DNA of 64,000 nt from Microbacteriaceae bacterium. Lineage in GTDB: Bacteria; Actinomycetota; Actinomycetes; Actinomycetales; Microbacteriaceae. The stretch lies in assembly GCA_027491295.1 (NCBI GenBank), contig JAIXWK010000003.1, forward strand, positions 310,001-374,000. The letters run 5' to 3'. Position 1 is the stretch's first letter. Each line of letters starts with the position of its first letter. Of this stretch, positions 1 to 64,000 are shown one piece after another. The position numbers and the translations under genes are program-made. Under the pieces are notes generated by a model. That model was given only the letters and a program-made list of their open reading frames with translations, ran no database searches and was not told the DNA's origin.

Positions 1-309
1 GAGGAAGTCTGGAGCTGGTGGCAGCAGGGCTCAGTGCACCTCAGCCCTTGGCCTCATAGCAACGAGATCAAGTTCCAGGACCCTAAATTGATGAAGGTTG
101 CCAGCGAAGCGCTAGTTCAGATTCGCAAGTCAAAGTCCGATGCCAAGCTTTCTATGAAGGCTGAGATCAAGACCGCAACCCTTTCTGGTGCTCAAGAACT
201 CTCACTAATTGCAGAAGACCTCAAGTCAGTTGGAAAGATTGCAGACCTGAAGTTGCTAATTGGCAACGAATTGGTACTTTCCGACTTGGAGTTCGCCTCA
301 GAGGAATAG
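1..309 (+). CDS. valS: Valyl-tRNA synthetase, C-terminal fragment
   Basis: The frame is open from base 1 to the TAG at 307-309, so only the last 102 residues of a gene that begins upstream are present. The opening residues EEVWSWWQ, followed by a His-x-x-PWP-type motif, are typical of the helical anticodon-binding end of bacterial ValS. The remainder (an IRKSKSDAKLSM-like stretch, then short helices) fits the C-terminal domain. The enzyme charges tRNA-Val with valine in the cytoplasm. The M3 peptidase gene follows after 9 nt on the same strand, so the two may share a transcript. Identification rests on recalled family motifs; the catalytic HIGH/KMSKS regions lie outside the window. Confidence 0.88.
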   Translation, partial: EEVWSWWQQGSVHLSPWPHSNEIKFQDPKLMKVASEALVQIRKSKSDAKLSMKAEIKTATLSGAQELSLIAEDLKSVGKIADLKLLIGNELVLSDLEFASEE

Positions 310-318
310 CATTTTGGG

Positions 319-2343
319 ATGACTAATCCCCTAATGCAACCATCCCAGCTAGACAACGAGCTTCCAGATTTCGCAAACCTGCGTGACGAGCACTACCTGT
401 CAGCCTTTGAGCGCGCGGTAGCTGAGCACAATAAAGAAATCTCAGCAATCCTGGCCCAGCCAACCGTAACCTTCGAGAACACTCTTGAGGCGATGGAGCG
501 CTCGGGCGGGCTATTGAGCACGATGCTGATGGTCTTCTACAACAAGTCTTCAAGCGACACCAACGAGACCCTCCAGGAGCTGGAGGCAGAAATTGCGCCT
601 CGATTTGCAGCCCACATGGACAGCATTCGCCTCAACCCAGCGCTTTACGCCCGCATCACAGAGCTTGACTCAAAGCGTTCAGAGCTCGGCCTCGATACCG
701 CCAGCAATCGCCTCCTTAGCAAGTACTTAGAGGATTTCAATTTTGCGGGGGCTGGACTTAGCGAAGCATCTCGCAAGCGGGTAGCGCAGATCAATGAGCG
801 CTTGAGCTCTTTAGAGGCAGAGTTTGACAAGAGACTGCTGGCCGACACCAACGACCTTGCTGTTGAACTCAGCGATGACTCCCGCCTAGGTGGTTTGACC
901 AAGGATGAAATTGACAGCCTTGCGCAGGCTGCTACCGAGCGTGGCAAAACGGGCTTTATCATTCCACTTCTGAACTACTCCGGACACCCATTGATTGCTG
1001 CCCTGGAGGATCGTGAGCTTCGCCAGGAGCTAATGGAACGCACACTGTCCCGTGGCTCTCGAGGAAACTCGAATGACACCAGCAGCGTAATCAAGGAACT
1101 TTTGGACCTCAGACGCGAAAAGGCTGCGCTATTCGGCTTCGCCAACTACGCGCAGTACGTTCTTACTCAGCAAACCGCCAAGAGCCCGGACCGAGTTCAC
1201 GAGGTTCTTCGCAAGATTGCCCCGGTTGCCAAGCGCAATGCCGTTGCCGAAGGCGAGGTATTGGCCTCACTAATGCAGCGTGAAGTCGGTGCGTCGGATC
1301 TTCGTTCTTGGGACTGGGATCGCTACACCGAGCAGCAGCGCAAGGAAAAGTACTCCATCGACACCTCGGTACTGAAGCCTTACTTTGAACTGACCCGAGT
1401 TCTAGAAGACGGTGTTTTCTTTGCCGCTGGTCAGCTATACGGCTTGAAGTTCACCAGACGCCCAGACCTTGTCGCCTACCACCCTGATGCAAATGTTTAT
1501 CAGGTTGACTTCGAGGATGGTTCACGCTGTGGGCTTTACATCTTTGACCCATACGCGCGCCCATCCAAGCGCGGTGGCGCTTGGATGAATAACCTGGTTG
1601 ACCAGTCACACCTGCTTGGTAAGTTGCCGGTTGTTGTGAACAACATGAACATTCCAAAACCAGCAACAGGCAACCCATCGCTTATGACTTTGGATGAGGT
1701 GAACACACTGTTCCATGAGTTTGGTCACACCCTGCACGGGTTGCTTTCCGACGTGAAGTATCCAAGATTCTCTGGCACCAGCGTTGAGCGGGACTTTGTT
1801 GAGTTCCCATCCCAGGTGAACGAGATGTGGATGCTTTGGCCAGAGGTGTTGCAGAACTACGCAATCCACCACAAGACCGGAGAGAAGCTCTCCCTGGATT
1901 GGATCGACAAGTTGCAGGCCACTGAAACCTTCAACCAGGGCTTTGCGACCACGCACTACCTACAGGCAGCCATCTTGGATCTTGCGATGCACGAAGCTAC
2001 CGAGACCCCAGATGACATCGTGGCGTTTGAAGCCGCGGCGATCAAGGATTACGGGTTGGATTACGAGGCTGTGCCAACGAGGTACCGTCCGAACTACTTC
2101 GCCCACATCTTCGCCGGTGGCTACTCAGCTGGATACTACGGCTACATATGGTCTGAGGTTTTGGATGCCGAGAGCGTCAACTGGTACAAGTCACAGGGTG
2201 GCTTGAGTAGAAAGAATGGCCAGAAGTTTGCCGATTCACTGCTATCCCGCGGTGGTGAGACCGACTCAATGGAATTGGTTAGAGAGCTACTGGGTCGCGA
2301 CCCAGAGATTACGCCGCTACTAAAGCGTCGTGGGTTGCTCTAA
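319..2343 (+). CDS. M3-family zinc metallopeptidase (peptidyl-dipeptidase / oligopeptidase A-like)
   Basis: A 674-residue protein of the thimet oligopeptidase family, matching the usual size of bacterial Dcp/OpdA (about 680). The zinc signature HEFGH is at residues 466-470, in the context TLFHEFGHTLHG, and the Glu-containing segment that supplies the third ligand follows about 25-30 residues later (VEFPSQVNE). The C-terminus has the family's FAGGYSAGYYGYIWSEV-like stretch. It should degrade short peptides in the cytoplasm. No signal peptide is visible. The start ATG at 319 lies 9 nt after the valS stop. The end overlaps the convergent BenE-like gene by 24 nt. Whether it acts as a dipeptidyl carboxypeptidase or an oligopeptidase cannot be decided from sequence alone. 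Confidence 0.93.
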   Translation: MTNPLMQPSQLDNELPDFANLRDEHYLSAFERAVAEHNKEISAILAQPTVTFENTLEAMERSGGLLSTMLMVFYNKSSSDTNETLQELEAEIAPRFAAHMDSIRLNPALYARITELDSKRSELGLDTASNRLLSKYLEDFNFAGAGLSEASRKRVAQINERLSSLEAEFDKRLLADTNDLAVELSDDSRLGGLTKDEIDSLAQAATERGKTGFIIPLLNYSGHPLIAALEDRELRQELMERTLSRGSRGNSNDTSSVIKELLDLRREKAALFGFANYAQYVLTQQTAKSPDRVHEVLRKIAPVAKRNAVAEGEVLASLMQREVGASDLRSWDWDRYTEQQRKEKYSIDTSVLKPYFELTRVLEDGVFFAAGQLYGLKFTRRPDLVAYHPDANVYQVDFEDGSRCGLYIFDPYARPSKRGGAWMNNLVDQSHLLGKLPVVVNNMNIPKPATGNPSLMTLDEVNTLFHEFGHTLHGLLSDVKYPRFSGTSVERDFVEFPSQVNEMWMLWPEVLQNYAIHHKTGEKLSLDWIDKLQATETFNQGFATTHYLQAAILDLAMHEATETPDDIVAFEAAAIKDYGLDYEAVPTRYRPNYFAHIFAGGYSAGYYGYIWSEVLDAESVNWYKSQGGLSRKNGQKFADSLLSRGGETDSMELVRELLGRDPEITPLLKRRGLL

Positions 2344-3399
2344 AACTCTTTTCTTTCCCACAAGCCAGACAATAACGCCGGTTAGTAGCGCCCAGAAGGC
2401 TCCACCGATACCCAATATGGTGACGCCTGCCGCACCGATTACAAAAGTGACTACCCCGGCAAGCCTGGTGGCATCATCCGAAACCGCTCCCCGGATAGCG
2501 CTAGCAAAGGTATTGATGAGCGCAATACCGGCAAGAGAAAGAAGAAGTTCGCGAGGCACTGCCAAAACAAAAGCAGCAAAAGGGGCGGCAAAAAGCGCGA
2601 ACAAAATGTAAACCACACCACCCCAGCTCGAGGCAATCCATCTGCGAGCAGGGTCTTTGGCGGCATTCTCATCGGCGTTTAGAGCTGCGGTAATGGCAGC
2701 CAGGTTCAACCCAAACCCACCGAAGAATCCGGTTAACGCAGAGGCTGTGCCAGTGGCGGAGAAGACTTTGCCGGCGGGTACCTGGTATCCCAGTGAGGAC
2801 ATGATTGCCAGCCCAGGCAGGTTTTGGCTCGCCATCGTAATCAAATACAAAGGGACTCCGATCGCAATGATGGCAGCGATTTCGAACTGCGGTATGACCA
2901 CCGCAAGTTCAGGCCAGAAGCTTCCAAACTGTGCATCACTTGCCTCCGGGGAGGATCCAATTAGCAAGAATCCAAGCCCAATGGCAATTGGAGAAGCCCA
3001 AAGCGGTAGGAAGCGGTTCACTATGAACCACACCACAACAACCGGCATGATCAAAGCTGGAAAGTCAACTGCCGAGTGGACTGTCGCAACCACGAACGGG
3101 AAGATCACACCGGCCAGCATCGCCGCGGAAATTTGCGGTGGGATTTTTCTAACTAACGCCCCAAGTGCTGGCCACAGCCCGGTTATCAAGACCAAAATAC
3201 TGGCCACCATAAAGGCACCGACTGCTAGCTCGAATTTCAGCCCAAGGCCGGCACTCGCCGCCAAAAACGCTGCACCGGGGGTGCTCCAAACCACGCTGAT
3301 CGGCATCTTTAGCCAAACGCTAAGCGCTATCGACATAACTCCGTAACCGACCAGCATCACAGCCAGTGCGGTGGTTATTTGAGAGTTCGAAGCACCCAT
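2320..3399 (-). CDS. BenE-family (benzoate/H+ symporter-like) membrane transporter; true N-terminus probably upstream
   Basis: A very hydrophobic multi-pass protein (about 11-12 helices) with the BenE/YdcO hallmark WSTPGAAFL after the second helix. Family members import benzoate or related compounds by proton symport; the substrate here is unknown. The coordinates given start at the first in-frame ATG (359 aa). However, the same frame stays open for about 35 codons upstream and encodes an obvious first membrane helix (LAPFVAGTVASITG...) that lines up with the YdcO N-terminus. No ATG, GTG or TTG occurs in that stretch, which runs back to the clpX stop at 3513-3515. The real start is therefore probably non-canonical (see findings), or the sequence has an error. 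No benzoate catabolic genes are nearby. Confidence 0.85.
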   Translation of the reverse strand: MGASNSQITTALAVMLVGYGVMSIALSVWLKMPISVVWSTPGAAFLAASAGLGLKFELAVGAFMVASILVLITGLWPALGALVRKIPPQISAAMLAGVIFPFVVATVHSAVDFPALIMPVVVVWFIVNRFLPLWASPIAIGLGFLLIGSSPEASDAQFGSFWPELAVVIPQFEIAAIIAIGVPLYLITMASQNLPGLAIMSSLGYQVPAGKVFSATGTASALTGFFGGFGLNLAAITAALNADENAAKDPARRWIASSWGGVVYILFALFAAPFAAFVLAVPRELLLSLAGIALINTFASAIRGAVSDDATRLAGVVTFVIGAAGVTILGIGGAFWALLTGVIVWLVGKKRVLEQPTTL

Positions 3400-3512
3400 T
3401 GCCGCAAGGCCTGCGATTGCAATGGCAAAGGTTGCGATTGAGCCGGTTATCGAAGCAACTGTTCCCGCTACAAACGGTGCCAGCCGCTGAGATTGAAGTT
3501 TGATTTTTATAC

Positions 3513-4790
3513 CTAGGCAGTCTTGTCTTTGAGACGCTGAGGAAGCTGCTTCACCTGAGGCATGCTCTTGTTCTGGACGATTTCCTCTGTAATTACAACC
3601 AAGCCATTTTCGGTTGAACCAGGCAGCTCGAACATGATTGGTCCAAGGACCTCTTCCAGAATTGCCCTAAGGCCTCTTGCGCCAGTCTCGCGAGAAACAG
3701 CTAGGTCGGCAATCTTCTCGATTGCTGCCGGCTCAAACTCCAGCTCGAAACCATCAATCTCAAACATGCGCTGGTACTGCTTGATAAGAGCATTCTTTGG
3801 TTCGGTTAAAATCGCAATCAATGCTGCTCGATCTAGCTGTTCGACGGTTGCAATCACCGGTAGGCGACCAATGAACTCCGGAATCAGTCCGAACTTTCTA
3901 AGATCCTCAGGCTGAACCTGCTTGAAGACATCTTGATTGTCGCTCTTTTCCTTCAGCGGAGAACCAAAACCGATTCCCTTTTTGCCAGTTCGCTCACCAA
4001 CGATGGTCTCAAGACCTGCGAAGGCACCTGCCACAATGAATAGCACATTGGTGGTGTCGATCTGGATGAACTCTTGCTGCGGGTGCTTACGACCACCCTG
4101 GGGAGGAACAGAGGCAATCGTGCCCTCGAGAATCTTTAGCAGTGCCTGCTGGACACCCTCACCGGAGACATCCCTGGTGATAGATGGGTTTTCAGCCTTG
4201 CGGGAAATCTTGTCGATCTCATCGATGTAGATGATGCCGGTCTCAGCCTTTTTGGGGTCGTAGTCTGCAGCTTGCAAGAGCTTCAGCAGGATGTTCTCGA
4301 CATCCTCACCCACGTAGCCAGCCTCGGTCAATGCGGTGGCGTCCGCGACAGCGAACGGGACATTTAGGCGCTTAGCAAGGGTCTGAGCCAGATAAGTCTT
4401 GCCACAGCCGGTTGGCCCCATTAGCAAAATGTTCGACTTTGCGATTTCGATATCATCGTGGCTCTTGCCGCCGCGGGTCAGGGTGCCAGTGGCGCGAATT
4501 CTCTTGTAGTGGTTGTAAACCGCAACCGCTAACTGCTTTTTTGCGTTGTCCTGGCCGATGACATACTCATCCAAAAAGGCTTTGATTTCGCGCGGGTTTG
4601 GAAGATCCAGTGATTCGGTGGATTCCTTGGCTTGAGTACCAAGTTCCTCCTCAACGATCTCATTGCAGAGTTCAACGCACTCATCGCAAATGTAAACCGA
4701 CGCCGGACCGGCAATAAGCTTTCGCACCTGGCGTTGGCTCTTACCGCAGAAGGTGCACTTCAGCAGTTCGCTGGTCTCGCTCAATGTCAT
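3513..4790 (-). CDS. clpX: ATP-dependent Clp protease ATP-binding subunit ClpX
   Basis: A 425-residue AAA+ unfoldase that delivers proteins to the ClpP chamber. The N-terminal zinc-binding domain has Cys12, Cys15, Cys35 and Cys38. The Walker A motif GPTGCGKT is at residues 125-132, Walker B reads IIYIDEIDK, and the pore loop is GYVGEDVE. The C-terminal half has the [10 protein letters not shown] segment, which corresponds to the ClpP-docking loop region. Length matches the family (about 424). It is the last gene of the tig-clpP1-clpP2-clpX block, 52 nt after clpP2, and probably shares its transcript. The start ATG gives the standard zinc-domain spacing. Confidence 0.98.
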
Positions 4791-4842
4791 GTAAAAACCC
4801 TATATCGGGTTAGAGACTTTTTGCTGGAGGCTGGGCTAGTTT

Positions 4843-5484
4843 CTAGCCCTTGCGTGAGGTTAGGACCTGGTCGATTAGACCGTATTCCAACGCTTCCTGA
4901 GCGGTAAGAATCTTGTCACGCTCGATGTCCTTGTTTATCTTGGAAATATCTTGACCGGAGTGCTTGGCCAAAGTTTCCTCCAGCCACTCACGCATGCGCA
5001 TGATTTCTCTTGCCTGAATCTCGATATCTGACGCCTGACCAGAGCCACCGCCACCGGCAGCTGGCTGGTGAATCAAGACACGGGCGTTAGGAAGCGCTAG
5101 GCGCTTGCCCTTAGCTCCCGCGGCCAGCAATACGGCTGCAGCAGAAGCTGCTTGGCCCAGGCAAACGGTCTGAATCTGAGGCTTGATGTACTGCATGGTG
5201 TCGTAAATCGCGGTTAGCGCGGTGAAGGATCCACCTGGAGAGTTGATGTACATGGTGATATCGCGGTCTGGATCTTGAGATTCCAAAACCAGTAGCTGAG
5301 CCATGATGTCATCTGCAGATGCGTCGTCAACCTGCACGCCAAGAAAGACAATTCGGTCCTCAAACAACTTGGTGTATGGGTTGTGACGCTTAAACCCATA
5401 GGCGGTGCGCTCTTCAAATTCCGGAAGGATGTAGCGCGACTGTGGCATCGGAATGCGACCTGCGGCTGATTCTAGATAAGTCAT
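4843..5484 (-). CDS. clpP2: ATP-dependent Clp protease proteolytic subunit 2
   Basis: A 213-residue serine peptidase subunit of the Clp barrel. The nucleophile is Ser114 in GQAASAAA and the His is at 139 in RVLIHQP, with the INSPGGS motif before them. Length and the longer N-terminus (about 20 residues upstream of the conserved core) match the ClpP2 type of actinobacteria, which form mixed ClpP1P2 tetradecamers; that is family knowledge. It starts 2 nt after the clpP1 stop, with GGAAAGG upstream, so translation is likely coupled and the subunits made in matched amounts. ClpX is encoded immediately downstream. Confidence 0.97.
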
Positions 5485-5486
5485 CT

Positions 5487-6068
5487 TTAGGCCTTTCCTA
5501 CACCCGTTGAGCGGTTTGCAAACTCTTGAATCTGGTCGATAAAGCCGTATTCCAAGGCTTCTTCGGCGGTAAACCAGCGGTCACGGTCACCGTCGAGCAT
5601 TACCTCATCAACGGTCTTGCCTGTCTGGGCGGCGGTAATAGCAGCCAGCTGACGCTTCATTGACATGATCAACTCGGCCTGAGTCTGAATGTCTGATGCG
5701 GTTCCGCCGAAGCCACCGCTTGGTTGGTGCAACAAAACTCTGGTATTTGGGGTGGCGTATCGCTTGCCCTTGGTTCCAGAGGAAAGTAGGAACTGACCCA
5801 TCGATGCGCACATGCCGATACCCACGGTCACGATGTCATTTGGCACGTACTGCATGGTGTCGTAGATGGCCATGCCGGCGGTGATAGAGCCACCTGGGGA
5901 GTTGATGTAGAGGAAGATGTCCTTTTCGGCATCTTCTGCAGCTAGCAGCAGGATCTTTGCGCAAATCTCGTTCGCCATGTCATCTCGAACTTCGCTGCCA
6001 AGCCAAACGATACGGTCCTTGAGCAATCTGTCAAAAACACCGTGACTTACAGTTTGTGGCTGTGCCAT
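5487..6068 (-). CDS. clpP1: ATP-dependent Clp protease proteolytic subunit 1
   Basis: A 193-residue ClpP peptidase. The catalytic Ser89 sits in GMCASMGQ and His114 in RVLLHQP, and the conserved INSPGGS and [11 protein letters not shown] segments are present. In actinobacteria ClpP1 pairs with ClpP2 in a single essential protease; here the genes are adjacent with a 2-nt gap. It lies 73 nt downstream of tig on the same strand. That gap contains an AAGGAG-like ribosome-binding site (GCTAAGGAGTTGC) just before the ATG. The order tig-clpP1-clpP2-clpX matches that of mycobacteria. Confidence 0.97.
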
Positions 6069-6141
6069 TGCAACTCCTTAGCTATCGAGAAACAAAGATA
6101 GCTTTGGTTTTCTAAAAAACTCGGCATGTTCGCCGTCGGCG

Positions 6142-7404
6142 TTAGCCTTCGACCGAGACCTTGTTTCCCTTGGCGTCGGTAATCTCTGCGTGAGCCACCA
6201 AAGCATCTACTGCCTTACGGCGAGATAGCTCGTCAACAAACATTGGAACCTGTCCAGCGTTTGCGACCTGCTTGATGAATTCGTTTGGATCCATGCCGTA
6301 GTTGCGGCTCTGCATCGCAAGGTACTCGATTAGTTCCTGGTCCTCGACCTTGATTGCCTCAGCCTCGACAACTGCATCTAGCAGCAGCTGAACGCGGAAG
6401 TTCTTCTCAGTCTCCTCGATAACCTCGACACGGTGAGGGTCATCCATCGCCTTGCCTTCGTTTTCCAAGTGAGAATCAACCTCGCGCTTTACGGCCTCAT
6501 CCGATACTGGAATCTTTGCCTTCTCGACCAACTGGTCAACAATCTGGTCGCGCGCCTGAAGAATCTGCTTGCGAACAAAGTTCTGCTCAAGCTTCTTCTC
6601 GATGTCGTCCTTGAGCTCCGCAATGGTGTCAAACTCGCTGGCCAACTGAGCAAATGCGTCATCTGCCTTAGGAAGTTCGCTCTCCTTGACGGCGTTCAGG
6701 GTCACGGTTACCTCAGCTTCGCTGCCGGCCTGATCGCCACCAACTAGCTTGGAGCGGAAGGTGGTGGTCTCGCCTGCGGTCAGAGTCTCAAGAGCCTCAT
6801 CGATGCCATCTAGTAGCTGACCGGAACCGATCTCGTAAGAGATGTCCTTAGCGGTGTCAATCTCGGCTCCACCGATCGAAGCGGTTAGATCGATAGAAGT
6901 GAAGTCGCCGTTCTTGGCTGGACGGTCAACGGTCTTCAGGGTTCCAAAACGTGCGCGCAGGGCATCAAGTTCAGACTCGATGTCCATCTTTGCGATCTTG
7001 ACTGCGTCAACCTTGATCTTCAAACCCTTGTACTCAGGAAGCTTGAACTCTGGGCGAACCTCAACCTCTAGCTCAACAACTAGCTCATTGGTTGGCTCTT
7101 TAGCGTTTGGGGCGCTCTTGATGTCAGCCTGTGGGGTGGAAAGTGGCTTTAGGTTCTCTTGGATCAAAGCCTCACGGTAGAAGTCATCTAGACCGTCGTT
7201 TACCGCCTGAGCGATGATGGCATCCTTGCCAACGCGCTGATCCAGGATGGTTGCAGGAACCTTGCCCTTGCGGAAACCAGGGATGTTTACCTGGGAAGAC
7301 ACGGTCTCGTAGGCCTTTTGCAAGGCTGGCTTGAAGCCAGCGGCGTCAACGGTAATGGTCAGCTTTACGCGAGTTGGGGTAAGGCGCTCAACAGTGGTCT
7401 TCAC
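6142..7404 (-). CDS. tig: Trigger factor (ribosome-associated chaperone / peptidyl-prolyl isomerase)
   Basis: A 420-residue protein. The N-terminal ribosome-binding domain has the signature GFRKGKVP at residues 43-50. A central FKBP-like isomerase domain and a helical C-terminal chaperone domain follow. It binds near the ribosomal exit tunnel and shields nascent chains. I chose the GTG at 7404-7402 because GGAG lies 5 nt upstream and the protein then begins VKTTVERL, as in the family. The frame stays open further upstream to 7554, but that stretch runs through tRNA-Pro and is not protein. The gene begins only 37 nt after the encoded tRNA-Pro 3' end and heads the clp block. Confidence 0.97.
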   Translation of the reverse strand: MKTTVERLTPTRVKLTITVDAAGFKPALQKAYETVSSQVNIPGFRKGKVPATILDQRVGKDAIIAQAVNDGLDDFYREALIQENLKPLSTPQADIKSAPNAKEPTNELVVELEVEVRPEFKLPEYKGLKIKVDAVKIAKMDIESELDALRARFGTLKTVDRPAKNGDFTSIDLTASIGGAEIDTAKDISYEIGSGQLLDGIDEALETLTAGETTTFRSKLVGGDQAGSEAEVTVTLNAVKESELPKADDAFAQLASEFDTIAELKDDIEKKLEQNFVRKQILQARDQIVDQLVEKAKIPVSDEAVKREVDSHLENEGKAMDDPHRVEVIEETEKNFRVQLLLDAVVEAEAIKVEDQELIEYLAMQSRNYGMDPNEFIKQVANAGQVPMFVDELSRRKAVDALVAHAEITDAKGNKVSVEG

Positions 7405-7441
7405 TTTGTCTCCATGAATTAATCGATAGTACTTACCTACG

Positions 7442-7518
7442 TGGTCGGGATGACAGGATTTGAACCTGCAACCCCCTGTACCCAAAACAGGTGCGCTACC
7501 AAGTTGCGCTACATCCCG
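7442..7518 (-). tRNA. tRNA-Pro (anticodon UGG)
   Basis: On the minus strand the gene starts CGGGATG and its 3' strand CATCCCG pairs over all seven acceptor positions. The discriminator A is followed by an encoded CCA (7444-7442). The anticodon loop is TTTGGGT, giving UGG for proline. The T-arm GGTTCAAATCC is standard. It lies immediately upstream of tig on the same strand and divergent from tRNA-Gly. Confidence 0.96.
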
Positions 7519-7589
7519 GGGGCGTTGCAACCCTTGAGTTGCGAACTGGAACACTCTACCCCATAGAATGGTGTCGCGTCCAACGCTTC

Positions 7590-7663
7590 GCGAGTGTAGC
7601 TCAATGGTAGAGCCTCAGTCTTCCAAACTGATTACGCGGGTTCGATTCCCGTCACTCGCTCCA
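7590..7663 (+). tRNA. tRNA-Gly (anticodon UCC)
   Basis: The acceptor stem is GCGAGTG paired with CACTCGC, the discriminator is T, and CCA is encoded at 7661-7663. The anticodon stem is TCAGT/ACTGA with loop CTTCCAA, giving UCC, which reads GGA/GGG glycine codons. The T-arm GGTTCGATTCC is canonical. The 3' end lies 2 nt from the stop of the convergent nei gene. Confidence 0.96.
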
Positions 7664-7665
7664 AA

Positions 7666-8445
7666 TCAAGGCTGGCAGCGACTGCAAAAATAGAGTTTTC
7701 GGGTCGCCAAAATCTCAATCGAAATCGCATTTCCACACTCACGGCAGGGTAAACCTTCACGCTTGTAGAGGTAATAGCGATCTATCTTTTTGGTCTTCGC
7801 GGTCAAAAAACCTTCGCGTGTGAGCATGTAGCCGGTTTTGACCCCCAGCGGCATCAAAGTGACCGCATCCTCCCAGATTGCGTCCACTATCTCCTTGCGC
7901 ACTAACTTCCCTGGAGTGTGGGGATTTAGGTTTGCACGGAACAGCAGCTCCGCTCGATAAACGTTGCCAATCCCTGAGATCACCGACTGGTCCATTAAAA
8001 GCTGACCGATAGTTACCGAGGATTTGCCGACCTTGTCCACAAAACGCTGCTTGTCAGAATTAGGGTCAAGCGGGTCAGGACCTAGGCGATCTAGCACCTG
8101 CTGGTATTGCTCTAAAGACAGTAGGTCGCATGCGGTTGGACCGCGTAAGTCAGCGAGCTGATTGCCGTTTATGAACCTTGCTCGAACCTGACCTTTTGGT
8201 TCTGGCAGATCCTCAAACTCCTTGAATTGCCACTTGCCATAGATGCCGAGGTGAATGCGCAGGATTGCGGGTTCAAAAAATAGAAACAGCTGCTTGCCGA
8301 TTGCTTTAGCGCTAACCAATTTGGTTCCACTAATCAGGGCTGAATCGGAGAACCTACCCTGCGGGGAAGTGACTAAAACTTCTGCCTTCGCAAACTTCTT
8401 ATTGAAGTGGTTAGCTGTTCGATGAACGGTATGGCCTTCTGGCAT
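7666..8445 (-). CDS. nei: Fpg/Nei-family DNA glycosylase/AP lyase (endonuclease VIII, Nei1-like)
   Basis: A 259-residue base-excision repair enzyme that removes oxidised bases and cleaves the abasic site. The N-terminus MPEGHTVHR carries the catalytic Pro2 and Glu3, exposed after Met removal. The helix-two-turn-helix segment is GVGNVYR-like (here SGIGNVYRAELLF). The C-terminus has a four-Cys zinc finger, CxxC-x16-CxxC, ending FCSRCQP. The overall match is to the mycobacterial Nei1 type, which is also next to rpiB. It starts 4 nt after the rpiB stop, so the two are likely co-transcribed. Confidence 0.94.
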   Translation of the reverse strand: MPEGHTVHRTANHFNKKFAKAEVLVTSPQGRFSDSALISGTKLVSAKAIGKQLFLFFEPAILRIHLGIYGKWQFKEFEDLPEPKGQVRARFINGNQLADLRGPTACDLLSLEQYQQVLDRLGPDPLDPNSDKQRFVDKVGKSSVTIGQLLMDQSVISGIGNVYRAELLFRANLNPHTPGKLVRKEIVDAIWEDAVTLMPLGVKTGYMLTREGFLTAKTKKIDRYYLYKREGLPCRECGNAISIEILATRKLYFCSRCQP

Positions 8446-8449
8446 TTAG

Positions 8450-8923
8450 TTAGTAAACGATCTCGCCAGTTTGTTCGAAGCTAGCAATTTTGCCAATGCG
8501 GCGAACATGACGCTCGTCGTTTGAAAAGTCCTTGCCGATGAAAATCTTTACCAGTTCCAGCACCTCTTGCTGGCTGTGTTGACGAGCACCCAGCGCGCAA
8601 ACATTTGCATCGTTGTGATCACGGGCCAATGCGGCGGTGTCAACATTCCAAATCAACGCTGCCCTCACGCCTTTGACCTTATTTGCTGCGATCTGCTCGC
8701 CATTGCCGGATCCGCCAAGCACAATGCCCAGGGCATCAACGCCAGCTAATTGATCCGCAACTACCGCCTGCGCAGCAGCAATACAGAATCCTGGGTAGTC
8801 ATCAAGTGCGTCATAGACCTTTGGTCCGTGATCGATAAGGGTGTGCCCGAGGGAAGAAAGTTCGGTCACCAAAAACGCGCTCAGCTCCATGCCGGCGTGG
8901 TCGGTCGCGATGTGAATGCGCAT
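8450..8923 (-). CDS. rpiB: Ribose-5-phosphate isomerase B
   Basis: A 157-residue RpiB/LacAB-family enzyme that interconverts ribose 5-phosphate and ribulose 5-phosphate in the pentose phosphate pathway. The N-terminal motif is IATDHAG, and the active-site loop GGSGNGE places Glu76 where enterobacterial RpiB has Cys. A catalytic Glu is characteristic of the mycobacterial type. It forms a tight pair with nei (4-nt gap). The DUF1648 gene ends 7 nt upstream on the same strand, so a four-gene minus-strand transcript starting at the antiporter is plausible. Confidence 0.95.
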   Translation of the reverse strand: MRIHIATDHAGMELSAFLVTELSSLGHTLIDHGPKVYDALDDYPGFCIAAAQAVVADQLAGVDALGIVLGGSGNGEQIAANKVKGVRAALIWNVDTAALARDHNDANVCALGARQHSQQEVLELVKIFIGKDFSNDERHVRRIGKIASFEQTGEIVY

Positions 8924-8930
8924 GACGCTC

Positions 8931-9614
8931 CTAGATCTTCGGAGTTATTGCAGCTATTAGGTTTTCCACCTGATTGCTACGAACCAAGATTACCTCGCCG
9001 GCTTTAGTGGTGATCTCAATAGCCGGGCCTTTAGATGGGATAAATGCAACTATTCCCTTAGCAAATCGAATCCCGAGTCCGCCAAACTGCGAAGGTTTTA
9101 CCTCGGAAGCTTTTATTTGGGCGATTTCTTTATAGTCCAATCCCAGGAAGGTTATGCCCCAAAGCTGGATGCTGAGCTTGTCGGATAGTGAGACCTTAGG
9201 CATCGAAAGCATCATCGGAGTTAGGAGCAAAACCGGGAGTATGAACCAGAGGATCTCGAGCCCGAGTCGCACCGAACTTGCATCGGTTAGACCAATCTGA
9301 GCGGCAATTACGTAAATCATTAGACCGTAGATGAACAGTGCGAAGTAGCCGGTCAGCCCAAGCAGTAGCCTTCGCATAGCCGGGTGTATCTTGGGCAAAA
9401 GTCCCGAGACTGCAACCATTGCGCTACCTAGCAAAAGCGCAGCATTTGACCAAATTAGGTGTTCAGAAACCGAGGCAAAACCATCTGCTTTCCCTGATGC
9501 GCCCCAGTGGGTAGCGATGACTTCTGGAAGCAAACCTGCGGATGAGAGCCAATAGACCCATGCCGAATAAAGAACCGGTCCCAAAAAGGCCAATAACCAA
9601 AGTTTGCGCTTCAT
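8931..9614 (-). CDS. DUF1648-type integral membrane protein of unknown function
   Basis: A 227-residue protein. The N-terminal half has about four to five predicted membrane helices and the DUF1648 signature around residues 34-48 (ATHWGASGKADGF), in the loop after helix 1. After the last helix (about residue 142) the C-terminal 85 residues are soluble and beta-rich, ending in a GEVILVRSNQVENLIAAI segment that resembles a PH-like domain. The start ATG overlaps the upstream antiporter stop by 4 nt (ATGA), indicating translational coupling. Similar proteins are found near transporters or regulators, but no activity is established. I cannot assign a function. Confidence 0.8.
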   Translation of the reverse strand: MKRKLWLLAFLGPVLYSAWVYWLSSAGLLPEVIATHWGASGKADGFASVSEHLIWSNAALLLGSAMVAVSGLLPKIHPAMRRLLLGLTGYFALFIYGLMIYVIAAQIGLTDASSVRLGLEILWFILPVLLLTPMMLSMPKVSLSDKLSIQLWGITFLGLDYKEIAQIKASEVKPSQFGGLGIRFAKGIVAFIPSKGPAIEITTKAGEVILVRSNQVENLIAAITPKI

Positions 9615-10786
9615 CGTTTTTCCAGACTACTGCGGGTAAATCTCAGCACCACCGAAGCCGCAAAGGCCGTGATGATCACATACGCTAGTGTAAGTGCTTG
9701 CAGCTCAACCTGGAGCACGATTGGAGCTGCCAGAGCTGCGATGACCATCGAGAACTCTCCCCTGGCGATCAAAAAGCCGGTGGCTCGCCAGGTGCTGAGC
9801 CTGTCTGACAAGTCTTTTGTGATCCACCAGCCAACCAGATACTTTCCTGCAATGCCTATAACTGCCAGCAAAATCGCCAGTGGCAAAACGGCAGGCAGTT
9901 GCGCAGGGTCGGTAGTGATACCAAAGAACAAGAAGAAAATTGCCGCAAAGATGTCTCGAATAGGACTAAGTCGAGCACGTGCGGTTTCGGCAACCTCACC
10001 GGTGAGTAGCAACCCAATCAAGAACGCTGCCACCACGCCGGAAAAACCAACCAAATCTGCCAATCCAGCGGCCAATAGCGCCGCACCAAAGACCGTGAGC
10101 AACAATCCACCGGGCTCACTCGGGTCAAGAATTTTTACCAGCTTGCTAGAGCCCTTGAAGCTGATAAGAATCACAAGCCCCGTGATTGCCAAGGCGAGCG
10201 CGACCGAAACCAAGCCGCTCCAAACTCCAACCCCAAGCACCACAGACGTCAGAAGTGGTAGGTAGGGAGCCAGCGCCAGATCCTCAAAGACCAGAATTCC
10301 ATTTGCTCGCTTAGCGACCTCAGATCGTCGCCAACCCATTTCTTTGATCAGCTGTGCTGCGATACCAGAGGAGGATACGTAGGTTATGCCAGCCAGAGCC
10401 AACGCTCCGGCCACTCCCCAGCCCATAAGTATTCCAAGCACAAAGCCCGGTATTGAGTTGGCTAAAAAGTCAATCAAGCCAGCACCCTTGCGCTCTTTGA
10501 AGGCCTTTGAAAGGTCATATGCGCTGTATTCCAGACCGAGCAACAAAAGCAACATGATGGCTCCGATTTGAGAGCCGGTACTGAGAAATTCCTCACTCAC
10601 GCTCATCGGGACAATGCCGCCCTCGCCGATGGCTAGGCCGATCAAAAGGTAGAGCGGAACGACTGAGAATTTCAAACGGTTAGCAATAAACGCAACTATT
10701 CCAAGCACCAGCAACGCCGCACCAATTTCAGTCAGCAGAATCGAGTCTGCTGGATTGGTGCTTGCGGCGGTTACAAATTGGAACAT
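9611..10786 (-). CDS. Cation:proton antiporter, KefB/CPA2-type membrane domain
   Basis: A 391-residue polytopic protein (about 12 helices) with the Na+/H+ exchanger domain of the CPA2 family: the LLLLGLEYS segment, GFSGVVAAFLIGLLL, and FFLFFGITTDP near the core. It lacks the cytoplasmic RCK/TrkA-N domain found in KefB/KefC, so nucleotide or glutathione gating is not expected. The ion is unknown (K+ or Na+ in exchange for H+). A TTG at 10792 is in frame, but the ATG at 10786 has AGGGA at better spacing and was chosen. It overlaps the DUF1648 gene and is divergent from pepN. Confidence 0.9.
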   Translation of the reverse strand: MFQFVTAASTNPADSILLTEIGAALLVLGIVAFIANRLKFSVVPLYLLIGLAIGEGGIVPMSVSEEFLSTGSQIGAIMLLLLLGLEYSAYDLSKAFKERKGAGLIDFLANSIPGFVLGILMGWGVAGALALAGITYVSSSGIAAQLIKEMGWRRSEVAKRANGILVFEDLALAPYLPLLTSVVLGVGVWSGLVSVALALAITGLVILISFKGSSKLVKILDPSEPGGLLLTVFGAALLAAGLADLVGFSGVVAAFLIGLLLTGEVAETARARLSPIRDIFAAIFFLFFGITTDPAQLPAVLPLAILLAVIGIAGKYLVGWWITKDLSDRLSTWRATGFLIARGEFSMVIAALAAPIVLQVELQALTLAYVIITAFAASVVLRFTRSSLEKR

Positions 10787-10850
10787 GTTCAATTATCCCT
10801 AAGTTATTCGCCGTAGGCTTACGTGAAACAGACTCTTTACAGGAGAGAAC

Positions 10851-13397
10851 ATGCCCGGCGAAAACCTAACTCGCGTTGAAGCTCAAAATCGCGCATCCAT
10901 CATTGCCACCGAAAGCTATTTGGTTAAGCTAGATGTCACGAAGGACGACAAGACTTTTGACTCTGACACCACCATTGTGTTCAGCTGCAGTAAGCCGGGA
11001 TCTGAGATCTTTGTTGACGCGATTACAGATTCGGTTTCGCTGATTGAGCTAAACGGCGTGTCGCTGGATGTGGCATCCCACTCCGATGGAATCCGCATCA
11101 GCGTTCCAAATCTCGCTAGCCACAACACCCTGAGAATTGTTGCCAAAGGCATCTATTCCAAAACCGGTGAGGGGCTTCACCGCTTTGTCGACCCGGTTGA
11201 CGGTGAGGTCTACCTCTACACCCAGTTCGAGGTTCCAGACTCTCGCCGCATGTTCCCTGTTTTTGAGCAGCCAGACCTCAAGGCCACCTTCGAATTCCAC
11301 GTGACCGCGCCATCAAACTGGCAGGTAATTTCTAACTCCCCTACCCCTGAGCCAATTGCTCTTGATGGCAAGAGCTCGGAGTGGAGATTTTCTCCAACCC
11401 CAAGAATCTCCAGTTACATCACCGCGCTTATCGCTGGTCCCTACTCAGTGTGGCGCGATCAACTCACCTCGCTAAATGGCAAGTCCATCCCGCTTGGCGT
11501 GTTCTGCCGAGGATCGCTTGCGCAATACATGGACCCTGAGTACATCTTTGAGAAGACCAAAGAGGGTTTCGAATACTTCGAGAAGGCATTTGCCTTCCCA
11601 TACCCATTTGAGAAGTACGACCAGCTCTGGGTTCCAGACTTCAATGCCGGTGCCATGGAGAACGCTGGCGCTGTCACCTTTACCGAGAACTACGTTTTCC
11701 GCTCTGCAGTAACGGATGCTGTCCGCGAGCGCCGAGTAATCACGATCCTGCACGAACTAGCACACATGTGGTTTGGCGACCTGGTCACCATGAAATGGTG
11801 GAACGACCTATGGCTAAACGAATCATTTGCGGAGTACGCCTCGACCCTGGCTGTTGCAGAGGCCACCGAGTGGAAAAACACCTGGATCACCTTCGCAGCA
11901 CTTGAGAAGAACTGGGCATACCGTCAGGACCAACTACCTTCCACCCACCCAATCGTTGCGACCATCAATGACCTGGAGGATGTGCAGGTCAACTTCGATG
12001 GCATTACCTACGCAAAGGGGGCTTCTGTTCTAAAGCAGCTTGTCGCCTGGGTAGGTCAGGAGCCATTCCTGCGTGGAGTCGGAAGTTACTTCCAGAAGCA
12101 CCAGTGGAAAAACACCGAACTGAACGACCTGTTGGTGGAGCTAGAGCGCGAGTCGGGCCGAGATCTAACCAGCTGGTCCAAGCTCTGGCTTGAGACCGCC
12201 GGTGTAAACACTCTCAAGCCGGTCATCGAGCATGATGAAAACGGAGTGATTACCAAGTTCGAGGTAACACAGACCGCTATCGCTTCGCAGCCAACTCTTC
12301 GCCCTCACCGTTTGGGCATTGGCTATTTCAATCTTGAAGATGGAGTGCTGAAGCGCTCTCACTACCTAGAGACCGAGATCGATGGTCCTTCGACCTCCAT
12401 TGCTGGGCTGATCGGAACCAAGCGACCTGACCTAGTGCTTGTCAATGACAAGGACCTCGCATACGCGAAGATTCGTCTGGATTCGCTATCCAACCAAACT
12501 GCGATGGCTAACGTGTCCCGCATTGAAGACCCGATGGCTAGGGCGTTGGTATGGACAGCAGCCTGTGATGCTGCCCGTGATGCTGAAACATCGAGTAGCG
12601 ATTTCATCGAACTCGTTTTTGCTCACGTTGAGACTGAAAGCGAGTCGACTACCATCCAGACCATTTTGCGTCAGCTGGTTACCAACGGAAATCTATACAT
12701 TCCTATCGGCACCAGACCTCAAGCGCTTGAGCGAATTGCGGATGGGCTGATTTATCTTGCAACCAAGGCAAAAGCTGGTTCTGACTCACAGCTGCAGTTC
12801 GTCAAGTTCTTGCCGATATTCGCAAGAAGCGCTCGCCAGCAGCAGTGGATGCATGATCTCCTCAGCGGAAAGAACCAGCTTGCTGGTTTCACCGTTGATC
12901 AGGATGTTCGTTGGGAGCTCACTACCGGTTTGGTTATGAACGGGGTATTCGGAGAGAGTGAGATTGCTGCAGAGCTTGCGCGCGATAACACCGCCAACGG
13001 CCAGCGTTTTGCCGCCGGTGCCAGAGCAGCAATTCCAACCCCAGCCAACAAGGAAGCAACTTGGAAGCTACTAGTTGAAACCAAGGAATACTCAAACACT
13101 TTGGTGCAGGCAGCATCCCTTGGGTTCCAGCGCGTAACCGATCTGAACTTGATTGCTCCATTCTCCAAGCGCTACCACGAGGCAGCGGTTGGAATCTGGG
13201 ATCGCTTCAGCTACAAGATTGCCGAATACCTGCTGATCAACCTCTACCCTCTAAAACTCGCCTCAGAGGAACTTGCGGCTTCGACCAGAGAACTTATTGA
13301 CTCGCCTGCGGTTAGAGAGAAGCCAGCACTTCGTCGAATCCTGGTGGAGAACCTGGCCGAGGTTGAGCGAGCACTGTCTGCCCAGAAGGCCGACTAG
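10851..13397 (+). CDS. pepN: Aminopeptidase N (M1 family zinc peptidase)
   Basis: An 848-residue actinobacterial-type PepN. The exopeptidase motif GAMENAG is at residues 267-273. The zinc site is HELAH at 301-305 with the third ligand Glu324 in NESFAEY. The C-terminal ERAP1-like helical domain is present. It removes N-terminal residues from peptides in the cytoplasm; no signal peptide is seen. The ATG is preceded by a strong AGGAGA 5 nt upstream. The MscS-like gene follows after 7 nt and glbO after that, so the three may be co-transcribed. In mycobacteria pepN and glbO are also neighbours. Confidence 0.97.
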   Translation: MPGENLTRVEAQNRASIIATESYLVKLDVTKDDKTFDSDTTIVFSCSKPGSEIFVDAITDSVSLIELNGVSLDVASHSDGIRISVPNLASHNTLRIVAKGIYSKTGEGLHRFVDPVDGEVYLYTQFEVPDSRRMFPVFEQPDLKATFEFHVTAPSNWQVISNSPTPEPIALDGKSSEWRFSPTPRISSYITALIAGPYSVWRDQLTSLNGKSIPLGVFCRGSLAQYMDPEYIFEKTKEGFEYFEKAFAFPYPFEKYDQLWVPDFNAGAMENAGAVTFTENYVFRSAVTDAVRERRVITILHELAHMWFGDLVTMKWWNDLWLNESFAEYASTLAVAEATEWKNTWITFAALEKNWAYRQDQLPSTHPIVATINDLEDVQVNFDGITYAKGASVLKQLVAWVGQEPFLRGVGSYFQKHQWKNTELNDLLVELERESGRDLTSWSKLWLETAGVNTLKPVIEHDENGVITKFEVTQTAIASQPTLRPHRLGIGYFNLEDGVLKRSHYLETEIDGPSTSIAGLIGTKRPDLVLVNDKDLAYAKIRLDSLSNQTAMANVSRIEDPMARALVWTAACDAARDAETSSSDFIELVFAHVETESESTTIQTILRQLVTNGNLYIPIGTRPQALERIADGLIYLATKAKAGSDSQLQFVKFLPIFARSARQQQWMHDLLSGKNQLAGFTVDQDVRWELTTGLVMNGVFGESEIAAELARDNTANGQRFAAGARAAIPTPANKEATWKLLVETKEYSNTLVQAASLGFQRVTDLNLIAPFSKRYHEAAVGIWDRFSYKIAEYLLINLYPLKLASEELAASTRELIDSPAVREKPALRRILVENLAEVERALSAQKAD

Positions 13398-13404
13398 GTA
13401 AATC

Positions 13405-13944
13405 ATGCAGTGGTTTGAGGTTCCAGAGGTCATCCAGCTGGTGATTCGAATTGTCGTAATTCTGGCAATCGCCATTACCTTGCGAGTAATACTCAAGGTG
13501 CTGGCAAATCGAGTGGTAAACAAACTTCGAAACAAGGCAGAAAAGGGCGGAGTCACCAGCGAACAGCGTTTAGTTTCTCGCTCGGCAACTATTGCTTCAA
13601 TCAGCAATAACTTTGCGACCTGGGCAATTGCCATCACCACCTTGGTGATGATACTTAGCGAGTTAGGTGTCGACACCGGAGCACTTATTGCCGTGACGAC
13701 CATTTTGGGAGCAGCACTTGGTTTTGGTGGTCAAGCCCTTGTGAAAGACGTGATCAGCGGAATCTTCATCGTTTTCGAAGACCAGTACGGCGTTGGTGAC
13801 ACCGTGAACCTAGATGGTGTGGTTGGCGTAATCGAAGCGGTTGAGCTGCGAGTTACTCGGGTAAGAGACGCCGATGGCACGCTCTGGTACGTGCGAAACG
13901 GTGAAATTCTCAAGGTCGGAAACGCCAGCCAAAAGCGTGGATAG
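13405..13944 (+). CDS. Minimal MscS-family mechanosensitive channel
   Basis: A 179-residue protein with three hydrophobic segments (about residues 6-30, 62-84 and 92-115). The pore-lining helix and first beta-domain strands match MscS: GAALGFGGQALVKDVISG, then GVGDTVNLDGVVGVIEAVELR. It ends after this beta domain and lacks the C-terminal alpha/beta cage of E. coli MscS (286 aa), so it is about 100 residues shorter. The frame closes at a clean TAG inside a tight gene junction, so this looks like a genuine short form rather than a broken gene. It overlaps glbO by 8 nt. Confidence 0.86.
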   Translation: MQWFEVPEVIQLVIRIVVILAIAITLRVILKVLANRVVNKLRNKAEKGGVTSEQRLVSRSATIASISNNFATWAIAITTLVMILSELGVDTGALIAVTTILGAALGFGGQALVKDVISGIFIVFEDQYGVGDTVNLDGVVGVIEAVELRVTRVRDADGTLWYVRNGEILKVGNASQKRG

Positions 13945-14317
13945 CACTCGTTACGAACAATTCGGCGGAGAGCAGACCTTCGCCAAATTAGCAAAGCTGT
14001 TTTACCAAGGTGTTGCTCAAGATCCGATTCTCAAGCCGATGTACCCGGAAGAGGACTTAGGTCCGGCTGAACGTCGATTGAAGCTTTTCTTGGAGCAGTA
14101 CTGGGGCGGACCTGACACCTACCAGCAAGAACGTGGTCACCCAAGACTTCGCATGCGGCACTCTCAGTTCAAGATCAATCCAGCGGCCAAAAATGCTTGG
14201 CTTGGGCACATGAGGGCAGCGGTTGATCAGTTGGAGCTTTCACCCCTAGATCACGCAGAACTATGGGATTACTTAGAGCGTGCTGCGCATGCCATGTTGA
14301 ACACTTTCGAGGATTAA
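13937..14317 (+). CDS. glbO: Group II truncated haemoglobin (trHbO)
   Basis: A 126-residue 2-on-2 globin. The sequence FLEQYWGGP followed by HPRLRMRH is diagnostic of GlbO and carries the proximal His. Tyr at B10 (KLFYQGV), Tyr at CD1 (KPMYPEED) and Trp at G8 (NAWLGHM) match the mycobacterial GlbO haem pocket. It binds O2 or NO; the physiological role is debated. The start is a GTG at 13937 inside the end of the MscS gene (8-nt overlap), giving VDSTRYEQFGG, which aligns with the family N-terminus. The stop shares TTAA with the convergent gene. Confidence 0.95.
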   Translation: MDSTRYEQFGGEQTFAKLAKLFYQGVAQDPILKPMYPEEDLGPAERRLKLFLEQYWGGPDTYQQERGHPRLRMRHSQFKINPAAKNAWLGHMRAAVDQLELSPLDHAELWDYLERAAHAMLNTFED

Positions 14318-14970
14318 GTCGTCGATCCAAATCGGCACAACACGTGACCGTTTTCACTACTCAATCGCAACCAGCCAGGTGCCTGAAAGACCGCTATCTG
14401 CTCGTCTGGAGTCAAAAAGCCCAAGCCGGCCATAGCGAAAGCCGCCCCGGCCGGATACGGGGTCTCGGCGGCGATGAGCCTCCCCCAAACTTCCTGACGA
14501 ACCTTGGAAGCTATCGAGCTACCGATGCTCTCCGGTAGCAAGCTTGCGACCTCAGCAATACCTAGTTTTGCTACCTCGGACAGCTGAGCTTGCGAGATAC
14601 TTGCGACCCTTTCCCAACCATCGCGCGGGGGCGTGATGCCGGCCCACGGCACTTTCACGGTCGCAGCTGGAAGTTCTAGGGCAGAGGTCAAAAAGACAGT
14701 TGGCTTTGCCAAGCGGTCCAGAATTGCCGCTATTTCAAAATTTGCGTCAATTTGATATTCGCTTCGAAGTCGCAGGGTTCTAAGACCCAGCACCGTGGTT
14801 CCGCCACCCAGAAGCGATCCCGAGAAAATTGGAGAGACATAGACAGCCAATACATCGCCGGCGGCCTTGAACTTGACAATCCCAGAGTCGTCAAGTCTCT
14901 TCGCTCGCTCCAAGAAAGATTTAAGGTCCGAGAGATCGGCGGACTCTGAGAATGCAATTTTGGCTGACAT
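14314..14970 (-). CDS. Conserved-looking hypothetical protein, cytoplasmic
   Basis: A 218-residue protein I do not recognise. It has no membrane helix or signal peptide. It begins MSAKIAFSESADLSDLKSFL and contains a beta-rich middle (FKAAGDVLAVYVSP, then a GGGTTVLGLRTLRLR stretch). The C-terminal third includes GWLRLSSENGHVLCRFG. I chose the ATG at 14970 because AGAGAG lies just upstream; an in-frame ATG at 15012 would run into the divergent tesB start. Codon use and the tight convergent stop with glbO (4-nt TTAA overlap) argue that it is a real gene. The PGWLRLS segment might bind a nucleic acid or sugar, but that is only a guess. Confidence 0.72.
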   Translation of the reverse strand: MSAKIAFSESADLSDLKSFLERAKRLDDSGIVKFKAAGDVLAVYVSPIFSGSLLGGGTTVLGLRTLRLRSEYQIDANFEIAAILDRLAKPTVFLTSALELPAATVKVPWAGITPPRDGWERVASISQAQLSEVAKLGIAEVASLLPESIGSSIASKVRQEVWGRLIAAETPYPAGAAFAMAGLGFLTPDEQIAVFQAPGWLRLSSENGHVLCRFGSTT

Positions 14971-15006
14971 GACGCTCTCTAAACTAGCTAACGAATCGAG
15001 GCCACA

Positions 15007-15885
15007 ATGCAAGAACCAAAAATCCCCTCCGATCCAGTTGCTGATCTCATTGATGTTCTAGACATCCAGCGAAAAAGCGCGACCGAGTTTGTTGGCCGCA
15101 CTCAGTGGATGCCACACGGGAGAGTCTTCGGTGGCCAAGTGCTAGCGCAAGCGTTGGTTGCCGCAATGCGGACCATGGTCGAGGGAAGAGCCCCGCACAG
15201 TCTGCACTCTTACTTTCTAAGACCGGGAGATATCCAGAAGGAAATCGCTTTCTCAGTAGAGGTGCTTCGAGATGGAAGAAGCTTTAGCGCTAGAAGAGTC
15301 CATGCTCTTCAGGATGGCCAGCCCATCTTTTCCATGATCGCCTCATTTCAAGACGAAGGCCCCGGAGTCGAGCACCAGAGCACTATGCCAGAAGGCGTGA
15401 CTCCCCCGGAGCAATTACCCTCCGCAGCAGACCTGCTTGGAGCAATTGATCACCCTGCAACCAACTACTGGTCCAAAGCCAGGCCCTTTGATCTTCGCCA
15501 CGCCAGTGAGCCGCTTTACCTTCAACCTGCCAAAGAGCACCTAGCCGAGCAGTTGATTTGGTTTAAAGCTCTCTCAAAACTTCCTGCTGACCCTCAGTTG
15601 CAGGCCGCCGCACTGGCGTATGCGAGCGACTACAGCATCTTGGAATCGATTCTTCGACGTCATGGCCTTAGCTGGGCCCACCCAGGTCTCGCCTCGGCAA
15701 GTCTTGACCACGCAATGTGGTTTCACAGACCTGCTCGAGTCGACGACTGGCTGCTCTATGTTCAAGACTCACCAAGCGCGCAAAATGGACGAGGTTTATC
15801 TCAGGGAAAGATCTTCGACCGTGAAGGTCGCCTGATCGCTTCGGTTGCGCAAGAGGGAATGATCAGGATTCCAGAGGTTTCCTAG
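15007..15885 (+). CDS. tesB: Acyl-CoA thioesterase II (TesB-like)
   Basis: A 292-residue protein with two tandem hot-dog domains. Domain 1 has the motif RVFGGQVLAQAL and SLHSYFLRPG. Domain 2 contains SLDHAMWFHRP with the catalytic Asp, then a Ser/Thr-Gln pair region, RGLSQGKIFDREG...SVAQEG. It hydrolyses medium- and long-chain acyl-CoA to free acid and CoA. Length equals E. coli TesB (286). It starts 36 nt from a divergent hypothetical gene, with GAGG ahead of the ATG. The stop overlaps the convergent ettA stop by 4 nt (CTAG). Confidence 0.95.
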   Translation: MQEPKIPSDPVADLIDVLDIQRKSATEFVGRTQWMPHGRVFGGQVLAQALVAAMRTMVEGRAPHSLHSYFLRPGDIQKEIAFSVEVLRDGRSFSARRVHALQDGQPIFSMIASFQDEGPGVEHQSTMPEGVTPPEQLPSAADLLGAIDHPATNYWSKARPFDLRHASEPLYLQPAKEHLAEQLIWFKALSKLPADPQLQAAALAYASDYSILESILRRHGLSWAHPGLASASLDHAMWFHRPARVDDWLLYVQDSPSAQNGRGLSQGKIFDREGRLIASVAQEGMIRIPEVS

Positions 15886-17564
15886 TCGCGAGTTAGGCGA
15901 CGGTAGGTGGAGCGATGTGGTTTAGCTGCATCCGCTCCAAGCCTCGAAACTTTGTTCTCTTCGTAAGAATCGAAGTTTCCTTCGAACCAATACCACTGGT
16001 CTGGCTTCTCGTCAGTGCCCTCGTAGGCCAAGATGTGAGTCGCGACTCGGTCTAGGAACCAACGATCGTGGGTAATCACAACGGCGCAACCTGGGAACTC
16101 AAGCAAAGCATTTTCCAATGAGGACAGGGTCTCGACGTCGAGGTCGTTAGTTGGCTCATCCAAAAGCAATAGGTTTCCACCCTGCTTCAAAGTCAAAGCG
16201 AGGTTCAAACGGTTACGCTCACCACCGGAGAGTACCCCTGCCTTCTTTTGCTGGTCAGCACCTTTAAATCCAAAGGCTGCAACGTAGGCACGGGATGGCA
16301 TCTCAACCTGGCCAACCTGGATGTAGTCCAATCCTCCGGAAACTACTTCCCAGAGCGACTTGTTTGGGTCGATACCCTCACGAGACTGGTCAACGTAGCT
16401 AATCGCCACCGTCTCACCAATTTTCAGCTTTCCAGAATCTAGTTCGTGCAAACCGGTGATGCACTTAAACAGAGTCGACTTACCAACACCGTTTGGACCG
16501 ATGATTCCGACGATGCCGTTTCGTGGCAGTGTGAAGCTCAGGTCCGAAAACAGTGGCCTGCCGTCAAATCCCTTGGCAATCTTTTCAGCTTCAATAACGA
16601 TGTTTCCAAGACGAGGTCCAGGTGGAATCTGGATCTCTTCGAAGTCCAACTTGCGAGTCTTATCTGCCTCAGCAGCCATCTCCTCATAGCGAGCAAGACG
16701 AGCCTTGGACTTGGTCTGCTTGGCCTTTGGGGTGGAGCGAACCCACTCGAGTTCATCCTGCAAACGCTTTGCTAGCTTGGCGTCTTTCTTGCCGGCAACA
16801 TCCAAACGCTCGGCTTTTTTCTCAAGGTAAGTCGAGTAGTTACCCTCGTATGGATAGGCACGACCGCGGTCAAGCTCCAAGATCCACTCGGCGACATTGT
16901 CCAAGAAGTATCTATCGTGAGTAACTGCCAATACCGCGCCCGGGTACTTAGCTAGGTGCTGCTCCAACCAAAGCACGCTCTCGGCGTCAAGGTGGTTGGT
17001 TGGCTCATCCAAGAGCAACAGGTCTGGCTTCTGCAGCAACAGCTTGCAAAGCGCAACGCGTCGGCGCTCACCACCGGAGAGGTGGGTTACTGACTCATCT
17101 CCTGGAGGGCAGCGAAGTGCATCCATTGCCTGCTCTAACTGGTTATCCAAATCCCAGCCGTCAGCGGCGTCAATCTGCTCCTGCAGCGTTCCCATCTCGG
17201 ACAACAAAGTGTCATAGTCGGCGTCTGGATTTGCCAGTTCTGCCGAAATCTCGTTGAAGCGGTCGATCTTGCCCTTGAGTTCCGCAACAGCTTCTTCGAC
17301 GTTTCCCAAAACGGTCTTCTCCTCATTCAGAGGAGGCTCCTGCATCAAAATGCCGACGGTGAAGCCTTGGCTTAGGCGTGCCTCACCGTTGGACGGAATA
17401 TCCATGCCAGCCATGATCTTTAGAACAGAAGACTTACCAGAACCGTTTGGTCCGACGACACCGATCTTGGCTCCCGGGTAGAAAGCAAGGGTGACATCGT
17501 CGAGGATGACCTTGTCGCCATGCGCCTTGCGCGCCTTGATCATCTGATAAATAAATTCAGCCAT
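15882..17564 (-). CDS. ettA: Energy-dependent translational throttle protein EttA (ABC-F)
   Basis: A 560-residue ABC-F protein with two ATP-binding cassettes and no membrane domain. Cassette 1 has GPNGSGKSS and LSGGERRRV; cassette 2 has GPNGVGKST and LSGGERNRL; both have DEPTNxLD. The arm and linker (KKAERLDVAGKKDAKLAK and the following basic helix) match EttA, which binds the ribosomal E site and gates elongation according to ATP/ADP. Length matches E. coli EttA (555). AAGGA precedes the ATG. Two inverted repeats lie between ssb and this gene, so it may be transcribed independently or by regulated read-through. Confidence 0.97.
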   Translation of the reverse strand: MAEFIYQMIKARKAHGDKVILDDVTLAFYPGAKIGVVGPNGSGKSSVLKIMAGMDIPSNGEARLSQGFTVGILMQEPPLNEEKTVLGNVEEAVAELKGKIDRFNEISAELANPDADYDTLLSEMGTLQEQIDAADGWDLDNQLEQAMDALRCPPGDESVTHLSGGERRRVALCKLLLQKPDLLLLDEPTNHLDAESVLWLEQHLAKYPGAVLAVTHDRYFLDNVAEWILELDRGRAYPYEGNYSTYLEKKAERLDVAGKKDAKLAKRLQDELEWVRSTPKAKQTKSKARLARYEEMAAEADKTRKLDFEEIQIPPGPRLGNIVIEAEKIAKGFDGRPLFSDLSFTLPRNGIVGIIGPNGVGKSTLFKCITGLHELDSGKLKIGETVAISYVDQSREGIDPNKSLWEVVSGGLDYIQVGQVEMPSRAYVAAFGFKGADQQKKAGVLSGGERNRLNLALTLKQGGNLLLLDEPTNDLDVETLSSLENALLEFPGCAVVITHDRWFLDRVATHILAYEGTDEKPDQWYWFEGNFDSYEENKVSRLGADAAKPHRSTYRRLTRD

Positions 17565-17585
17565 TAGGAGTCCTTGGGATAGACG

Positions 17586-17651
17586 GCAAAAACCCTCTTT
17601 GCCGCATGCACTGGATAGTTTATCCGAGAGCTTTGGTAAAGAGGGTTTTGC
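17586..17651 (-). terminator. Long inverted repeat with nested hairpin upstream of ettA
   Basis: The arms GCAAAAACCCTCTTTGCC (17586-17603) and GGTAAAGAGGGTTTTGC (17635-17651) are inverted copies with one mismatch and one extra A. On the minus strand the stem ends in a GGGTTTTT run, resembling an intrinsic terminator for ssb. The enclosed loop itself contains GGATA-AAC-TATCC. It lies about 20 nt before ettA, so it could be a terminator or an attenuator. Confidence 0.55.
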
Positions 17652-17690
17652 TGACCCGAGCGAGCAAATGGGGGGTTGGGTCTCGGGTCA
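17652..17690 (-). repeat. Inverted repeat just after the ssb stop codon
   Basis: The arms TGACCCGAG (17652-17660) and CTCGGGTCA (17682-17690) are perfect 9-bp inverted copies around a 21-nt loop with a run of Gs (plus strand). The structure sits 5 nt downstream of the ssb stop on the minus strand and abuts the next inverted repeat. It has no U-run of its own. It may stabilise the ssb 3' end or form part of a two-stem terminator. Confidence 0.5.
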
Positions 17691-17694
17691 AGCC

Positions 17695-18114
17695 TTATGC
17701 CGTTTGAAGTTCCGGTTCGAGCTCGGCTTCTTCTTCATCTTCGGGTTCGGCGACAACCAGCGAGCGTCTCTCAAATGAGGAAGTTCCAAAGGTGAGGTCA
17801 TGCCCGATAGCGGATGCCTCAACCTCAACGCTGGTTCCGGATCTCTCACCGTTGTCCCAGTCTCGAACCTTTAGGCGTCCAGAGACCACGATGCGCTCGC
17901 CTTTAGATATTGATTGCGAAACGTTAGCGGCGAGCTGACGAAAGGAGCTGATTGTGAACCAGTTGACATCGGAGTCCACCCAAACACCGGTCTCGGTATC
18001 GAGTTTCCGGGTGGTTGAAGCCAGCCGAAAAGAAGTTACCTCCAGGCCACTTTCGGTTGTGATGTGCCGTGGAGTGGTTGCGACCAGGCCGCGAAGCGTA
18101 ATTGTGTCTGACAT
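17695..18114 (-). CDS. ssb: Single-stranded DNA-binding protein, short paralogue type
   Basis: A 139-residue OB-fold protein with the SSB core: TLRGLVATTPRH at the N-terminus, the WFTISSFRQLAANV region, and GERIVVSGRLKVRDWDNGERSGTSVEVEA. It binds single-stranded DNA in replication and repair, or, for second copies, in recombination and natural transformation. The tail is acidic (EPEDEEEAELEPEL) but lacks the terminal DDDIPF tip that recruits partners in the main SSB, so this is probably a secondary SsbB-like protein. The ATG follows AAGGAAAGG by 6 nt, and that ribosome-binding site is buried in a hairpin. msrA is upstream on the same strand. Confidence 0.88.
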   Translation of the reverse strand: MSDTITLRGLVATTPRHITTESGLEVTSFRLASTTRKLDTETGVWVDSDVNWFTISSFRQLAANVSQSISKGERIVVSGRLKVRDWDNGERSGTSVEVEASAIGHDLTFGTSSFERRSLVVAEPEDEEEAELEPELQTA

Positions 18115-18121
18115 TGAATTC

Positions 18122-18144
18122 CTTTCCTTGAGTTGTAAGGAAAG
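18122..18144 (-). promoter_or_regulatory. Hairpin sequestering the ssb ribosome-binding site
   Basis: On the minus-strand mRNA, CTTTCCTT (18144-18137), loop ACAACTC and AAGGAAAG (18129-18122) form a perfect 8-bp stem. The 3' arm is the Shine-Dalgarno for ssb, ending 6-7 nt before its ATG. The arrangement suggests translational control, but none has been shown here. Confidence 0.6.
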
Positions 18145-18150
18145 TTTGCG

Positions 18151-18167
18151 GACCTAAGACCTAGGTC
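18151..18167. repeat. Short palindrome upstream of ssb
   Basis: The arms GACCTA (18151-18156) and TAGGTC (18162-18167) flank AGACC, 37-53 bp ahead of the ssb start. The position fits a transcriptional operator or part of the leader structure. No factor can be named. Confidence 0.35.
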
Positions 18168-18187
18168 GTAAGTAGGCAATCAATATC

Positions 18188-18196
18188 TGTGGATAA
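18188..18196 (-). other. Exact DnaA-box match (TTATCCACA) between msrA and ssb
   Basis: TGTGGATAA on the plus strand reads TTATCCACA on the minus strand, the DnaA-box consensus. It is a single copy, about 75 bp upstream of ssb. A 9-mer match is expected about once in two windows of this size by chance, so functional weight is low. Confidence 0.25.
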
Positions 18197-18203
18197 CTCG
18201 GGT

Positions 18204-18725
18204 CTACTTGAGTAGGTGAGTGAACTTTGAGCGCACCTTGCTTACCTTTGGCGCCACCACGGCAACGCAGTAACCCTGGTTCGGGTTCTTCGCGAAGAAA
18301 TCCTGGTGATAAGGCTCAGCGTCAAAAAACTCTGGAAGTTGCGTCACTTCAGTCACGATTCCCCCACCCCAAATTTCTTTGGCGCGCTCAATCGCTTGAG
18401 TAAAAAGATCCTTCTGGGCATCATCTGCGTAATACATCGCCGAGCGATACTGGGTGCCGATGTCATGGCCCTGGCGGTTTAGCTGCGTTGGGTCGTGCAG
18501 GGTAAAGAAGATATCCAGAATGTCGCTGGAGGAGATCACGCTCTCGTCGAAACGAACCGACACCACCTCGGCGTGACCAGTGTTGCCATCGCAGACCTGC
18601 TCGTAGGTTGGGTTTGGGTTTTTGCCGCCCGTGTAACCACAGGTGACATCCTCGATGCCACGAAATTGCGAGTAAGCGGAGTCAAGGCACCAAAAGCAAC
18701 CGCCAGCGAGCACGAATTCAGTCAT
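18204..18725 (-). CDS. msrA: Peptide methionine sulfoxide reductase MsrA
   Basis: A 173-residue enzyme that reduces methionine S-sulfoxide in proteins and peptides. The active site GGCFWCLD is at residues 8-15, with the nucleophilic Cys10 and a second Cys at 13. The conserved GYTGG, TGHAEVV and HDPTQLNRQGHDIGTQYRS segments are all present. A C-terminal Cys in NQGYCVAVVAPKV may serve as resolving residue. Electrons normally come from thioredoxin, and a thioredoxin gene lies 1 kb away. It is divergent from a DMT transporter across a 25-bp palindrome. Confidence 0.97.
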   Translation of the reverse strand: MTEFVLAGGCFWCLDSAYSQFRGIEDVTCGYTGGKNPNPTYEQVCDGNTGHAEVVSVRFDESVISSSDILDIFFTLHDPTQLNRQGHDIGTQYRSAMYYADDAQKDLFTQAIERAKEIWGGGIVTEVTQLPEFFDAEPYHQDFFAKNPNQGYCVAVVAPKVSKVRSKFTHLLK

Positions 18726-18750
18726 AGCTATCTAAACTTTCAGTTATCGA

Positions 18751-18775
18751 TTGTGATTCCAAATTGGTCTCACAA
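18751..18775. promoter_or_regulatory. 25-bp interrupted palindrome in the msrA/DMT divergent region
   Basis: The half-sites are TTGTGA (18751-18756) and TCACAA (18770-18775). CCAA and TTGG (18759-18762 and 18764-18767) sit symmetrically inside them around a central A. Ten of twelve positions per arm are complementary. This is typical of a dimeric repressor or activator operator. The outer arms look CRP/FNR-like, but the regulator is unknown. Confidence 0.55.
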
Positions 18776-18801
18776 ATCTGGAAGGTATGGCAGAAGCCTA
18801 A

Positions 18802-19740
18802 TTGTCTCAAAAACACCCAACCCTTGGCGTGATCTTTGCACTTATCGCCGCAATCTTGTTTGGCCTAAACGCCTCAACCACCAAAGTCATCATCGAAGCC
18901 GGCATCAATGCTGAGCAAGTTGTGTTCATTCGTTCGCTGTTTTCCTTGGTGCTAGCACTGAGCTGGGCATTGATCTCCAATCGGAAAGAACTTCTTGTAA
19001 AGCCAAAGATGCTGCCAAAGCTGTTTGTCTTGGGTGTGATTGGTGTTGGCATGCTGCAGTACACATATTCGTTGTCTCTAGTTCGCCTGCCGGTTGGCAT
19101 CGCACTTCTGATTGAGTACACCGCGGTGCTGTGGGTGCCAATTGTTGCGCTGGTTTTATTCAAGGAAAAAGTCAGCAAGGTTGTTTGGCTCGGTGCCGCT
19201 TTGGTAATCGGTGGCCTTGCAGTTGTCGCTCAGATCTGGGACACCCAGCTCGACCCTTACGGAATGCTGTTGGCTTTCGCTGCTGCCATCTCGCTAACGA
19301 TTTACTTCATTACCGGTGAGCGAATCCAGCGAGTGCTACCCACCAACGTCGTCCTCGCCTACGGAATGTTCTTCGCGACGCTGTTCTTCTTACCGCTGAG
19401 CAATTTTGGCAGCTTCGACCTTGCAATCGTCTCCTCAAGCCTTGATCTAACCGGGAACCTTGCCGGAATGGAGGTTCCGATGTGGGGGGCTTTGATCTGG
19501 CTTGGAGTACTTGGCAGCTTCGTGCCAATGGCATTTAGCTATTTAGCCCTCAGGCACCTAAGTGCAACCGTGGTGGGAATCATCGCCACCAGCGAGACGA
19601 TTTTGGCCTTTGGTTTTGCACTGGCTTGGTTGGGAGAACTGATTACCCTGACCCAGGCGCTGGGCGGTATCGTGGTCGTCATTGGAATTTTGATCGCACA
19701 GACCGCGCGGAAGCAATCAAGCGAGAAAGTAGTTGAGTAA
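18802..19740 (+). CDS. EamA/DMT-family transporter
   Basis: A 312-residue membrane protein with ten predicted helices in two EamA repeats. The first begins FALIAAILFGLNASTTK and the second PYGMLLAFAAAISLTIYF. Family members (RhtA/YdcZ-type) export amino acids or metabolites; the substrate is unknown. The start is TTG at 18802, the only sensible start giving MSQKHPTLGVIFALI. The ribosome-binding site is weak. It lies 3 nt upstream of the thioredoxin gene on the same strand, so it is probably the first gene of a short operon, and is divergent from msrA. Confidence 0.9.
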   Translation: MSQKHPTLGVIFALIAAILFGLNASTTKVIIEAGINAEQVVFIRSLFSLVLALSWALISNRKELLVKPKMLPKLFVLGVIGVGMLQYTYSLSLVRLPVGIALLIEYTAVLWVPIVALVLFKEKVSKVVWLGAALVIGGLAVVAQIWDTQLDPYGMLLAFAAAISLTIYFITGERIQRVLPTNVVLAYGMFFATLFFLPLSNFGSFDLAIVSSSLDLTGNLAGMEVPMWGALIWLGVLGSFVPMAFSYLALRHLSATVVGIIATSETILAFGFALAWLGELITLTQALGGIVVVIGILIAQTARKQSSEKVVE

Positions 19741-19743
19741 ATC

Positions 19744-20109
19744 ATGGCAACTATGGAACTAACCCTTGAGTCTTTTGAGACCACCATCAAAGAAGAAGGC
19801 ATCACAATTGTCGATTTCTGGGCAGAGTGGTGCGGCCCGTGCCGCATGTTTGGCCCAATCTTCGAAGATGCTTCCGATCAGAACCCCGAGATCCGTTTCG
19901 GCAAGGTTGACACCGAAGCCCAGCAGGAACTTGCCGGCATGGTGGGTATCTCCTCAATCCCAACTCTGATGATCTTTCGCGACGGAATCTTGCTGTTCAA
20001 TCAGGCCGGTGCACTGCCTGCGCCTGCGCTTGCCGACCTAATCGGCAAGGTGAAGGATCTCAACATGGACGAGGTTCGAGCCGAGATGTCTAAGCAAGTC
20101 CAAAGCTAA
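19744..20109 (+). CDS. Thioredoxin
   Basis: A 121-residue thioredoxin fold protein. The redox motif WCGPC is at about residues 30-34 in FWAEWCGPCRMF, and the cis-Pro segment is ISSIPTLMIFRDG. It has no signal peptide, so it is cytoplasmic. It can donate electrons to enzymes such as MsrA, encoded nearby but on the other strand. The C-terminal extension DEVRAEMSKQVQS is slightly longer than in E. coli TrxA (109 aa). It starts 3 nt after the DMT transporter stop. Confidence 0.96.
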   Translation: MATMELTLESFETTIKEEGITIVDFWAEWCGPCRMFGPIFEDASDQNPEIRFGKVDTEAQQELAGMVGISSIPTLMIFRDGILLFNQAGALPAPALADLIGKVKDLNMDEVRAEMSKQVQS

Positions 20110-20114
20110 CGTCT

Positions 20115-20342
20115 TTGCGCAATAACTCCCTAGCCATGCTGGCCACCATTACCGGGGTCGGGATTTTGGCTTGGGCCATTGGCTTTTTCGATCCAACCAC
20201 CTGCACACCGAGTGCGCAGCAGCCGGGTTGGACATCCTGTGAAGCGATCGCTCAAGAGCGAACTATCGCCCTTTGGGTACTGATTCTTGGAACCGTGGGA
20301 ATCGTGGTCTTCCTATGGATTCGCGGACGCAAAAAGAACTAG
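20115..20342 (+). CDS. Small two-helix membrane protein with two Cys in the loop
   Basis: A 75-residue protein with helices at about 6-25 and 50-68, ending in a basic RGRKKN tail. The loop between them has Cys32 and Cys42 (PTTCTPS and WTSCEA), which would lie outside the cell if the C-terminus is inside, so a disulfide is possible. The start is TTG at 20115, 5 nt after the thioredoxin stop; the ribosome-binding site is weak and an ATG 7 codons later is an alternative. I recognise no family. The stop shares 3 bases with the convergent ald stop. Confidence 0.65.
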   Translation: MRNNSLAMLATITGVGILAWAIGFFDPTTCTPSAQQPGWTSCEAIAQERTIALWVLILGTVGIVVFLWIRGRKKN

Positions 20343-21457
20343 GCGATAACCGACTCAATAGTTGCGGTGGCAAGCTCCGGGAACGCCTGGGAAACACCCG
20401 CGTTAGTAACCAATCCCTCGTGGGCATTCAGCCCAAGTGCCAACGCTGCATCGTCCCTAAGCGCTTTTTTCCAACCCTTTGAAGCAAGTGCTAACACGTA
20501 TGGCAAAGTCGCATTGGTTAGCGCTCTGGTGGCGGTCGCAGGAACGGCACCTGGCATGTTTGCAACGCAGTAGTAAGTGGTGTTGTGAACCTTATAGGTC
20601 GGCTCATCGTGCGTGGTCGGACGAGAGTGCTCGAAGCAGCCACCTTGGTCAATCGCGATGTCAACCAAGACCGCACCCGGCTTCATCTTCTTCACCATCT
20701 CATCGGTAACCAGCTTTGGAGCGCGCTCGCCGGGGATCAACACCGAACCAATCACTAGGTCGGCGTCTTTCAGCTGCTCGGCAATTTCGTAGGCGGTAGA
20801 GACCCTGGTCTGAACCTCGGAGTTGAATCTTGCGTCTAGTTCGCGAAGACGAGGAAGAGATAGGTCGATAACGGTTACATCTGCACCCATGCCGTTAGCC
20901 ACCAGTGCAGCCTCGGTTCCCGCTACACCGCCACCGATCACAACCACCTTGGCTCGAGGAGTTCCTGGAACTCCGCCCATTAGAACACCGGGACCACCGT
21001 TGGTCTTCATCAATTGGTAGGCACCGATCTGAGCCGACAACCTTCCGGCAACTTCGCTCATTGGCTGAAGTAGTGGCAACTGGCGATTAGCGAGCTGAAC
21101 AGTTTCGTAGGCAATCGCAGTGGTTCCACTGGCGATGATTGCATCCGTGCAATCTTTCGAAGCAGCTAGGTGCAAGTAGGTGAAAAGCACCTGTCCCTTG
21201 CGCATGTGTGGATACTCGGCTGCGATTGGCTCTTTGACCTTCACAATCATCTCGGCTTGAGCCCAAACCTCTTTGGCAGTCTCCGCGATCTTCGCGCCAA
21301 CGGCTAGGAAGTCCTGATTCGAAAAGCCCGAGCCAATACCGGCGCTAGTCTCAACCAAAACTTGGTGACCTCGGTTTACCAGTTCAAAAACACCAGCTGG
21401 CGTCATTGCCACGCGGTTCTCGTTGTTCTTGATCTCTTTTGGCACTCCAACTAGCAC
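20339..21457 (-). CDS. ald: Alanine dehydrogenase
   Basis: A 372-residue NAD-dependent enzyme that converts L-alanine to pyruvate and ammonia, and the reverse. The N-terminus VGVPKEIKNNENRVAMTP and the VKVKEP lysine motif match the family. The catalytic His lies in TYLHLAA. The NAD site is VVIGGGVAGTEAALVANGMG. Length matches Bacillus and mycobacterial Ald (371-378). The GTG start has GGAG 5 nt upstream. A Lrp/AsnC-type regulator is encoded divergently, the arrangement of ald-aldR in mycobacteria, so induction by alanine through that regulator is likely. Confidence 0.97.
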   Translation of the reverse strand: MLVGVPKEIKNNENRVAMTPAGVFELVNRGHQVLVETSAGIGSGFSNQDFLAVGAKIAETAKEVWAQAEMIVKVKEPIAAEYPHMRKGQVLFTYLHLAASKDCTDAIIASGTTAIAYETVQLANRQLPLLQPMSEVAGRLSAQIGAYQLMKTNGGPGVLMGGVPGTPRAKVVVIGGGVAGTEAALVANGMGADVTVIDLSLPRLRELDARFNSEVQTRVSTAYEIAEQLKDADLVIGSVLIPGERAPKLVTDEMVKKMKPGAVLVDIAIDQGGCFEHSRPTTHDEPTYKVHNTTYYCVANMPGAVPATATRALTNATLPYVLALASKGWKKALRDDAALALGLNAHEGLVTNAGVSQAFPELATATIESVIA

Positions 21458-21512
21458 TTTGACTCCTTGATTCGATTCCTCTGATTCTCGCTAATAATTC
21501 GATATCAAGGAT

Positions 21513-21533
21513 GTAAAATCGAAGAAGATTTAC
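21513..21533. promoter_or_regulatory. Candidate AldR operator between ald and its regulator
   Basis: GTAAAATC (21513-21520) and GATTTAC (21527-21533) form an AT-rich near-palindrome in the 123-bp divergent gap. The location and AT-rich dyad fit Lrp/AsnC-family binding. The surrounding TTCGATATCAA and ATTCGATT elements may be further half-sites. Confidence 0.45.
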
Positions 21534-21580
21534 AACCACAGACTATTTACGTCATTTATTCTGAAAAGACAGGAAAAACA

Positions 21581-22063
21581 TTGTTGGATTCGAAGAAAAT
21601 TCAGGACTTTCCGGTTCTCGATGATTTGGACCGCTCAATCCTTGCCCTGCTGGCTCAAAACGGGCGCATATCTAACGCAGAACTGGCTGAACAGGTTGGG
21701 CTAGCGCAGTCCACCTGCCTGGGCCGCGTTAGGTCACTGGTTCAGTCCGGGGTCATTACATCTTTCACGGCCGAGATTGCTCCTGAAGCGCTTGGACTGC
21801 AACTGCAGGCGTTGATTTCTGTAACTCTTAGGGCAGGGGCTAGGGCTAACCTGAGTGAGTTCATGGCTCAAATGCGCAATAACCCCCAGGTCATCCAGAT
21901 CTTTTTCCTAGGCGGAGCCGAGGATTTCATTGTTCACGTGGCGGTTCGAAACTCCGACGAGGTAAGGGAGTTTGTGCTCGAGCAGCTCTCGAATAACGCA
22001 TCGGTTGCTAACACCAGAACGAACATCGTTTTTGATCACTTTCACAAGGGACCGCTTGGCTAA
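21581..22063 (+). CDS. aldR: Lrp/AsnC-family transcriptional regulator (probable AldR)
   Basis: A 160-residue regulator. The N-terminal winged helix-turn-helix is at about residues 14-60 (LDRSILALLAQNGRISNAEL, then GLAQSTCLGRVRSL). The C-terminal RAM/AsnC ligand-binding domain carries the GGAEDFIVHVAVRN segment. Lrp-family proteins form dimers and octamers and sense amino acids. Divergence from ald makes it the likely alanine-responsive activator of ald, as in mycobacteria; this is inference. The start TTG-TTG is preceded by AGGA, 7 nt upstream. Confidence 0.88.
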   Translation: MLDSKKIQDFPVLDDLDRSILALLAQNGRISNAELAEQVGLAQSTCLGRVRSLVQSGVITSFTAEIAPEALGLQLQALISVTLRAGARANLSEFMAQMRNNPQVIQIFFLGGAEDFIVHVAVRNSDEVREFVLEQLSNNASVANTRTNIVFDHFHKGPLG

Positions 22064-22092
22064 GTAGAGTAGGTAACCGTCGAAGGAGACCT

Positions 22093-23448
22093 GTGACAGA
22101 CGCCATGCACCAATCTGGGCTAAGCCCGAGGGTGAGAAACGCCATATTCCACTACGCATCTGATCGCATAGATGTCGATCCACCGCTTGATGGGCCAAGG
22201 TCACTAGAAGAGCTAAACGAGCTCGCAGGGCAAACCATTACCGAACAGGGTCTTGGTGGCGAAGCAGCTTTGAAACTCTTTGCCGATGTCCTAGCCCCGG
22301 CAACCATTTCCACCGACCACCCGAATTACCTCTCCTTTATCCCAACTGCGCCGACTGAGCTTTCAACCATGTTTGACCTTGTGGTTTCTGCCAGCTCAAT
22401 ATACGGAGGTAGTTGGAAAGAAGGCGCTGGAGCAGTATTTGCCGAGAACCAGGTGCTGAGCTTTTTGGCTGCCGAGTGTGGTCTGCCAGAAGGCTCCGGT
22501 GGACTGTTTGTGCAGGGTGGAACCCTTGGCAACCTAAGTGCCCTGGTTACCGCTCGCGAAAAGGCAAAAACCAAACTTGGCAAACAGCACTGGGCAATTG
22601 TCTGCAGCTCTGAGGCGCACTCTTCTGTAAAGGCCGTAGCAAAGGTCATGGATTGCGAAGTTGTCATCGCACAAGCAGGCGAGAGCGGATCGCTTGGAAA
22701 AACTGCGGCCCTGCAAGCAGTAATCGAAGCCAAAGCCCAGGGGCTCACTCCATTTGCGATTGTCGGCACAGCGGGCACCACAAACTTTGGAATCGTCGAT
22801 GATCTTGCAGGCATAAGCGAGGTTGCGAAAGAGCACGACCTTTGGTTCCACGTCGATGGCGCTTACGGCCTGGCCGGCATTTTGGCACCGGAGCTAAAGC
22901 ATCTTTACAAAGGCGTAGAGCATGCGGACTCCTTTATTGTCGATCCGCACAAGTGGCTCTTTGCACCATTTGATGCCTGCGCACTGGTCTACCGCGAACC
23001 TGAGTATGCGCGCCTCGCCCACACGCAACACGGTGAATACCTTGAGGTGCTAAACCACGCTGGAGAATTCAACCCCAGCGACTACGGCTTTAATCTCACT
23101 CGCAGGGTTAGGGGCCTACCGCTTTGGTTCTCCATGGCCAGCCACGGCGTTGAGCTTTATCGCCAGGCGATTTCCGCAAACGTAGATTTGGCTCGTAAGA
23201 TTGCTAAGGAAATTAGCTCGCGCAGTTACCTAAAGTTGGTGCGAGACCCACAGCTCTCGGTAGTGGTATTTGAGCGCAACGGTTGGGATTTAGCTGAATA
23301 CGAAACTTGGTCCGAGAAGCTACTGAGTGACCAATTTGCCTTTGTGGTTCCCTCGAGTCACCTAGGGAAACCAAACACTCGCTTTGCTATCGTGAACCCG
23401 CTGACCAAGTATGAGGATCTGGTGAAGATCCTCGATTCAATGGAGTAA
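22093..23448 (+). CDS. Group II PLP-dependent decarboxylase (amino-acid substrate unknown)
   Basis: A 451-residue enzyme of the aromatic/2,4-diaminobutyrate/glutamate decarboxylase family. The PLP lysine is Lys287 in VDPHKW. The ring-stacking His176 is in SEAHSSVK and Asp254 in HVDGAYG. Members release CO2 from an amino acid to give an amine. GTG start with AAGGAG 5 nt upstream. It is 2 nt ahead of the N-carbamoylputrescine amidase gene and in one operon with agmatine deiminase, so a role in amine or polyamine supply is likely. The substrate could be arginine, diaminobutyrate or an aromatic amino acid; sequence alone does not decide. Confidence 0.88.
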   Translation: MTDAMHQSGLSPRVRNAIFHYASDRIDVDPPLDGPRSLEELNELAGQTITEQGLGGEAALKLFADVLAPATISTDHPNYLSFIPTAPTELSTMFDLVVSASSIYGGSWKEGAGAVFAENQVLSFLAAECGLPEGSGGLFVQGGTLGNLSALVTAREKAKTKLGKQHWAIVCSSEAHSSVKAVAKVMDCEVVIAQAGESGSLGKTAALQAVIEAKAQGLTPFAIVGTAGTTNFGIVDDLAGISEVAKEHDLWFHVDGAYGLAGILAPELKHLYKGVEHADSFIVDPHKWLFAPFDACALVYREPEYARLAHTQHGEYLEVLNHAGEFNPSDYGFNLTRRVRGLPLWFSMASHGVELYRQAISANVDLARKIAKEISSRSYLKLVRDPQLSVVVFERNGWDLAEYETWSEKLLSDQFAFVVPSSHLGKPNTRFAIVNPLTKYEDLVKILDSME

Positions 23449-23450
23449 TC

Positions 23451-24443
23451 ATGAAGCTAACCATTGCCGATAACCTCCCATCCCCTGCTCGTAAGTCAGC
23501 ACCCGAACGCGCTGTGGTGCGCGTTGCCGCGGTGCAGGTTAGCTGGCGCAGTGATGAAAACGAACACCGCGCAAACCTGGAACTCGGGATTCGAATGGCA
23601 TGTGATGCCGGCGCAAAGATTGTTTTCCTGCCAGAGCTCACGCTCTCTAGATACCCAGCGGACGTGTGCCCAACCGGTATTCCAAGCGACACCGCAGAGC
23701 CACTGGTTGGTGGCGAGACCTTCCGGTTTGTTTCAACCCTTGCGAAAGAACTAGGTATCTTCATCCACGCATCGCTCTATGAGGCCACTGGCTTTGCAGA
23801 TGGCCGAGGACTCAACACGGCAATCGTGATAGATGACCAAGGTCATCTAGTAGGCAAAACACCAAAGCTTCACATTCCGGTGACCGAAGGCTACTTCGAG
23901 GACAAGTACTTCCAAGAGGGCCCAAACAAAGACCCATATCCAACCTACGAGTTAGAACTTCCCGGCGCTCCTACGCTCGGCCTTCCAACCTGTTGGGACG
24001 AGTGGTTCCCGGAGGTTGCTCGCGCCTATGGACTTGCCGGAGCAGACATCCTTTGCTACCCAACCGCGATTGGTTCGGAACCAGACCATCCAGAATTCGA
24101 CACCGAGCCGCTGTGGCGTCAGACCATCGTCGGACACGCCATCGCGAACGGGCTTTTCATCGTGGTGCCAAACCGATGGGGCAATGAGGGAATTCTCAAC
24201 TTTTACGGTTCGAGCTTCATCGTCGATCCTTACGGTCGCATCTTGGCTCAGGCTGCCAGAGAGGGCGATGAGGTATTGGTTGCGGATCTGGATCTTGACC
24301 AACGCCGCGACTGGCTAGAACTGTTTCCATTTTTTGGCACCCGCAGACCCGACACCTACGCCCCACTAACCGCTCCTCGCATCAACGAGCGCACCGAGGG
24401 CGGCAAGGGCGTAAACGGTGGGATTCCGGGGCTGAGCAAATGA
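23451..24443 (+). CDS. aguB: Carbon-nitrogen hydrolase, probable N-carbamoylputrescine amidase
   Basis: A 330-residue nitrilase-superfamily amidase. The catalytic triad is visible as Glu62 (FLPELTLSRYP), Lys139 (GKTPKLHIP) and Cys181 (PTCWDEWFPE). The CWDEWFPE context and the following YPTAIGSEP are typical of AguB, which splits N-carbamoylputrescine into putrescine, CO2 and ammonia. An N-terminal extension of about 22 residues precedes the usual start of the fold, making it about 30 residues longer than typical. Its stop overlaps the agmatine deiminase start by 4 nt (ATGA), which makes the functional pairing strong. Confidence 0.92.
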   Translation: MKLTIADNLPSPARKSAPERAVVRVAAVQVSWRSDENEHRANLELGIRMACDAGAKIVFLPELTLSRYPADVCPTGIPSDTAEPLVGGETFRFVSTLAKELGIFIHASLYEATGFADGRGLNTAIVIDDQGHLVGKTPKLHIPVTEGYFEDKYFQEGPNKDPYPTYELELPGAPTLGLPTCWDEWFPEVARAYGLAGADILCYPTAIGSEPDHPEFDTEPLWRQTIVGHAIANGLFIVVPNRWGNEGILNFYGSSFIVDPYGRILAQAAREGDEVLVADLDLDQRRDWLELFPFFGTRRPDTYAPLTAPRINERTEGGKGVNGGIPGLSK

Positions 24444-25438
24444 CCTGGAAAATGCCAGCCGAATGGGAAAAGCACGAGCGCACCTGGCTAGCTTTCCCCA
24501 CCTCCGGCTACACTCTCGGTGACACTGAGGACGAGCACGAAGCCGCAAGATCCACCTGGGCAAATGTTGCCAATCAGGCGAGCGAGTTTGAAAAAGTAAC
24601 CGTGGTGGTAAACCCAGGCGATGAATCAATCGCTAAGAAATACCTCTCCGGCCAAATCGAACTAATGCCGATTCCAATCGATGATGCCTGGATGCGAGAT
24701 ACCGGTCCAACCTTCGTTGTAGAAAATGGCAAATTAGGTGCGGTGAACTGGGTCTTCAACGGTTGGGGCGCCCAAGGTTGGGCGGAGTTTGGCAAAGACT
24801 CCAAACTCGCAAGCGCGATTGCCCAAGAATCTGGAGCCACCCAAATCGACTCCGAGCTGGTAAACGAAGGTGGTGGAATCCACATCTCCGGCGATGGCAC
24901 TGTCTTGCTCACTGAAACCGTGCAGCTTGGAAAAGGTAGAAACCCAAACTGGTCCAAGGATCAGGTTGAGCAAGAGATCCACCAAAAGCTCGGAACCAGC
25001 AAAGCGATTTGGCTAAAGCGGGGACTAACTCGTGACTATGAGGAATTTGGAACCCAGGGTCACGTCGACATCGTGGCGTGCTTTGCCCCCGATGGCCGAG
25101 TGCTCTACCACGATCAGAAAAATCAAAATCACCCGGACTACCTAGTTTCCTCCGAGGTTCGTGAGACTTTTATCCGCGCCGGAATTGAAGTTCTATCCAT
25201 TCCAGCCCCCGACACACTTCGCGATGTTGAAGGTTTTGTGGATTACAGCTACATCAATCACTACGTGCTGAATGGCGCTGTTTTACTCGGTGCATTTGAA
25301 GATCAGCGTGACAAAGAGGCGCAGGCAATGCTGCGCGACATCTATCCCGGGCGAGAAATTGTGCTGGTTGATGCCAAAGAGTTATTTAAACGTGGTGGTG
25401 GAATTCACTGCATCACGCAGCAGCAACCGGCTTTTTAG
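24440..25438 (+). CDS. aguA: Agmatine deiminase
   Basis: A 332-residue guanidine-modifying enzyme (peptidyl-arginine deiminase Porphyromonas-type fold). It converts agmatine to N-carbamoylputrescine and ammonia. The motifs are MPAEWEKHERTWLAFP, DDAWMRDTGP, NEGGGIHI, GTQGHVD and the catalytic Cys324 in GGGIHC near the C-terminus. Length is slightly below the usual 340-370. It overlaps aguB by 4 nt, so the two steps from agmatine to putrescine are translated together. The agmatine source would be the SpeA-type decarboxylase encoded 3.7 kb downstream, or possibly the decarboxylase upstream. Confidence 0.95.
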   Translation: MTWKMPAEWEKHERTWLAFPTSGYTLGDTEDEHEAARSTWANVANQASEFEKVTVVVNPGDESIAKKYLSGQIELMPIPIDDAWMRDTGPTFVVENGKLGAVNWVFNGWGAQGWAEFGKDSKLASAIAQESGATQIDSELVNEGGGIHISGDGTVLLTETVQLGKGRNPNWSKDQVEQEIHQKLGTSKAIWLKRGLTRDYEEFGTQGHVDIVACFAPDGRVLYHDQKNQNHPDYLVSSEVRETFIRAGIEVLSIPAPDTLRDVEGFVDYSYINHYVLNGAVLLGAFEDQRDKEAQAMLRDIYPGREIVLVDAKELFKRGGGIHCITQQQPAF

Positions 25439-25525
25439 TTGTTAACTGGTTTAATAAAACGGAAACAAAGATGTGGTCGGATGTTCTTCGACTGATTTCC
25501 CCTACCCGAGAGGCACCTACACCCA

Positions 25526-26569
25526 ATGGCATTTACTTCACTCCGCAAGCGCATTTTCGCGCTGGTAGCAACCGCAGCGGTTGCATCCGTAGCACTATCT
25601 GGTTGCGCAGCAACCGAGAGCGCAACCGAGTCCGATTTTGGCAAGCTAGACGTTCAGTTCAGCTGGATTAAGAATGCCGAATTTGCTGGCGAGTACTTCG
25701 CCGACAGCAAGGGCTACTACACCGAGGCCGGCTTCTCCGAGGTCAACTTCATCGCAGGTCCTACCGCTACCACCGCGGTTGTGCTAGCTGGCGATGCGCT
25801 TGTTGGTCTAAGTGACGCAGTTGCAATCACCCCGGTCATCTTGGAAGAGGGCGCACCACTAAAGATCATTGGTGCCACCTATCAGAAGAACCCTTTCACC
25901 ATCCTGTCCCTGAAGGACGGCGCCAACATCAAGACTGCTCAGGACCTTATTGGTAAGCGAATTGGTGTTCAGGCCGGTGGAAACGAGACTTTGTTTGACG
26001 CACTTCTAGCGGCAAATGGCATCGACGCATCTCAGGTAACCAAGGTTCCAGTTGAGTACGATCCATCACCACTGGTAAACGGCGAGGTTGACGGCTTCTT
26101 GGCATACGTGACCAACGAGTCAATCACCGTTGCGAACCAGGGCTTTGAGGTAACCAACTTGCTATTCGCTGACAACGGTCTTCCGTTTGTTGCCGAGGCG
26201 TTTGTTGTGACTCAGGACTCGATCGACAACAACCGTGAAGCGCTAAAGGCTTTCCTATACGCAACCATCAAGGGTTGGAAGGACGCCATCGCTGACCCTA
26301 ACGAGGGTGCGCGACTAGCAGTTGATATTTACGGCAAGGACCTCGGTCTAGACATCGGTAAAGAGCAGCAGCAGTCTTCTGCCCAGAACGATCTACTGGT
26401 TGTGACTGATGAGACTCGTGCAAACGGTCTATTCACCATCTCCGAGGCACTTCAGCAGCAGAACATCGACACCTTGAAAGCAGCTGGCTACAACATCACT
26501 GCAGCTCAGTTGTTCGACATGTCACTACTTGCTGAGGTTTACGCAGAGCACCCAGAACTTCTGGACTAA
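25526..26569 (+). CDS. NMT1/THI5-like ABC-transporter substrate-binding lipoprotein
   Basis: A 347-residue exported lipoprotein: a basic start (SLRKR), a hydrophobic h-region, and the lipobox LSGC with Cys27. The mature part begins [20 protein letters not shown], the pattern of NMT1/THI5-type (ThiY, SsuA, TauA) binding proteins. Its 1:1:2 gene set (binding protein, ATPase, two permeases) follows directly. Family members bind pyrimidine precursors, taurine, sulfonates or nitrate; which applies is unknown. Being placed between agmatine/putrescine genes hints at a nitrogenous substrate, but this is inference. It starts 87 nt after aguA, probably from its own promoter. Confidence 0.9.
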
Positions 26570-26580
26570 TCTCGTACCTT

Positions 26581-27402
26581 ATGAGTTCAACTAATGCCGC
26601 TGCCCAGGACGATTCCGTTCTGGGCAGCGGCATTACCATTTCCGGACTATCCAAGACCTTCCAGCTTGGAAACCAATCCATCACCGCACTGCAGGACACC
26701 ACCTTGCATTCCGATAAGGGAAGCTTTTTGTCACTGCTTGGCCCATCCGGCTGCGGTAAGTCAACAATTTTGCGAATCCTCGCTGGGCTAGAAACCCCGA
26801 GTGCTGGAACCGTGACGGTTGACGGCATGGAACCTCAAGAACTTCGTCGCGATCACCGCCTCGGTATCGCATTTCAGGATTCGGCCCTGATGCCTTGGCG
26901 TTCGGTTTCGCAAAACATCCGGTTGCCATTTGAACTTGCAAGAGTCGCCCCAGACGAAGAGTTGATCAAAGACCTAATCAAACTCGTTGGCCTTCAGGGC
27001 TTTGAGGATGCTAAGCCCGCTCAGCTCTCCGGCGGCATGAGACAGCGAGTCTCAATCGCCCGCGCATTGGTGGTTCAGCCATCTGTGCTACTACTCGATG
27101 AGCCATTTGGCGCACTTGACGATATGACCAGGCAGCGCCTAAACCTTGAGCTTTTGCGAATTTGGACCGAGAAGCCGGCAACCACTTTGATGGTTACCCA
27201 CGGTATTTCCGAGGCAATCTTCCTAAGTGACCAGGTTGCTGTTATGAGCCCGAGGCCCGGCCGCATCAAGGAAATCATTGATGTCAACCTCCCAAGGCCT
27301 CGCACCCCCGAAATGATGCGCACACCGGAATTCCACGCATTGCACGACCGCGCCTCTGACCTACTGTTCGGTGCCGGTGGAGTCGTTCCACACGATGACT
27401 GA
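26581..27402 (+). CDS. ABC-transporter ATPase (nitrate/taurine/pyrimidine importer type)
   Basis: A 273-residue nucleotide-binding protein. Walker A is GPSGCGKST (about residues 57-65), the signature is LSGGMRQRV and Walker B is [12 protein letters not shown]. The H-loop is MVTHGISEA. The similarity is to SsuB/TauB/ThiZ ATPases. It energises the two permeases encoded immediately downstream. Starts 12 nt after the binding-protein gene and overlaps the first permease by 8 nt. The first 20 residues ([16 protein letters not shown]) are an unconserved extension. Confidence 0.95.
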
Positions 27403-28225
27403 GCTTTTAGTAACCAACGGCAATAAGCGACTCCCCTCCTGGGCAACCGCAACAATCGGTGTTAGCGCAACAGTTGGTCTTTGGTGGCTGAGCGCCATCA
27501 CAGTTTTTGCATCGGTTGGTCGCCGCCCGGATGGATCCGGTGGCGCGATTCCCACTCCTCCCGCGGTTATTGAGCAGTTGTTTGCGGATGGCTTTGAGTT
27601 CTACTGGCGGAATGCTTCGGTGACCCTGACCGAAGCAGCAATTGGTTTTCTATGGGGCAACTTGCTGGCGCTGGCATTTGCAGCGATTGCTCTAATTGTT
27701 CCGAAGCTTGAAAACCTAACCACTCAGATTGCGGTTATTACCTACTGCATCCCAATTGTCGCTATCGGACCGATTGTCCGCTTGGTTGTTGGAGCACCTG
27801 ACTCTGGGGAGCCTGCTGGTGCAGCAATTGTTTTGGCTGCTCTTTCAGTTTTCTTTACGACCATGGTTGGCGCTCTAACGGGCGTTAAGCAAACCGATAG
27901 GCGCATGCTCGATGTTGTCACCGCATACGGCGGAGGTGCTTGGCAGCGCCTTGTGAAGGTGCAGCTACTTTCCGCCTTGCCATCGATCTTCGCAGCCTTC
28001 AAGATCGCAGCTCCGGCAGCCTTTTTGGGAGCGATCCTCGGTGAGTACGTCGGTGGCCCAGACCTGGGATTTGGTCCTGCAATGGTCAATGCTCAGCAGA
28101 GTTTGGAGATTGCCAGGGTCTGGGGTGTGGCACTGGTATCTGGATTGATTGCCGGAGCTGGCTACGCCCTTTTTGGTCAGATTGGCAAGTGGCTAACGCC
28201 TTGGGCTAAGGCGGGTGTGCGATGA
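27395..28225 (+). CDS. ABC-transporter permease, first subunit
   Basis: A 276-residue BPD-type permease with about six helices. The EAA-type coupling loop is visible around [21 protein letters not shown] (segments only). The ATG at 27395 sits inside the end of the ATPase gene (8-nt overlap); an in-frame ATG 8 codons earlier would lie deeper in that gene and is less likely. Its stop overlaps the next permease start (ATGA). Together the two different permeases suggest a heterodimeric channel rather than the homodimer usual for SsuC/TauC systems. Confidence 0.93.
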
Positions 28226-29094
28226 ACTTCAAGTTGGAAGATGCCTCTGACAAATCCTTGATAGCGCTTCGCTCGAAGGTCAGGCGCCAAGCCAATCGGG
28301 AAACTCTCAAGGTTGTTTACTCATCAGCCATCAACACCAGCATCTCGCTCGGTGTTGTGGTCTTGCTCTGGGTCTTTGCACTCTGGGCTTTGGATGTCAC
28401 GCCATACATTGGCAAAGGGCCACTCGAAGTTTTTAACTGGATGTTCATCGAAGAAGATGCCGCAGAAAACCAAACCCTGGTCTGGACTGCACTGGGACAA
28501 ACCCTCTATGACGCAACTATTGGGTTCGCATTTGGCTTGTTTTTTGCAACTCTGGTGTCAGCGATATTCACTATGTCTAAGTCGTTGGAGCAGGCACTAA
28601 TGCCCATTGCGATGCTGCTTAGAAGCGTTCCGCTGATTGCCATGGCACCGATCTTGATTCTTATCTTCGGCCGCGAGCAGGCCACCGTCGCTGTTATGGG
28701 TGCAATTGTGGTGCTGTTTCCAGCACTTGTGAACATCGTCTTTGGTCTTCGAAGCGCATCGAGCGCCATGGTGGATGTCGCAACGGTTTATGGGGCAAAC
28801 AAGCTGGCAGCGCTTCGCTACGTGGCTTTTCCGTCCTCGCTACCATCGTTCTTCGCTGCGGTGAAAATTTCGGTTCCAGGAGCCATCACCGGAGCACTAT
28901 TGGTGGAGTGGCTAGCCACCGGCACCGGTATCGGCTACGGAATCATTTCTGCGGTTGGAAGGGCAAAAACCAACGAGGTTTGGGCTTACGTGGTGGTTAT
29001 CACCGTGGTCTCGATTTTGCTATACAACCTGGTTGAACTACTTGAGGGTTATGTTCTTAAGCGTTTTGCACCTCAGCTTTGGAAAGCCCGCTAG
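28222..29094 (+). CDS. ABC-transporter permease, second subunit
   Basis: A 290-residue BPD-type permease. An N-terminal cytoplasmic stretch of about 35 residues (rich in Lys/Arg) precedes six helices. The coupling loop contains VYGANKLAALRYVAFPSSLP and the later helix has SVPGAITGALLVEWLATGTG. The start overlaps the first permease by 4 nt. It is the last gene of the importer cassette. The SpeA-type decarboxylase begins 82 nt downstream on the same strand. Confidence 0.93.
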   Translation: MNFKLEDASDKSLIALRSKVRRQANRETLKVVYSSAINTSISLGVVVLLWVFALWALDVTPYIGKGPLEVFNWMFIEEDAAENQTLVWTALGQTLYDATIGFAFGLFFATLVSAIFTMSKSLEQALMPIAMLLRSVPLIAMAPILILIFGREQATVAVMGAIVVLFPALVNIVFGLRSASSAMVDVATVYGANKLAALRYVAFPSSLPSFFAAVKISVPGAITGALLVEWLATGTGIGYGIISAVGRAKTNEVWAYVVVITVVSILLYNLVELLEGYVLKRFAPQLWKAR

Positions 29095-29176
29095 AAAAAT
29101 TCACCGGAACTTTGTGTCCCTCAAAACATAATTGCCGTAATCTTTTGGCTTTGATTGATTTTGAAAGTGAGTGTGA

Positions 29177-30631
29177 TTGTCCGAGCACGCTTTTGGCGCA
29201 GCCACACTGCTAGATCCAAATGACCCAATGGGGCTTAGAAGCTCCGCACCATTGCTAGACGCGTGGATTAGAGACATCACATCCGAGAGATATTCTTTCC
29301 AAATCCCAGGCCACAAAGGCCGAACAGATCTTACGGGACCCGTTGTAGACGGCGATATTCCGGTGCTCCCAGGCAATCACCCAAATCGCATTAGCCCCTC
29401 GTTGATTCTGGAGGCAGAGGCACTGGCGGCGAAACTTTGGGGGGCAGACCTTTGCCGATTCGGCGTGAACGGATCTACCGGAACCAATCACGCGGCCGTG
29501 ATGGCTGTTGCTGGTCCCGGCGACAAGGTCATTGTTTCCAGAACCCTGCACAAATCAGTTTTGGTCGGCATGGTTTACGCCGGAGTAGTCCCTGTTTGGG
29601 TAAGACCCGAGATAAACCCAGCAACTGGACTCCCAGAGTACCTGCGTTCCACGCGCCTGCGCGAGACGTTGGAAGAGCACCAAGATGCCAAAGCTGTCCT
29701 TATTGGGGAACCGAGCTATGTCGGAACCATGTCGAATATCCCAAGACTTTCGGCTGCCTGTCACGATTTTGGTATTCCACTGGTGGTTGATGCTGCCTGG
29801 GCAGCTCACTTTGGCTTCCACCCGGATTTGCCTAAGAACCCGCTGGATGAAGGTGCCGACATTGTCGTCACCAGCGCTCACAAGACGCTCCCTAGCTATT
29901 CACAAGCCTCTTTCGTGCTCGCAAAAGGTGACTTTGTTGACCTTTCAAGGCTGAATAAGACATTTGATTCCACCCAGACCACCTCGATGTCGGGCCGAAT
30001 CCTGGCCTCGATTGATGCAGCACGTGCCCTGATGCAACGCCACGGCCATGAGCTTTTGGCACCGGTGATTGAGGCAACCGCGAGGGGAAGACAAGCTCTG
30101 CGCGCTGCCGGCATTCCAGTTATCGATGGCGAATACATCGATCCGCTAAAGATGGTCATCCTGCTTAGTGAAACTGGAGCGGATGGCAATTTGGTGGAGG
30201 CAGATTTACTTGCCGCAAACATTGACCTTGAGATGGCAAACAAAGACGTGATAATTCCGATGATTACCCTTGCCGACACCCCAGAGCGCATTGAGACACT
30301 GGTTACTCGAATTATTGCCCTGGTGGAGAAGTACCGCGGGGCACCTAGGCCAATCAAGATTGCAGCAGCGTTCGCAATTGAACCTGAGGTTGTCATCACT
30401 CCTCGTGAGGCATTTTTTGCCCCATACGAGGTGGTGTCTGCAGAAGATGCGGTTGGTCGAGTCAGCGCAGAGCTGATCTGCCCATACCCTCCAGGTGTTC
30501 CAGTGCTATCCCCCGGCGAGCGAATCACGCAGAGCGCGATGAACGCCCTTTTGGACGCACGTGATTCCGGCACTCGAATCGCATTTGTGGATGATCGAAC
30601 CCTTGCCACCTTCAAGGTTCTCAAGGACTAA
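29177..30631 (+). CDS. speA: Orn/Lys/Arg decarboxylase, SpeA-type (probable arginine decarboxylase)
   Basis: A 484-residue fold-type I PLP decarboxylase of the short Bacillus SpeA group (about 490 aa). The PLP lysine is Lys236 in SAHKTLPSYSQ, with Asp205 in VVDAAW. The N-terminal FQIPGHKGR motif and the C-terminal ICPYPPGVPVLSPGE segment are characteristic. It may convert arginine to agmatine, feeding AguA and AguB encoded upstream; lysine or ornithine remain possible. Start is TTG at 29177, giving MSEHAFGAAT, with GAAAGTGAG upstream. Codon use is like its neighbours. Confidence 0.9.
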   Translation: MSEHAFGAATLLDPNDPMGLRSSAPLLDAWIRDITSERYSFQIPGHKGRTDLTGPVVDGDIPVLPGNHPNRISPSLILEAEALAAKLWGADLCRFGVNGSTGTNHAAVMAVAGPGDKVIVSRTLHKSVLVGMVYAGVVPVWVRPEINPATGLPEYLRSTRLRETLEEHQDAKAVLIGEPSYVGTMSNIPRLSAACHDFGIPLVVDAAWAAHFGFHPDLPKNPLDEGADIVVTSAHKTLPSYSQASFVLAKGDFVDLSRLNKTFDSTQTTSMSGRILASIDAARALMQRHGHELLAPVIEATARGRQALRAAGIPVIDGEYIDPLKMVILLSETGADGNLVEADLLAANIDLEMANKDVIIPMITLADTPERIETLVTRIIALVEKYRGAPRPIKIAAAFAIEPEVVITPREAFFAPYEVVSAEDAVGRVSAELICPYPPGVPVLSPGERITQSAMNALLDARDSGTRIAFVDDRTLATFKVLKD

Positions 30632-30669
30632 AAAGTATGGCAACATTGGGGGGTTGAAAGGACTCCGCA

Positions 30670-34369
<3,700 letters not shown>

Positions 34370-34371
34370 CC

Positions 34372-35007
34372 ATGCTTCCCAGCACATCCAACCTCACTGC
34401 TTTCTTAGTGCTGGCATTGGTAATCATCGTGGTGCCAGGGCCCGGCGTGCTGTTCACAATTGGTAGAGCGCTTATCTTGGGCACCAAAGCGGCACTGATG
34501 AGCGTTTTGGGCAATGCCTTCGGCGTTGGCATCCAGATAGTTGTGATTTCACTGGGACTTGGAGTGGCTATTCAGCAGTCTGAGCTGGTGTTTTTGGCAA
34601 TTCGGGTTTTTGGTGCGGGGATGATCATTTACCTCGGAGTCAAAGCCATCCTCTCTCGTGCCGACTTTGATCTCGATGTGGAGGCAGAGACTAGCACCGC
34701 CTCGACGGTGGTTCGACAATCTTTTGTGGTGGGCATCACAAATGCCAAGACTTTTGTGTTCTTCATCGCAGCGCTGCCTTCATTCACTTCCCCAGAACTA
34801 GGTAATCCAGTCATCCAAATGTTGCTGCTGGGAGTCATTTTTAGCGTTATTGGTGTCCTCTCCGACTCGGTCTATGCAATTGCTGCCGGACAGGCAAGAA
34901 GCTGGCTTGCCAGTTCCCACCAGCGACTTGCGACCTTCCGTGGCATTGGTGGACTTGCACTCACGCTCCTGGGTCTCTACATGCTTTATGAGGCATTAGT
35001 TCACTAG
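34372..35007 (+). CDS. LysE/RhtB-family exporter
   Basis: A 211-residue membrane protein with six predicted helices and the LysE pattern VVPGPGVLFTIGRAL near the N-terminus, followed by FGVGIQIVVISLGLG. Members export amino acids such as lysine, arginine, threonine or homoserine. Being two genes downstream of argG suggests a basic or urea-cycle amino acid, but that is only context. Starts 2 nt after deoD. The following 240 bp hold a structured RNA leader. Confidence 0.92.
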   Translation: MLPSTSNLTAFLVLALVIIVVPGPGVLFTIGRALILGTKAALMSVLGNAFGVGIQIVVISLGLGVAIQQSELVFLAIRVFGAGMIIYLGVKAILSRADFDLDVEAETSTASTVVRQSFVVGITNAKTFVFFIAALPSFTSPELGNPVIQMLLLGVIFSVIGVLSDSVYAIAAGQARSWLASSHQRLATFRGIGGLALTLLGLYMLYEALVH

Positions 35008-35056
35008 CCGGTTGGCATGGAAGCCGAGCCCGGAAAAATAAACCTTCGGAAAAAGG

Positions 35057-35226
35057 CCCGCTCGACTAGGCTTTAGGTAATGAGCGGGAAACCGCAACAT
35101 TGCGTCGTAGAACGCTTTTCCACATTCTGTGGATTCTCTCTTCCTTCGGCGAACGAATGCATCAAGTGATGCGTACGCCATTTCGAGCCAAAAGGCTCGT
35201 CCAACAAATCGATGCATTTGCCATCG
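35057..35226 (+). ncRNA. Candidate structured 5' leader of the DEAD-box helicase gene
   Basis: Serial hairpins occupy the gap between lysE-like and the helicase. They are CCCGCTC/GAGCGGG (35057-35063, 35082-35088); GCGG-GAAA-CCGC with a GNRA tetraloop (35084-35095), which is alternative to the first; GCGT/ACGC (35102-35115); TCCACA-TTC-TGTGGA (35119-35133); an outer GGCG/CGCC (35148-35151, 35176-35179) around GCATC-AAGT-GATGC (35159-35172); CGAGCC-AAAA-GGCTCG (35184-35199); and CGATG/CATCG (35210-35226). I recognise no known RNA class. A role in autoregulation or cold response of the helicase is inference. Confidence 0.6.
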
Positions 35227-35248
35227 AGTGAAAGCAATTACAAAACTT

Positions 35249-36625
35249 ATGTCTCAAAAATCATTTATCGATCTTGGCGTGCCCGAAGCTATTGCTGCGG
35301 TGCTTAGCGCCCAGGGCATCGACTCACCATTCCCAATCCAGGTAGACACTTTGCCTGACACTCTTGCCGGCAGAGACGTTCTAGGTCGTGGTAAGACCGG
35401 GTCGGGCAAGACCCTTGCCTTCAGCATCCCAATGGTCGTAAGGCTTGCTGGAAAGCGTGCGAACGCAGAGCGCAAGCCTCGCGGCTTGGTGCTTGCGCCG
35501 ACTAGAGAGCTTGCTACTCAGATCACCCAGACCCTGCAGCCACTCGCTGAGGCAATGAACCTTAGAGTCACCACGATCTTTGGTGGAATCTCTCAACAGC
35601 GCCAGGTTCAGGCTCTCAGGGCCGGCGTGGAAATCATCGTTGCCACCCCAGGTCGCGTTGAAGACCTAATGGCCCAGGGTTTTCTAAAACTCGACGCCAT
35701 TGAGGTCACTGTTTTGGATGAAGCTGACCACATGGCAGACCTAGGCTTTTTGCCTGGTGTCACAAGAATCCTGAACGCCACCCCAACGGGCGGCCAGCGC
35801 CTATTGTTCTCGGCAACTTTGGACAACGGCGTGAACAAGCTCGTGGACAAGTTTCTTTCCAACCAGGTCATGCACTCGGTTGATGAGGTGAACTCTCCTG
35901 TTGCTCAGATGACTCACCACGTGTTTGAGGCAGTTGACGCACAGTCCAAGAAGCAACTGATCCACGCTCTTGCCTCAGGAACCGGAAGACGCATTCTGTT
36001 TATGCGCACCAAGCACACCGCCAAGAAGCTTGCAAGAACTTTGACCCAGGCAGGCATCCCAGCGGTTGACCTTCACGGAAACCTCTCGCAGCCAGCAAGA
36101 GATCGAAACCTAGCCGCCTTCAGCGAGGGCAAAGTGAAGGTCTTGGTTGCTACCGACGTGGCAGCTCGAGGCGTGCACGTTGACTTTGTTGACCTGGTTG
36201 TCCATGTTGACCCACCAGCCGAGCACAAGGCTTATCTTCACCGCTCCGGCAGAACTGCTCGCGCAGGTGCCGAGGGCGATGTGGTGACGATTACTCTGCC
36301 TGAGCAGCGCAAGGACGTCACAGACCTACTGAGAATGGCAAAGATCAACATGGTCCCGATGCGCGTTAGCGCGAAGTCCGATGAAGTTGTCGCCCTTATT
36401 GGCGAAGTTGCCCCTTACGTCAAGCCGGTCGCAGAAGCGCCTCAGCCTCAAGGTGGTGGCGGGACCTCTAACGGTCGCAATGCTCAGCGCAAGCGTGCCC
36501 TAAAGCAGGCTGGACAAGCTCAGCCAAAATCAGTGAGACCTAGTGTTCAAGGTGCTAACCAGGAGCGAACTGCGAAGCCTGCAAGGCCAGCAAATGCTAA
36601 CCGCAATCGCCAACGCTCTCGCTAG
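35249..36625 (+). CDS. DEAD-box ATP-dependent RNA helicase (RhlE-like)
   Basis: A 458-residue helicase. Motif I is GRGKTGSGKT at 46-55, then PTRELA (Ia), DEAD (II, as DEADHM), SAT (III) and HRSGRTARAG (VI). The last 75 residues are a basic, Gln/Asn/Arg-rich tail typical of RNA-binding extensions. It unwinds RNA in decay, ribosome assembly or cold adaptation. I chose the ATG at 35249, which starts MSQKSFIDLGVPE at the Q-motif region; the frame is open 40 codons further but that stretch is the structured leader. No clear Shine-Dalgarno precedes the ATG, which fits leader-mediated control. Confidence 0.94.
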   Translation: MSQKSFIDLGVPEAIAAVLSAQGIDSPFPIQVDTLPDTLAGRDVLGRGKTGSGKTLAFSIPMVVRLAGKRANAERKPRGLVLAPTRELATQITQTLQPLAEAMNLRVTTIFGGISQQRQVQALRAGVEIIVATPGRVEDLMAQGFLKLDAIEVTVLDEADHMADLGFLPGVTRILNATPTGGQRLLFSATLDNGVNKLVDKFLSNQVMHSVDEVNSPVAQMTHHVFEAVDAQSKKQLIHALASGTGRRILFMRTKHTAKKLARTLTQAGIPAVDLHGNLSQPARDRNLAAFSEGKVKVLVATDVAARGVHVDFVDLVVHVDPPAEHKAYLHRSGRTARAGAEGDVVTITLPEQRKDVTDLLRMAKINMVPMRVSAKSDEVVALIGEVAPYVKPVAEAPQPQGGGGTSNGRNAQRKRALKQAGQAQPKSVRPSVQGANQERTAKPARPANANRNRQRSR

Positions 36626-36628
36626 AAA

Positions 36629-37108
36629 CTAGCCTTTGTCGTCGGAGTTCTTACTCTGCTTTTTTGTGGCGTAGGCAAAGAGCGCAAGACCAGCAACTAG
36701 AGCTCCAGCGCCAACCCCGTACGAGATGACATCGGCACCACGCTTGGCGTCAACGAATATTCCGACAAAAACCACTGCAATAATCGCTACGACGACGCCG
36801 ATCAGCTTCGATTTGAGGTCATCGAGGTCCCTAACCTGCAACCAGGCCGGAACCTCAATGTCAGCATCGACAAACAGCTCGTAGAGGCCATATCCAATAA
36901 CCAGCAGAACTGTTCCCAGCAGGATTGCATCTACTGCGGTTAGAACCTCGACGATGGTGTCCTTGAGGTAGGCCTGGTTCACGACGGTGTCATAAACCAC
37001 CTGAATCATGGCGACTGAGCCACGAAGCATCAGCAACAGTGCTCCGATGATGGAAGCAATCGCTGGGACGATAACCGCATAGCGGGTGAGGCCCAATAGT
37101 TTGCGCAT
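36629..37108 (-). CDS. YqhA/UPF0114-family membrane protein
   Basis: A 159-residue protein with four predicted helices (about 9-29, 58-78, 101-120 and 128-147). The pattern RYAVIVPAIASIIGALLLML, then the IGYGLYELFVD motif between helices 2 and 3, matches the YqhA family, whose function is not established. The C-terminus is charged (KKQSKNSDDKG). It converges on the helicase gene with a 3-nt gap. The tRNA-Arg gene lies 45 nt upstream on the same strand. Confidence 0.85.
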   Translation of the reverse strand: MRKLLGLTRYAVIVPAIASIIGALLLMLRGSVAMIQVVYDTVVNQAYLKDTIVEVLTAVDAILLGTVLLVIGYGLYELFVDADIEVPAWLQVRDLDDLKSKLIGVVVAIIAVVFVGIFVDAKRGADVISYGVGAGALVAGLALFAYATKKQSKNSDDKG

Positions 37109-37153
37109 GCTCTCATTTATAGCACCAAAGCGGACACATGCGAGTATGAAAAG

Positions 37154-37226
37154 CGCCCTCGGCAGGAATCGAACCTGCGACCAAGAGATTAGAAGGCTCT
37201 TGCTCTATCCACTGAGCTACGAGGGC
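37154..37226 (-). tRNA. tRNA-Arg (anticodon UCU)
   Basis: On the minus strand GCCCTCG pairs with CGAGGGC over seven acceptor positions, with discriminator G. The anticodon arm reads GAGCCTTCTAATCTC, giving UCU, which decodes AGA/AGG. The T-arm is GGTTCGATTCC. Unlike the other three tRNAs here, CCA is not encoded; CTT follows the discriminator. Confidence 0.95.
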
Positions 37227-37295
37227 AATGCCTACAAGTTAGGCGGTATTGAGTTTATCCCACAACCTCACAGAGCTTCTTATAAATGCAGGGAG

Positions 37296-39143
37296 CTACT
37301 GGCCCTTACTTCCCGAGAGAACTAACTCCAGGACACTCAATCCGGTCGCGGAGACTTTGATGGGGATTCCCCAGTCCTGCTGGTGGATATGACACTGTGC
37401 ACCAAGCTCTGACTCATCGCAGGATGCGCCTTTGGCAGCAATATGCAAAACGCCTTCAGTAATTGCTGGATTCAGCACCACTGGTCTAGAAAGCTCAGTT
37501 GAATTCCCAGCACCCTCAAGAAGCAATTCCTTAGGGGTAGAACTGACGACCAGGAAGGTCGATGGTCCATAGCGATCGTCAAGCTTTTGCCCAGGAGGTG
37601 CACTGAAAGTGACATCGATGGTCAGATTCCCGGCTAAAACATCCAGGGCTGGTCTTGTGGTTCGCATCGCTGCACCTTGGACCAGTGCTCCAGGCTCGAT
37701 CGCCAACAGTGTGATTCGGTTGGCAGCGGTTTCCACGATTGCAAGCTTTGGCCCGGTTGCGGTTTCTACAAGCTCCAAATCGCTCGGCTCCGAGAGGTCG
37801 CGGGCAATTGTTGTGACTTGGTTTGTGGCGGGTGAATACTTTCTAATGGCACGGTTGTAGGTGTCTGCAATTAGCAGGTTGCCATCTGGGAGTTCTAAAA
37901 CGCCCAGTGGATGCTGAAGTAATGCCTGGCCCGCAGGGCCATCAACGTGACCAAAGTCAAATAGTCCCTTGCCAATCTGAGATGAGATCTTGCCACCTTC
38001 GGCCGCTCGAAGGGCAGAAGTCTCAGCGTCGATGATCCAAATCTTGCCGGGATTGATCTTAGACTGAACCAGAGCAGAGGGCTGGGCAAACCAAGCCTGC
38101 GCAAGATCTCCGTCAACTAGCCCTTCATTGGTTGTGCCAGCAAAGATGCCGAGAGTCTTATTTTGTAGATCGTATTTCCAGATCCTGTGCTCTCCAGCCA
38201 TCGCAATAAGCAAATAGCCATCAAGTAGTTCTATGTCCCAAGGGGTTGAAATGTTTACCTCTAAAGCTGGACCAGAGGTTGCATCAGCCTGCATCCACTG
38301 CTCACCGGTGCCTGCGATTGTGAAAACCGTCTTGGTTTCTAGGTTGATTGCTCGAATCAGATGATTGGCGGTATCGGCAACCAAAAGGTGCGCACCAACT
38401 TGGCTAGCAAGTTGAGAATCTAAAAACACTGCCCCGTATGGCTCAGCGAAGCTGGCAGATTCAAAGCTGCCATCGTCCGACCCTCGTAAGCCTTGACCAA
38501 TAGTGATTGTTGGTTTTGTCAGGTTCGCGGCGGTGAGGCCAACTAGGTTGTGAGCCCCGCTATTGCTGACCAGGAGCTCAGCTCCCCCAAGAAATTGCTG
38601 GTAATTCGCTGGAACCGCCACGATCTTTCCCGGTTGTTTCAAGGCAAGTGAACTTGGGGCTGGGGCCTTATAAATACCAGCACCGCGAGTCAATTCTCCG
38701 GTGGCTTCAAATTCCGGAACTAATTTGTCTAGCAGAGCCTCGATGGCGTGCGCGTGACCCTCACCAGAAAAGGTTGCGGTTATTTCGCCAGTTGGATCAA
38801 CCAGCACCAGGGTTGGCCAGGCTCGAACTCCGTAAGCCTGCCATGTCGTCATGTTTGGGTCATTTAGAACCGGGTGGTGGATCTCGTGCCTATCGATAGC
38901 CGCTGCGACAGATTCAGGAAGTTTCTCGTGCTCAAACTTCGGTGAGTGAACCCCGACAACCGTAAGCACGTCTTTGAATTTCTCTTCAATCGGTCGAAGC
39001 TCAGCGAGCACGTGATGACAGTTAACGCAGCAGAGTGTCCAAAAATCAAGCAGTAGAAAGCGACCTTTGAAATCAGTGATGCTGATTGCGCGGTTTTCGG
39101 TTCCAAACCAGGTGTCACCGATTAGCTCAGGAGCTCTAGTCAC
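37296..39143 (-). CDS. Thioredoxin-domain / NHL-repeat protein
   Basis: A 615-residue two-domain protein. The N-terminal thioredoxin-like domain (about 1-150) has the redox motif Cys39-Val-Asn-Cys42 in FWTLCCVNCHHVL. An NHL-repeat beta-propeller follows (about 180-500, with repeats such as LLVADTANHLIRAI and LLIADTYNRAIRKY), then a C-terminal beta domain containing a CDESELGAQCH pair of Cys. The architecture resembles NHLRC2. It has no signal peptide. GTG start overlaps the CoA-binding protein stop by 4 nt. It ends the sulfur operon, so a role in thiol redox linked to sulfur metabolism is plausible but unproven. Confidence 0.9.
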   Translation of the reverse strand: MTRAPELIGDTWFGTENRAISITDFKGRFLLLDFWTLCCVNCHHVLAELRPIEEKFKDVLTVVGVHSPKFEHEKLPESVAAAIDRHEIHHPVLNDPNMTTWQAYGVRAWPTLVLVDPTGEITATFSGEGHAHAIEALLDKLVPEFEATGELTRGAGIYKAPAPSSLALKQPGKIVAVPANYQQFLGGAELLVSNSGAHNLVGLTAANLTKPTITIGQGLRGSDDGSFESASFAEPYGAVFLDSQLASQVGAHLLVADTANHLIRAINLETKTVFTIAGTGEQWMQADATSGPALEVNISTPWDIELLDGYLLIAMAGEHRIWKYDLQNKTLGIFAGTTNEGLVDGDLAQAWFAQPSALVQSKINPGKIWIIDAETSALRAAEGGKISSQIGKGLFDFGHVDGPAGQALLQHPLGVLELPDGNLLIADTYNRAIRKYSPATNQVTTIARDLSEPSDLELVETATGPKLAIVETAANRITLLAIEPGALVQGAAMRTTRPALDVLAGNLTIDVTFSAPPGQKLDDRYGPSTFLVVSSTPKELLLEGAGNSTELSRPVVLNPAITEGVLHIAAKGASCDESELGAQCHIHQQDWGIPIKVSATGLSVLELVLSGSKGQ

Positions 39144-39616
39144 TTCAAAGATCTTCTAGAACTAATCACGCCGGTGTTGAAGCCCGCGAGGTGTAATCCG
39201 CCATGGAATCGAGCATGCTCAATCTTGAGGCAGCGATTCATAACTACGTTCAGTCCGGCAGCGGCACCGCGTGCACTTACCTCATCGTTGGAAACTCCCA
39301 GCTGAAGCCAAATGGTCTTTGCACCCACGGCTATTGCTTCGTCCAGAATGCCAGGGGTATCAGATGCTTTTCTGAAGACGTCAACGATGTCTGGCGTCTC
39401 TGGAAGGTCGGCCAGTGAGTTGTAGACCTTTTCGTCAAACAAGGAGTCAATCATTGGGTTGACGTAGTAGACCTTGTAGTACTCGCCGCCTTTTAGGTAG
39501 CTGGCCACGAAATAGCTCGCCCTTGAACGGTTGGAGGAAACTCCAACCATTGCGACCACCTTGGAGGTTTGCAGAATCTCTAGACGCTGTTTGGCAGTTG
39601 GTTCTTGGTAGCTCAT
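39140..39616 (-). CDS. CoA-binding (Rossmann) domain protein, YccU-like
   Basis: A 158-residue single-domain protein. The Rossmann motif AMVGVSSNRSRASYFVASYL is at about residues 22-41, and the segments VYYVNP and IWLQLGV match the YccU/CoA_binding_2 family. It may bind CoA or an acyl-CoA. In many bacteria such genes are beside O-acetylhomoserine sulfhydrylase, as here. Its ATG overlaps the metY stop by 4 nt and its stop overlaps the NHL/thioredoxin gene start by 4 nt, so three proteins are translationally coupled. Function unknown. Confidence 0.9.
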   Translation of the reverse strand: MSYQEPTAKQRLEILQTSKVVAMVGVSSNRSRASYFVASYLKGGEYYKVYYVNPMIDSLFDEKVYNSLADLPETPDIVDVFRKASDTPGILDEAIAVGAKTIWLQLGVSNDEVSARGAAAGLNVVMNRCLKIEHARFHGGLHLAGFNTGVISSRRSLK

Positions 39617-40908
39617 CGAGACCTCCCAGTAGCGGCCTCAAGCGCCTGGTCTAGATCCCAAAGAATGTCTTCGATATCTTCGATTCCTACGCTGATGCGA
39701 ATCAGATCCTCCGGCACTCCAGCCGCTGCCAGCTGGTCAGGTCCCAACTGGCGATACAGGGTTGAGGCTGGGTGAATGATCAGGCTCTTAGCGTCGCCGA
39801 TGTTGGCTAGATGGCTGATCAATTGAACGTTATTGATTAGCTTCTCGCTTGCCTTGCGGCCACCTTCGACTCCGAAGGAGAACACCGCGCCAGGACCTTC
39901 GGGTGCATACTTTTTGGCTAGCTTGTGATCCGGGTGAGACTTGAGGCCCGAGTAAGAAATCCAACTTACGCGCTTATCGGAATCCAGCCACTCGGCAACC
40001 GCCTTGGCGTTTGAGACGTGGTCCTTCATTCGCTGCGGCAGAGTCTCGATTCCCTGAAGCAGCTGGAATGCCGCCATTGGAGATAGTGACGGGCCGATAT
40101 CGCGAAGCTGCTCACTGCGCAGTTTGGTCAGGAATCCAAATTCTCCGAAGTTGCCCCACCATTCCAAATCGCCATAGGCAGCTACCGGCTCGGTCATGAA
40201 TGGGAACTTGCCGTTGTCCCATTGGAAGGTTCCGGCATCAACCACTACGCCGCCGAGGGTTGTTCCATGGCCACCCAAGAACTTGGTTGCAGAGTGAATC
40301 ACAATGTCCGCACCGTGTTCAATTGGTCTTACCAAATATGGGGACGCTGTAGTGGAGTCAACGACCAGTGGGATTCCATTGCGGTGAGCAACTTCTGCCA
40401 GGCCTTCAATATCAGCAATCGCTGTTGAAGGGTTTGCGATTGACTCGGTGAAAATCAGTTTGGTGTTTGGCTTGATTGCGGCTTCAAAATCCTTTGGATT
40501 TGAGGAATCGACAAAGGTGCTTTCAATTCCAAAGCGCTTCAAGGTAACCGTTATCTGTGTCACGGTTCCGCCGTAAAGGCGAGAGGAGCTAACAATGTGA
40601 TCGCCAGCACCGCAAAGGGCTGCGAAGGTTATGAATTCAGCAGACTGCCCGCTTGCGGTCGCGACCGCACCGATGCCTCCTTCAAGGCTTGCAACTCTCT
40701 CTTCAAAGGCTGCAACGGTTGGGTTTCCGATTCGAGAGTAAATGTTGCCGTACTTCTCCAATGCAAAAAGATTGGCGGCATCCTTGGTGTCCTCAAACAC
40801 AAAAGAGGTGGTCTGGTAAATCGGAACGGCTCTGGCTCCGTATACCGGATCTGGCACGCTACCGGCGTGGAGCGCCCTTGTCTTGAACCCGAACTTCTTT
40901 TCTGACAT
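39613..40908 (-). CDS. metY: O-acetylhomoserine sulfhydrylase (O-acetylhomoserine aminocarboxypropyltransferase)
   Basis: A 431-residue Cys/Met-metabolism PLP enzyme. The PLP lysine is Lys209 in SATKFLGGHG. The N-terminal FKTRALHAGSVPDPVYGARAVPIYQ-type motif (segments) and NPTVAAFEERVASLEGG match the long MetY group (about 430 aa). It makes homocysteine from O-acetylhomoserine and sulfide, bypassing cystathionine. It lies 26 nt downstream of ssuC, joining sulfur uptake to methionine synthesis. The Met-rich leader ahead of ssuB would control it. Confidence 0.96.
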   Translation of the reverse strand: MSEKKFGFKTRALHAGSVPDPVYGARAVPIYQTTSFVFEDTKDAANLFALEKYGNIYSRIGNPTVAAFEERVASLEGGIGAVATASGQSAEFITFAALCGAGDHIVSSSRLYGGTVTQITVTLKRFGIESTFVDSSNPKDFEAAIKPNTKLIFTESIANPSTAIADIEGLAEVAHRNGIPLVVDSTTASPYLVRPIEHGADIVIHSATKFLGGHGTTLGGVVVDAGTFQWDNGKFPFMTEPVAAYGDLEWWGNFGEFGFLTKLRSEQLRDIGPSLSPMAAFQLLQGIETLPQRMKDHVSNAKAVAEWLDSDKRVSWISYSGLKSHPDHKLAKKYAPEGPGAVFSFGVEGGRKASEKLINNVQLISHLANIGDAKSLIIHPASTLYRQLGPDQLAAAGVPEDLIRISVGIEDIEDILWDLDQALEAATGRSR

Positions 40909-40934
40909 GGTCTTCTCCTAGGTGTCTTCTGATT

Positions 40935-41741
40935 CTAAATCCAACGCAGTGCGCGTTTTTCAACTGTTGCGATAACGACATCGCTGAGCTTTCCCAAAAG
41001 GGCAAGCAAGATAATCGCCATAAACAAGATGTCGGTTCGGGCAGTGTTCTGACTATCCAGTAGCAAGAACCCAAGGCCCATAGAGCTTGCTATCAGCTCT
41101 GCGGCAACTAGGAATAACCACGCTTGGGCAAGTCCCAAGCGAAGACCCGAGAAGATAACCGGTGATGCCGCAGGAAGCAGCACCTTGGTGATCAGCTTCA
41201 CTCCCTTTAGCCCGTAAGTTCTTCCAACCTCAATAAGGTTGCGATCTACCGCGGCCAGTCCTGCGGCAACGGTGGTGAAAACTGGAAAGAAGGCGCCAAT
41301 GGCAACCAGGGTGATTTTGGGCTCTTCGTAGATGCCCATCCAAATAAGTAGTAGTGGAACCCATGCCAAAGATGGCACAGCTCGGACCGCTCCGATAGTT
41401 GGCAACAGCAGTTGACTAACAGTCTTGGATAAACCGACGGCGGAACCCAGTGCGATGCCCAAAACTGCACCGATAGCAAAGCCGGAAAATACGCGCTGGA
41501 TGCTTATCGACAGGTGCTGCCAGAGGGTTCCTCTCTCCACCAGCCCTTGAGCCGCCTGTAAAACTTCTATCGGTGGCGGCAATTGACTGGCAGAGAAAGA
41601 CCCGTTGGTGCTGAGGATCTGCCAAATGACAAGAATCAGAGCCGGCAGCAAAGCACCAATTGCGAGCCTGACCAAATTCTTGCGAACTTTGGCTTGCCGC
41701 TGTTGCTTGGTGTTTTGCTGCTCGACTCTGAATTCTGACAT
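40935..41741 (-). CDS. ssuC: ABC-transporter permease, SsuC-like
   Basis: A 268-residue BPD-type permease with about six helices. The coupling loop has TYGLKGVKLITKVLLPAASP and the C-terminal segment GLGFLLLDSQNTARTDILFM is typical of SsuC/TauC. It starts 3 nt after the ssuA stop. With SsuA and SsuB it should import an organosulfur compound such as an alkanesulfonate. The desulfonating monooxygenase SsuD is not in the window, so the substrate is not certain. Confidence 0.92.
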   Translation of the reverse strand: MSEFRVEQQNTKQQRQAKVRKNLVRLAIGALLPALILVIWQILSTNGSFSASQLPPPIEVLQAAQGLVERGTLWQHLSISIQRVFSGFAIGAVLGIALGSAVGLSKTVSQLLLPTIGAVRAVPSLAWVPLLLIWMGIYEEPKITLVAIGAFFPVFTTVAAGLAAVDRNLIEVGRTYGLKGVKLITKVLLPAASPVIFSGLRLGLAQAWLFLVAAELIASSMGLGFLLLDSQNTARTDILFMAIILLALLGKLSDVVIATVEKRALRWI

Positions 41742-41744
41742 GGG

Positions 41745-42764
41745 TTAGTTGCCCAACTTCTTGGCAATCGAGTCGTCCAAGATCGTTGCAAGTGCCTCAT
41801 CTGCCGCTGCTTGCGACTTGATTGCACCTTCAGCCACTAGAACCTTTGAGATGGTTGTCCAAACTGCCAACTGGGTAGCACCAGGCACGATCGAGACATC
41901 GATGTTGGTTCGCTCTAGAAGTACTGTGCTAGCAACGTCCTCATCTAGCTGTGCGTCTCTGGCAAGGATTGCCACAGCTGCATCTGGGTTAGCAAGAATC
42001 CACTGACGAGCCTTTTCGTACTGCTTGAGGACAACCTCAACAAGCTCTGGCTTCTCGGCTAGGAACTTGTCTGTCGCACTCAAAACACCCCAGGAGACAA
42101 ATGCAGGGTTGTTGTAAATAATCTTGCTTCCAGCAGATTTCTCGCTGGTAGCGGTTAGTGGGTCAAGACCTGCCCAAGCATCAACATCGCCTGACTCCAG
42201 CGCCTTTTGTCCATCGGCGTGAATTAGGTTCACGATCTCAACGTCCGCTGCAGAAAGTCCGACCTCGTTTAGAGCCTGCAAAAGGTGGAAGTAAGGGTCA
42301 GTTCCGGACGCCGCTGCAATCTTCTTGCCCTTGAGCTCTAGAACAGAGGTGATGTCGCTGTCCTTGCCGACAACGATTGACGCCCAGTTCGGCTGCGAGA
42401 AAACGCCAACGGTAGTTAGCGCTACTCCATTTGCACGAGCAGAAAGTGCAGCCGCTCCAGCTGAGGATCCAATGTTGATTGCCTCAGCGTTTAGGTTTTC
42501 GATTGCCTTGCTAGATCCTGCAGAAAGAACCCACTCGACGGTGTAGCCATCGGCAGCGAGTTCCTCTTCCAACCAGCCCTGATCCTTAACAACAAGGCTT
42601 AGCGGATTCCAATAGGCGTAATCCAGCACTAGAACCTTGGAGTCGGTTGCGGCTGATTCGGTTGGTGCTGATTCGCCTGCTGCGCAACCAGCTAGCGCGA
42701 GAAGCGCGATAGATGCTGCGGCAACAGATTTAACCAGTCGGTTTAGTTTCTTTGAGGATGACAT
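41745..42764 (-). CDS. ssuA: Substrate-binding lipoprotein, SsuA-like
   Basis: A 339-residue exported lipoprotein. Signal sequence with SSSKKLNR basic region, hydrophobic core, and lipobox LAGC with Cys27. The mature part starts LVLDYAYWNPLSLVVKDQGWLEE and contains the INIGSSAGAAAL and SQPNWASIVV segments found in aliphatic-sulfonate binding proteins. It delivers the ligand to SsuC. Starts 23 nt after ssuB. Its sequence differs clearly from the NMT1-type protein at 25.5 kb, so the two importers probably have different ligands. Confidence 0.92.
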   Translation of the reverse strand: MSSSKKLNRLVKSVAAASIALLALAGCAAGESAPTESAATDSKVLVLDYAYWNPLSLVVKDQGWLEEELAADGYTVEWVLSAGSSKAIENLNAEAINIGSSAGAAALSARANGVALTTVGVFSQPNWASIVVGKDSDITSVLELKGKKIAAASGTDPYFHLLQALNEVGLSAADVEIVNLIHADGQKALESGDVDAWAGLDPLTATSEKSAGSKIIYNNPAFVSWGVLSATDKFLAEKPELVEVVLKQYEKARQWILANPDAAVAILARDAQLDEDVASTVLLERTNIDVSIVPGATQLAVWTTISKVLVAEGAIKSQAAADEALATILDDSIAKKLGN

Positions 42765-42787
42765 TTTGTTTTGTTCTCTTTCTTGAT

Positions 42788-43567
42788 TTACGGATGTATT
42801 CCGAACTTGGACAACAGTTCAGTTCTAAGTGGTGCGAGTCCTGGGTGAGAGCGGTCTCTCGGTCTTGGGTGATTGACTTTCACAATTTCATCGATGCCCC
42901 GGCCTCGCTCAGCCAAAACCACAATTCGGTCGGCCAAGTGAAGTGCTTCATCGATATCGTGAGTCACCAAAACCACTGTTGCTCCGGTCGCGCCAGCGAC
43001 CTCGAGCAATAGATCTTGCATCAACAGTCTGGTTAGAGCATCAAGCGCCGCGAAAGGCTCGTCCAGCAACAAAACTCCCGGGTGACCAGCAAGCCCTCTT
43101 GCAAGGGCAGTTCGCTGAGCCATTCCACCGGAGACTTGTCTCGGGATGTGCTTTTCAAATCCGGCTAATCCAACGCTGGCCAAAAGTTCGTGAATTTCGC
43201 GCTCACTTCTTTTACCTCTAGCTCCAATTGCGACATTGTCCTTCAAGCTAAGCCAAGGCAAAAGCCGTGGCTCCTGAAAAACAAAACCGCAACGTGGGTC
43301 AACACCCGATACCTGCTGTCCGTCAACTTCTACCTGCCCTTCGCTTGGGCTATCAAGCCCTGCGATTAGGCGAAGAAGAGTTGACTTACCGCAGCCGGAA
43401 GGTCCAAGAAGAACCAGCACCTCGCCGGCATGGATGTTTAGGTTGATGTCTCTTAGGACATCAACTCTTTTGACACCTTTACCGAAGTGCTTATTGACCT
43501 CAGTGATAGTCACAGAGGCAGGAGACACTTTCGGAGCGTCCGGTTGGATTGATTCAGCTATAGCCAA
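42788..43567 (-). CDS. ssuB: ABC-transporter ATPase, SsuB-like
   Basis: A 259-residue ATPase. Walker A is GPSGCGKST, the signature VSGGMAQRT, and Walker [13 protein letters not shown]; the switch His is in LVTHDIDEA. First gene of the sulfur operon. Start is TTG at 43567 with AAGGTG 7 nt upstream; no other start is available near the leader. The first 20 residues are unconserved. A leader with a Met-rich short ORF lies between its likely promoter and its ribosome-binding site, so expression probably responds to methionine. Confidence 0.93.
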   Translation of the reverse strand: MAIAESIQPDAPKVSPASVTITEVNKHFGKGVKRVDVLRDINLNIHAGEVLVLLGPSGCGKSTLLRLIAGLDSPSEGQVEVDGQQVSGVDPRCGFVFQEPRLLPWLSLKDNVAIGARGKRSEREIHELLASVGLAGFEKHIPRQVSGGMAQRTALARGLAGHPGVLLLDEPFAALDALTRLLMQDLLLEVAGATGATVVLVTHDIDEALHLADRIVVLAERGRGIDEIVKVNHPRPRDRSHPGLAPLRTELLSKFGIHP

Positions 43568-43608
43568 TTAGGTTCACCTTTTGATGGCGATTGAGTCGAT
43601 GGGATTTT

Positions 43609-43662
43609 GCGAGGCTTCACCCTCGCGGCTTAGTTCACCGTTAGAAACGTTAGAAGCTAAGC
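43609..43662 (-). promoter_or_regulatory. Candidate attenuator hairpins between the Met-rich ORF and ssuB
   Basis: On the minus-strand RNA a first stem GCTTAG/CTAAGC (43662-43657, 43633-43628) begins 3 nt after the leader ORF stop. A second stem GCGAGG-GUGAAG-CCUCGC (43626-43609) follows at once. A third possible hairpin, GAGC-GAAT-GCTC, lies in the last four leader codons. No U-run follows stem 2, so a classical terminator is not evident, and the exact switch is unresolved. Confidence 0.5.
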
Positions 43663-43664
43663 GT

Positions 43665-43742
43665 TTAGAGCATTCGCTCCATGGTCATCATTGACATACC
43701 CATAGCAAAGCCAGCGGAGTGCGAGAATCGCATTGCTGGCAT
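43665..43742 (-). CDS. Met-rich 25-residue leader peptide of the ssu-metY operon
   Basis: The ORF runs from ATG at 43742 to TAA at 43667-43665. It has a near-perfect Shine-Dalgarno, AAGGAG at 43755-43750, 7 nt from the ATG. Met occurs at residues 1, 4, 14, 16, 18, 19, 21 and 24, i.e. 8 of 25, with six in the last twelve. It lies about 100 nt ahead of ssuB in the leader of a sulfur-uptake and homocysteine-synthesis operon. Met clustering near the end of a short ORF followed by hairpins is the pattern of an attenuation peptide that senses Met-tRNA. That function is inferred; the ORF, ribosome-binding site and Met content are directly visible. Confidence 0.75.
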   Translation of the reverse strand: MPAMRFSHSAGFAMGMSMMTMERML

Positions 43743-43776
43743 TTCTAATCTCCTTGAGATCAAAGGTTCATCCAAG

Positions 43777-43805
43777 ACAATAGTGGAAAATTTTGCGAGC
43801 TGCAA
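43777..43805 (-). promoter_or_regulatory. Candidate promoter of the ssu-metY operon
   Basis: TTGCAG (43805-43800) and TATTGT (43782-43777) are separated by 17 nt on the minus strand, acceptable sigma-70-type -35 and -10 elements. Transcription would start near 43770, leaving about 28 nt before the Met-rich leader ATG. Weak consensus. Confidence 0.4.
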
Positions 43806-43815
43806 ACGGCTTGCA
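43792..43815. promoter_or_regulatory. Two overlapping palindromes at the ssu-metY promoter
   Basis: TTTGC-GAGCT-GCAAA (43792-43806) and TGCAA-ACGGC-TTGCA (43801-43815) overlap and cover the candidate -35 element. Both have 5-bp arms and 5-bp spacers, so they may bind the same dimeric repressor at adjacent sites. The factor is unknown. Confidence 0.45.
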
Positions 43816-43864
43816 CCAGTGTTACGTATTTAGTCAAACTGAATTTCCTATAAACCTTTTTGAT

Positions 43865-44674
43865 TTACTTTTCGTTCTCTGTTCTGGAAAGCCGCTGTGA
43901 AACGTAGACGGGAATCAGAGACAAAAGAATCACTACCGTGGCAACTACGTTCACAACCGATGCCTGATTAGGTCTTGCCATCTCCTTTAGTATCCAAAGC
44001 GGCAAGGTGTCGACCCCCGGTGGTGCGGTGAAAATGGTCACCACAACCTCATCAAAACTAAGCGCAAATGCCAACAGAGCGCCAGCGGCGAAAGCGGTTC
44101 TAAACTGCGGGAAGGTCACTAGGCGGAAGGTTCCCCAGAGACCCTCACCCAGGTCCATAGAGGCTTCTTGGAGGGATGGATTCATTCGCTTCAGGCGCGC
44201 AAACACGTTATTGAAAACCATCACAATACAAAAAGTTGCGTGAGCGACGATCATTCCAAAATACCCAAGCTGGATGCCTGCTGGGGTGAGGAAGTTTGAG
44301 TAGGTATTGCTAAAGGCAACGCCGGTAACAACACCGGGGAGGGCAATTGGCAATACCACTAAGAGATTTACCGTCCCCTTGCCAAAAAACTCATACTTGC
44401 TCAGCGCGAATGCGACCAGAGAGCCAAGCACCATGGCGATTAGCATCGCCCCGAAAGCGACAATCGCCGAGTTCAATAACGCCGCCCGGATCTCTTCTGA
44501 TTCATAGGCGACGACCCACCATTTGAGTGAGAACTCCTGAATCGGCCATGCCGAAATTTGACGTTCATTGAATGCGTTCAAGATCAAAACCAATAGCGGT
44601 GCATACATGAAAATCAGCACTATTGAAACTATTGCCATGAGCGACCAGCGTGAACCTCTGGAGAATCTAAGCAT
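43865..44674 (-). CDS. potC: Spermidine/putrescine ABC-transporter permease PotC-like
   Basis: A 269-residue BPD permease with six helices. The N-terminal segment IFMYAPLLVLILNAFNE and the loop EASMDLGEGLWGTFRLVTFP are typical of PotC. The later LSFDEVVVTIFTAPPGV stretch is a PotC hallmark. The ATG at 44674, 4 nt after the potB stop with GAGAGG upstream, is preferred over an in-frame ATG at 44713 inside potB. It is the last gene of the potABDC-like set (order potA, potD, potB, potC). Confidence 0.94.
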   Translation of the reverse strand: MLRFSRGSRWSLMAIVSIVLIFMYAPLLVLILNAFNERQISAWPIQEFSLKWWVVAYESEEIRAALLNSAIVAFGAMLIAMVLGSLVAFALSKYEFFGKGTVNLLVVLPIALPGVVTGVAFSNTYSNFLTPAGIQLGYFGMIVAHATFCIVMVFNNVFARLKRMNPSLQEASMDLGEGLWGTFRLVTFPQFRTAFAAGALLAFALSFDEVVVTIFTAPPGVDTLPLWILKEMARPNQASVVNVVATVVILLSLIPVYVSQRLSRTENEK

Positions 44675-44678
44675 CTTG

Positions 44679-45557
44679 CTACATCCTCTCCAGCGAGCCG
44701 GTTCGCCTTGCAATCACAAGGTACATAACGACAAATGCAATCGGGACCATCGAGAAGGCGGCCGCCACCGGCGGGTTCAAGTTGATATTCGAGGCGATGA
44801 TGGAGCCAATCATCTGCGTGGATCCGCCGACGAACTTGGCTGCCAGGTAATCACCCAAGCTAAGCGAGAAGGTGAATACGCTGCCGGCAATGATTGCGGG
44901 CGTGATCAAAGGTAAAACCATGCGGAAGACCGTGGGCCAGCCCTTGGCCCCAAGGTCCGCTGATGCGTCAAAGAGATTGTGCGGCAGCTGCCTGATCGCG
45001 GTGAAAACAGGTAGCGCCATGTAGGGAAACCATAGGTAAGCCAGTGTCAGCACGGTCACCGGTATTCCAAAGCCTGGTCCAGTTATGCCAAACGGCTCCA
45101 TCAGCCAGTTGAACAAACCTTGCTCGGTGAAAGTCAGTCGCATGGCCAAAAGTTTCACCAAATAGCCAGCCCAGAGCGGGAGTGTGATTGCAACCGCCAA
45201 TAGGTTTCTAACCCAGGGTCTTGCAATCTTGGCCATAAAGATTCCAAGTGGAATAGCGAACAAAATGCAAACCAACGTCACCGCTAGCGCAATTGCCAGC
45301 GTCCTAATAGCAGTCGAAAAATATGCGGGGACGGTGAAAATGTTTATGAAGTTATCCAGGGTGAAACCCGGAATCACCTTCGAGGTGAATGGGTCGATGA
45401 ACCACAGTGCTGTAACCAGCAGAAGAGCCAGCGAGATTATGTAAACGCCGATAAGCCAGGTCATTGGCAGGGCTAAAAGTGCGATCAGCCTGACGTTTGG
45501 TCTTTTGTGCAGGTAGGTGGAAACAGGGCGCTGCGGGGCCTTTTGAATTGCGCTCAA
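44679..45557 (-). CDS. potB: Spermidine/putrescine ABC-transporter permease PotB-like
   Basis: A 292-residue BPD permease with six helices. The coupling loop reads LFDASADLGAKGWPTVFRMVLPL (segments), and the preceding LPVFTAIRQLP is family-typical. It pairs with PotC as a heterodimeric channel. Start TTG at 45557 with AGGTGAG upstream. It begins 83 nt after potD, a gap whose pyrimidine/GC-rich inverted stretch GCCGGGTGGGG-AATA-CCCCCACCCGGC is a strong hairpin (see separate entry). Confidence 0.93.
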   Translation of the reverse strand: MSAIQKAPQRPVSTYLHKRPNVRLIALLALPMTWLIGVYIISLALLLVTALWFIDPFTSKVIPGFTLDNFINIFTVPAYFSTAIRTLAIALAVTLVCILFAIPLGIFMAKIARPWVRNLLAVAITLPLWAGYLVKLLAMRLTFTEQGLFNWLMEPFGITGPGFGIPVTVLTLAYLWFPYMALPVFTAIRQLPHNLFDASADLGAKGWPTVFRMVLPLITPAIIAGSVFTFSLSLGDYLAAKFVGGSTQMIGSIIASNINLNPPVAAAFSMVPIAFVVMYLVIARRTGSLERM

Positions 45558-45600
45558 TTTCTCACCTCTTAATTCAGTTCTTGTCTAGAAGATTGGTTTT

Positions 45601-45627
45601 GCCGGGTGGGGAATACCCCCCACCCGG
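45601..45627 (-). repeat. Strong GC-rich hairpin between potD and potB
   Basis: GCCGGGTGGGG (45601-45611) and CCCCCACCCGGC (45616-45627) are near-perfect inverted arms around AATA, giving an 11-bp stem. On the minus-strand RNA it lies 14 nt after the potD stop and before potB. A poly-A (GCAAAAC) rather than a U-run flanks it. Such hairpins after a binding-protein gene commonly protect its mRNA from 3' decay, so PotD can exceed the membrane subunits. Confidence 0.65.
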
Positions 45628-45640
45628 CAAAGCGTTGGCG

Positions 45641-46801
45641 CTATCCCTTAACGGTTACCCACGCATTAGTCCAGTCTTGGAAACTGGTACACGTGACTTC
45701 GGTTCGACCGTCAACACACTCCTCAATTGGAGTGGTCCAAGGCCATACCTGGTCCCAGAACGCCTCGTCCTCTGCTGCGAACTGGTCACAGTGAGCCTGA
45801 GTGTCTGCATCGGTTGCACAGAAGGCAATGTTCGCAGGAGCCATACCAAAGTTCATGGCGATTGCTCCGTTGACGCTTGCCTGGCTGGTGTAGTCGATCC
45901 ATGCGTAAGCACAGTTCGAGTTAGGTGTGGTTGAGGAGATCAACCAGGTGTCATACCAACCGGTGGATCCTTCGACAGGCAGGGTGGTCTTGAGGTTGTC
46001 CTGAGCTGCGAACTTCTTCAAGATTTCCCAGCTGGTGCCAACAACAGTGTTGCCACCTACGAAGGAAGTGATCTGAGCCACTGGGTCTGACCAGTACTCG
46101 CCGATGATGGCGTTCTGCTGCTTTAGCAGATCAACCGCGGCGGCAAGCTGAGTCTCGTCCAATGCATATGGGTTCTTGATCTCAAGCTCAGGCTTGTGGT
46201 ACATCAAGTACACGGCTGCGTCAGCAATGTAAATAGGTGCGTCATAAGCGGTGATCTTGCCTGCATATGGGCTGTCGCTCTCCCAGACCACGTCCCAGCT
46301 CTCTGGAGCTGAGCCGGTCACGGTCTCGTTGTACTGCAATAGGTTTGCACCACGGCCAATTGGAACACCGTAAGGCTTGCCGTTTACAACGTCGTAGATC
46401 TGACCCTTCATACCCTCAGCAATTTCATCGCTGAAGTTAGGGATTAGTTCCATGTTCAATGGCTGAACGTCTCCACCGACGATTAGGCGAAGTGCCGCAT
46501 CACCCGAGGCAGAGACGAGGTCGTACTCGCCAGTGCGCATCAGGGTAACCATTTCATCGCTGGTTCCGGCAACGCGGGAATTCACGACACAACCAGTCTC
46601 AGCTGTGAATGGGTCAACCCACTTTGGGTCCACAAAGCCAGACCAGTTAACAATGTTCAGTTCACCCTCAAAGGCACCAAGTTCAGTCTTCATTGGCACA
46701 TCCGGAACCGTAAGGGTCAGTTCGCCTGTCGCTGCACAACCTGACAGCGCAAGTGCGCTAGCTGCTAGTAGCGCAGGAAAAGCTAGTTTGCTTCTTCTCA
46801 T
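45641..46801 (-). CDS. potD: Spermidine/putrescine-binding lipoprotein PotD-like
   Basis: A 386-residue exported lipoprotein. The signal is MRRSK plus a hydrophobic core and lipobox LSGC with Cys22. The mature protein contains ELNIVNWSGFVDPKWVDPF, and TAETGCVVN follows, the PotD/F fold pattern. It captures polyamines outside the membrane. The ATG at 46801 (with GAGAGGAAG upstream) is chosen; earlier in-frame starts lie inside potA. Several Cys in the C-terminal 60 residues (ATDADTQAHCDQ, EECVDGRTEVTC) may form a disulfide. Confidence 0.93.
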   Translation of the reverse strand: MRRSKLAFPALLAASALALSGCAATGELTLTVPDVPMKTELGAFEGELNIVNWSGFVDPKWVDPFTAETGCVVNSRVAGTSDEMVTLMRTGEYDLVSASGDAALRLIVGGDVQPLNMELIPNFSDEIAEGMKGQIYDVVNGKPYGVPIGRGANLLQYNETVTGSAPESWDVVWESDSPYAGKITAYDAPIYIADAAVYLMYHKPELEIKNPYALDETQLAAAVDLLKQQNAIIGEYWSDPVAQITSFVGGNTVVGTSWEILKKFAAQDNLKTTLPVEGSTGWYDTWLISSTTPNSNCAYAWIDYTSQASVNGAIAMNFGMAPANIAFCATDADTQAHCDQFAAEDEAFWDQVWPWTTPIEECVDGRTEVTCTSFQDWTNAWVTVKG

Positions 46802-46811
46802 TTGCTTCCTC

Positions 46812-47891
46812 TCATTTATGGTTTGGAATCTTGGCCACATGTTCCTTTCGGAATGAGGCCAATACCCTGTCGCCGGATTCAAGACGAATGTCTTGTCCTG
46901 GTAACTCTTCATTCAGCCTGGTTGCGATCAGGCGCAAACCAGATTCGGATTCCAATACATAGAGCGTGTTGGCACCTGTGTAAGCCACATCTGTAATCAT
47001 TGCGATTACGCCATGCTCGCCGGAGGCGAGTTGAGATTTTTCACTGGAAAGTTTGATTCGCTCAGGCCTGATGTTGAACATTTCTTCTGACCCGAACAAG
47101 CTCTTAGCGCTTGCGCCTGAGATCAGGTTTGAAACGCCCAAGAAGCTCGCCACAAATGCCGAGCTTGGGCTCTCGTAAACCTCGCGTGGTGCGCCAATTT
47201 GCTCTATTTTGCCGGCATTAAAAACGGCAATGCGGTCGCTCATGCGCATTGCTTCTTCTTGGTCGTGGGTAACAAAAATGAAGGTTATGCCGGCCTCGCG
47301 CTGGATTCTCTTCAGCTCCACCTGCATCTCTTCGCGAAGCTGCTTATCTAGAGCTCCAAGTGGCTCATCCAGCAGCAGCACCTTTGGTCGAAGTACCAGC
47401 GCACGAGCCAGCGCGATTCTCTGCCGCTGCCCTCCGGAAAGTTGGTGCGGTAAGCGATCAGCGAGGTGGGTTAGCTTGACAGACTCAATCGCCTCCGAAG
47501 CCAATTTGGCGCATTCGATTTTTGGAATCTTTCGTGCTCTGAGGCCATACTCGACGTTCTGCTGAATCGTCATATGTGGAAATAGCGCGTAGTCCTGGAA
47601 AACGGTATTCACATCTCTATCAAACGGTGCCAGCTCAGTAACGTCAGAGCCTTCCAGAATGACCTGTCCGTCGGTAGCCGTTTCAAAACCGGCAATGATT
47701 CTCAGAACTGTGGTTTTACCGGACCCAGATGGTCCAAGCATTGAAAAGAATTCACCATGCGGGATATCAAGATTTAGATTTTCTACCGCAATGACATTGC
47801 CGAAGCTCTTGTTTAGGTTTTTTAGGCTAACGGCGTAGCCGGATGTATTTTGCGAAACTTCTCGCTTGCCTGTGGCGGAGCTAGTGGTCAA
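46812..47891 (-). CDS. potA: Spermidine/putrescine ABC-transporter ATPase PotA-like
   Basis: A 359-residue ATPase with the PotA layout: nucleotide-binding domain with GPSGSGKTT (Walker A), LSGGQRQRI (signature) and VLLLDEPLGALD (Walker B), then a C-terminal TOBE domain (NIRPERIKLSSEKS). Energises PotB/PotC. Start TTG at 47891 with GGGTGA upstream. It is the first gene of the operon; potD begins 10 nt after its stop. It is divergent from putA across a 220-bp gap. Confidence 0.95.
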   Translation of the reverse strand: MTTSSATGKREVSQNTSGYAVSLKNLNKSFGNVIAVENLNLDIPHGEFFSMLGPSGSGKTTVLRIIAGFETATDGQVILEGSDVTELAPFDRDVNTVFQDYALFPHMTIQQNVEYGLRARKIPKIECAKLASEAIESVKLTHLADRLPHQLSGGQRQRIALARALVLRPKVLLLDEPLGALDKQLREEMQVELKRIQREAGITFIFVTHDQEEAMRMSDRIAVFNAGKIEQIGAPREVYESPSSAFVASFLGVSNLISGASAKSLFGSEEMFNIRPERIKLSSEKSQLASGEHGVIAMITDVAYTGANTLYVLESESGLRLIATRLNEELPGQDIRLESGDRVLASFRKEHVAKIPNHK

Positions 47892-47991
47892 GGTATCACC
47901 CAGTCAGTGTCGAACGGCAGTGTCCGAATCAGTAAAGAGTGTATCTGGAGACGCTATTTTGCTCTCTGGATAGTGGCGCTCCAAGGTATCA
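47889..47991. repeat. Direct repeats in the potA/putA divergent region
   Basis: CAAGGTATCA occurs at 47889-47898 and again at 47982-47991, 93 bp apart, with an imperfect dyad GTAAA-GGT-TTTAC at 47997-48009 beside the second copy. The gap should hold both promoters; I see no convincing -35/-10 pair. The repeats may be binding sites for a shared regulator. Confidence 0.3.
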
Positions 47992-48111
47992 ATTTTGTAA
48001 AGGTTTTACCGAGGGACGAATCGACCCGCCTGCTCAGCTTCAATTGGGCACCGATCGCGGGTGAGATTGTTAGAGTTGTCGTTGCAAACCATTCTTCTCA
48101 CAAGGGGACCA

Positions 48112-51100
48112 ATGTCGCTTTCCACAACTCAGATTCCCGCCATTCAAGGCCGAGAAGAACTGATCGAGGCGGCTATTGCCCTAACTCAAAACTGGATTGA
48201 AGAGGCAGCAAAGCTGCCAACTCCGCAGGCATCCAAGCGGCTAGCGGGACTGCTGCAAGATGCAAACGGTCTTGAATTTGCGGTTGGTTTCGTTGATGGC
48301 GTGATTCGCCCGGAAGATAAAAAGGTTGCGGCTCGCAACCTAAACCAGCTTCGCAAGCTAACCCCTAAGTTTTTACCCTTCGCACTGCGTTTTCTTATTG
48401 GCGTAGGAGCGGTATTCGCTCCGCTGTTCCCTCAAATAGTTGTTCCAATCGCTCGCAAAGTGCTCAGGAAAATGGTGAGCCACCTGGTAATCGACGCATC
48501 GATGGGAAAGCTAGGTCCCGCACTTCGACGCATCAAAGGAACTGGCGCAGCCCTCAACATCAACCTGCTCGGCGAAGCCGTGCTTGGAGATCTTGAGGCC
48601 AAGCGCAAACTCAATAAAACGGCAGAGCTTCTGAGCCGCAAGGATATTGACTACATCTCTCTAAAGGTTTCAGCAACCACTGCCCCACACTCCAAGTGGG
48701 CTTTCGATGAAAACGTCACCGAGGTCGTTGAGCGTCTTACCCCGCTCTACGAACTGGCAATGCGAGATGGTGCCAACAAGTTCATTAACTTGGACATGGA
48801 GGAATACCACGACCTAGATCTAACCATCGAGGTCTTCAAGCGCATTTTGTCCAAGCCTCAGTTCAAGTCGCTGTCAGCTGGAATCGTTTTGCAGGCTTAT
48901 CTGCCAGATGCGCTGAGAGCGATGATCGACCTCCAGCAGTGGGCTGCTCTCAGGGTCCTAGCTGGCGGTGCCTCAATCAAGGTTCGCGTCGTAAAGGGCG
49001 CGAATCTGCCAATGGAGCAGGTCGATGCCGAAATGCATGGCTGGCCGCTGGCAACGGTTGAGTCAAAGGCTGCTGCCGATGCCAACTACAAGCGAGTGCT
49101 GAACTATGCATTGACTTCCGATCGCATTCGGAATGTTCGAATCGGTGTTGCCGGGCACAACCTCTTTGACCTTGCCTTTGCCTGGACACTGTCTCAGCAG
49201 CGCGGCATTGAAAACGGCATGGATGTCGAGATGCTGCTCGGCATGGCCCCAGCTCAGGCTGAGGTCGTTCGTAAAAGTGTCGGTTCACTGGTTCTCTACA
49301 CCCCGGTTGTTCACCCGCAAGAGTTTGATGTTGCAATCGCCTATCTGATCCGCCGTCTCGAAGAGGGCGCGAGCAAAGAAAACTTCCTCTCCAATGCATT
49401 CCAGCTGAGTAAGCAAGAGTCGTTCGAGATTGAGAAGAATCGCTTTGTAGCTTCCATGTCGATGCTGGATGACCAGGTTCCTATTCCAAATCGTCTGCAG
49501 GATCGTCGCAATGATTCGGCAGTGATTCCAGCCACTGGATTCGAGAATGCACCAGACACTGACCCGGCTCTTGCTGGTAACAGAGTCTGGGCATACGAGA
49601 TCATCAAGCGCAGTGGCTCTTCGCGACTTGGAAAGTCTGAGATTGAAAAGCAGTTCATCGAGACCGAGACCGCACTAAACGAAGCGATTGCTACCGCAGA
49701 ACAAGCTGGTATTGAGTGGGGCAAACGTGACCCCTACGAGAGAGCGACCCTCCTACACCAAATTGGTGTGTTGCTAGAGCGCAACCGAGGCGACCTTATT
49801 GAGGTTGCGATGAGCGAGACCGGTAAGGGGTTTGACCAGGCCGATGCCGAGGTATCAGAGGCCATCGACTTTGCTCACTACTACGGCGAGCAGGCCAAGA
49901 AACTTGCAGAGATAGATGGTGCCGTCGCAAAGCCAAGAAGAGTAACTCTGGTCACCCCGCCTTGGAATTTTCCGATCGCCATCCCTGCCGGAAGCGCATT
50001 GGCTGCAATTGCCGCAGGATCAGCCGTGGTATTCAAACCAGCAGGTCAAGCTGCCAGATGCGGAGCTGTTGTTGCATCGCTTATGAATGAGGTTTTGCCA
50101 GCTGGAGTTTTGGTGCCGATTCAACTTCAGGAGCGAGCACTTGGTTCGCAGTTGATTGCTCACCCCGATGTTGATCAGGTGATCCTGACCGGTGGCTTTG
50201 AAACCGCTCAGCTATTCCGCAAGTTCAACCCGAACCTTAGATTGTTCGCAGAAACCAGCGGCAAGAACGCAATTATTGTTACTCCAAATGCCGACCTTGA
50301 TCTTGCGGTCAAAGACATTGCCTACTCGGCATTTGGTCACGCAGGACAAAAGTGTTCTGCAGCTTCACTAGTGATTTTGGTTGGCTCGGTTGCCAAATCA
50401 AAGCGCTTTATGCGCCAGCTAGAAGATGCAGTCAAGTCGATTCACGTGGCTCACCCACAAGACCCTATGGCCCAAATGGGACCCGTTATCGAAGCGCCGC
50501 AGGGCAAGCTACTTAAGGGACTTACCAGTCTGGAACGCGGCGAAAGCTGGTTATTAGAGCCAAAGAAGTTAGATGACTCAGGCAAGCTTTGGTCTCCTGG
50601 AATTCGCGTAGGTGTTCGCCCCGGCTCCAAGTCACACAAAACCGAATACTTTGGACCGATGCTCTCGGTTATGACCTCGCGCAATCTAGAAGATGCGATT
50701 GAAATTCAGAATGCCGTTGACTACGGCCTAACCGCAGGCCTGCACTCACTAGATCCAATTGAAATCAACCAGTGGATTTCAAAGGTTGAGGCAGGAAACC
50801 TCTACGTAAACCGCACCATCACCGGTGCGATTGTGCAGCGCCAGCCATTTGGTGGCTGGAAGCGCAGCTCGATCGGTCCAACCGCTAAGGCTGGTGGCCC
50901 AAACTACCTGGCAACCCTGACCGACTTCGGGTCCAAGCCAGCGATCTTGCGCGAGGTAATCAAGAACAAGCAGCTGCTGCAGATTTTGGCCTTGGCCGCT
51001 GAGAGTGAGTTGACCGATTCTGAGGTTGAGTCCCTTACCCGCGGCTTGCAAAACGATATCGCCGTAAGGCGCGATTACTTCCCGCAGCGCACTGACCCAA

Positions 51101-51543
51101 GTGGTCTAGCAAGCGAAATCAACGTGCTTCGCTATGTTCCGGCAGGCTGCGAGCTACGAATCAGCGAGTCAGCGTCTCGCTACGACTCCTGGCGCTCAAT
51201 TGCAACCATGGCAGCCCTCGGCAATGGAACAGTTTCAACCTTTGAAATCCCGCAGCGCTTGCTCAAGCCACTGAGGAAGCTTGGTGTGAGCGTAAAGATC
51301 GAATCGGAATCCCAGTGGCTTGCCAGAATTGGCGGCTCGCGGAGTCGCGTTCGCTGGATAGGCTCTACAACTCAGGTTGCCGCCGATTCTGCATTGGCAA
51401 GTTGCGAGATTGCGATTTACGACCAAAAACCGACCGAATCCGGCTATCTCGAGCTGCTCCCCTACTTCAAAGAGCAGGCAGTTGCAATCACCGCCCATCG
51501 CTTCGGTAATCCAGTTAGGTTCATAAAGGCTTTGGAGTTCTAG
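48112..51543 (+). CDS. putA: Bifunctional proline dehydrogenase / delta-1-pyrroline-5-carboxylate dehydrogenase
   Basis: A 1143-residue fused enzyme that oxidises proline to glutamate in two steps. The PRODH barrel (about 100-440) has DYISLKVSA, FINLDMEEY and a GMDVEMLLGMAP segment. The aldehyde dehydrogenase domain (about 480-960) has TPPWNFP, Glu714 in FAETSGKN and the catalytic Cys748 in GQKCSA. The last 170 residues form an extra C-terminal domain. No N-terminal DNA-binding domain is present, so it is not a self-repressor like the E. coli protein. The ATG at 48112 follows AAGGGG by 5 nt. Confidence 0.96.
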   Translation: MSLSTTQIPAIQGREELIEAAIALTQNWIEEAAKLPTPQASKRLAGLLQDANGLEFAVGFVDGVIRPEDKKVAARNLNQLRKLTPKFLPFALRFLIGVGAVFAPLFPQIVVPIARKVLRKMVSHLVIDASMGKLGPALRRIKGTGAALNINLLGEAVLGDLEAKRKLNKTAELLSRKDIDYISLKVSATTAPHSKWAFDENVTEVVERLTPLYELAMRDGANKFINLDMEEYHDLDLTIEVFKRILSKPQFKSLSAGIVLQAYLPDALRAMIDLQQWAALRVLAGGASIKVRVVKGANLPMEQVDAEMHGWPLATVESKAAADANYKRVLNYALTSDRIRNVRIGVAGHNLFDLAFAWTLSQQRGIENGMDVEMLLGMAPAQAEVVRKSVGSLVLYTPVVHPQEFDVAIAYLIRRLEEGASKENFLSNAFQLSKQESFEIEKNRFVASMSMLDDQVPIPNRLQDRRNDSAVIPATGFENAPDTDPALAGNRVWAYEIIKRSGSSRLGKSEIEKQFIETETALNEAIATAEQAGIEWGKRDPYERATLLHQIGVLLERNRGDLIEVAMSETGKGFDQADAEVSEAIDFAHYYGEQAKKLAEIDGAVAKPRRVTLVTPPWNFPIAIPAGSALAAIAAGSAVVFKPAGQAARCGAVVASLMNEVLPAGVLVPIQLQERALGSQLIAHPDVDQVILTGGFETAQLFRKFNPNLRLFAETSGKNAIIVTPNADLDLAVKDIAYSAFGHAGQKCSAASLVILVGSVAKSKRFMRQLEDAVKSIHVAHPQDPMAQMGPVIEAPQGKLLKGLTSLERGESWLLEPKKLDDSGKLWSPGIRVGVRPGSKSHKTEYFGPMLSVMTSRNLEDAIEIQNAVDYGLTAGLHSLDPIEINQWISKVEAGNLYVNRTITGAIVQRQPFGGWKRSSIGPTAKAGGPNYLATLTDFGSKPAILREVIKNKQLLQILALAAESELTDSEVESLTRGLQNDIAVRRDYFPQRTDPSGLASEINVLRYVPAGCELRISESASRYDSWRSIATMAALGNGTVSTFEIPQRLLKPLRKLGVSVKIESESQWLARIGGSRSRVRWIGSTTQVAADSALASCEIAIYDQKPTESGYLELLPYFKEQAVAITAHRFGNPVRFIKALEF

Positions 51544-51658
51544 AAGCTCAACTTCTCCGCCCCGTTTGTTATCCCCAAGCTCAGAAAATAATGGCTTTTT
51601 GGGAGTATTCTTGCTATTTGGCTGTTTGAACTAGTCACATAAACATTCGAGGTTGAAG

Positions 51659-54600
51659 TTGTTCCTACTTTCCAAGCTTTCTCTTGCCAATCGCACCGTA
51701 GTCGCTCTAGTCACCGTGATCATCGCGGCTTTTGGAGTCTTGTCACTGGGTAGCCTCAAGCAAGAGCTAATTCCTTCTATTGAGATCCCATCTGCTGCGA
51801 TTGTGACCAGCTACGCGGGAGCTTCCCCTGAGGTGGTTGACGAGCAGGTCTCGGTGCCAATTGAGAACGCGATTTTGAGCCTTGAGAACCTTGAATCCAC
51901 CACCGTCACCTCGACCACTGGGCTATCAGTGATTCGAGTTTCTTTCGCGTTCGGAACTACCACCGCGCAGGCAAATGAGCGACTAAACAACGCCATCAGC
52001 AAGGTCCAGGGATCACTGCCACAGGGTGCTGAGCCTCAGGTTCTTTCAGGTTCTTTTGACTCTGTCCCAATCATCGTGCTTGCTGTTTCAGCGAACGACG
52101 GAGACAACGAAGCAATTGGCAAGGAGCTTGCGCAGAGCGCTCCTAGTATTTTCCAGCAGGTCGATGGAGTTCGCGATATTGCGGTTTCCGGTGCAATCAC
52201 CAAGCAGATAAACCTAACTTTAAACCAGTTCCGTCTGGCATCAGCTGGGCTCAGCCAGCGCGATATTGCAACTGCACTTACCGCAAATGGTCTTGTGCTT
52301 CCGGTTGGAACCCTGGTAGATGACGCGGGTTCAATCGCTATCCAAATGGGCTCAGCGGTCAACACCGTTGAGGCAATCGAGTCTCTGCCGCTAGTTGGTG
52401 GCAGCTCATCCAGTGTTGTGACCATTGGTGATGTTGCCGATGTTGTCTACGAGGATTCTCCAGTCACCTCGATCGCAAGAACTAACGGAAAGCCATCGCT
52501 TGCTGTTTCAATCACCAAGACTCCAGATGCCAACACAGTTGCCGTCTCTAATGGTGTTCAGGATCTGATTCCAAAGCTGGAAGTTGCATTAGGTGGAGAT
52601 GTAACCATAGTTACCACCTTGGACCAGGCTCCGTTTATTGAAAAGTCGATCAAGGACCTAACCACCGAGGGTCTTCTGGGTCTGACCTTCGCAGTGATCA
52701 TCATCTTGATTTTCTTGTTCTCGGTGAAATCCACCTTGATCACCGCAATCTCGATCCCAACCTCTGTTTTGATTACCTTTATCGGACTGCAGACTGCGGA
52801 CTACTCGCTAAACATTTTGACCCTTGGTGCTCTCACCATCGCGATTGGTCGCGTGGTTGATGACTCGATTGTTGTTATTGAGAACATCAACCGTCACCTC
52901 AGCTATGGCGAGTCACGCAAGCAGGCTGTGCTAACTGCAGTTCGTGAGGTATCGAGCGCTATTACTGCCTCCACCATCACGACCGTTGCGGTGTTCTTGC
53001 CAATCGCTTTGGTTGGTGGCCTTATCGGTGAGCTATTTAGGCCTTTCGCGTTCACCGTTGCAATCTCGCTTCTAGCATCACTATTGGTATCGCTAACCAT
53101 CGTGCCGGTGCTTGCCTACTGGTTCCTCAGAATGCCAAAGCGTTTGGTTGCTATCAAGGAAGCCGATCCAAAGAAGTTTGAGAAGAAGCAGCGTCACGCT
53201 GAAGAAGAGCGTGAGCAGAAGAGCCTTCTGCAGCGCGGTTACCTACCGCTACTAAATGGGACTCGTCGTCACCCTTGGTTGACGCTTTTTGCATCCGTGC
53301 TAATTCTTGGCTACACCTTCTCCTTGGTTCCACAGCTCAAGACCAACTTCATCGACGGAGCTGGCTCTAGCCAGTTCATCGCTCGACTAGAGATGCCAGC
53401 GTCAACCACCTTTGAAGAACAAGACAAGGCATCGGATGAGCTTGAGCAGCAGATTCTTGCCGTTGAGGGCGTGACTGTCGTGCAGTCAACCGTTGGATCG
53501 GCGGCAGATGGCCGAGTGGCATTCGGTGCAGCAGCTTCCGGTATCTCGATCACGGTTCAGGTTGGTGAAGAGTTTGAAGTTGAAGCCATTAAGTCTCAGA
53601 TTCTTGAACTTGAGGTGCCAAAGGATTCTGACCTCACCATCTCTTCCGGTGGTGGATTCGGTTCCTCCGAGACCATCGACATCGATGTTGCATCTAGCGA
53701 CAACGGGTCATTGCAAGAGGCCGTAGACCTCATCACCGCCGAAATGGATGGCGTAGCCAACACCTCTGGTGTCACCAGCACATTGGATGCAGATGAGCGT
53801 GTGCTGGAAATCGTGGTCGACCGCGAAAAGGCAGCAAAGCTTGGCTTCACCGAGACTCAGGTGACCGGAATTGTTGCAGCACAGCTTCGCCCGAGCCCAC
53901 TTGGTCGAGTCAGCATCGAAGGTGAGGACGTTTCGGTTTATGTGGCCGGCACGGACCTCCCTGAGAGCATCAGCGAAATCAAGGCCTTGGTTATCCCATC
54001 CTTTACCGGACTGGTTCGCTTGGACTCGATTGCTTCTGTTGAAGAGGTGCTAAAGCCAACCTCGATCACTTCCAAGGAAGGAAACCGCACCGCCAAGGTG
54101 TCGGTAGCTCCTGAGGGCGATGACCTAGGTGCAATTACCGTTGACATCACTTCCAAGCTTGATGCCATTGAGCTTCCAGCAGGCGTAACTGCAACCATCG
54201 GTGGAGCAGCAGCCGACCAGGCAGAGAGCTTTGAGCAACTTGGTCTGGCCCTACTTGCAGCGATCGCGATCGTTTACGTGGTCATGGTTGCAACCTTTGG
54301 TTCGCTAATCCAGCCACTGTTGCTCTTGGTATCAATCCCATTTGCCGCAACCGGTGCTCTTGGGCTATTGCTACTAACCGACACACCACTTGGCGTTCCA
54401 GCCCTGATCGGTATGTTGATGCTGATTGGAATCGTGGTAACCAACGCGATCGTGCTGATTGACCTTGTGAATCAGTATCGCAAGGAAGGTAGGTCGGTCG
54501 AAGACTCACTCATCTCTGGAGCACGTCAGCGACTGCGTCCAATTTTGATGACCGCACTCGCGACAATCTTCGCCCTAACCCCAATGGCGATTGGCCTAAC

Positions 54601-55210
54601 CGGCGATTCGGGATTCATTTCCCAGCCGCTGGCAATCGTGGTTATTGGTGGTCTGTTCTCATCCACCCTATTGACCCTGCTTTTGGTGCCAACCCTCTAC
54701 TGGTTGGTTGAAGGCCGCAAGGAACGTAAGGCAATTCGAGTCAAGCGCCGTGAGGCAAAGGCTGCAAAGCGGGCCGAAAAGAAGCAGGCCAAAGCGGAAA
54801 CAAAGACTCTTGTTGCATCACCGGCAGTAGTCGAGGCTCCAAATAAGCAGCCGGCAGCTATTGCTGAGGTTGCATCAGAGGAAGTATCCGAGGATGCAAT
54901 TGCTGACGCCATTGCTGAGTCCTTTACCCCTGCCCAGCCTGCCGAAACCCCAAATCTCTCTTGGTCAATCACTCAGGATGAGGTTGAGCTCGACAGTGAA
55001 GCAACCATGCAGTGGAATGAAGCTAAGACCGAGACAGCACCTATCGCGGCAATCCAGCCTGCCGATGAGTCGCTTGACTTTTTGACCAGCGAAAACCCAA
55101 TTGTTAGCGGACCTTCGAAGCAGGACCTGAAGGCCCAGAAAAAAGCCGAGAAGGCGGATCGAAAGGCTCAGAAGAAGGCCGCTAAGAACTCCCGCCACTC
55201 CGGCGACTAA
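51659..55210 (+). CDS. RND-family efflux transporter (HAE1/AcrB-like) with charged tail
   Basis: A 1183-residue pump with the AcrB/MdtB layout: helix 1, a large extracytoplasmic loop, helices 2-6, a second large loop, helices 7-12. Helix 4 has the proton-relay motif GRVVDDSIVVIEN, and ALTIAIG precedes it. The last 170 residues are a cytoplasmic Ala/Glu/Lys-rich, low-complexity tail ending in repeated QKKAEKADRK-like units. No membrane-fusion or outer-membrane partner is encoded nearby, as for monoderm members such as SwrC. Starts TTG at 51653 or 51659 are in frame; the second has GAGG at 6-nt spacing and is preferred. Confidence 0.93.
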   Translation: MFLLSKLSLANRTVVALVTVIIAAFGVLSLGSLKQELIPSIEIPSAAIVTSYAGASPEVVDEQVSVPIENAILSLENLESTTVTSTTGLSVIRVSFAFGTTTAQANERLNNAISKVQGSLPQGAEPQVLSGSFDSVPIIVLAVSANDGDNEAIGKELAQSAPSIFQQVDGVRDIAVSGAITKQINLTLNQFRLASAGLSQRDIATALTANGLVLPVGTLVDDAGSIAIQMGSAVNTVEAIESLPLVGGSSSSVVTIGDVADVVYEDSPVTSIARTNGKPSLAVSITKTPDANTVAVSNGVQDLIPKLEVALGGDVTIVTTLDQAPFIEKSIKDLTTEGLLGLTFAVIIILIFLFSVKSTLITAISIPTSVLITFIGLQTADYSLNILTLGALTIAIGRVVDDSIVVIENINRHLSYGESRKQAVLTAVREVSSAITASTITTVAVFLPIALVGGLIGELFRPFAFTVAISLLASLLVSLTIVPVLAYWFLRMPKRLVAIKEADPKKFEKKQRHAEEEREQKSLLQRGYLPLLNGTRRHPWLTLFASVLILGYTFSLVPQLKTNFIDGAGSSQFIARLEMPASTTFEEQDKASDELEQQILAVEGVTVVQSTVGSAADGRVAFGAAASGISITVQVGEEFEVEAIKSQILELEVPKDSDLTISSGGGFGSSETIDIDVASSDNGSLQEAVDLITAEMDGVANTSGVTSTLDADERVLEIVVDREKAAKLGFTETQVTGIVAAQLRPSPLGRVSIEGEDVSVYVAGTDLPESISEIKALVIPSFTGLVRLDSIASVEEVLKPTSITSKEGNRTAKVSVAPEGDDLGAITVDITSKLDAIELPAGVTATIGGAAADQAESFEQLGLALLAAIAIVYVVMVATFGSLIQPLLLLVSIPFAATGALGLLLLTDTPLGVPALIGMLMLIGIVVTNAIVLIDLVNQYRKEGRSVEDSLISGARQRLRPILMTALATIFALTPMAIGLTGDSGFISQPLAIVVIGGLFSSTLLTLLLVPTLYWLVEGRKERKAIRVKRREAKAAKRAEKKQAKAETKTLVASPAVVEAPNKQPAAIAEVASEEVSEDAIADAIAESFTPAQPAETPNLSWSITQDEVELDSEATMQWNEAKTETAPIAAIQPADESLDFLTSENPIVSGPSKQDLKAQKKAEKADRKAQKKAAKNSRHSGD

Positions 55211-55220
55211 GGGATCTGGT

Positions 55221-55823
55221 TTGTCTGATTACATAGTTTGGGTTGACTGCGAGATGACCGGTCTCGAGATCACGGTTGACGAGATCTGCGAGATCGGTGT
55301 CGTGGTTACCGATGGCGAGCTAAATGTCCTCGATCCAGGGCTCCAGCTTGTAATCAAGCCAAGTCGTAAGGCGCTAAGAAATATGGGTGACTTTGTTCGT
55401 CAAATGCACACCGATTCTGGGTTACTTGAAGAGATCCCGAAGGGAATCTCGATGGCCAAGGCGGAAAAGCAAGTCCTCGAATACATCATGCAGTGGGTAT
55501 CGGAGGAGCGCACCGCTCCCCTAGCCGGTAACTCGATTGGCACCGATCGCATGTTCCTAAATCGTCAAATGCCAAACCTCGATAAGTTCCTGCACTACCG
55601 CAACATCGATGTCAGCTCGCTGAAGGAGCTTTCTAGACGCTGGTTCCCAAGGGTTTACTTCCAACTTCCAAAAAAGACCGGCAATCACCGAGCCCTTGCG
55701 GACATTCTGGAGTCGATCCAGGAAATGCGTTATTACCGGAAGGCAATCTTGGTTGAGGCACCGGGTCCAGATTCAGAAACTGCAAAGGGTATAGCTAAAT
55801 CCCTCAGCGCTGATAGAATCTAA
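55221..55823 (+). CDS. orn: Oligoribonuclease
   Basis: A 200-residue DEDD-family 3'-5' exonuclease that degrades 2-5-nt RNA and pGpG. The DxE motif is in VDCEMTGLE (Asp9, Glu11). NSIGTDRMFLNRQMP and the NHRALADILESI motif with His and Asp complete the active site. Length slightly exceeds E. coli Orn (181). Start TTG at 55221, 10 nt after the RND gene stop, with GGGATC upstream. tRNA-His follows. Confidence 0.96.
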   Translation: MSDYIVWVDCEMTGLEITVDEICEIGVVVTDGELNVLDPGLQLVIKPSRKALRNMGDFVRQMHTDSGLLEEIPKGISMAKAEKQVLEYIMQWVSEERTAPLAGNSIGTDRMFLNRQMPNLDKFLHYRNIDVSSLKELSRRWFPRVYFQLPKKTGNHRALADILESIQEMRYYRKAILVEAPGPDSETAKGIAKSLSADRI

Positions 55824-55845
55824 CCCGTTCTGGCTTGCCAGATAT

Positions 55846-55922
55846 GGTGGGTATAGCTCAGCTGGTAGAGCACCTGGTTGTGGTCCAGGGGGCCGCGGGT
55901 TCAAGTCCCGTTACTCACCCCA
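55846..55922 (+). tRNA. tRNA-His (anticodon GUG)
   Basis: An extra 5' G (55846, position -1) faces the discriminator C, the His identity feature. The acceptor GTGGGTA pairs with TACTCAC including one G-U. The anticodon loop TTGTGGT gives GUG. CCA is encoded at 55920-55922. Confidence 0.96.
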
Positions 55923-55925
55923 ATG

Positions 55926-55958
55926 AAAAAAGACCGAGGATTTCTCCTCGGTCTTTTT
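55926..55958. terminator. Bidirectional rho-independent terminator
   Basis: AAAAAGACCGAGGA (55927-55940), loop TTTC and TCCTCGGTCTTTTT (55945-55958) form a 14-bp stem with an A-run and a T-run, so it can stop transcripts in both directions: tRNA-His on the plus strand and gatB on the minus strand, whose stop is 8 nt away. Confidence 0.92.
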
Positions 55959-55966
55959 CCTTTAAA

Positions 55967-57466
55967 TTACTTTGCTCGCTCGAGAATTAGCTCGCGCACT
56001 CTGGCGGCATCAACCTGACCGCGCATCGCCTGCATCACAGCACCGATGACAGCACCAGCGGCCTGAACCTTACCCTCGCGGATCTTCTCCAGAACATCCG
56101 GCTGCTTGGCTAGCGCTTCATCGATGGCTGCAATCAATGCACCATCGTCAGAAACGACCTTTAGGCCACGCTTTTCGATAACTGCCTCAGGATCACCCTC
56201 GCCTGCTAGCACGCCGGCAACAACGTCTCTTGCCATCCGGTCAGTTAGCTCACCAGAATCAATCAACTGCTGAATCTTTGCAACCTGGGTCGGGGTGATA
56301 CTTAGGTCCTGGACTGCAACTTCTTGTGAGTTAGCAAGACGAGCAAGCTCTCCTGTCCACCACTTTCTAGCGGCCTGTGGGGCTGCTCCTGCAGCAACTG
56401 TCGCCTCAACCTGGTCTAGCAGGTCTGAGTTCACGACATCGCGGAACTCAAGCTCAGCAAAGCCCCAAGCCTCCATAAGGCGCTTACGGCGAAGGCCCGG
56501 GTTCTCAGGCAACGTAGCTCGAATCTCTTCGATCCAGGCCAAAGATGGCTGAACTGGAACTAGGTCTGGCTCTGGGAAGTAGCGGTAGTCGTCGGCATCA
56601 GATTTTGGTCGACCGGCCGAGGTGTAACCGCGGTCTTCGTGCCAGTGCCTAGTCTCCTGAGTGATGGTGCCGCCATTGGCCAAGATGTGAGCCTGGCGCT
56701 GAATCTCGTAGCGAACCGCGTTCTCAACCGAACGAAGCGAGTTCACGTTCTTGGTCTCGGTGCGGGTGCCGAGCTTTGTCTGACCATAAGGTCTGATCGA
56801 AACGTTCGCGTCACAGCGAACGTTGCCACGCTCCATGCGAGCGTCAGAAACATTCATGCTCTTGACGATCTCGCGAATTGCGTGAACGTAAGCAGCCGCA
56901 AGCTCAGGCGCTCTGGCACCTGCTCCATAAACCGGCTTGGTCACAATTTCAACCAGAGGAACACCTGCGCGGTTGTAGTCAACCAGCGAGTATTCCGCTC
57001 CCTGAATACGACCGGTTGCGCCACCGATGTGAGTGAGCTTTCCAGCATCCTCTTCCATGTGAGCACGCTCGATTAGAACCTCAAAAACAACGCCGTCCTC
57101 AAGCTCAATGTTGATCTTGCCCTCAGAGGCAATTGGCTCGTCGTACTGCGAGGTTTGGAAGTTCTTTGCAAGGTCAGGATAGAAGTAGTTCTTTCTCGAA
57201 AAACGACCGGTAGGTGCGATCTGGCATCCAAGTGCCAAGCCGATGGCGATTGATGACTCAACCGCCTTCTTGTTCACCGCAGGAAGCGATCCTGGAAGCC
57301 CGATACAGATTGGGCAAACATTGGTGTTTGGCTCGTTGCCGAAAATGTTTGCGCAACCGCAGAACATCTTTGACTTGGTGTTTAGCTCAACGTGAACCTC
57401 AAGACCAATAACAACCTCAAACTGCTCGATTGCCTGCTCGTAGGGCATAAGGGCTTCTTTAGCCAT
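55967..57466 (-). CDS. gatB: Asp-tRNA(Asn)/Glu-tRNA(Gln) amidotransferase subunit B
   Basis: A 499-residue subunit that activates the mischarged tRNA in the GatCAB complex. The N-terminal [10 protein letters not shown] and the zinc-type Cys cluster CGCANIFG...CPICIGLPG are typical, as are the [11 protein letters not shown] and C-terminal YqeY/tail-domain helices (LGRVMKE-like [16 protein letters not shown]). The ATG at 57466 has GGAGG 9 nt upstream and overlaps the gatA stop by 1 nt (TAATG). Upstream in-frame starts lie inside gatA. It is the last gene before the terminator. Confidence 0.97.
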
Positions 57467-58968
57467 TAGAGCACCTCCAACTTCGGGGCCTTTGCAATAA
57501 GTGGGGCTCCCCACTCGGCCAGATACATCTGTTCGACAATCGATCCAACGCGGTACATCTGGGCATCCTGCATCGCAGGCGCAAGAATCTGAACTCCGGA
57601 AGGCAGCCCATCTTCGAAAGCCAAACCGTTTGGAACGCTCATGCCGGGGATTCCAGCAAGGTTTGCCGGAATGGTAGCGATGTCATTTAGATACATTGCG
57701 AGTGGGTCGTTGACCTTCTCGCCGATCTTGAATGCGGTGGTTGGTGCGGTTGGGGTAAGTAGCACATCAACCTGGCTAAATGCCTTCGCAAGATCCTGCT
57801 GAATCAAGGTTCTAACCTTCTGGGCCGAGCCGTAGTAAGCGTCGTAGTAACCCGAGGAAAGAGCGTAGGTGCCCAGAATGATTCTGCGCTTTACCTCAGG
57901 ACCGAATCCCGCCTCGCGGGTCGCGGCCATAACGCGCTCGATAGTTGGGTTTCCATCTGGAATTACTCGAAGACCAAATCGAACCGAGTCAAACTTTGCA
58001 AGGTTAGAGGATGCCTCAGCAGGAAGAATTAGGTAGTAGGCCGCAATCGCATACTCGAAGCTTGGGCAGTCAACTGTGACAACCTCGGCGCCAGCTGCAA
58101 CCAGCTTGGCGATGGTGTCATCGAAGCAAGCCTTTACGCCAGGCTGGAAAGCATCCGAGTCCAACTGCTTCACAACACCAACTCGAAGGCCCTTGACGTC
58201 TGCGCTTCTAACCGCATCTGCCATTGAGCCAAGCGACTGAGGCAACGAGGTTGAGTCGTGCTTGTCGTGGCCGGAAATGACATCTTGCAAAAGTGCGCTG
58301 TCCAAAACAGTGTTTGAGACCGGCCCAATCTGGTCTAGCGAGCTAGCAAGGGCAATCAGTCCGTAGCGGGAGACTGCTCCGTAGGTTGGTTTAGCACCCA
58401 CCGAGCCGGTGACAGCAGCTGGGAAACGGATTGAGCCACCGGTGTCAGAACCAATTGCAATTGGAGCAAGGTGTCCGGAAACCGCTGAGCTGGAGCCACC
58501 ACCGGAACCACCAGGGATACGGGTTAGGTCCCAAGGGTTCTTGGATGGGCCATAGGCCGAGTACTCGGTCGAGGAACCCATTGCAAACTCATCCATGTTG
58601 GTCTTACCCAAAATTGGAAGTCCGGCCTTGCGAAGCCTTGCCACTACGGTTGCGTCATACTGCGGCACCCAACCCTCGAGAATCTTCGAACCAGAGGTGG
58701 TCGGAGCATCGGTTGTGGTGAGGTTGTCCTTTACGGCAATTGGAACACCGTGCAGCGGAGAGAGCTTCTCGCCATTTGCCAGCGCAGCATCGGCAGCTTT
58801 GGCCGCAGCGATTGCAGTGTCACGGTTTAGGTAAAGGTATGAGTTGGTCTTTGGGTTCAGTTCCACCGAACGGTCAAAGAAAGCTGAGGTCACTTCCTCA
58901 GAAGAGATTGACTTGGATGCAATTAGGTCAGCTAGCTCGCTGGCTGATTTATGAATAAGGTCTGACAC
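57466..58968 (-). CDS. gatA: Asp-tRNA(Asn)/Glu-tRNA(Gln) amidotransferase subunit A
   Basis: A 500-residue amidase that releases ammonia from glutamine for GatB. The catalytic triad is Lys80 (AVKDN), cis-Ser155 (PGGSGGG) and Ser179 (DTGGSI). The start GTG at 58968, giving [14 protein letters not shown], has GAGGAG from the last gatC codons 7 nt upstream; the in-frame ATG at 59124 lies inside gatC and is rejected. It shows that this cell makes Gln-tRNA and/or Asn-tRNA indirectly. Confidence 0.97.
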
Positions 58969-58972
58969 GTTT

Positions 58973-59269
58973 TTACTCCTCGTCCAAAATAGCTGCGACT
59001 CGGAAACGACCTTCTGCGCTGTCTGGAGCAGCAGAGAGTGCGGACTCTTGAGTAAGTGATGGCTCCACAACGTCCTCGCGGAAAACATTTGCCATAGGGA
59101 TCGGGTGGCTGGTGGCCAAAACATCTCCCTTAACCGCTTGGGTTACAATCGCGATCGAGTCAACGATCACATTAAGTTCACCAGCGAGGGTTGCAACCTC
59201 TTCATCGGTGACCAAGATTCTCGACAGTGACGCCAAGTGGCGCACCAGGTCGGGAGTAATTTCAGACAT
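58973..59269 (-). CDS. gatC: Asp-tRNA(Asn)/Glu-tRNA(Gln) amidotransferase subunit C
   Basis: A 98-residue protein that wraps around and stabilises GatA and GatB. It begins [18 protein letters not shown] and contains the family's [12 protein letters not shown] and NVFREDVV segments. It is 4 nt ahead of gatA and 39 nt after the ligA stop, so the run mnmA-ligA-gatC-gatA-gatB is likely a single transcript. Confidence 0.96.
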
Positions 59270-59308
59270 TTACTTGCTCAATTCGTATAGAAAGCGAATA
59301 GCACAAGT

Positions 59309-62513
<3,205 letters not shown>

Positions 62514-62539
62514 TAGACAAGTCTAAATTGTCAAAGCCG

Positions 62540-63703
62540 CTAGCGGTTGAGTCCAGCCTTAAGTGCTGTGGCATAAACCTCGGCAACTAGGGATGTGAAT
62601 TGGTCGATATCTGAAGGTTTCGTGCTGTGGCCAAGGGTTATTCGAACAACGGAAGAAGACTCTGCCTCTGAATATCCCATTGCCAAAAGCACATGCGATG
62701 CCCCTAGCACGCCTGCCTGGCAAGCACTACCCGCTGAAACACTAATTCCGTGTTGATCAAAAAGAAACAGCATCGAATCGCTTTGCACCCCGGGGAGCAC
62801 AAAGCTTGAGGTGTGGCCAATGCGTGGACCGGAGATTGTCTTTTGCGCCTGCGGAATGGCCGCAAGCAGGCTCGCCTCAAGCGAGTCCCTAAGTTCTTCT
62901 AGCCTGGCCTCTCGCTCAGCCATATCTGCAACGGCTAGTCCTGCAGCAACCGCCAAGCTGAGTGCGTGGGGATAATTCATGGTTCCAGAGCGCAATCCAC
63001 GCTCCTGACCGCCACCGTGAATGATGGAGATCGGCTTCTGGTCTCTTGCAACCAACAATGCTCCGACTCCGATTGGTGCACCAAGTTTGTGCCCAGAGAT
63101 AGACATGGCAGCAAGGCCAGAGTCCCGGAAAGAAATTTCGGTGTGCCCAAAAGCCGCAACCGCATCGGAGTGAACAGGCACACCCTGGGCCTTGGCAAGT
63201 TCTGCAATAGCTGGGATGTCCCAAATGGCACCGGTTTCGTTATTCACCCACATCAGTGATACCAGAGCGATCTCGTCTCCGTATTTTGCTAGCCACTCTC
63301 TATAGACAGACATGTCCGGCTGACCATCCTTGGCAACAGGTAGCCACAGCGGCAGGGCACCCTCGTGCTTCTCTAGCCACTCGATCGGATCAATAACTGC
63401 GTGGTGCTCGGTAAGAGCCGAGATTATGTATTTGCGAGGCCGATCTAGCTGTCGCTGCCAGTAGATGCCCTTGATCGCGTGGTTATTTGATTCAGTGCCA
63501 CCGGAGGTGAAAATCACCTCGGACTTATCGCAGAGGGCTGCCTTTGCCAATAGCTCACGAGCCTGCTCCAAAAGCTCCCTGGTTTCCCGACCGTGAGCGT
63601 GAACCGAAGAGGGGTTTCCCAGGTGCGCTAAAGCCTCAAGATAAGCTTCCAGCGCCTTTGGCCGCACCGGTGTGGTGGAGGCGTGGTCGAGAAAGACCGA
63701 CAT
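62540..63703 (-). CDS. iscS: Cysteine desulfurase (IscS/NifS-like)
   Basis: A 387-residue class V PLP enzyme that converts cysteine to alanine and a protein persulfide. The PLP lysine is Lys206 in SGHKLGAP. His101 in LTEHHAVI stacks on PLP. The catalytic Cys328 is in SAGSACQAG. Start ATG at 63703, divergent from the GlgX-like gene. Being directly ahead of mnmA, its main job is likely tRNA thiolation; it may also feed Fe-S cluster assembly. Gene order matches iscS-mnmA-ligA of mycobacteria. Confidence 0.95.
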   Translation of the reverse strand: MSVFLDHASTTPVRPKALEAYLEALAHLGNPSSVHAHGRETRELLEQARELLAKAALCDKSEVIFTSGGTESNNHAIKGIYWQRQLDRPRKYIISALTEHHAVIDPIEWLEKHEGALPLWLPVAKDGQPDMSVYREWLAKYGDEIALVSLMWVNNETGAIWDIPAIAELAKAQGVPVHSDAVAAFGHTEISFRDSGLAAMSISGHKLGAPIGVGALLVARDQKPISIIHGGGQERGLRSGTMNYPHALSLAVAAGLAVADMAEREARLEELRDSLEASLLAAIPQAQKTISGPRIGHTSSFVLPGVQSDSMLFLFDQHGISVSAGSACQAGVLGASHVLLAMGYSEAESSSVVRITLGHSTKPSDIDQFTSLVAEVYATALKAGLNR

Positions 63704-63763
63704 GGCTCAAGCCTAATTGCCCAAGGGGAGAATCTTTCGGTTGCTAGTGTGGAACTGATTGAG

Positions 63764-64000
63764 ATGATGGATTCGCAAACCGAGAAATTGACCGAACCGC
63801 TTGGCATGTCCCTGTTGGATGGCGGCGGGGTTTTCTCAACCTGGTCAGAGACTGCAACCAACATCGAGCTGCACATTTTGGAGCACGAAGATGCTTCCGT
63901 CTCCCAACATGTATTGCCGCTTGAGCAAAGCGATGGCGGAATCTGGTCGGTCGGCGATGATCGCCTGCAAAACGGCATCAAATACGTGCTTCGGGCAAAT
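63764..64000 (+). CDS. GlgX-like glycogen debranching enzyme, N-terminal fragment
   Basis: Only about 79 residues precede the window end. The pattern EPLGMSLLDGGGVFSTWSET, then ATNIELHIL and a GGIWSV stretch, resembles the CBM48 domain that opens GlgX (isoamylase) and, less so, GlgB and TreZ. Such enzymes act on alpha-1,6 branches of glycogen. ATGs at 63764 and 63767 are adjacent; a GTG at 63749 is also in frame. The ribosome-binding site is unclear: GGGGAG lies 18 nt before the GTG. Confidence 0.55.
   Translation, partial: MMDSQTEKLTEPLGMSLLDGGGVFSTWSETATNIELHILEHEDASVSQHVLPLEQSDGGIWSVGDDRLQNGIKYVLRAN

Follow-up and report, generated by a model that had tools for sequence, protein, structure and literature searches.

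Regulation of sulfur genes by methionine is generally attributed to SAM riboswitches or to repressors. The locus described here raises the question of whether methionine supply could also be read by a ribosome translating a short, methionine-rich frame ahead of a sulfonate-uptake/homocysteine operon. We addressed this question in the genome of a Microbacteriaceae bacterium (G000), in a 64,000-nt stretch of DNA that we call the window, and at orthologous loci in other genomes.

The reading frame ahead of ssuB and its operon

A first-pass annotation of the window had described a 25-codon frame preceded by AAGGAG and gave no strand for it. The frame lies on the minus strand, with its start ATG at 43742-43740 and its stop TAA at 43667-43665, and both its length and the 7 nt separating AAGGAG from the ATG are borne out (Table 1). 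The methionine count was also right: eight of the 25 residues are Met, seven of them internal and six within the last 12. The leader precedes ssuB as claimed, with 97 nt, not 98, between its stop and the TTG start of ssuB. A possible promoter upstream was read from the sequence by eye; a promoter scan of 43500-43900 on the minus strand returned no site and did not list this candidate, and in G010 and G021 its -35 element is kept and its -10 element is variable. Further upstream, an ABC transporter set (two permeases, a binding protein and an ATPase; 43865-47891, minus strand), which we take to be spermidine/putrescine-like by general resemblance only, stops 122 nt short of the leader ATG.

Table 1. 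Coordinates of the leader, of the operon and of the associated signals in the window, and of riboswitches at two other loci.
Feature	Coordinates	Strand	Basis and remarks
Leader ORF, 25 codons, 8 Met codons	43665..43742	minus	encodes MPAMRFSHSAGFAMGMSMMTMERML; same-place leaders in relatives
Leader Shine-Dalgarno AAGGAG	43750..43755	minus	7 nt upstream of ATG
Hairpin of 9 bp enclosing leader Shine-Dalgarno	43744..43764	minus	folded in G000 and G010, G021 by sequence; clade G000/G010/G021 only
Possible promoter TTGCAG - 17 nt - TATTGT	43777..43805	minus	by-eye reading of sequence
P0, small hairpin over last leader codons and stop	43666..43681	minus	folding; one pair broken in G014
P1 hairpin, 2 nt after leader stop (pairing from the third nt on)	43628..43662	minus	folding
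P3 hairpin GCGAGG/CCTCGC, without U-run	43609..43626	minus	also in G014 and G017, with a single broken pair in one of the three sequences
C-rich, G-poor 45 nt ahead of ssuB with 14 C and 6 G, candidate Rho-loading stretch	43568..43612	minus	composition
Probable ssuB Shine-Dalgarno AAAAGGTG, ahead of TTG start	43575..43582	minus	sequence
ssuB, ABC transporter ATPase, first operon gene	42788..43567	minus	best NCBIfam match and context
ssuA, SsuA-family binding protein	41745..42764	minus	TIGR01728, 211 bits (cutoff 163.5)
ssuC, permease	40935..41741	minus	best NCBIfam match and context
metY, O-acetylhomoserine (OAH) sulfhydrylase	39613..40908	minus	TIGR01326, 599 bits (cutoff 495)
CoA-binding domain protein	39140..39616	minus	PF13380
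Thioredoxin-like/NHL-repeat protein, last gene	37296..39143	minus	family search
SAM riboswitches RF00162, directly upstream of ssuBAC	L007 2833-2935; L008 797-906		Chloroflexi MAGs; 78 and 84 bits

The gene order given previously, ssuB-ssuA-ssuC-metY-CoA-binding-NHL/thioredoxin, holds, with ssuA and metY above the cutoffs of TIGR01728 and TIGR01326. SsuB and SsuC fall below the cutoffs of their own NCBIfam families and are named from best match and context; thus, the sulfonate substrate is putative. The genome has two OAH-sulfhydrylase-like genes in all (both matching at E <= 1e-120), metY being one of them.

The methionine content was judged against a set of 1,697 short ORFs (12-60 codons, each behind an SD-like sequence). 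The set covers 364 kb of this genome, roughly 25% of it, made up of the 64-kb window and fifteen 20-kb stretches. Internal Met is maximal in the window leader (7/24), which is the sole ORF with at least six; only one other reaches 20% (5/21), and this one runs antisense within a 480-aa ORF. At the mean internal Met content of these short ORFs (1.8%), the binomial probability of at least 7/24 is 2e-7, uncorrected for the 1,697 ORFs. Among the 1,074 ORFs of at most 31 aa there are 26 cases, the window leader included, in which some residue is present in at least 7 copies and makes up at least 28% (Ser 12, Leu 4, Pro 4, and six others once each). Because such enrichment occurs for other residues, the match between Met and an operon of the Met pathway carries part of the weight.

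Leaders at orthologous loci and the likely signal

SsuB orthologs of at least 67% identity define nine distinct loci, which comprise six of the 22 genomes of the genus, G087 and G222 from 398 genomes of the family, and L005 from the species collection (L001, L002, L003, L004 and L006 were counted as G021, G010, G087, G014 and G019, respectively). Six first-look candidates were scored per genome in the SsuB searches of the 398 family and 396 order genomes, so that orthologs may be missed; at this depth, and at E <= 1e-85, the order genomes yielded SsuB in the window's own genome alone. Similarly, among 67 genomes of the genus of G222, SsuB was found at E <= 1e-85 in G222 alone.

A leader preceded by a Shine-Dalgarno sequence stands ahead of ssuB at seven of the nine loci, in two genera, and its length across the relatives is 14-25 aa. 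The leaders of G000 and G021 are identical (MPAMRFSHSAGFAMGMSMMTMERML); the others are MPALRFSHSAGFAMGMSMMTMERML in G010, MSRSRILPFVVSLSGTLLGAMARMR in G014 (ending GAMARMR), MSDLRILHSVVSKVGMRMVSMERML in G017 (ending GMRMVSMERML), MTIIHAPFMLNRMR in G019 (ending FMLNRMR) and, in another genus, the 17-aa MFTMQMRMMSMMQESIG of G222, which shows the pattern MxMxMMxMM and has the same six genes downstream. Start codon and Shine-Dalgarno sequence are kept in these leaders, with an open frame and a Shine-Dalgarno in all six genus genomes that have SsuB; the latter reads AAAGGA in G014 and G017, AAAGGGAGG in G019 and AAAGGGA in G222, 4-7 nt from the ATG. An NCBIfam scan of three leaders assigned them to no family, and the leaders of 14 and 17 aa are too short to scan.

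Besides the window, ssuB-A-C-metY-CoA-binding was found in G010, G014, G017, G019 and G222. The last gene, encoding the thioredoxin-like/NHL protein, is present in G010, G014, G019 and G222 and was not found in G017, and the G021 contig is too short to judge. The upstream transporter genes of the window were not found beside the operon in G014, G017, G019 and G222. The operon, rather than the upstream gene, is the constant partner of the leader. Two loci have no leader before ssuB: L005, in which ssuB-A-C-metY is present (metY at 88% identity), and G087 (L003/L135), whose operon is also without metY.

Internal Met amounts to 7/24 in G000, 2/24 in G014, 4/24 in G017, 2/13 in G019 and 6/16 in G222. 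Pooled over these five distinct leaders, this is 21/101 where about 2 would be expected (P about 2e-16 at 1.8%), a probability that overstates the case because the five share ancestry. Taken singly, P is 0.0009 for G017, 0.02 for G019 and 0.07 (not significant) for G014; the latter two leaders are only modestly Met-rich, and both have their internal Met codons within the last six codons. The excess of end-product codons that marks an attenuator is therefore present in the pooled leaders and weak in G014. The proposal that homologous leaders should keep the frame and its Met codons is thus mainly upheld, by seven of the nine loci and by the pooled count, with the leaderless L005 and G087 and the modest Met content of G014 and G019 counting against it.

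All six leaders of the genus finish with CGA-ATG-C(T/G)(C/A)-stop, though that of G019 is otherwise unrelated and that of G014 is Met-poor, and the G222 leader ends in QESIG, without the Arg-Met-X-stop end. A search of the 22 genus genomes for SD...ATG...CGN-ATG-CNN-stop, limited to two Shine-Dalgarno words and set length ranges, returned eight matches; six are in frame, all at ssuB leaders, and two were judged out of frame by reading.

Comparison of G000 with its closest species, G021 and G010, gives 0 and 1 changes in the 78 nt of the leader, 1 and 1 in the 97 nt after it, and 19 and 24 in 777 nt of ssuB (about 2 expected per 78), vs 22 and 23 in the 122 nt of intergenic DNA upstream of the leader, where 5 and 6 of the changes sit in the 61 nt adjoining the leader. 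Substitutions are thus much scarcer in the leader than in intergenic DNA, and their rate in the leader is similar to, and not clearly below, that in ssuB. Since its silent sites are conserved too, the RNA as well as the peptide may be constrained. When G000, G014 and G017 are aligned, there are no gaps inside the 25 codons and gaps in both flanks.

Evidence on the signal comes from outside the family. Two Chloroflexi loci (L007 and L008) have ssuB-A-C in the same order, with SsuB 56% identical, and carry RF00162 just before ssuB. A SAM riboswitch ahead of orthologous ssuBAC genes supports Met/SAM as the natural signal of the operon. The riboswitches share with the leader its place ahead of orthologous, identically ordered transporter genes; they differ in being an RNA aptamer for SAM, with no match in the window or at the G017, G019 and G222 loci. 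The 36 loci scanned contained no riboswitch above the gathering score besides L007 and L008, the Rfam scan of 40000-52000 of the window gave no match up to E = 1, and the window together with L131, L132, L133, L135 and L005 gave only tRNAs above the gathering score. SAM-IV (RF00634) scored above cutoff in five of the 22 genus genomes, elsewhere than at the ssu operon, and was not found in G000. These matches are at L151 (1501-1615), L152 (327-440) and L153 (1501-1615) and, at contig ends, in L154 and L155; a related small protein of 131-140 aa (containing, e.g., CGLYKPGHKTHYVQ), not a recognized Met gene, follows in L151-L153, and L151 has a helicase-like ORF near SAM-IV.

Met-rich frames were also sought elsewhere in the family. 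The pattern M-x-M-(M/V)-x-M matched in 215 of the 398 family genomes, far over the reversed control, as can be anticipated for a pattern rich in ATG when frames resemble coding sequence. Three of the 30 matches examined as loci are ssuB leaders (L119-L121). The other 27 look like chance matches: most lie in open frames of at least 40 codons, and the few short ones (e.g., L103 and L117) are only presumed to be of this kind. In the 1.5-kb flanks of 30 metY loci of the family, the only candidates were two GTG frames, neither of them on the metY strand, which is a weak negative because 1.5 kb would miss even the window's own leader.

RNA structure and regulatory output

The two stems placed after the stop codon by the first-pass annotation were recovered by folding, the first pairing from the third nucleotide. 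The leader transcript of the window folds better than its shuffles (z -3.83), and from the stop to ssuB the z values are -3.15 in G000, -3.69 in G010, -1.25 in G014, -2.15 in G017, -2.71 in G019 and -1.14 in G222, which is unremarkable for G014 and G222. A hairpin 0-2 nt past the stop is predicted in five distinct lineages, namely G000, G014, G017, G019 and G222, with 48, 16, 9, 0 and 49 per 1000 shuffles, respectively, matching it; that of G019 has a near-P1 shape with unrelated sequence. Elsewhere in this genome, 20% of a further 1,690 short ORFs have a hairpin at least as stable as -10 kcal/mol directly after the stop. An RNA model built from three sequences (R1) detected five ssuB sites at 91-106 bits in the 22 genus genomes, with everything else at 18.8 bits or less, and has no counterpart at the G019 or G222 loci, though both have a leader ORF. 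Given that strong hairpins are common after other short ORFs and that R1 is blank at these two loci, structure after the leader stop is only likely. Covarying changes, which had been suggested as a check on the stems, were seen at one of 26 predicted pairs (in P0), among three sequences, and these are too few to prove structure. The hairpin enclosing the leader Shine-Dalgarno is absent from G014 and G017, where folding predicts that the Shine-Dalgarno pairs elsewhere within the leader. Within P1, GGTGAACTAAGCC resembles the ssuB Shine-Dalgarno region; the idea of a decoy Shine-Dalgarno was dropped because G017 has no matching one.

The first-pass annotation had likened the leader to those of trp, his and leu. 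Attenuation of that terminator/antiterminator type is not supported, since a scan of 43500-43900 for intrinsic terminators found no terminator-like site in the window and P1 and P3 lack a U-run; the scan covered the window alone, and the post-leader sequences of the relatives were read and folded only. What stands of the earlier proposal is a conserved leader ORF with Met codons, tied to the operon in two genera; the classical attenuator lacks support. Sequestration of the ssuB Shine-Dalgarno switched by ribosome position was also modeled, and five of six leaders showed no switch. With a ribosome masked at the internal Met codons or the stop, mean accessibility of the ssuB Shine-Dalgarno differed from that of the free RNA by no more than about 0.1 in G000, G010, G014, G017 and G222, and accessibility of the start codon shifted without a consistent rise. 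For G019, placing the ribosome on the final Met codon or on the stop is modeled to raise access from 0.29 to 0.65 at the Shine-Dalgarno and from 0.08 to 0.42 at the start.

The composition ahead of ssuB may point to another output. C minus G over the 45 nt before the gene is 8 in G000, 9 in G010, 7 in G014, 8 in G017, 3 in G019 and 13 in G222, compared with a mean of 0.6 (sd 4.7) before 117 genes with a gap of at least 80 nt, 9% of which reach 7. Taking 7 as the mark, the C-rich and G-poor RNA looked for in Rho attenuators is thus present in G000, G014, G017 and G222 of the five distinct lineages. Such a stretch would fit Rho, which has been proposed for Cys leaders of Actinobacteria that have no terminator, and Rho would then act at the ssuB leader. 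The output is most likely Rho-dependent or translational.

Published systems offer partial parallels. Seliverstov et al. (2005; PMC1262725) predicted actinobacterial leader peptides ahead of Trp, Cys and branched-chain amino acid genes and proposed Rho for Cys leaders without terminators, a proposal called weak there; for Met operons, they report no conserved RNA regulatory structures upstream in the Actinobacteria studied. The Cys leaders before mycobacterial cys operons resemble the ssuB leader in being short ORFs with end-product codons near the stop and, as described, no conserved terminator, and differ in responding to cysteine rather than methionine; their output has been given as Rho-dependent (Seliverstov et al., 2005) or translational (Canestrari et al., 2020, as cited in PMC13236596 and PMC9094748). 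For the E. coli toiL-topAI uORF (PMC12121999), translational repression is coupled to Rho-dependent termination, and a ribosome stalled on the uORF is proposed to alter RNA structure, as could be the case here; by contrast, toiL senses antibiotics, and Rho acts within the downstream ORF. Attenuation has been proposed for alkanesulfonate/sulfonate transporter operons as well (PMC2965389), with predicted Rho-independent terminators, in bacilli in one case, and with no Met leader described.

The closest parallel is metL, MSTTSDRTPATEATTTPGARCMCRRMCAF, predicted before metNIQ in the reannotation of Streptomyces lividans TK24 (PMC8079986), whose entry on it gives no clear terminator. Like the ssuB leader, metL is found in an actinobacterium, here ahead of genes for Met transport, and has Met codons close to the stop (ending RCMCRRMCAF) and hairpins that form no typical Rho-independent terminator in that account. 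It differs in its leaderless start, in its operon and in having only two internal Met plus Cys; it is itself a prediction, and the likeness is by description. The open-access literature searched contained no Met leader peptide besides metL. A Met-sensing leader is thus unusual within that literature, as first claimed, and metL is a predicted precedent. New here are the conservation across genera, the far higher Met content and an operon other than that of metL.

A probable ribosomal methionine sensor and the alternatives to it

A cis-acting Met-codon leader for the sulfonate-uptake/homocysteine operon is well supported by the sequence comparisons, and we consider it probable that the leader peptide couples ssuBAC-metY to methionine supply via the ribosome. 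From the arrangement of the locus we infer a transcript start, translation of the leader, stalling, the direction of control, and a Rho-dependent or translational output, as follows. The leader would be the first frame translated on the mRNA. Under a shortage of Met-tRNA, the ribosome would slow at Met codons near the leader end, which for the window's genus means the penultimate Met together with whatever cluster precedes it, and would cover or hold open the hairpin 0-2 nt past the stop. With the hairpin open, RNA polymerase and/or new ribosomes could proceed into ssuB. With Met plentiful, translation would end quickly at the stop, the hairpins would form and the bare C-rich stretch before ssuB would be exposed, shutting the operon off, most likely by Rho-dependent termination and otherwise by blocked ssuB initiation. 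Initiator tRNA falls under Met starvation too, and this should dampen the response of a Met leader.

The same frames could be read in a different manner, in that the nascent peptide with its Arg-Met-(Leu/Arg)-stop end might stall at termination on free Met, SAM or homocysteine, as TnaC does on tryptophan, so that the Met codons would be part of a peptide signal and not codon counters. The end shared by all six genus leaders, even those of G019 and G014, favors such arrest, as does a hairpin 0-2 nt past the stop that a terminating ribosome could melt; yet G222 is very Met-rich and ends QESIG, and the CGA-ATG may instead reflect RNA pairing in P0. We regard arrest as unlikely. Somewhat less likely again is that the structured post-leader RNA is the regulator, as a new riboswitch-like element, with the ORF secondary. 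P1-P3 are as conserved as the leader, loops included, and folding beats shuffles both for the leader transcript (z -3.8) and for the G000 post-leader RNA; on the other hand, R1 is missing exactly where G019 and G222 retain leader ORFs, Rfam gave no match, and only the one pair in 26 changed on both sides.

A functional Met-rich micropeptide, for instance a metal-binding one, that neighbors ssuB by chance seems very improbable: its MxMxMM-like runs resemble copper-binding motifs, but sequence, length and Met number differ widely among relatives, the position is fixed before one operon, and silent sites are equally conserved between the closest species. A chance ORF within a conserved 5' UTR is the least credible reading, for although the whole 175 nt before ssuB are conserved between the closest species, non-coding part included, and two orthologous loci have no leader, it sits poorly with the Met statistics, with a distinct Met-rich leader in another genus, and with a frame open behind a Shine-Dalgarno in all six genus genomes with SsuB.

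Returning to the leader peptide that couples the operon to methionine through the ribosome, its fullest form can be offered only tentatively: a Met-specific ribosomal sensor with a conserved Arg-Met-(Leu/Arg)-stop end that replaces the SAM riboswitch at an orthologous operon for sulfur uptake and acts at translation termination beside the hairpin that directly follows the stop codon, with Rho as output. The finding raises the question of how a Met leader works when Met starvation lowers initiator tRNA. More broadly, the same transporter genes appear under a SAM riboswitch in Chloroflexi or under a Met-codon leader in small-genome Microbacteriaceae, so that the exchange of an RNA aptamer and a ribosomal sensor becomes testable at one orthologous site.
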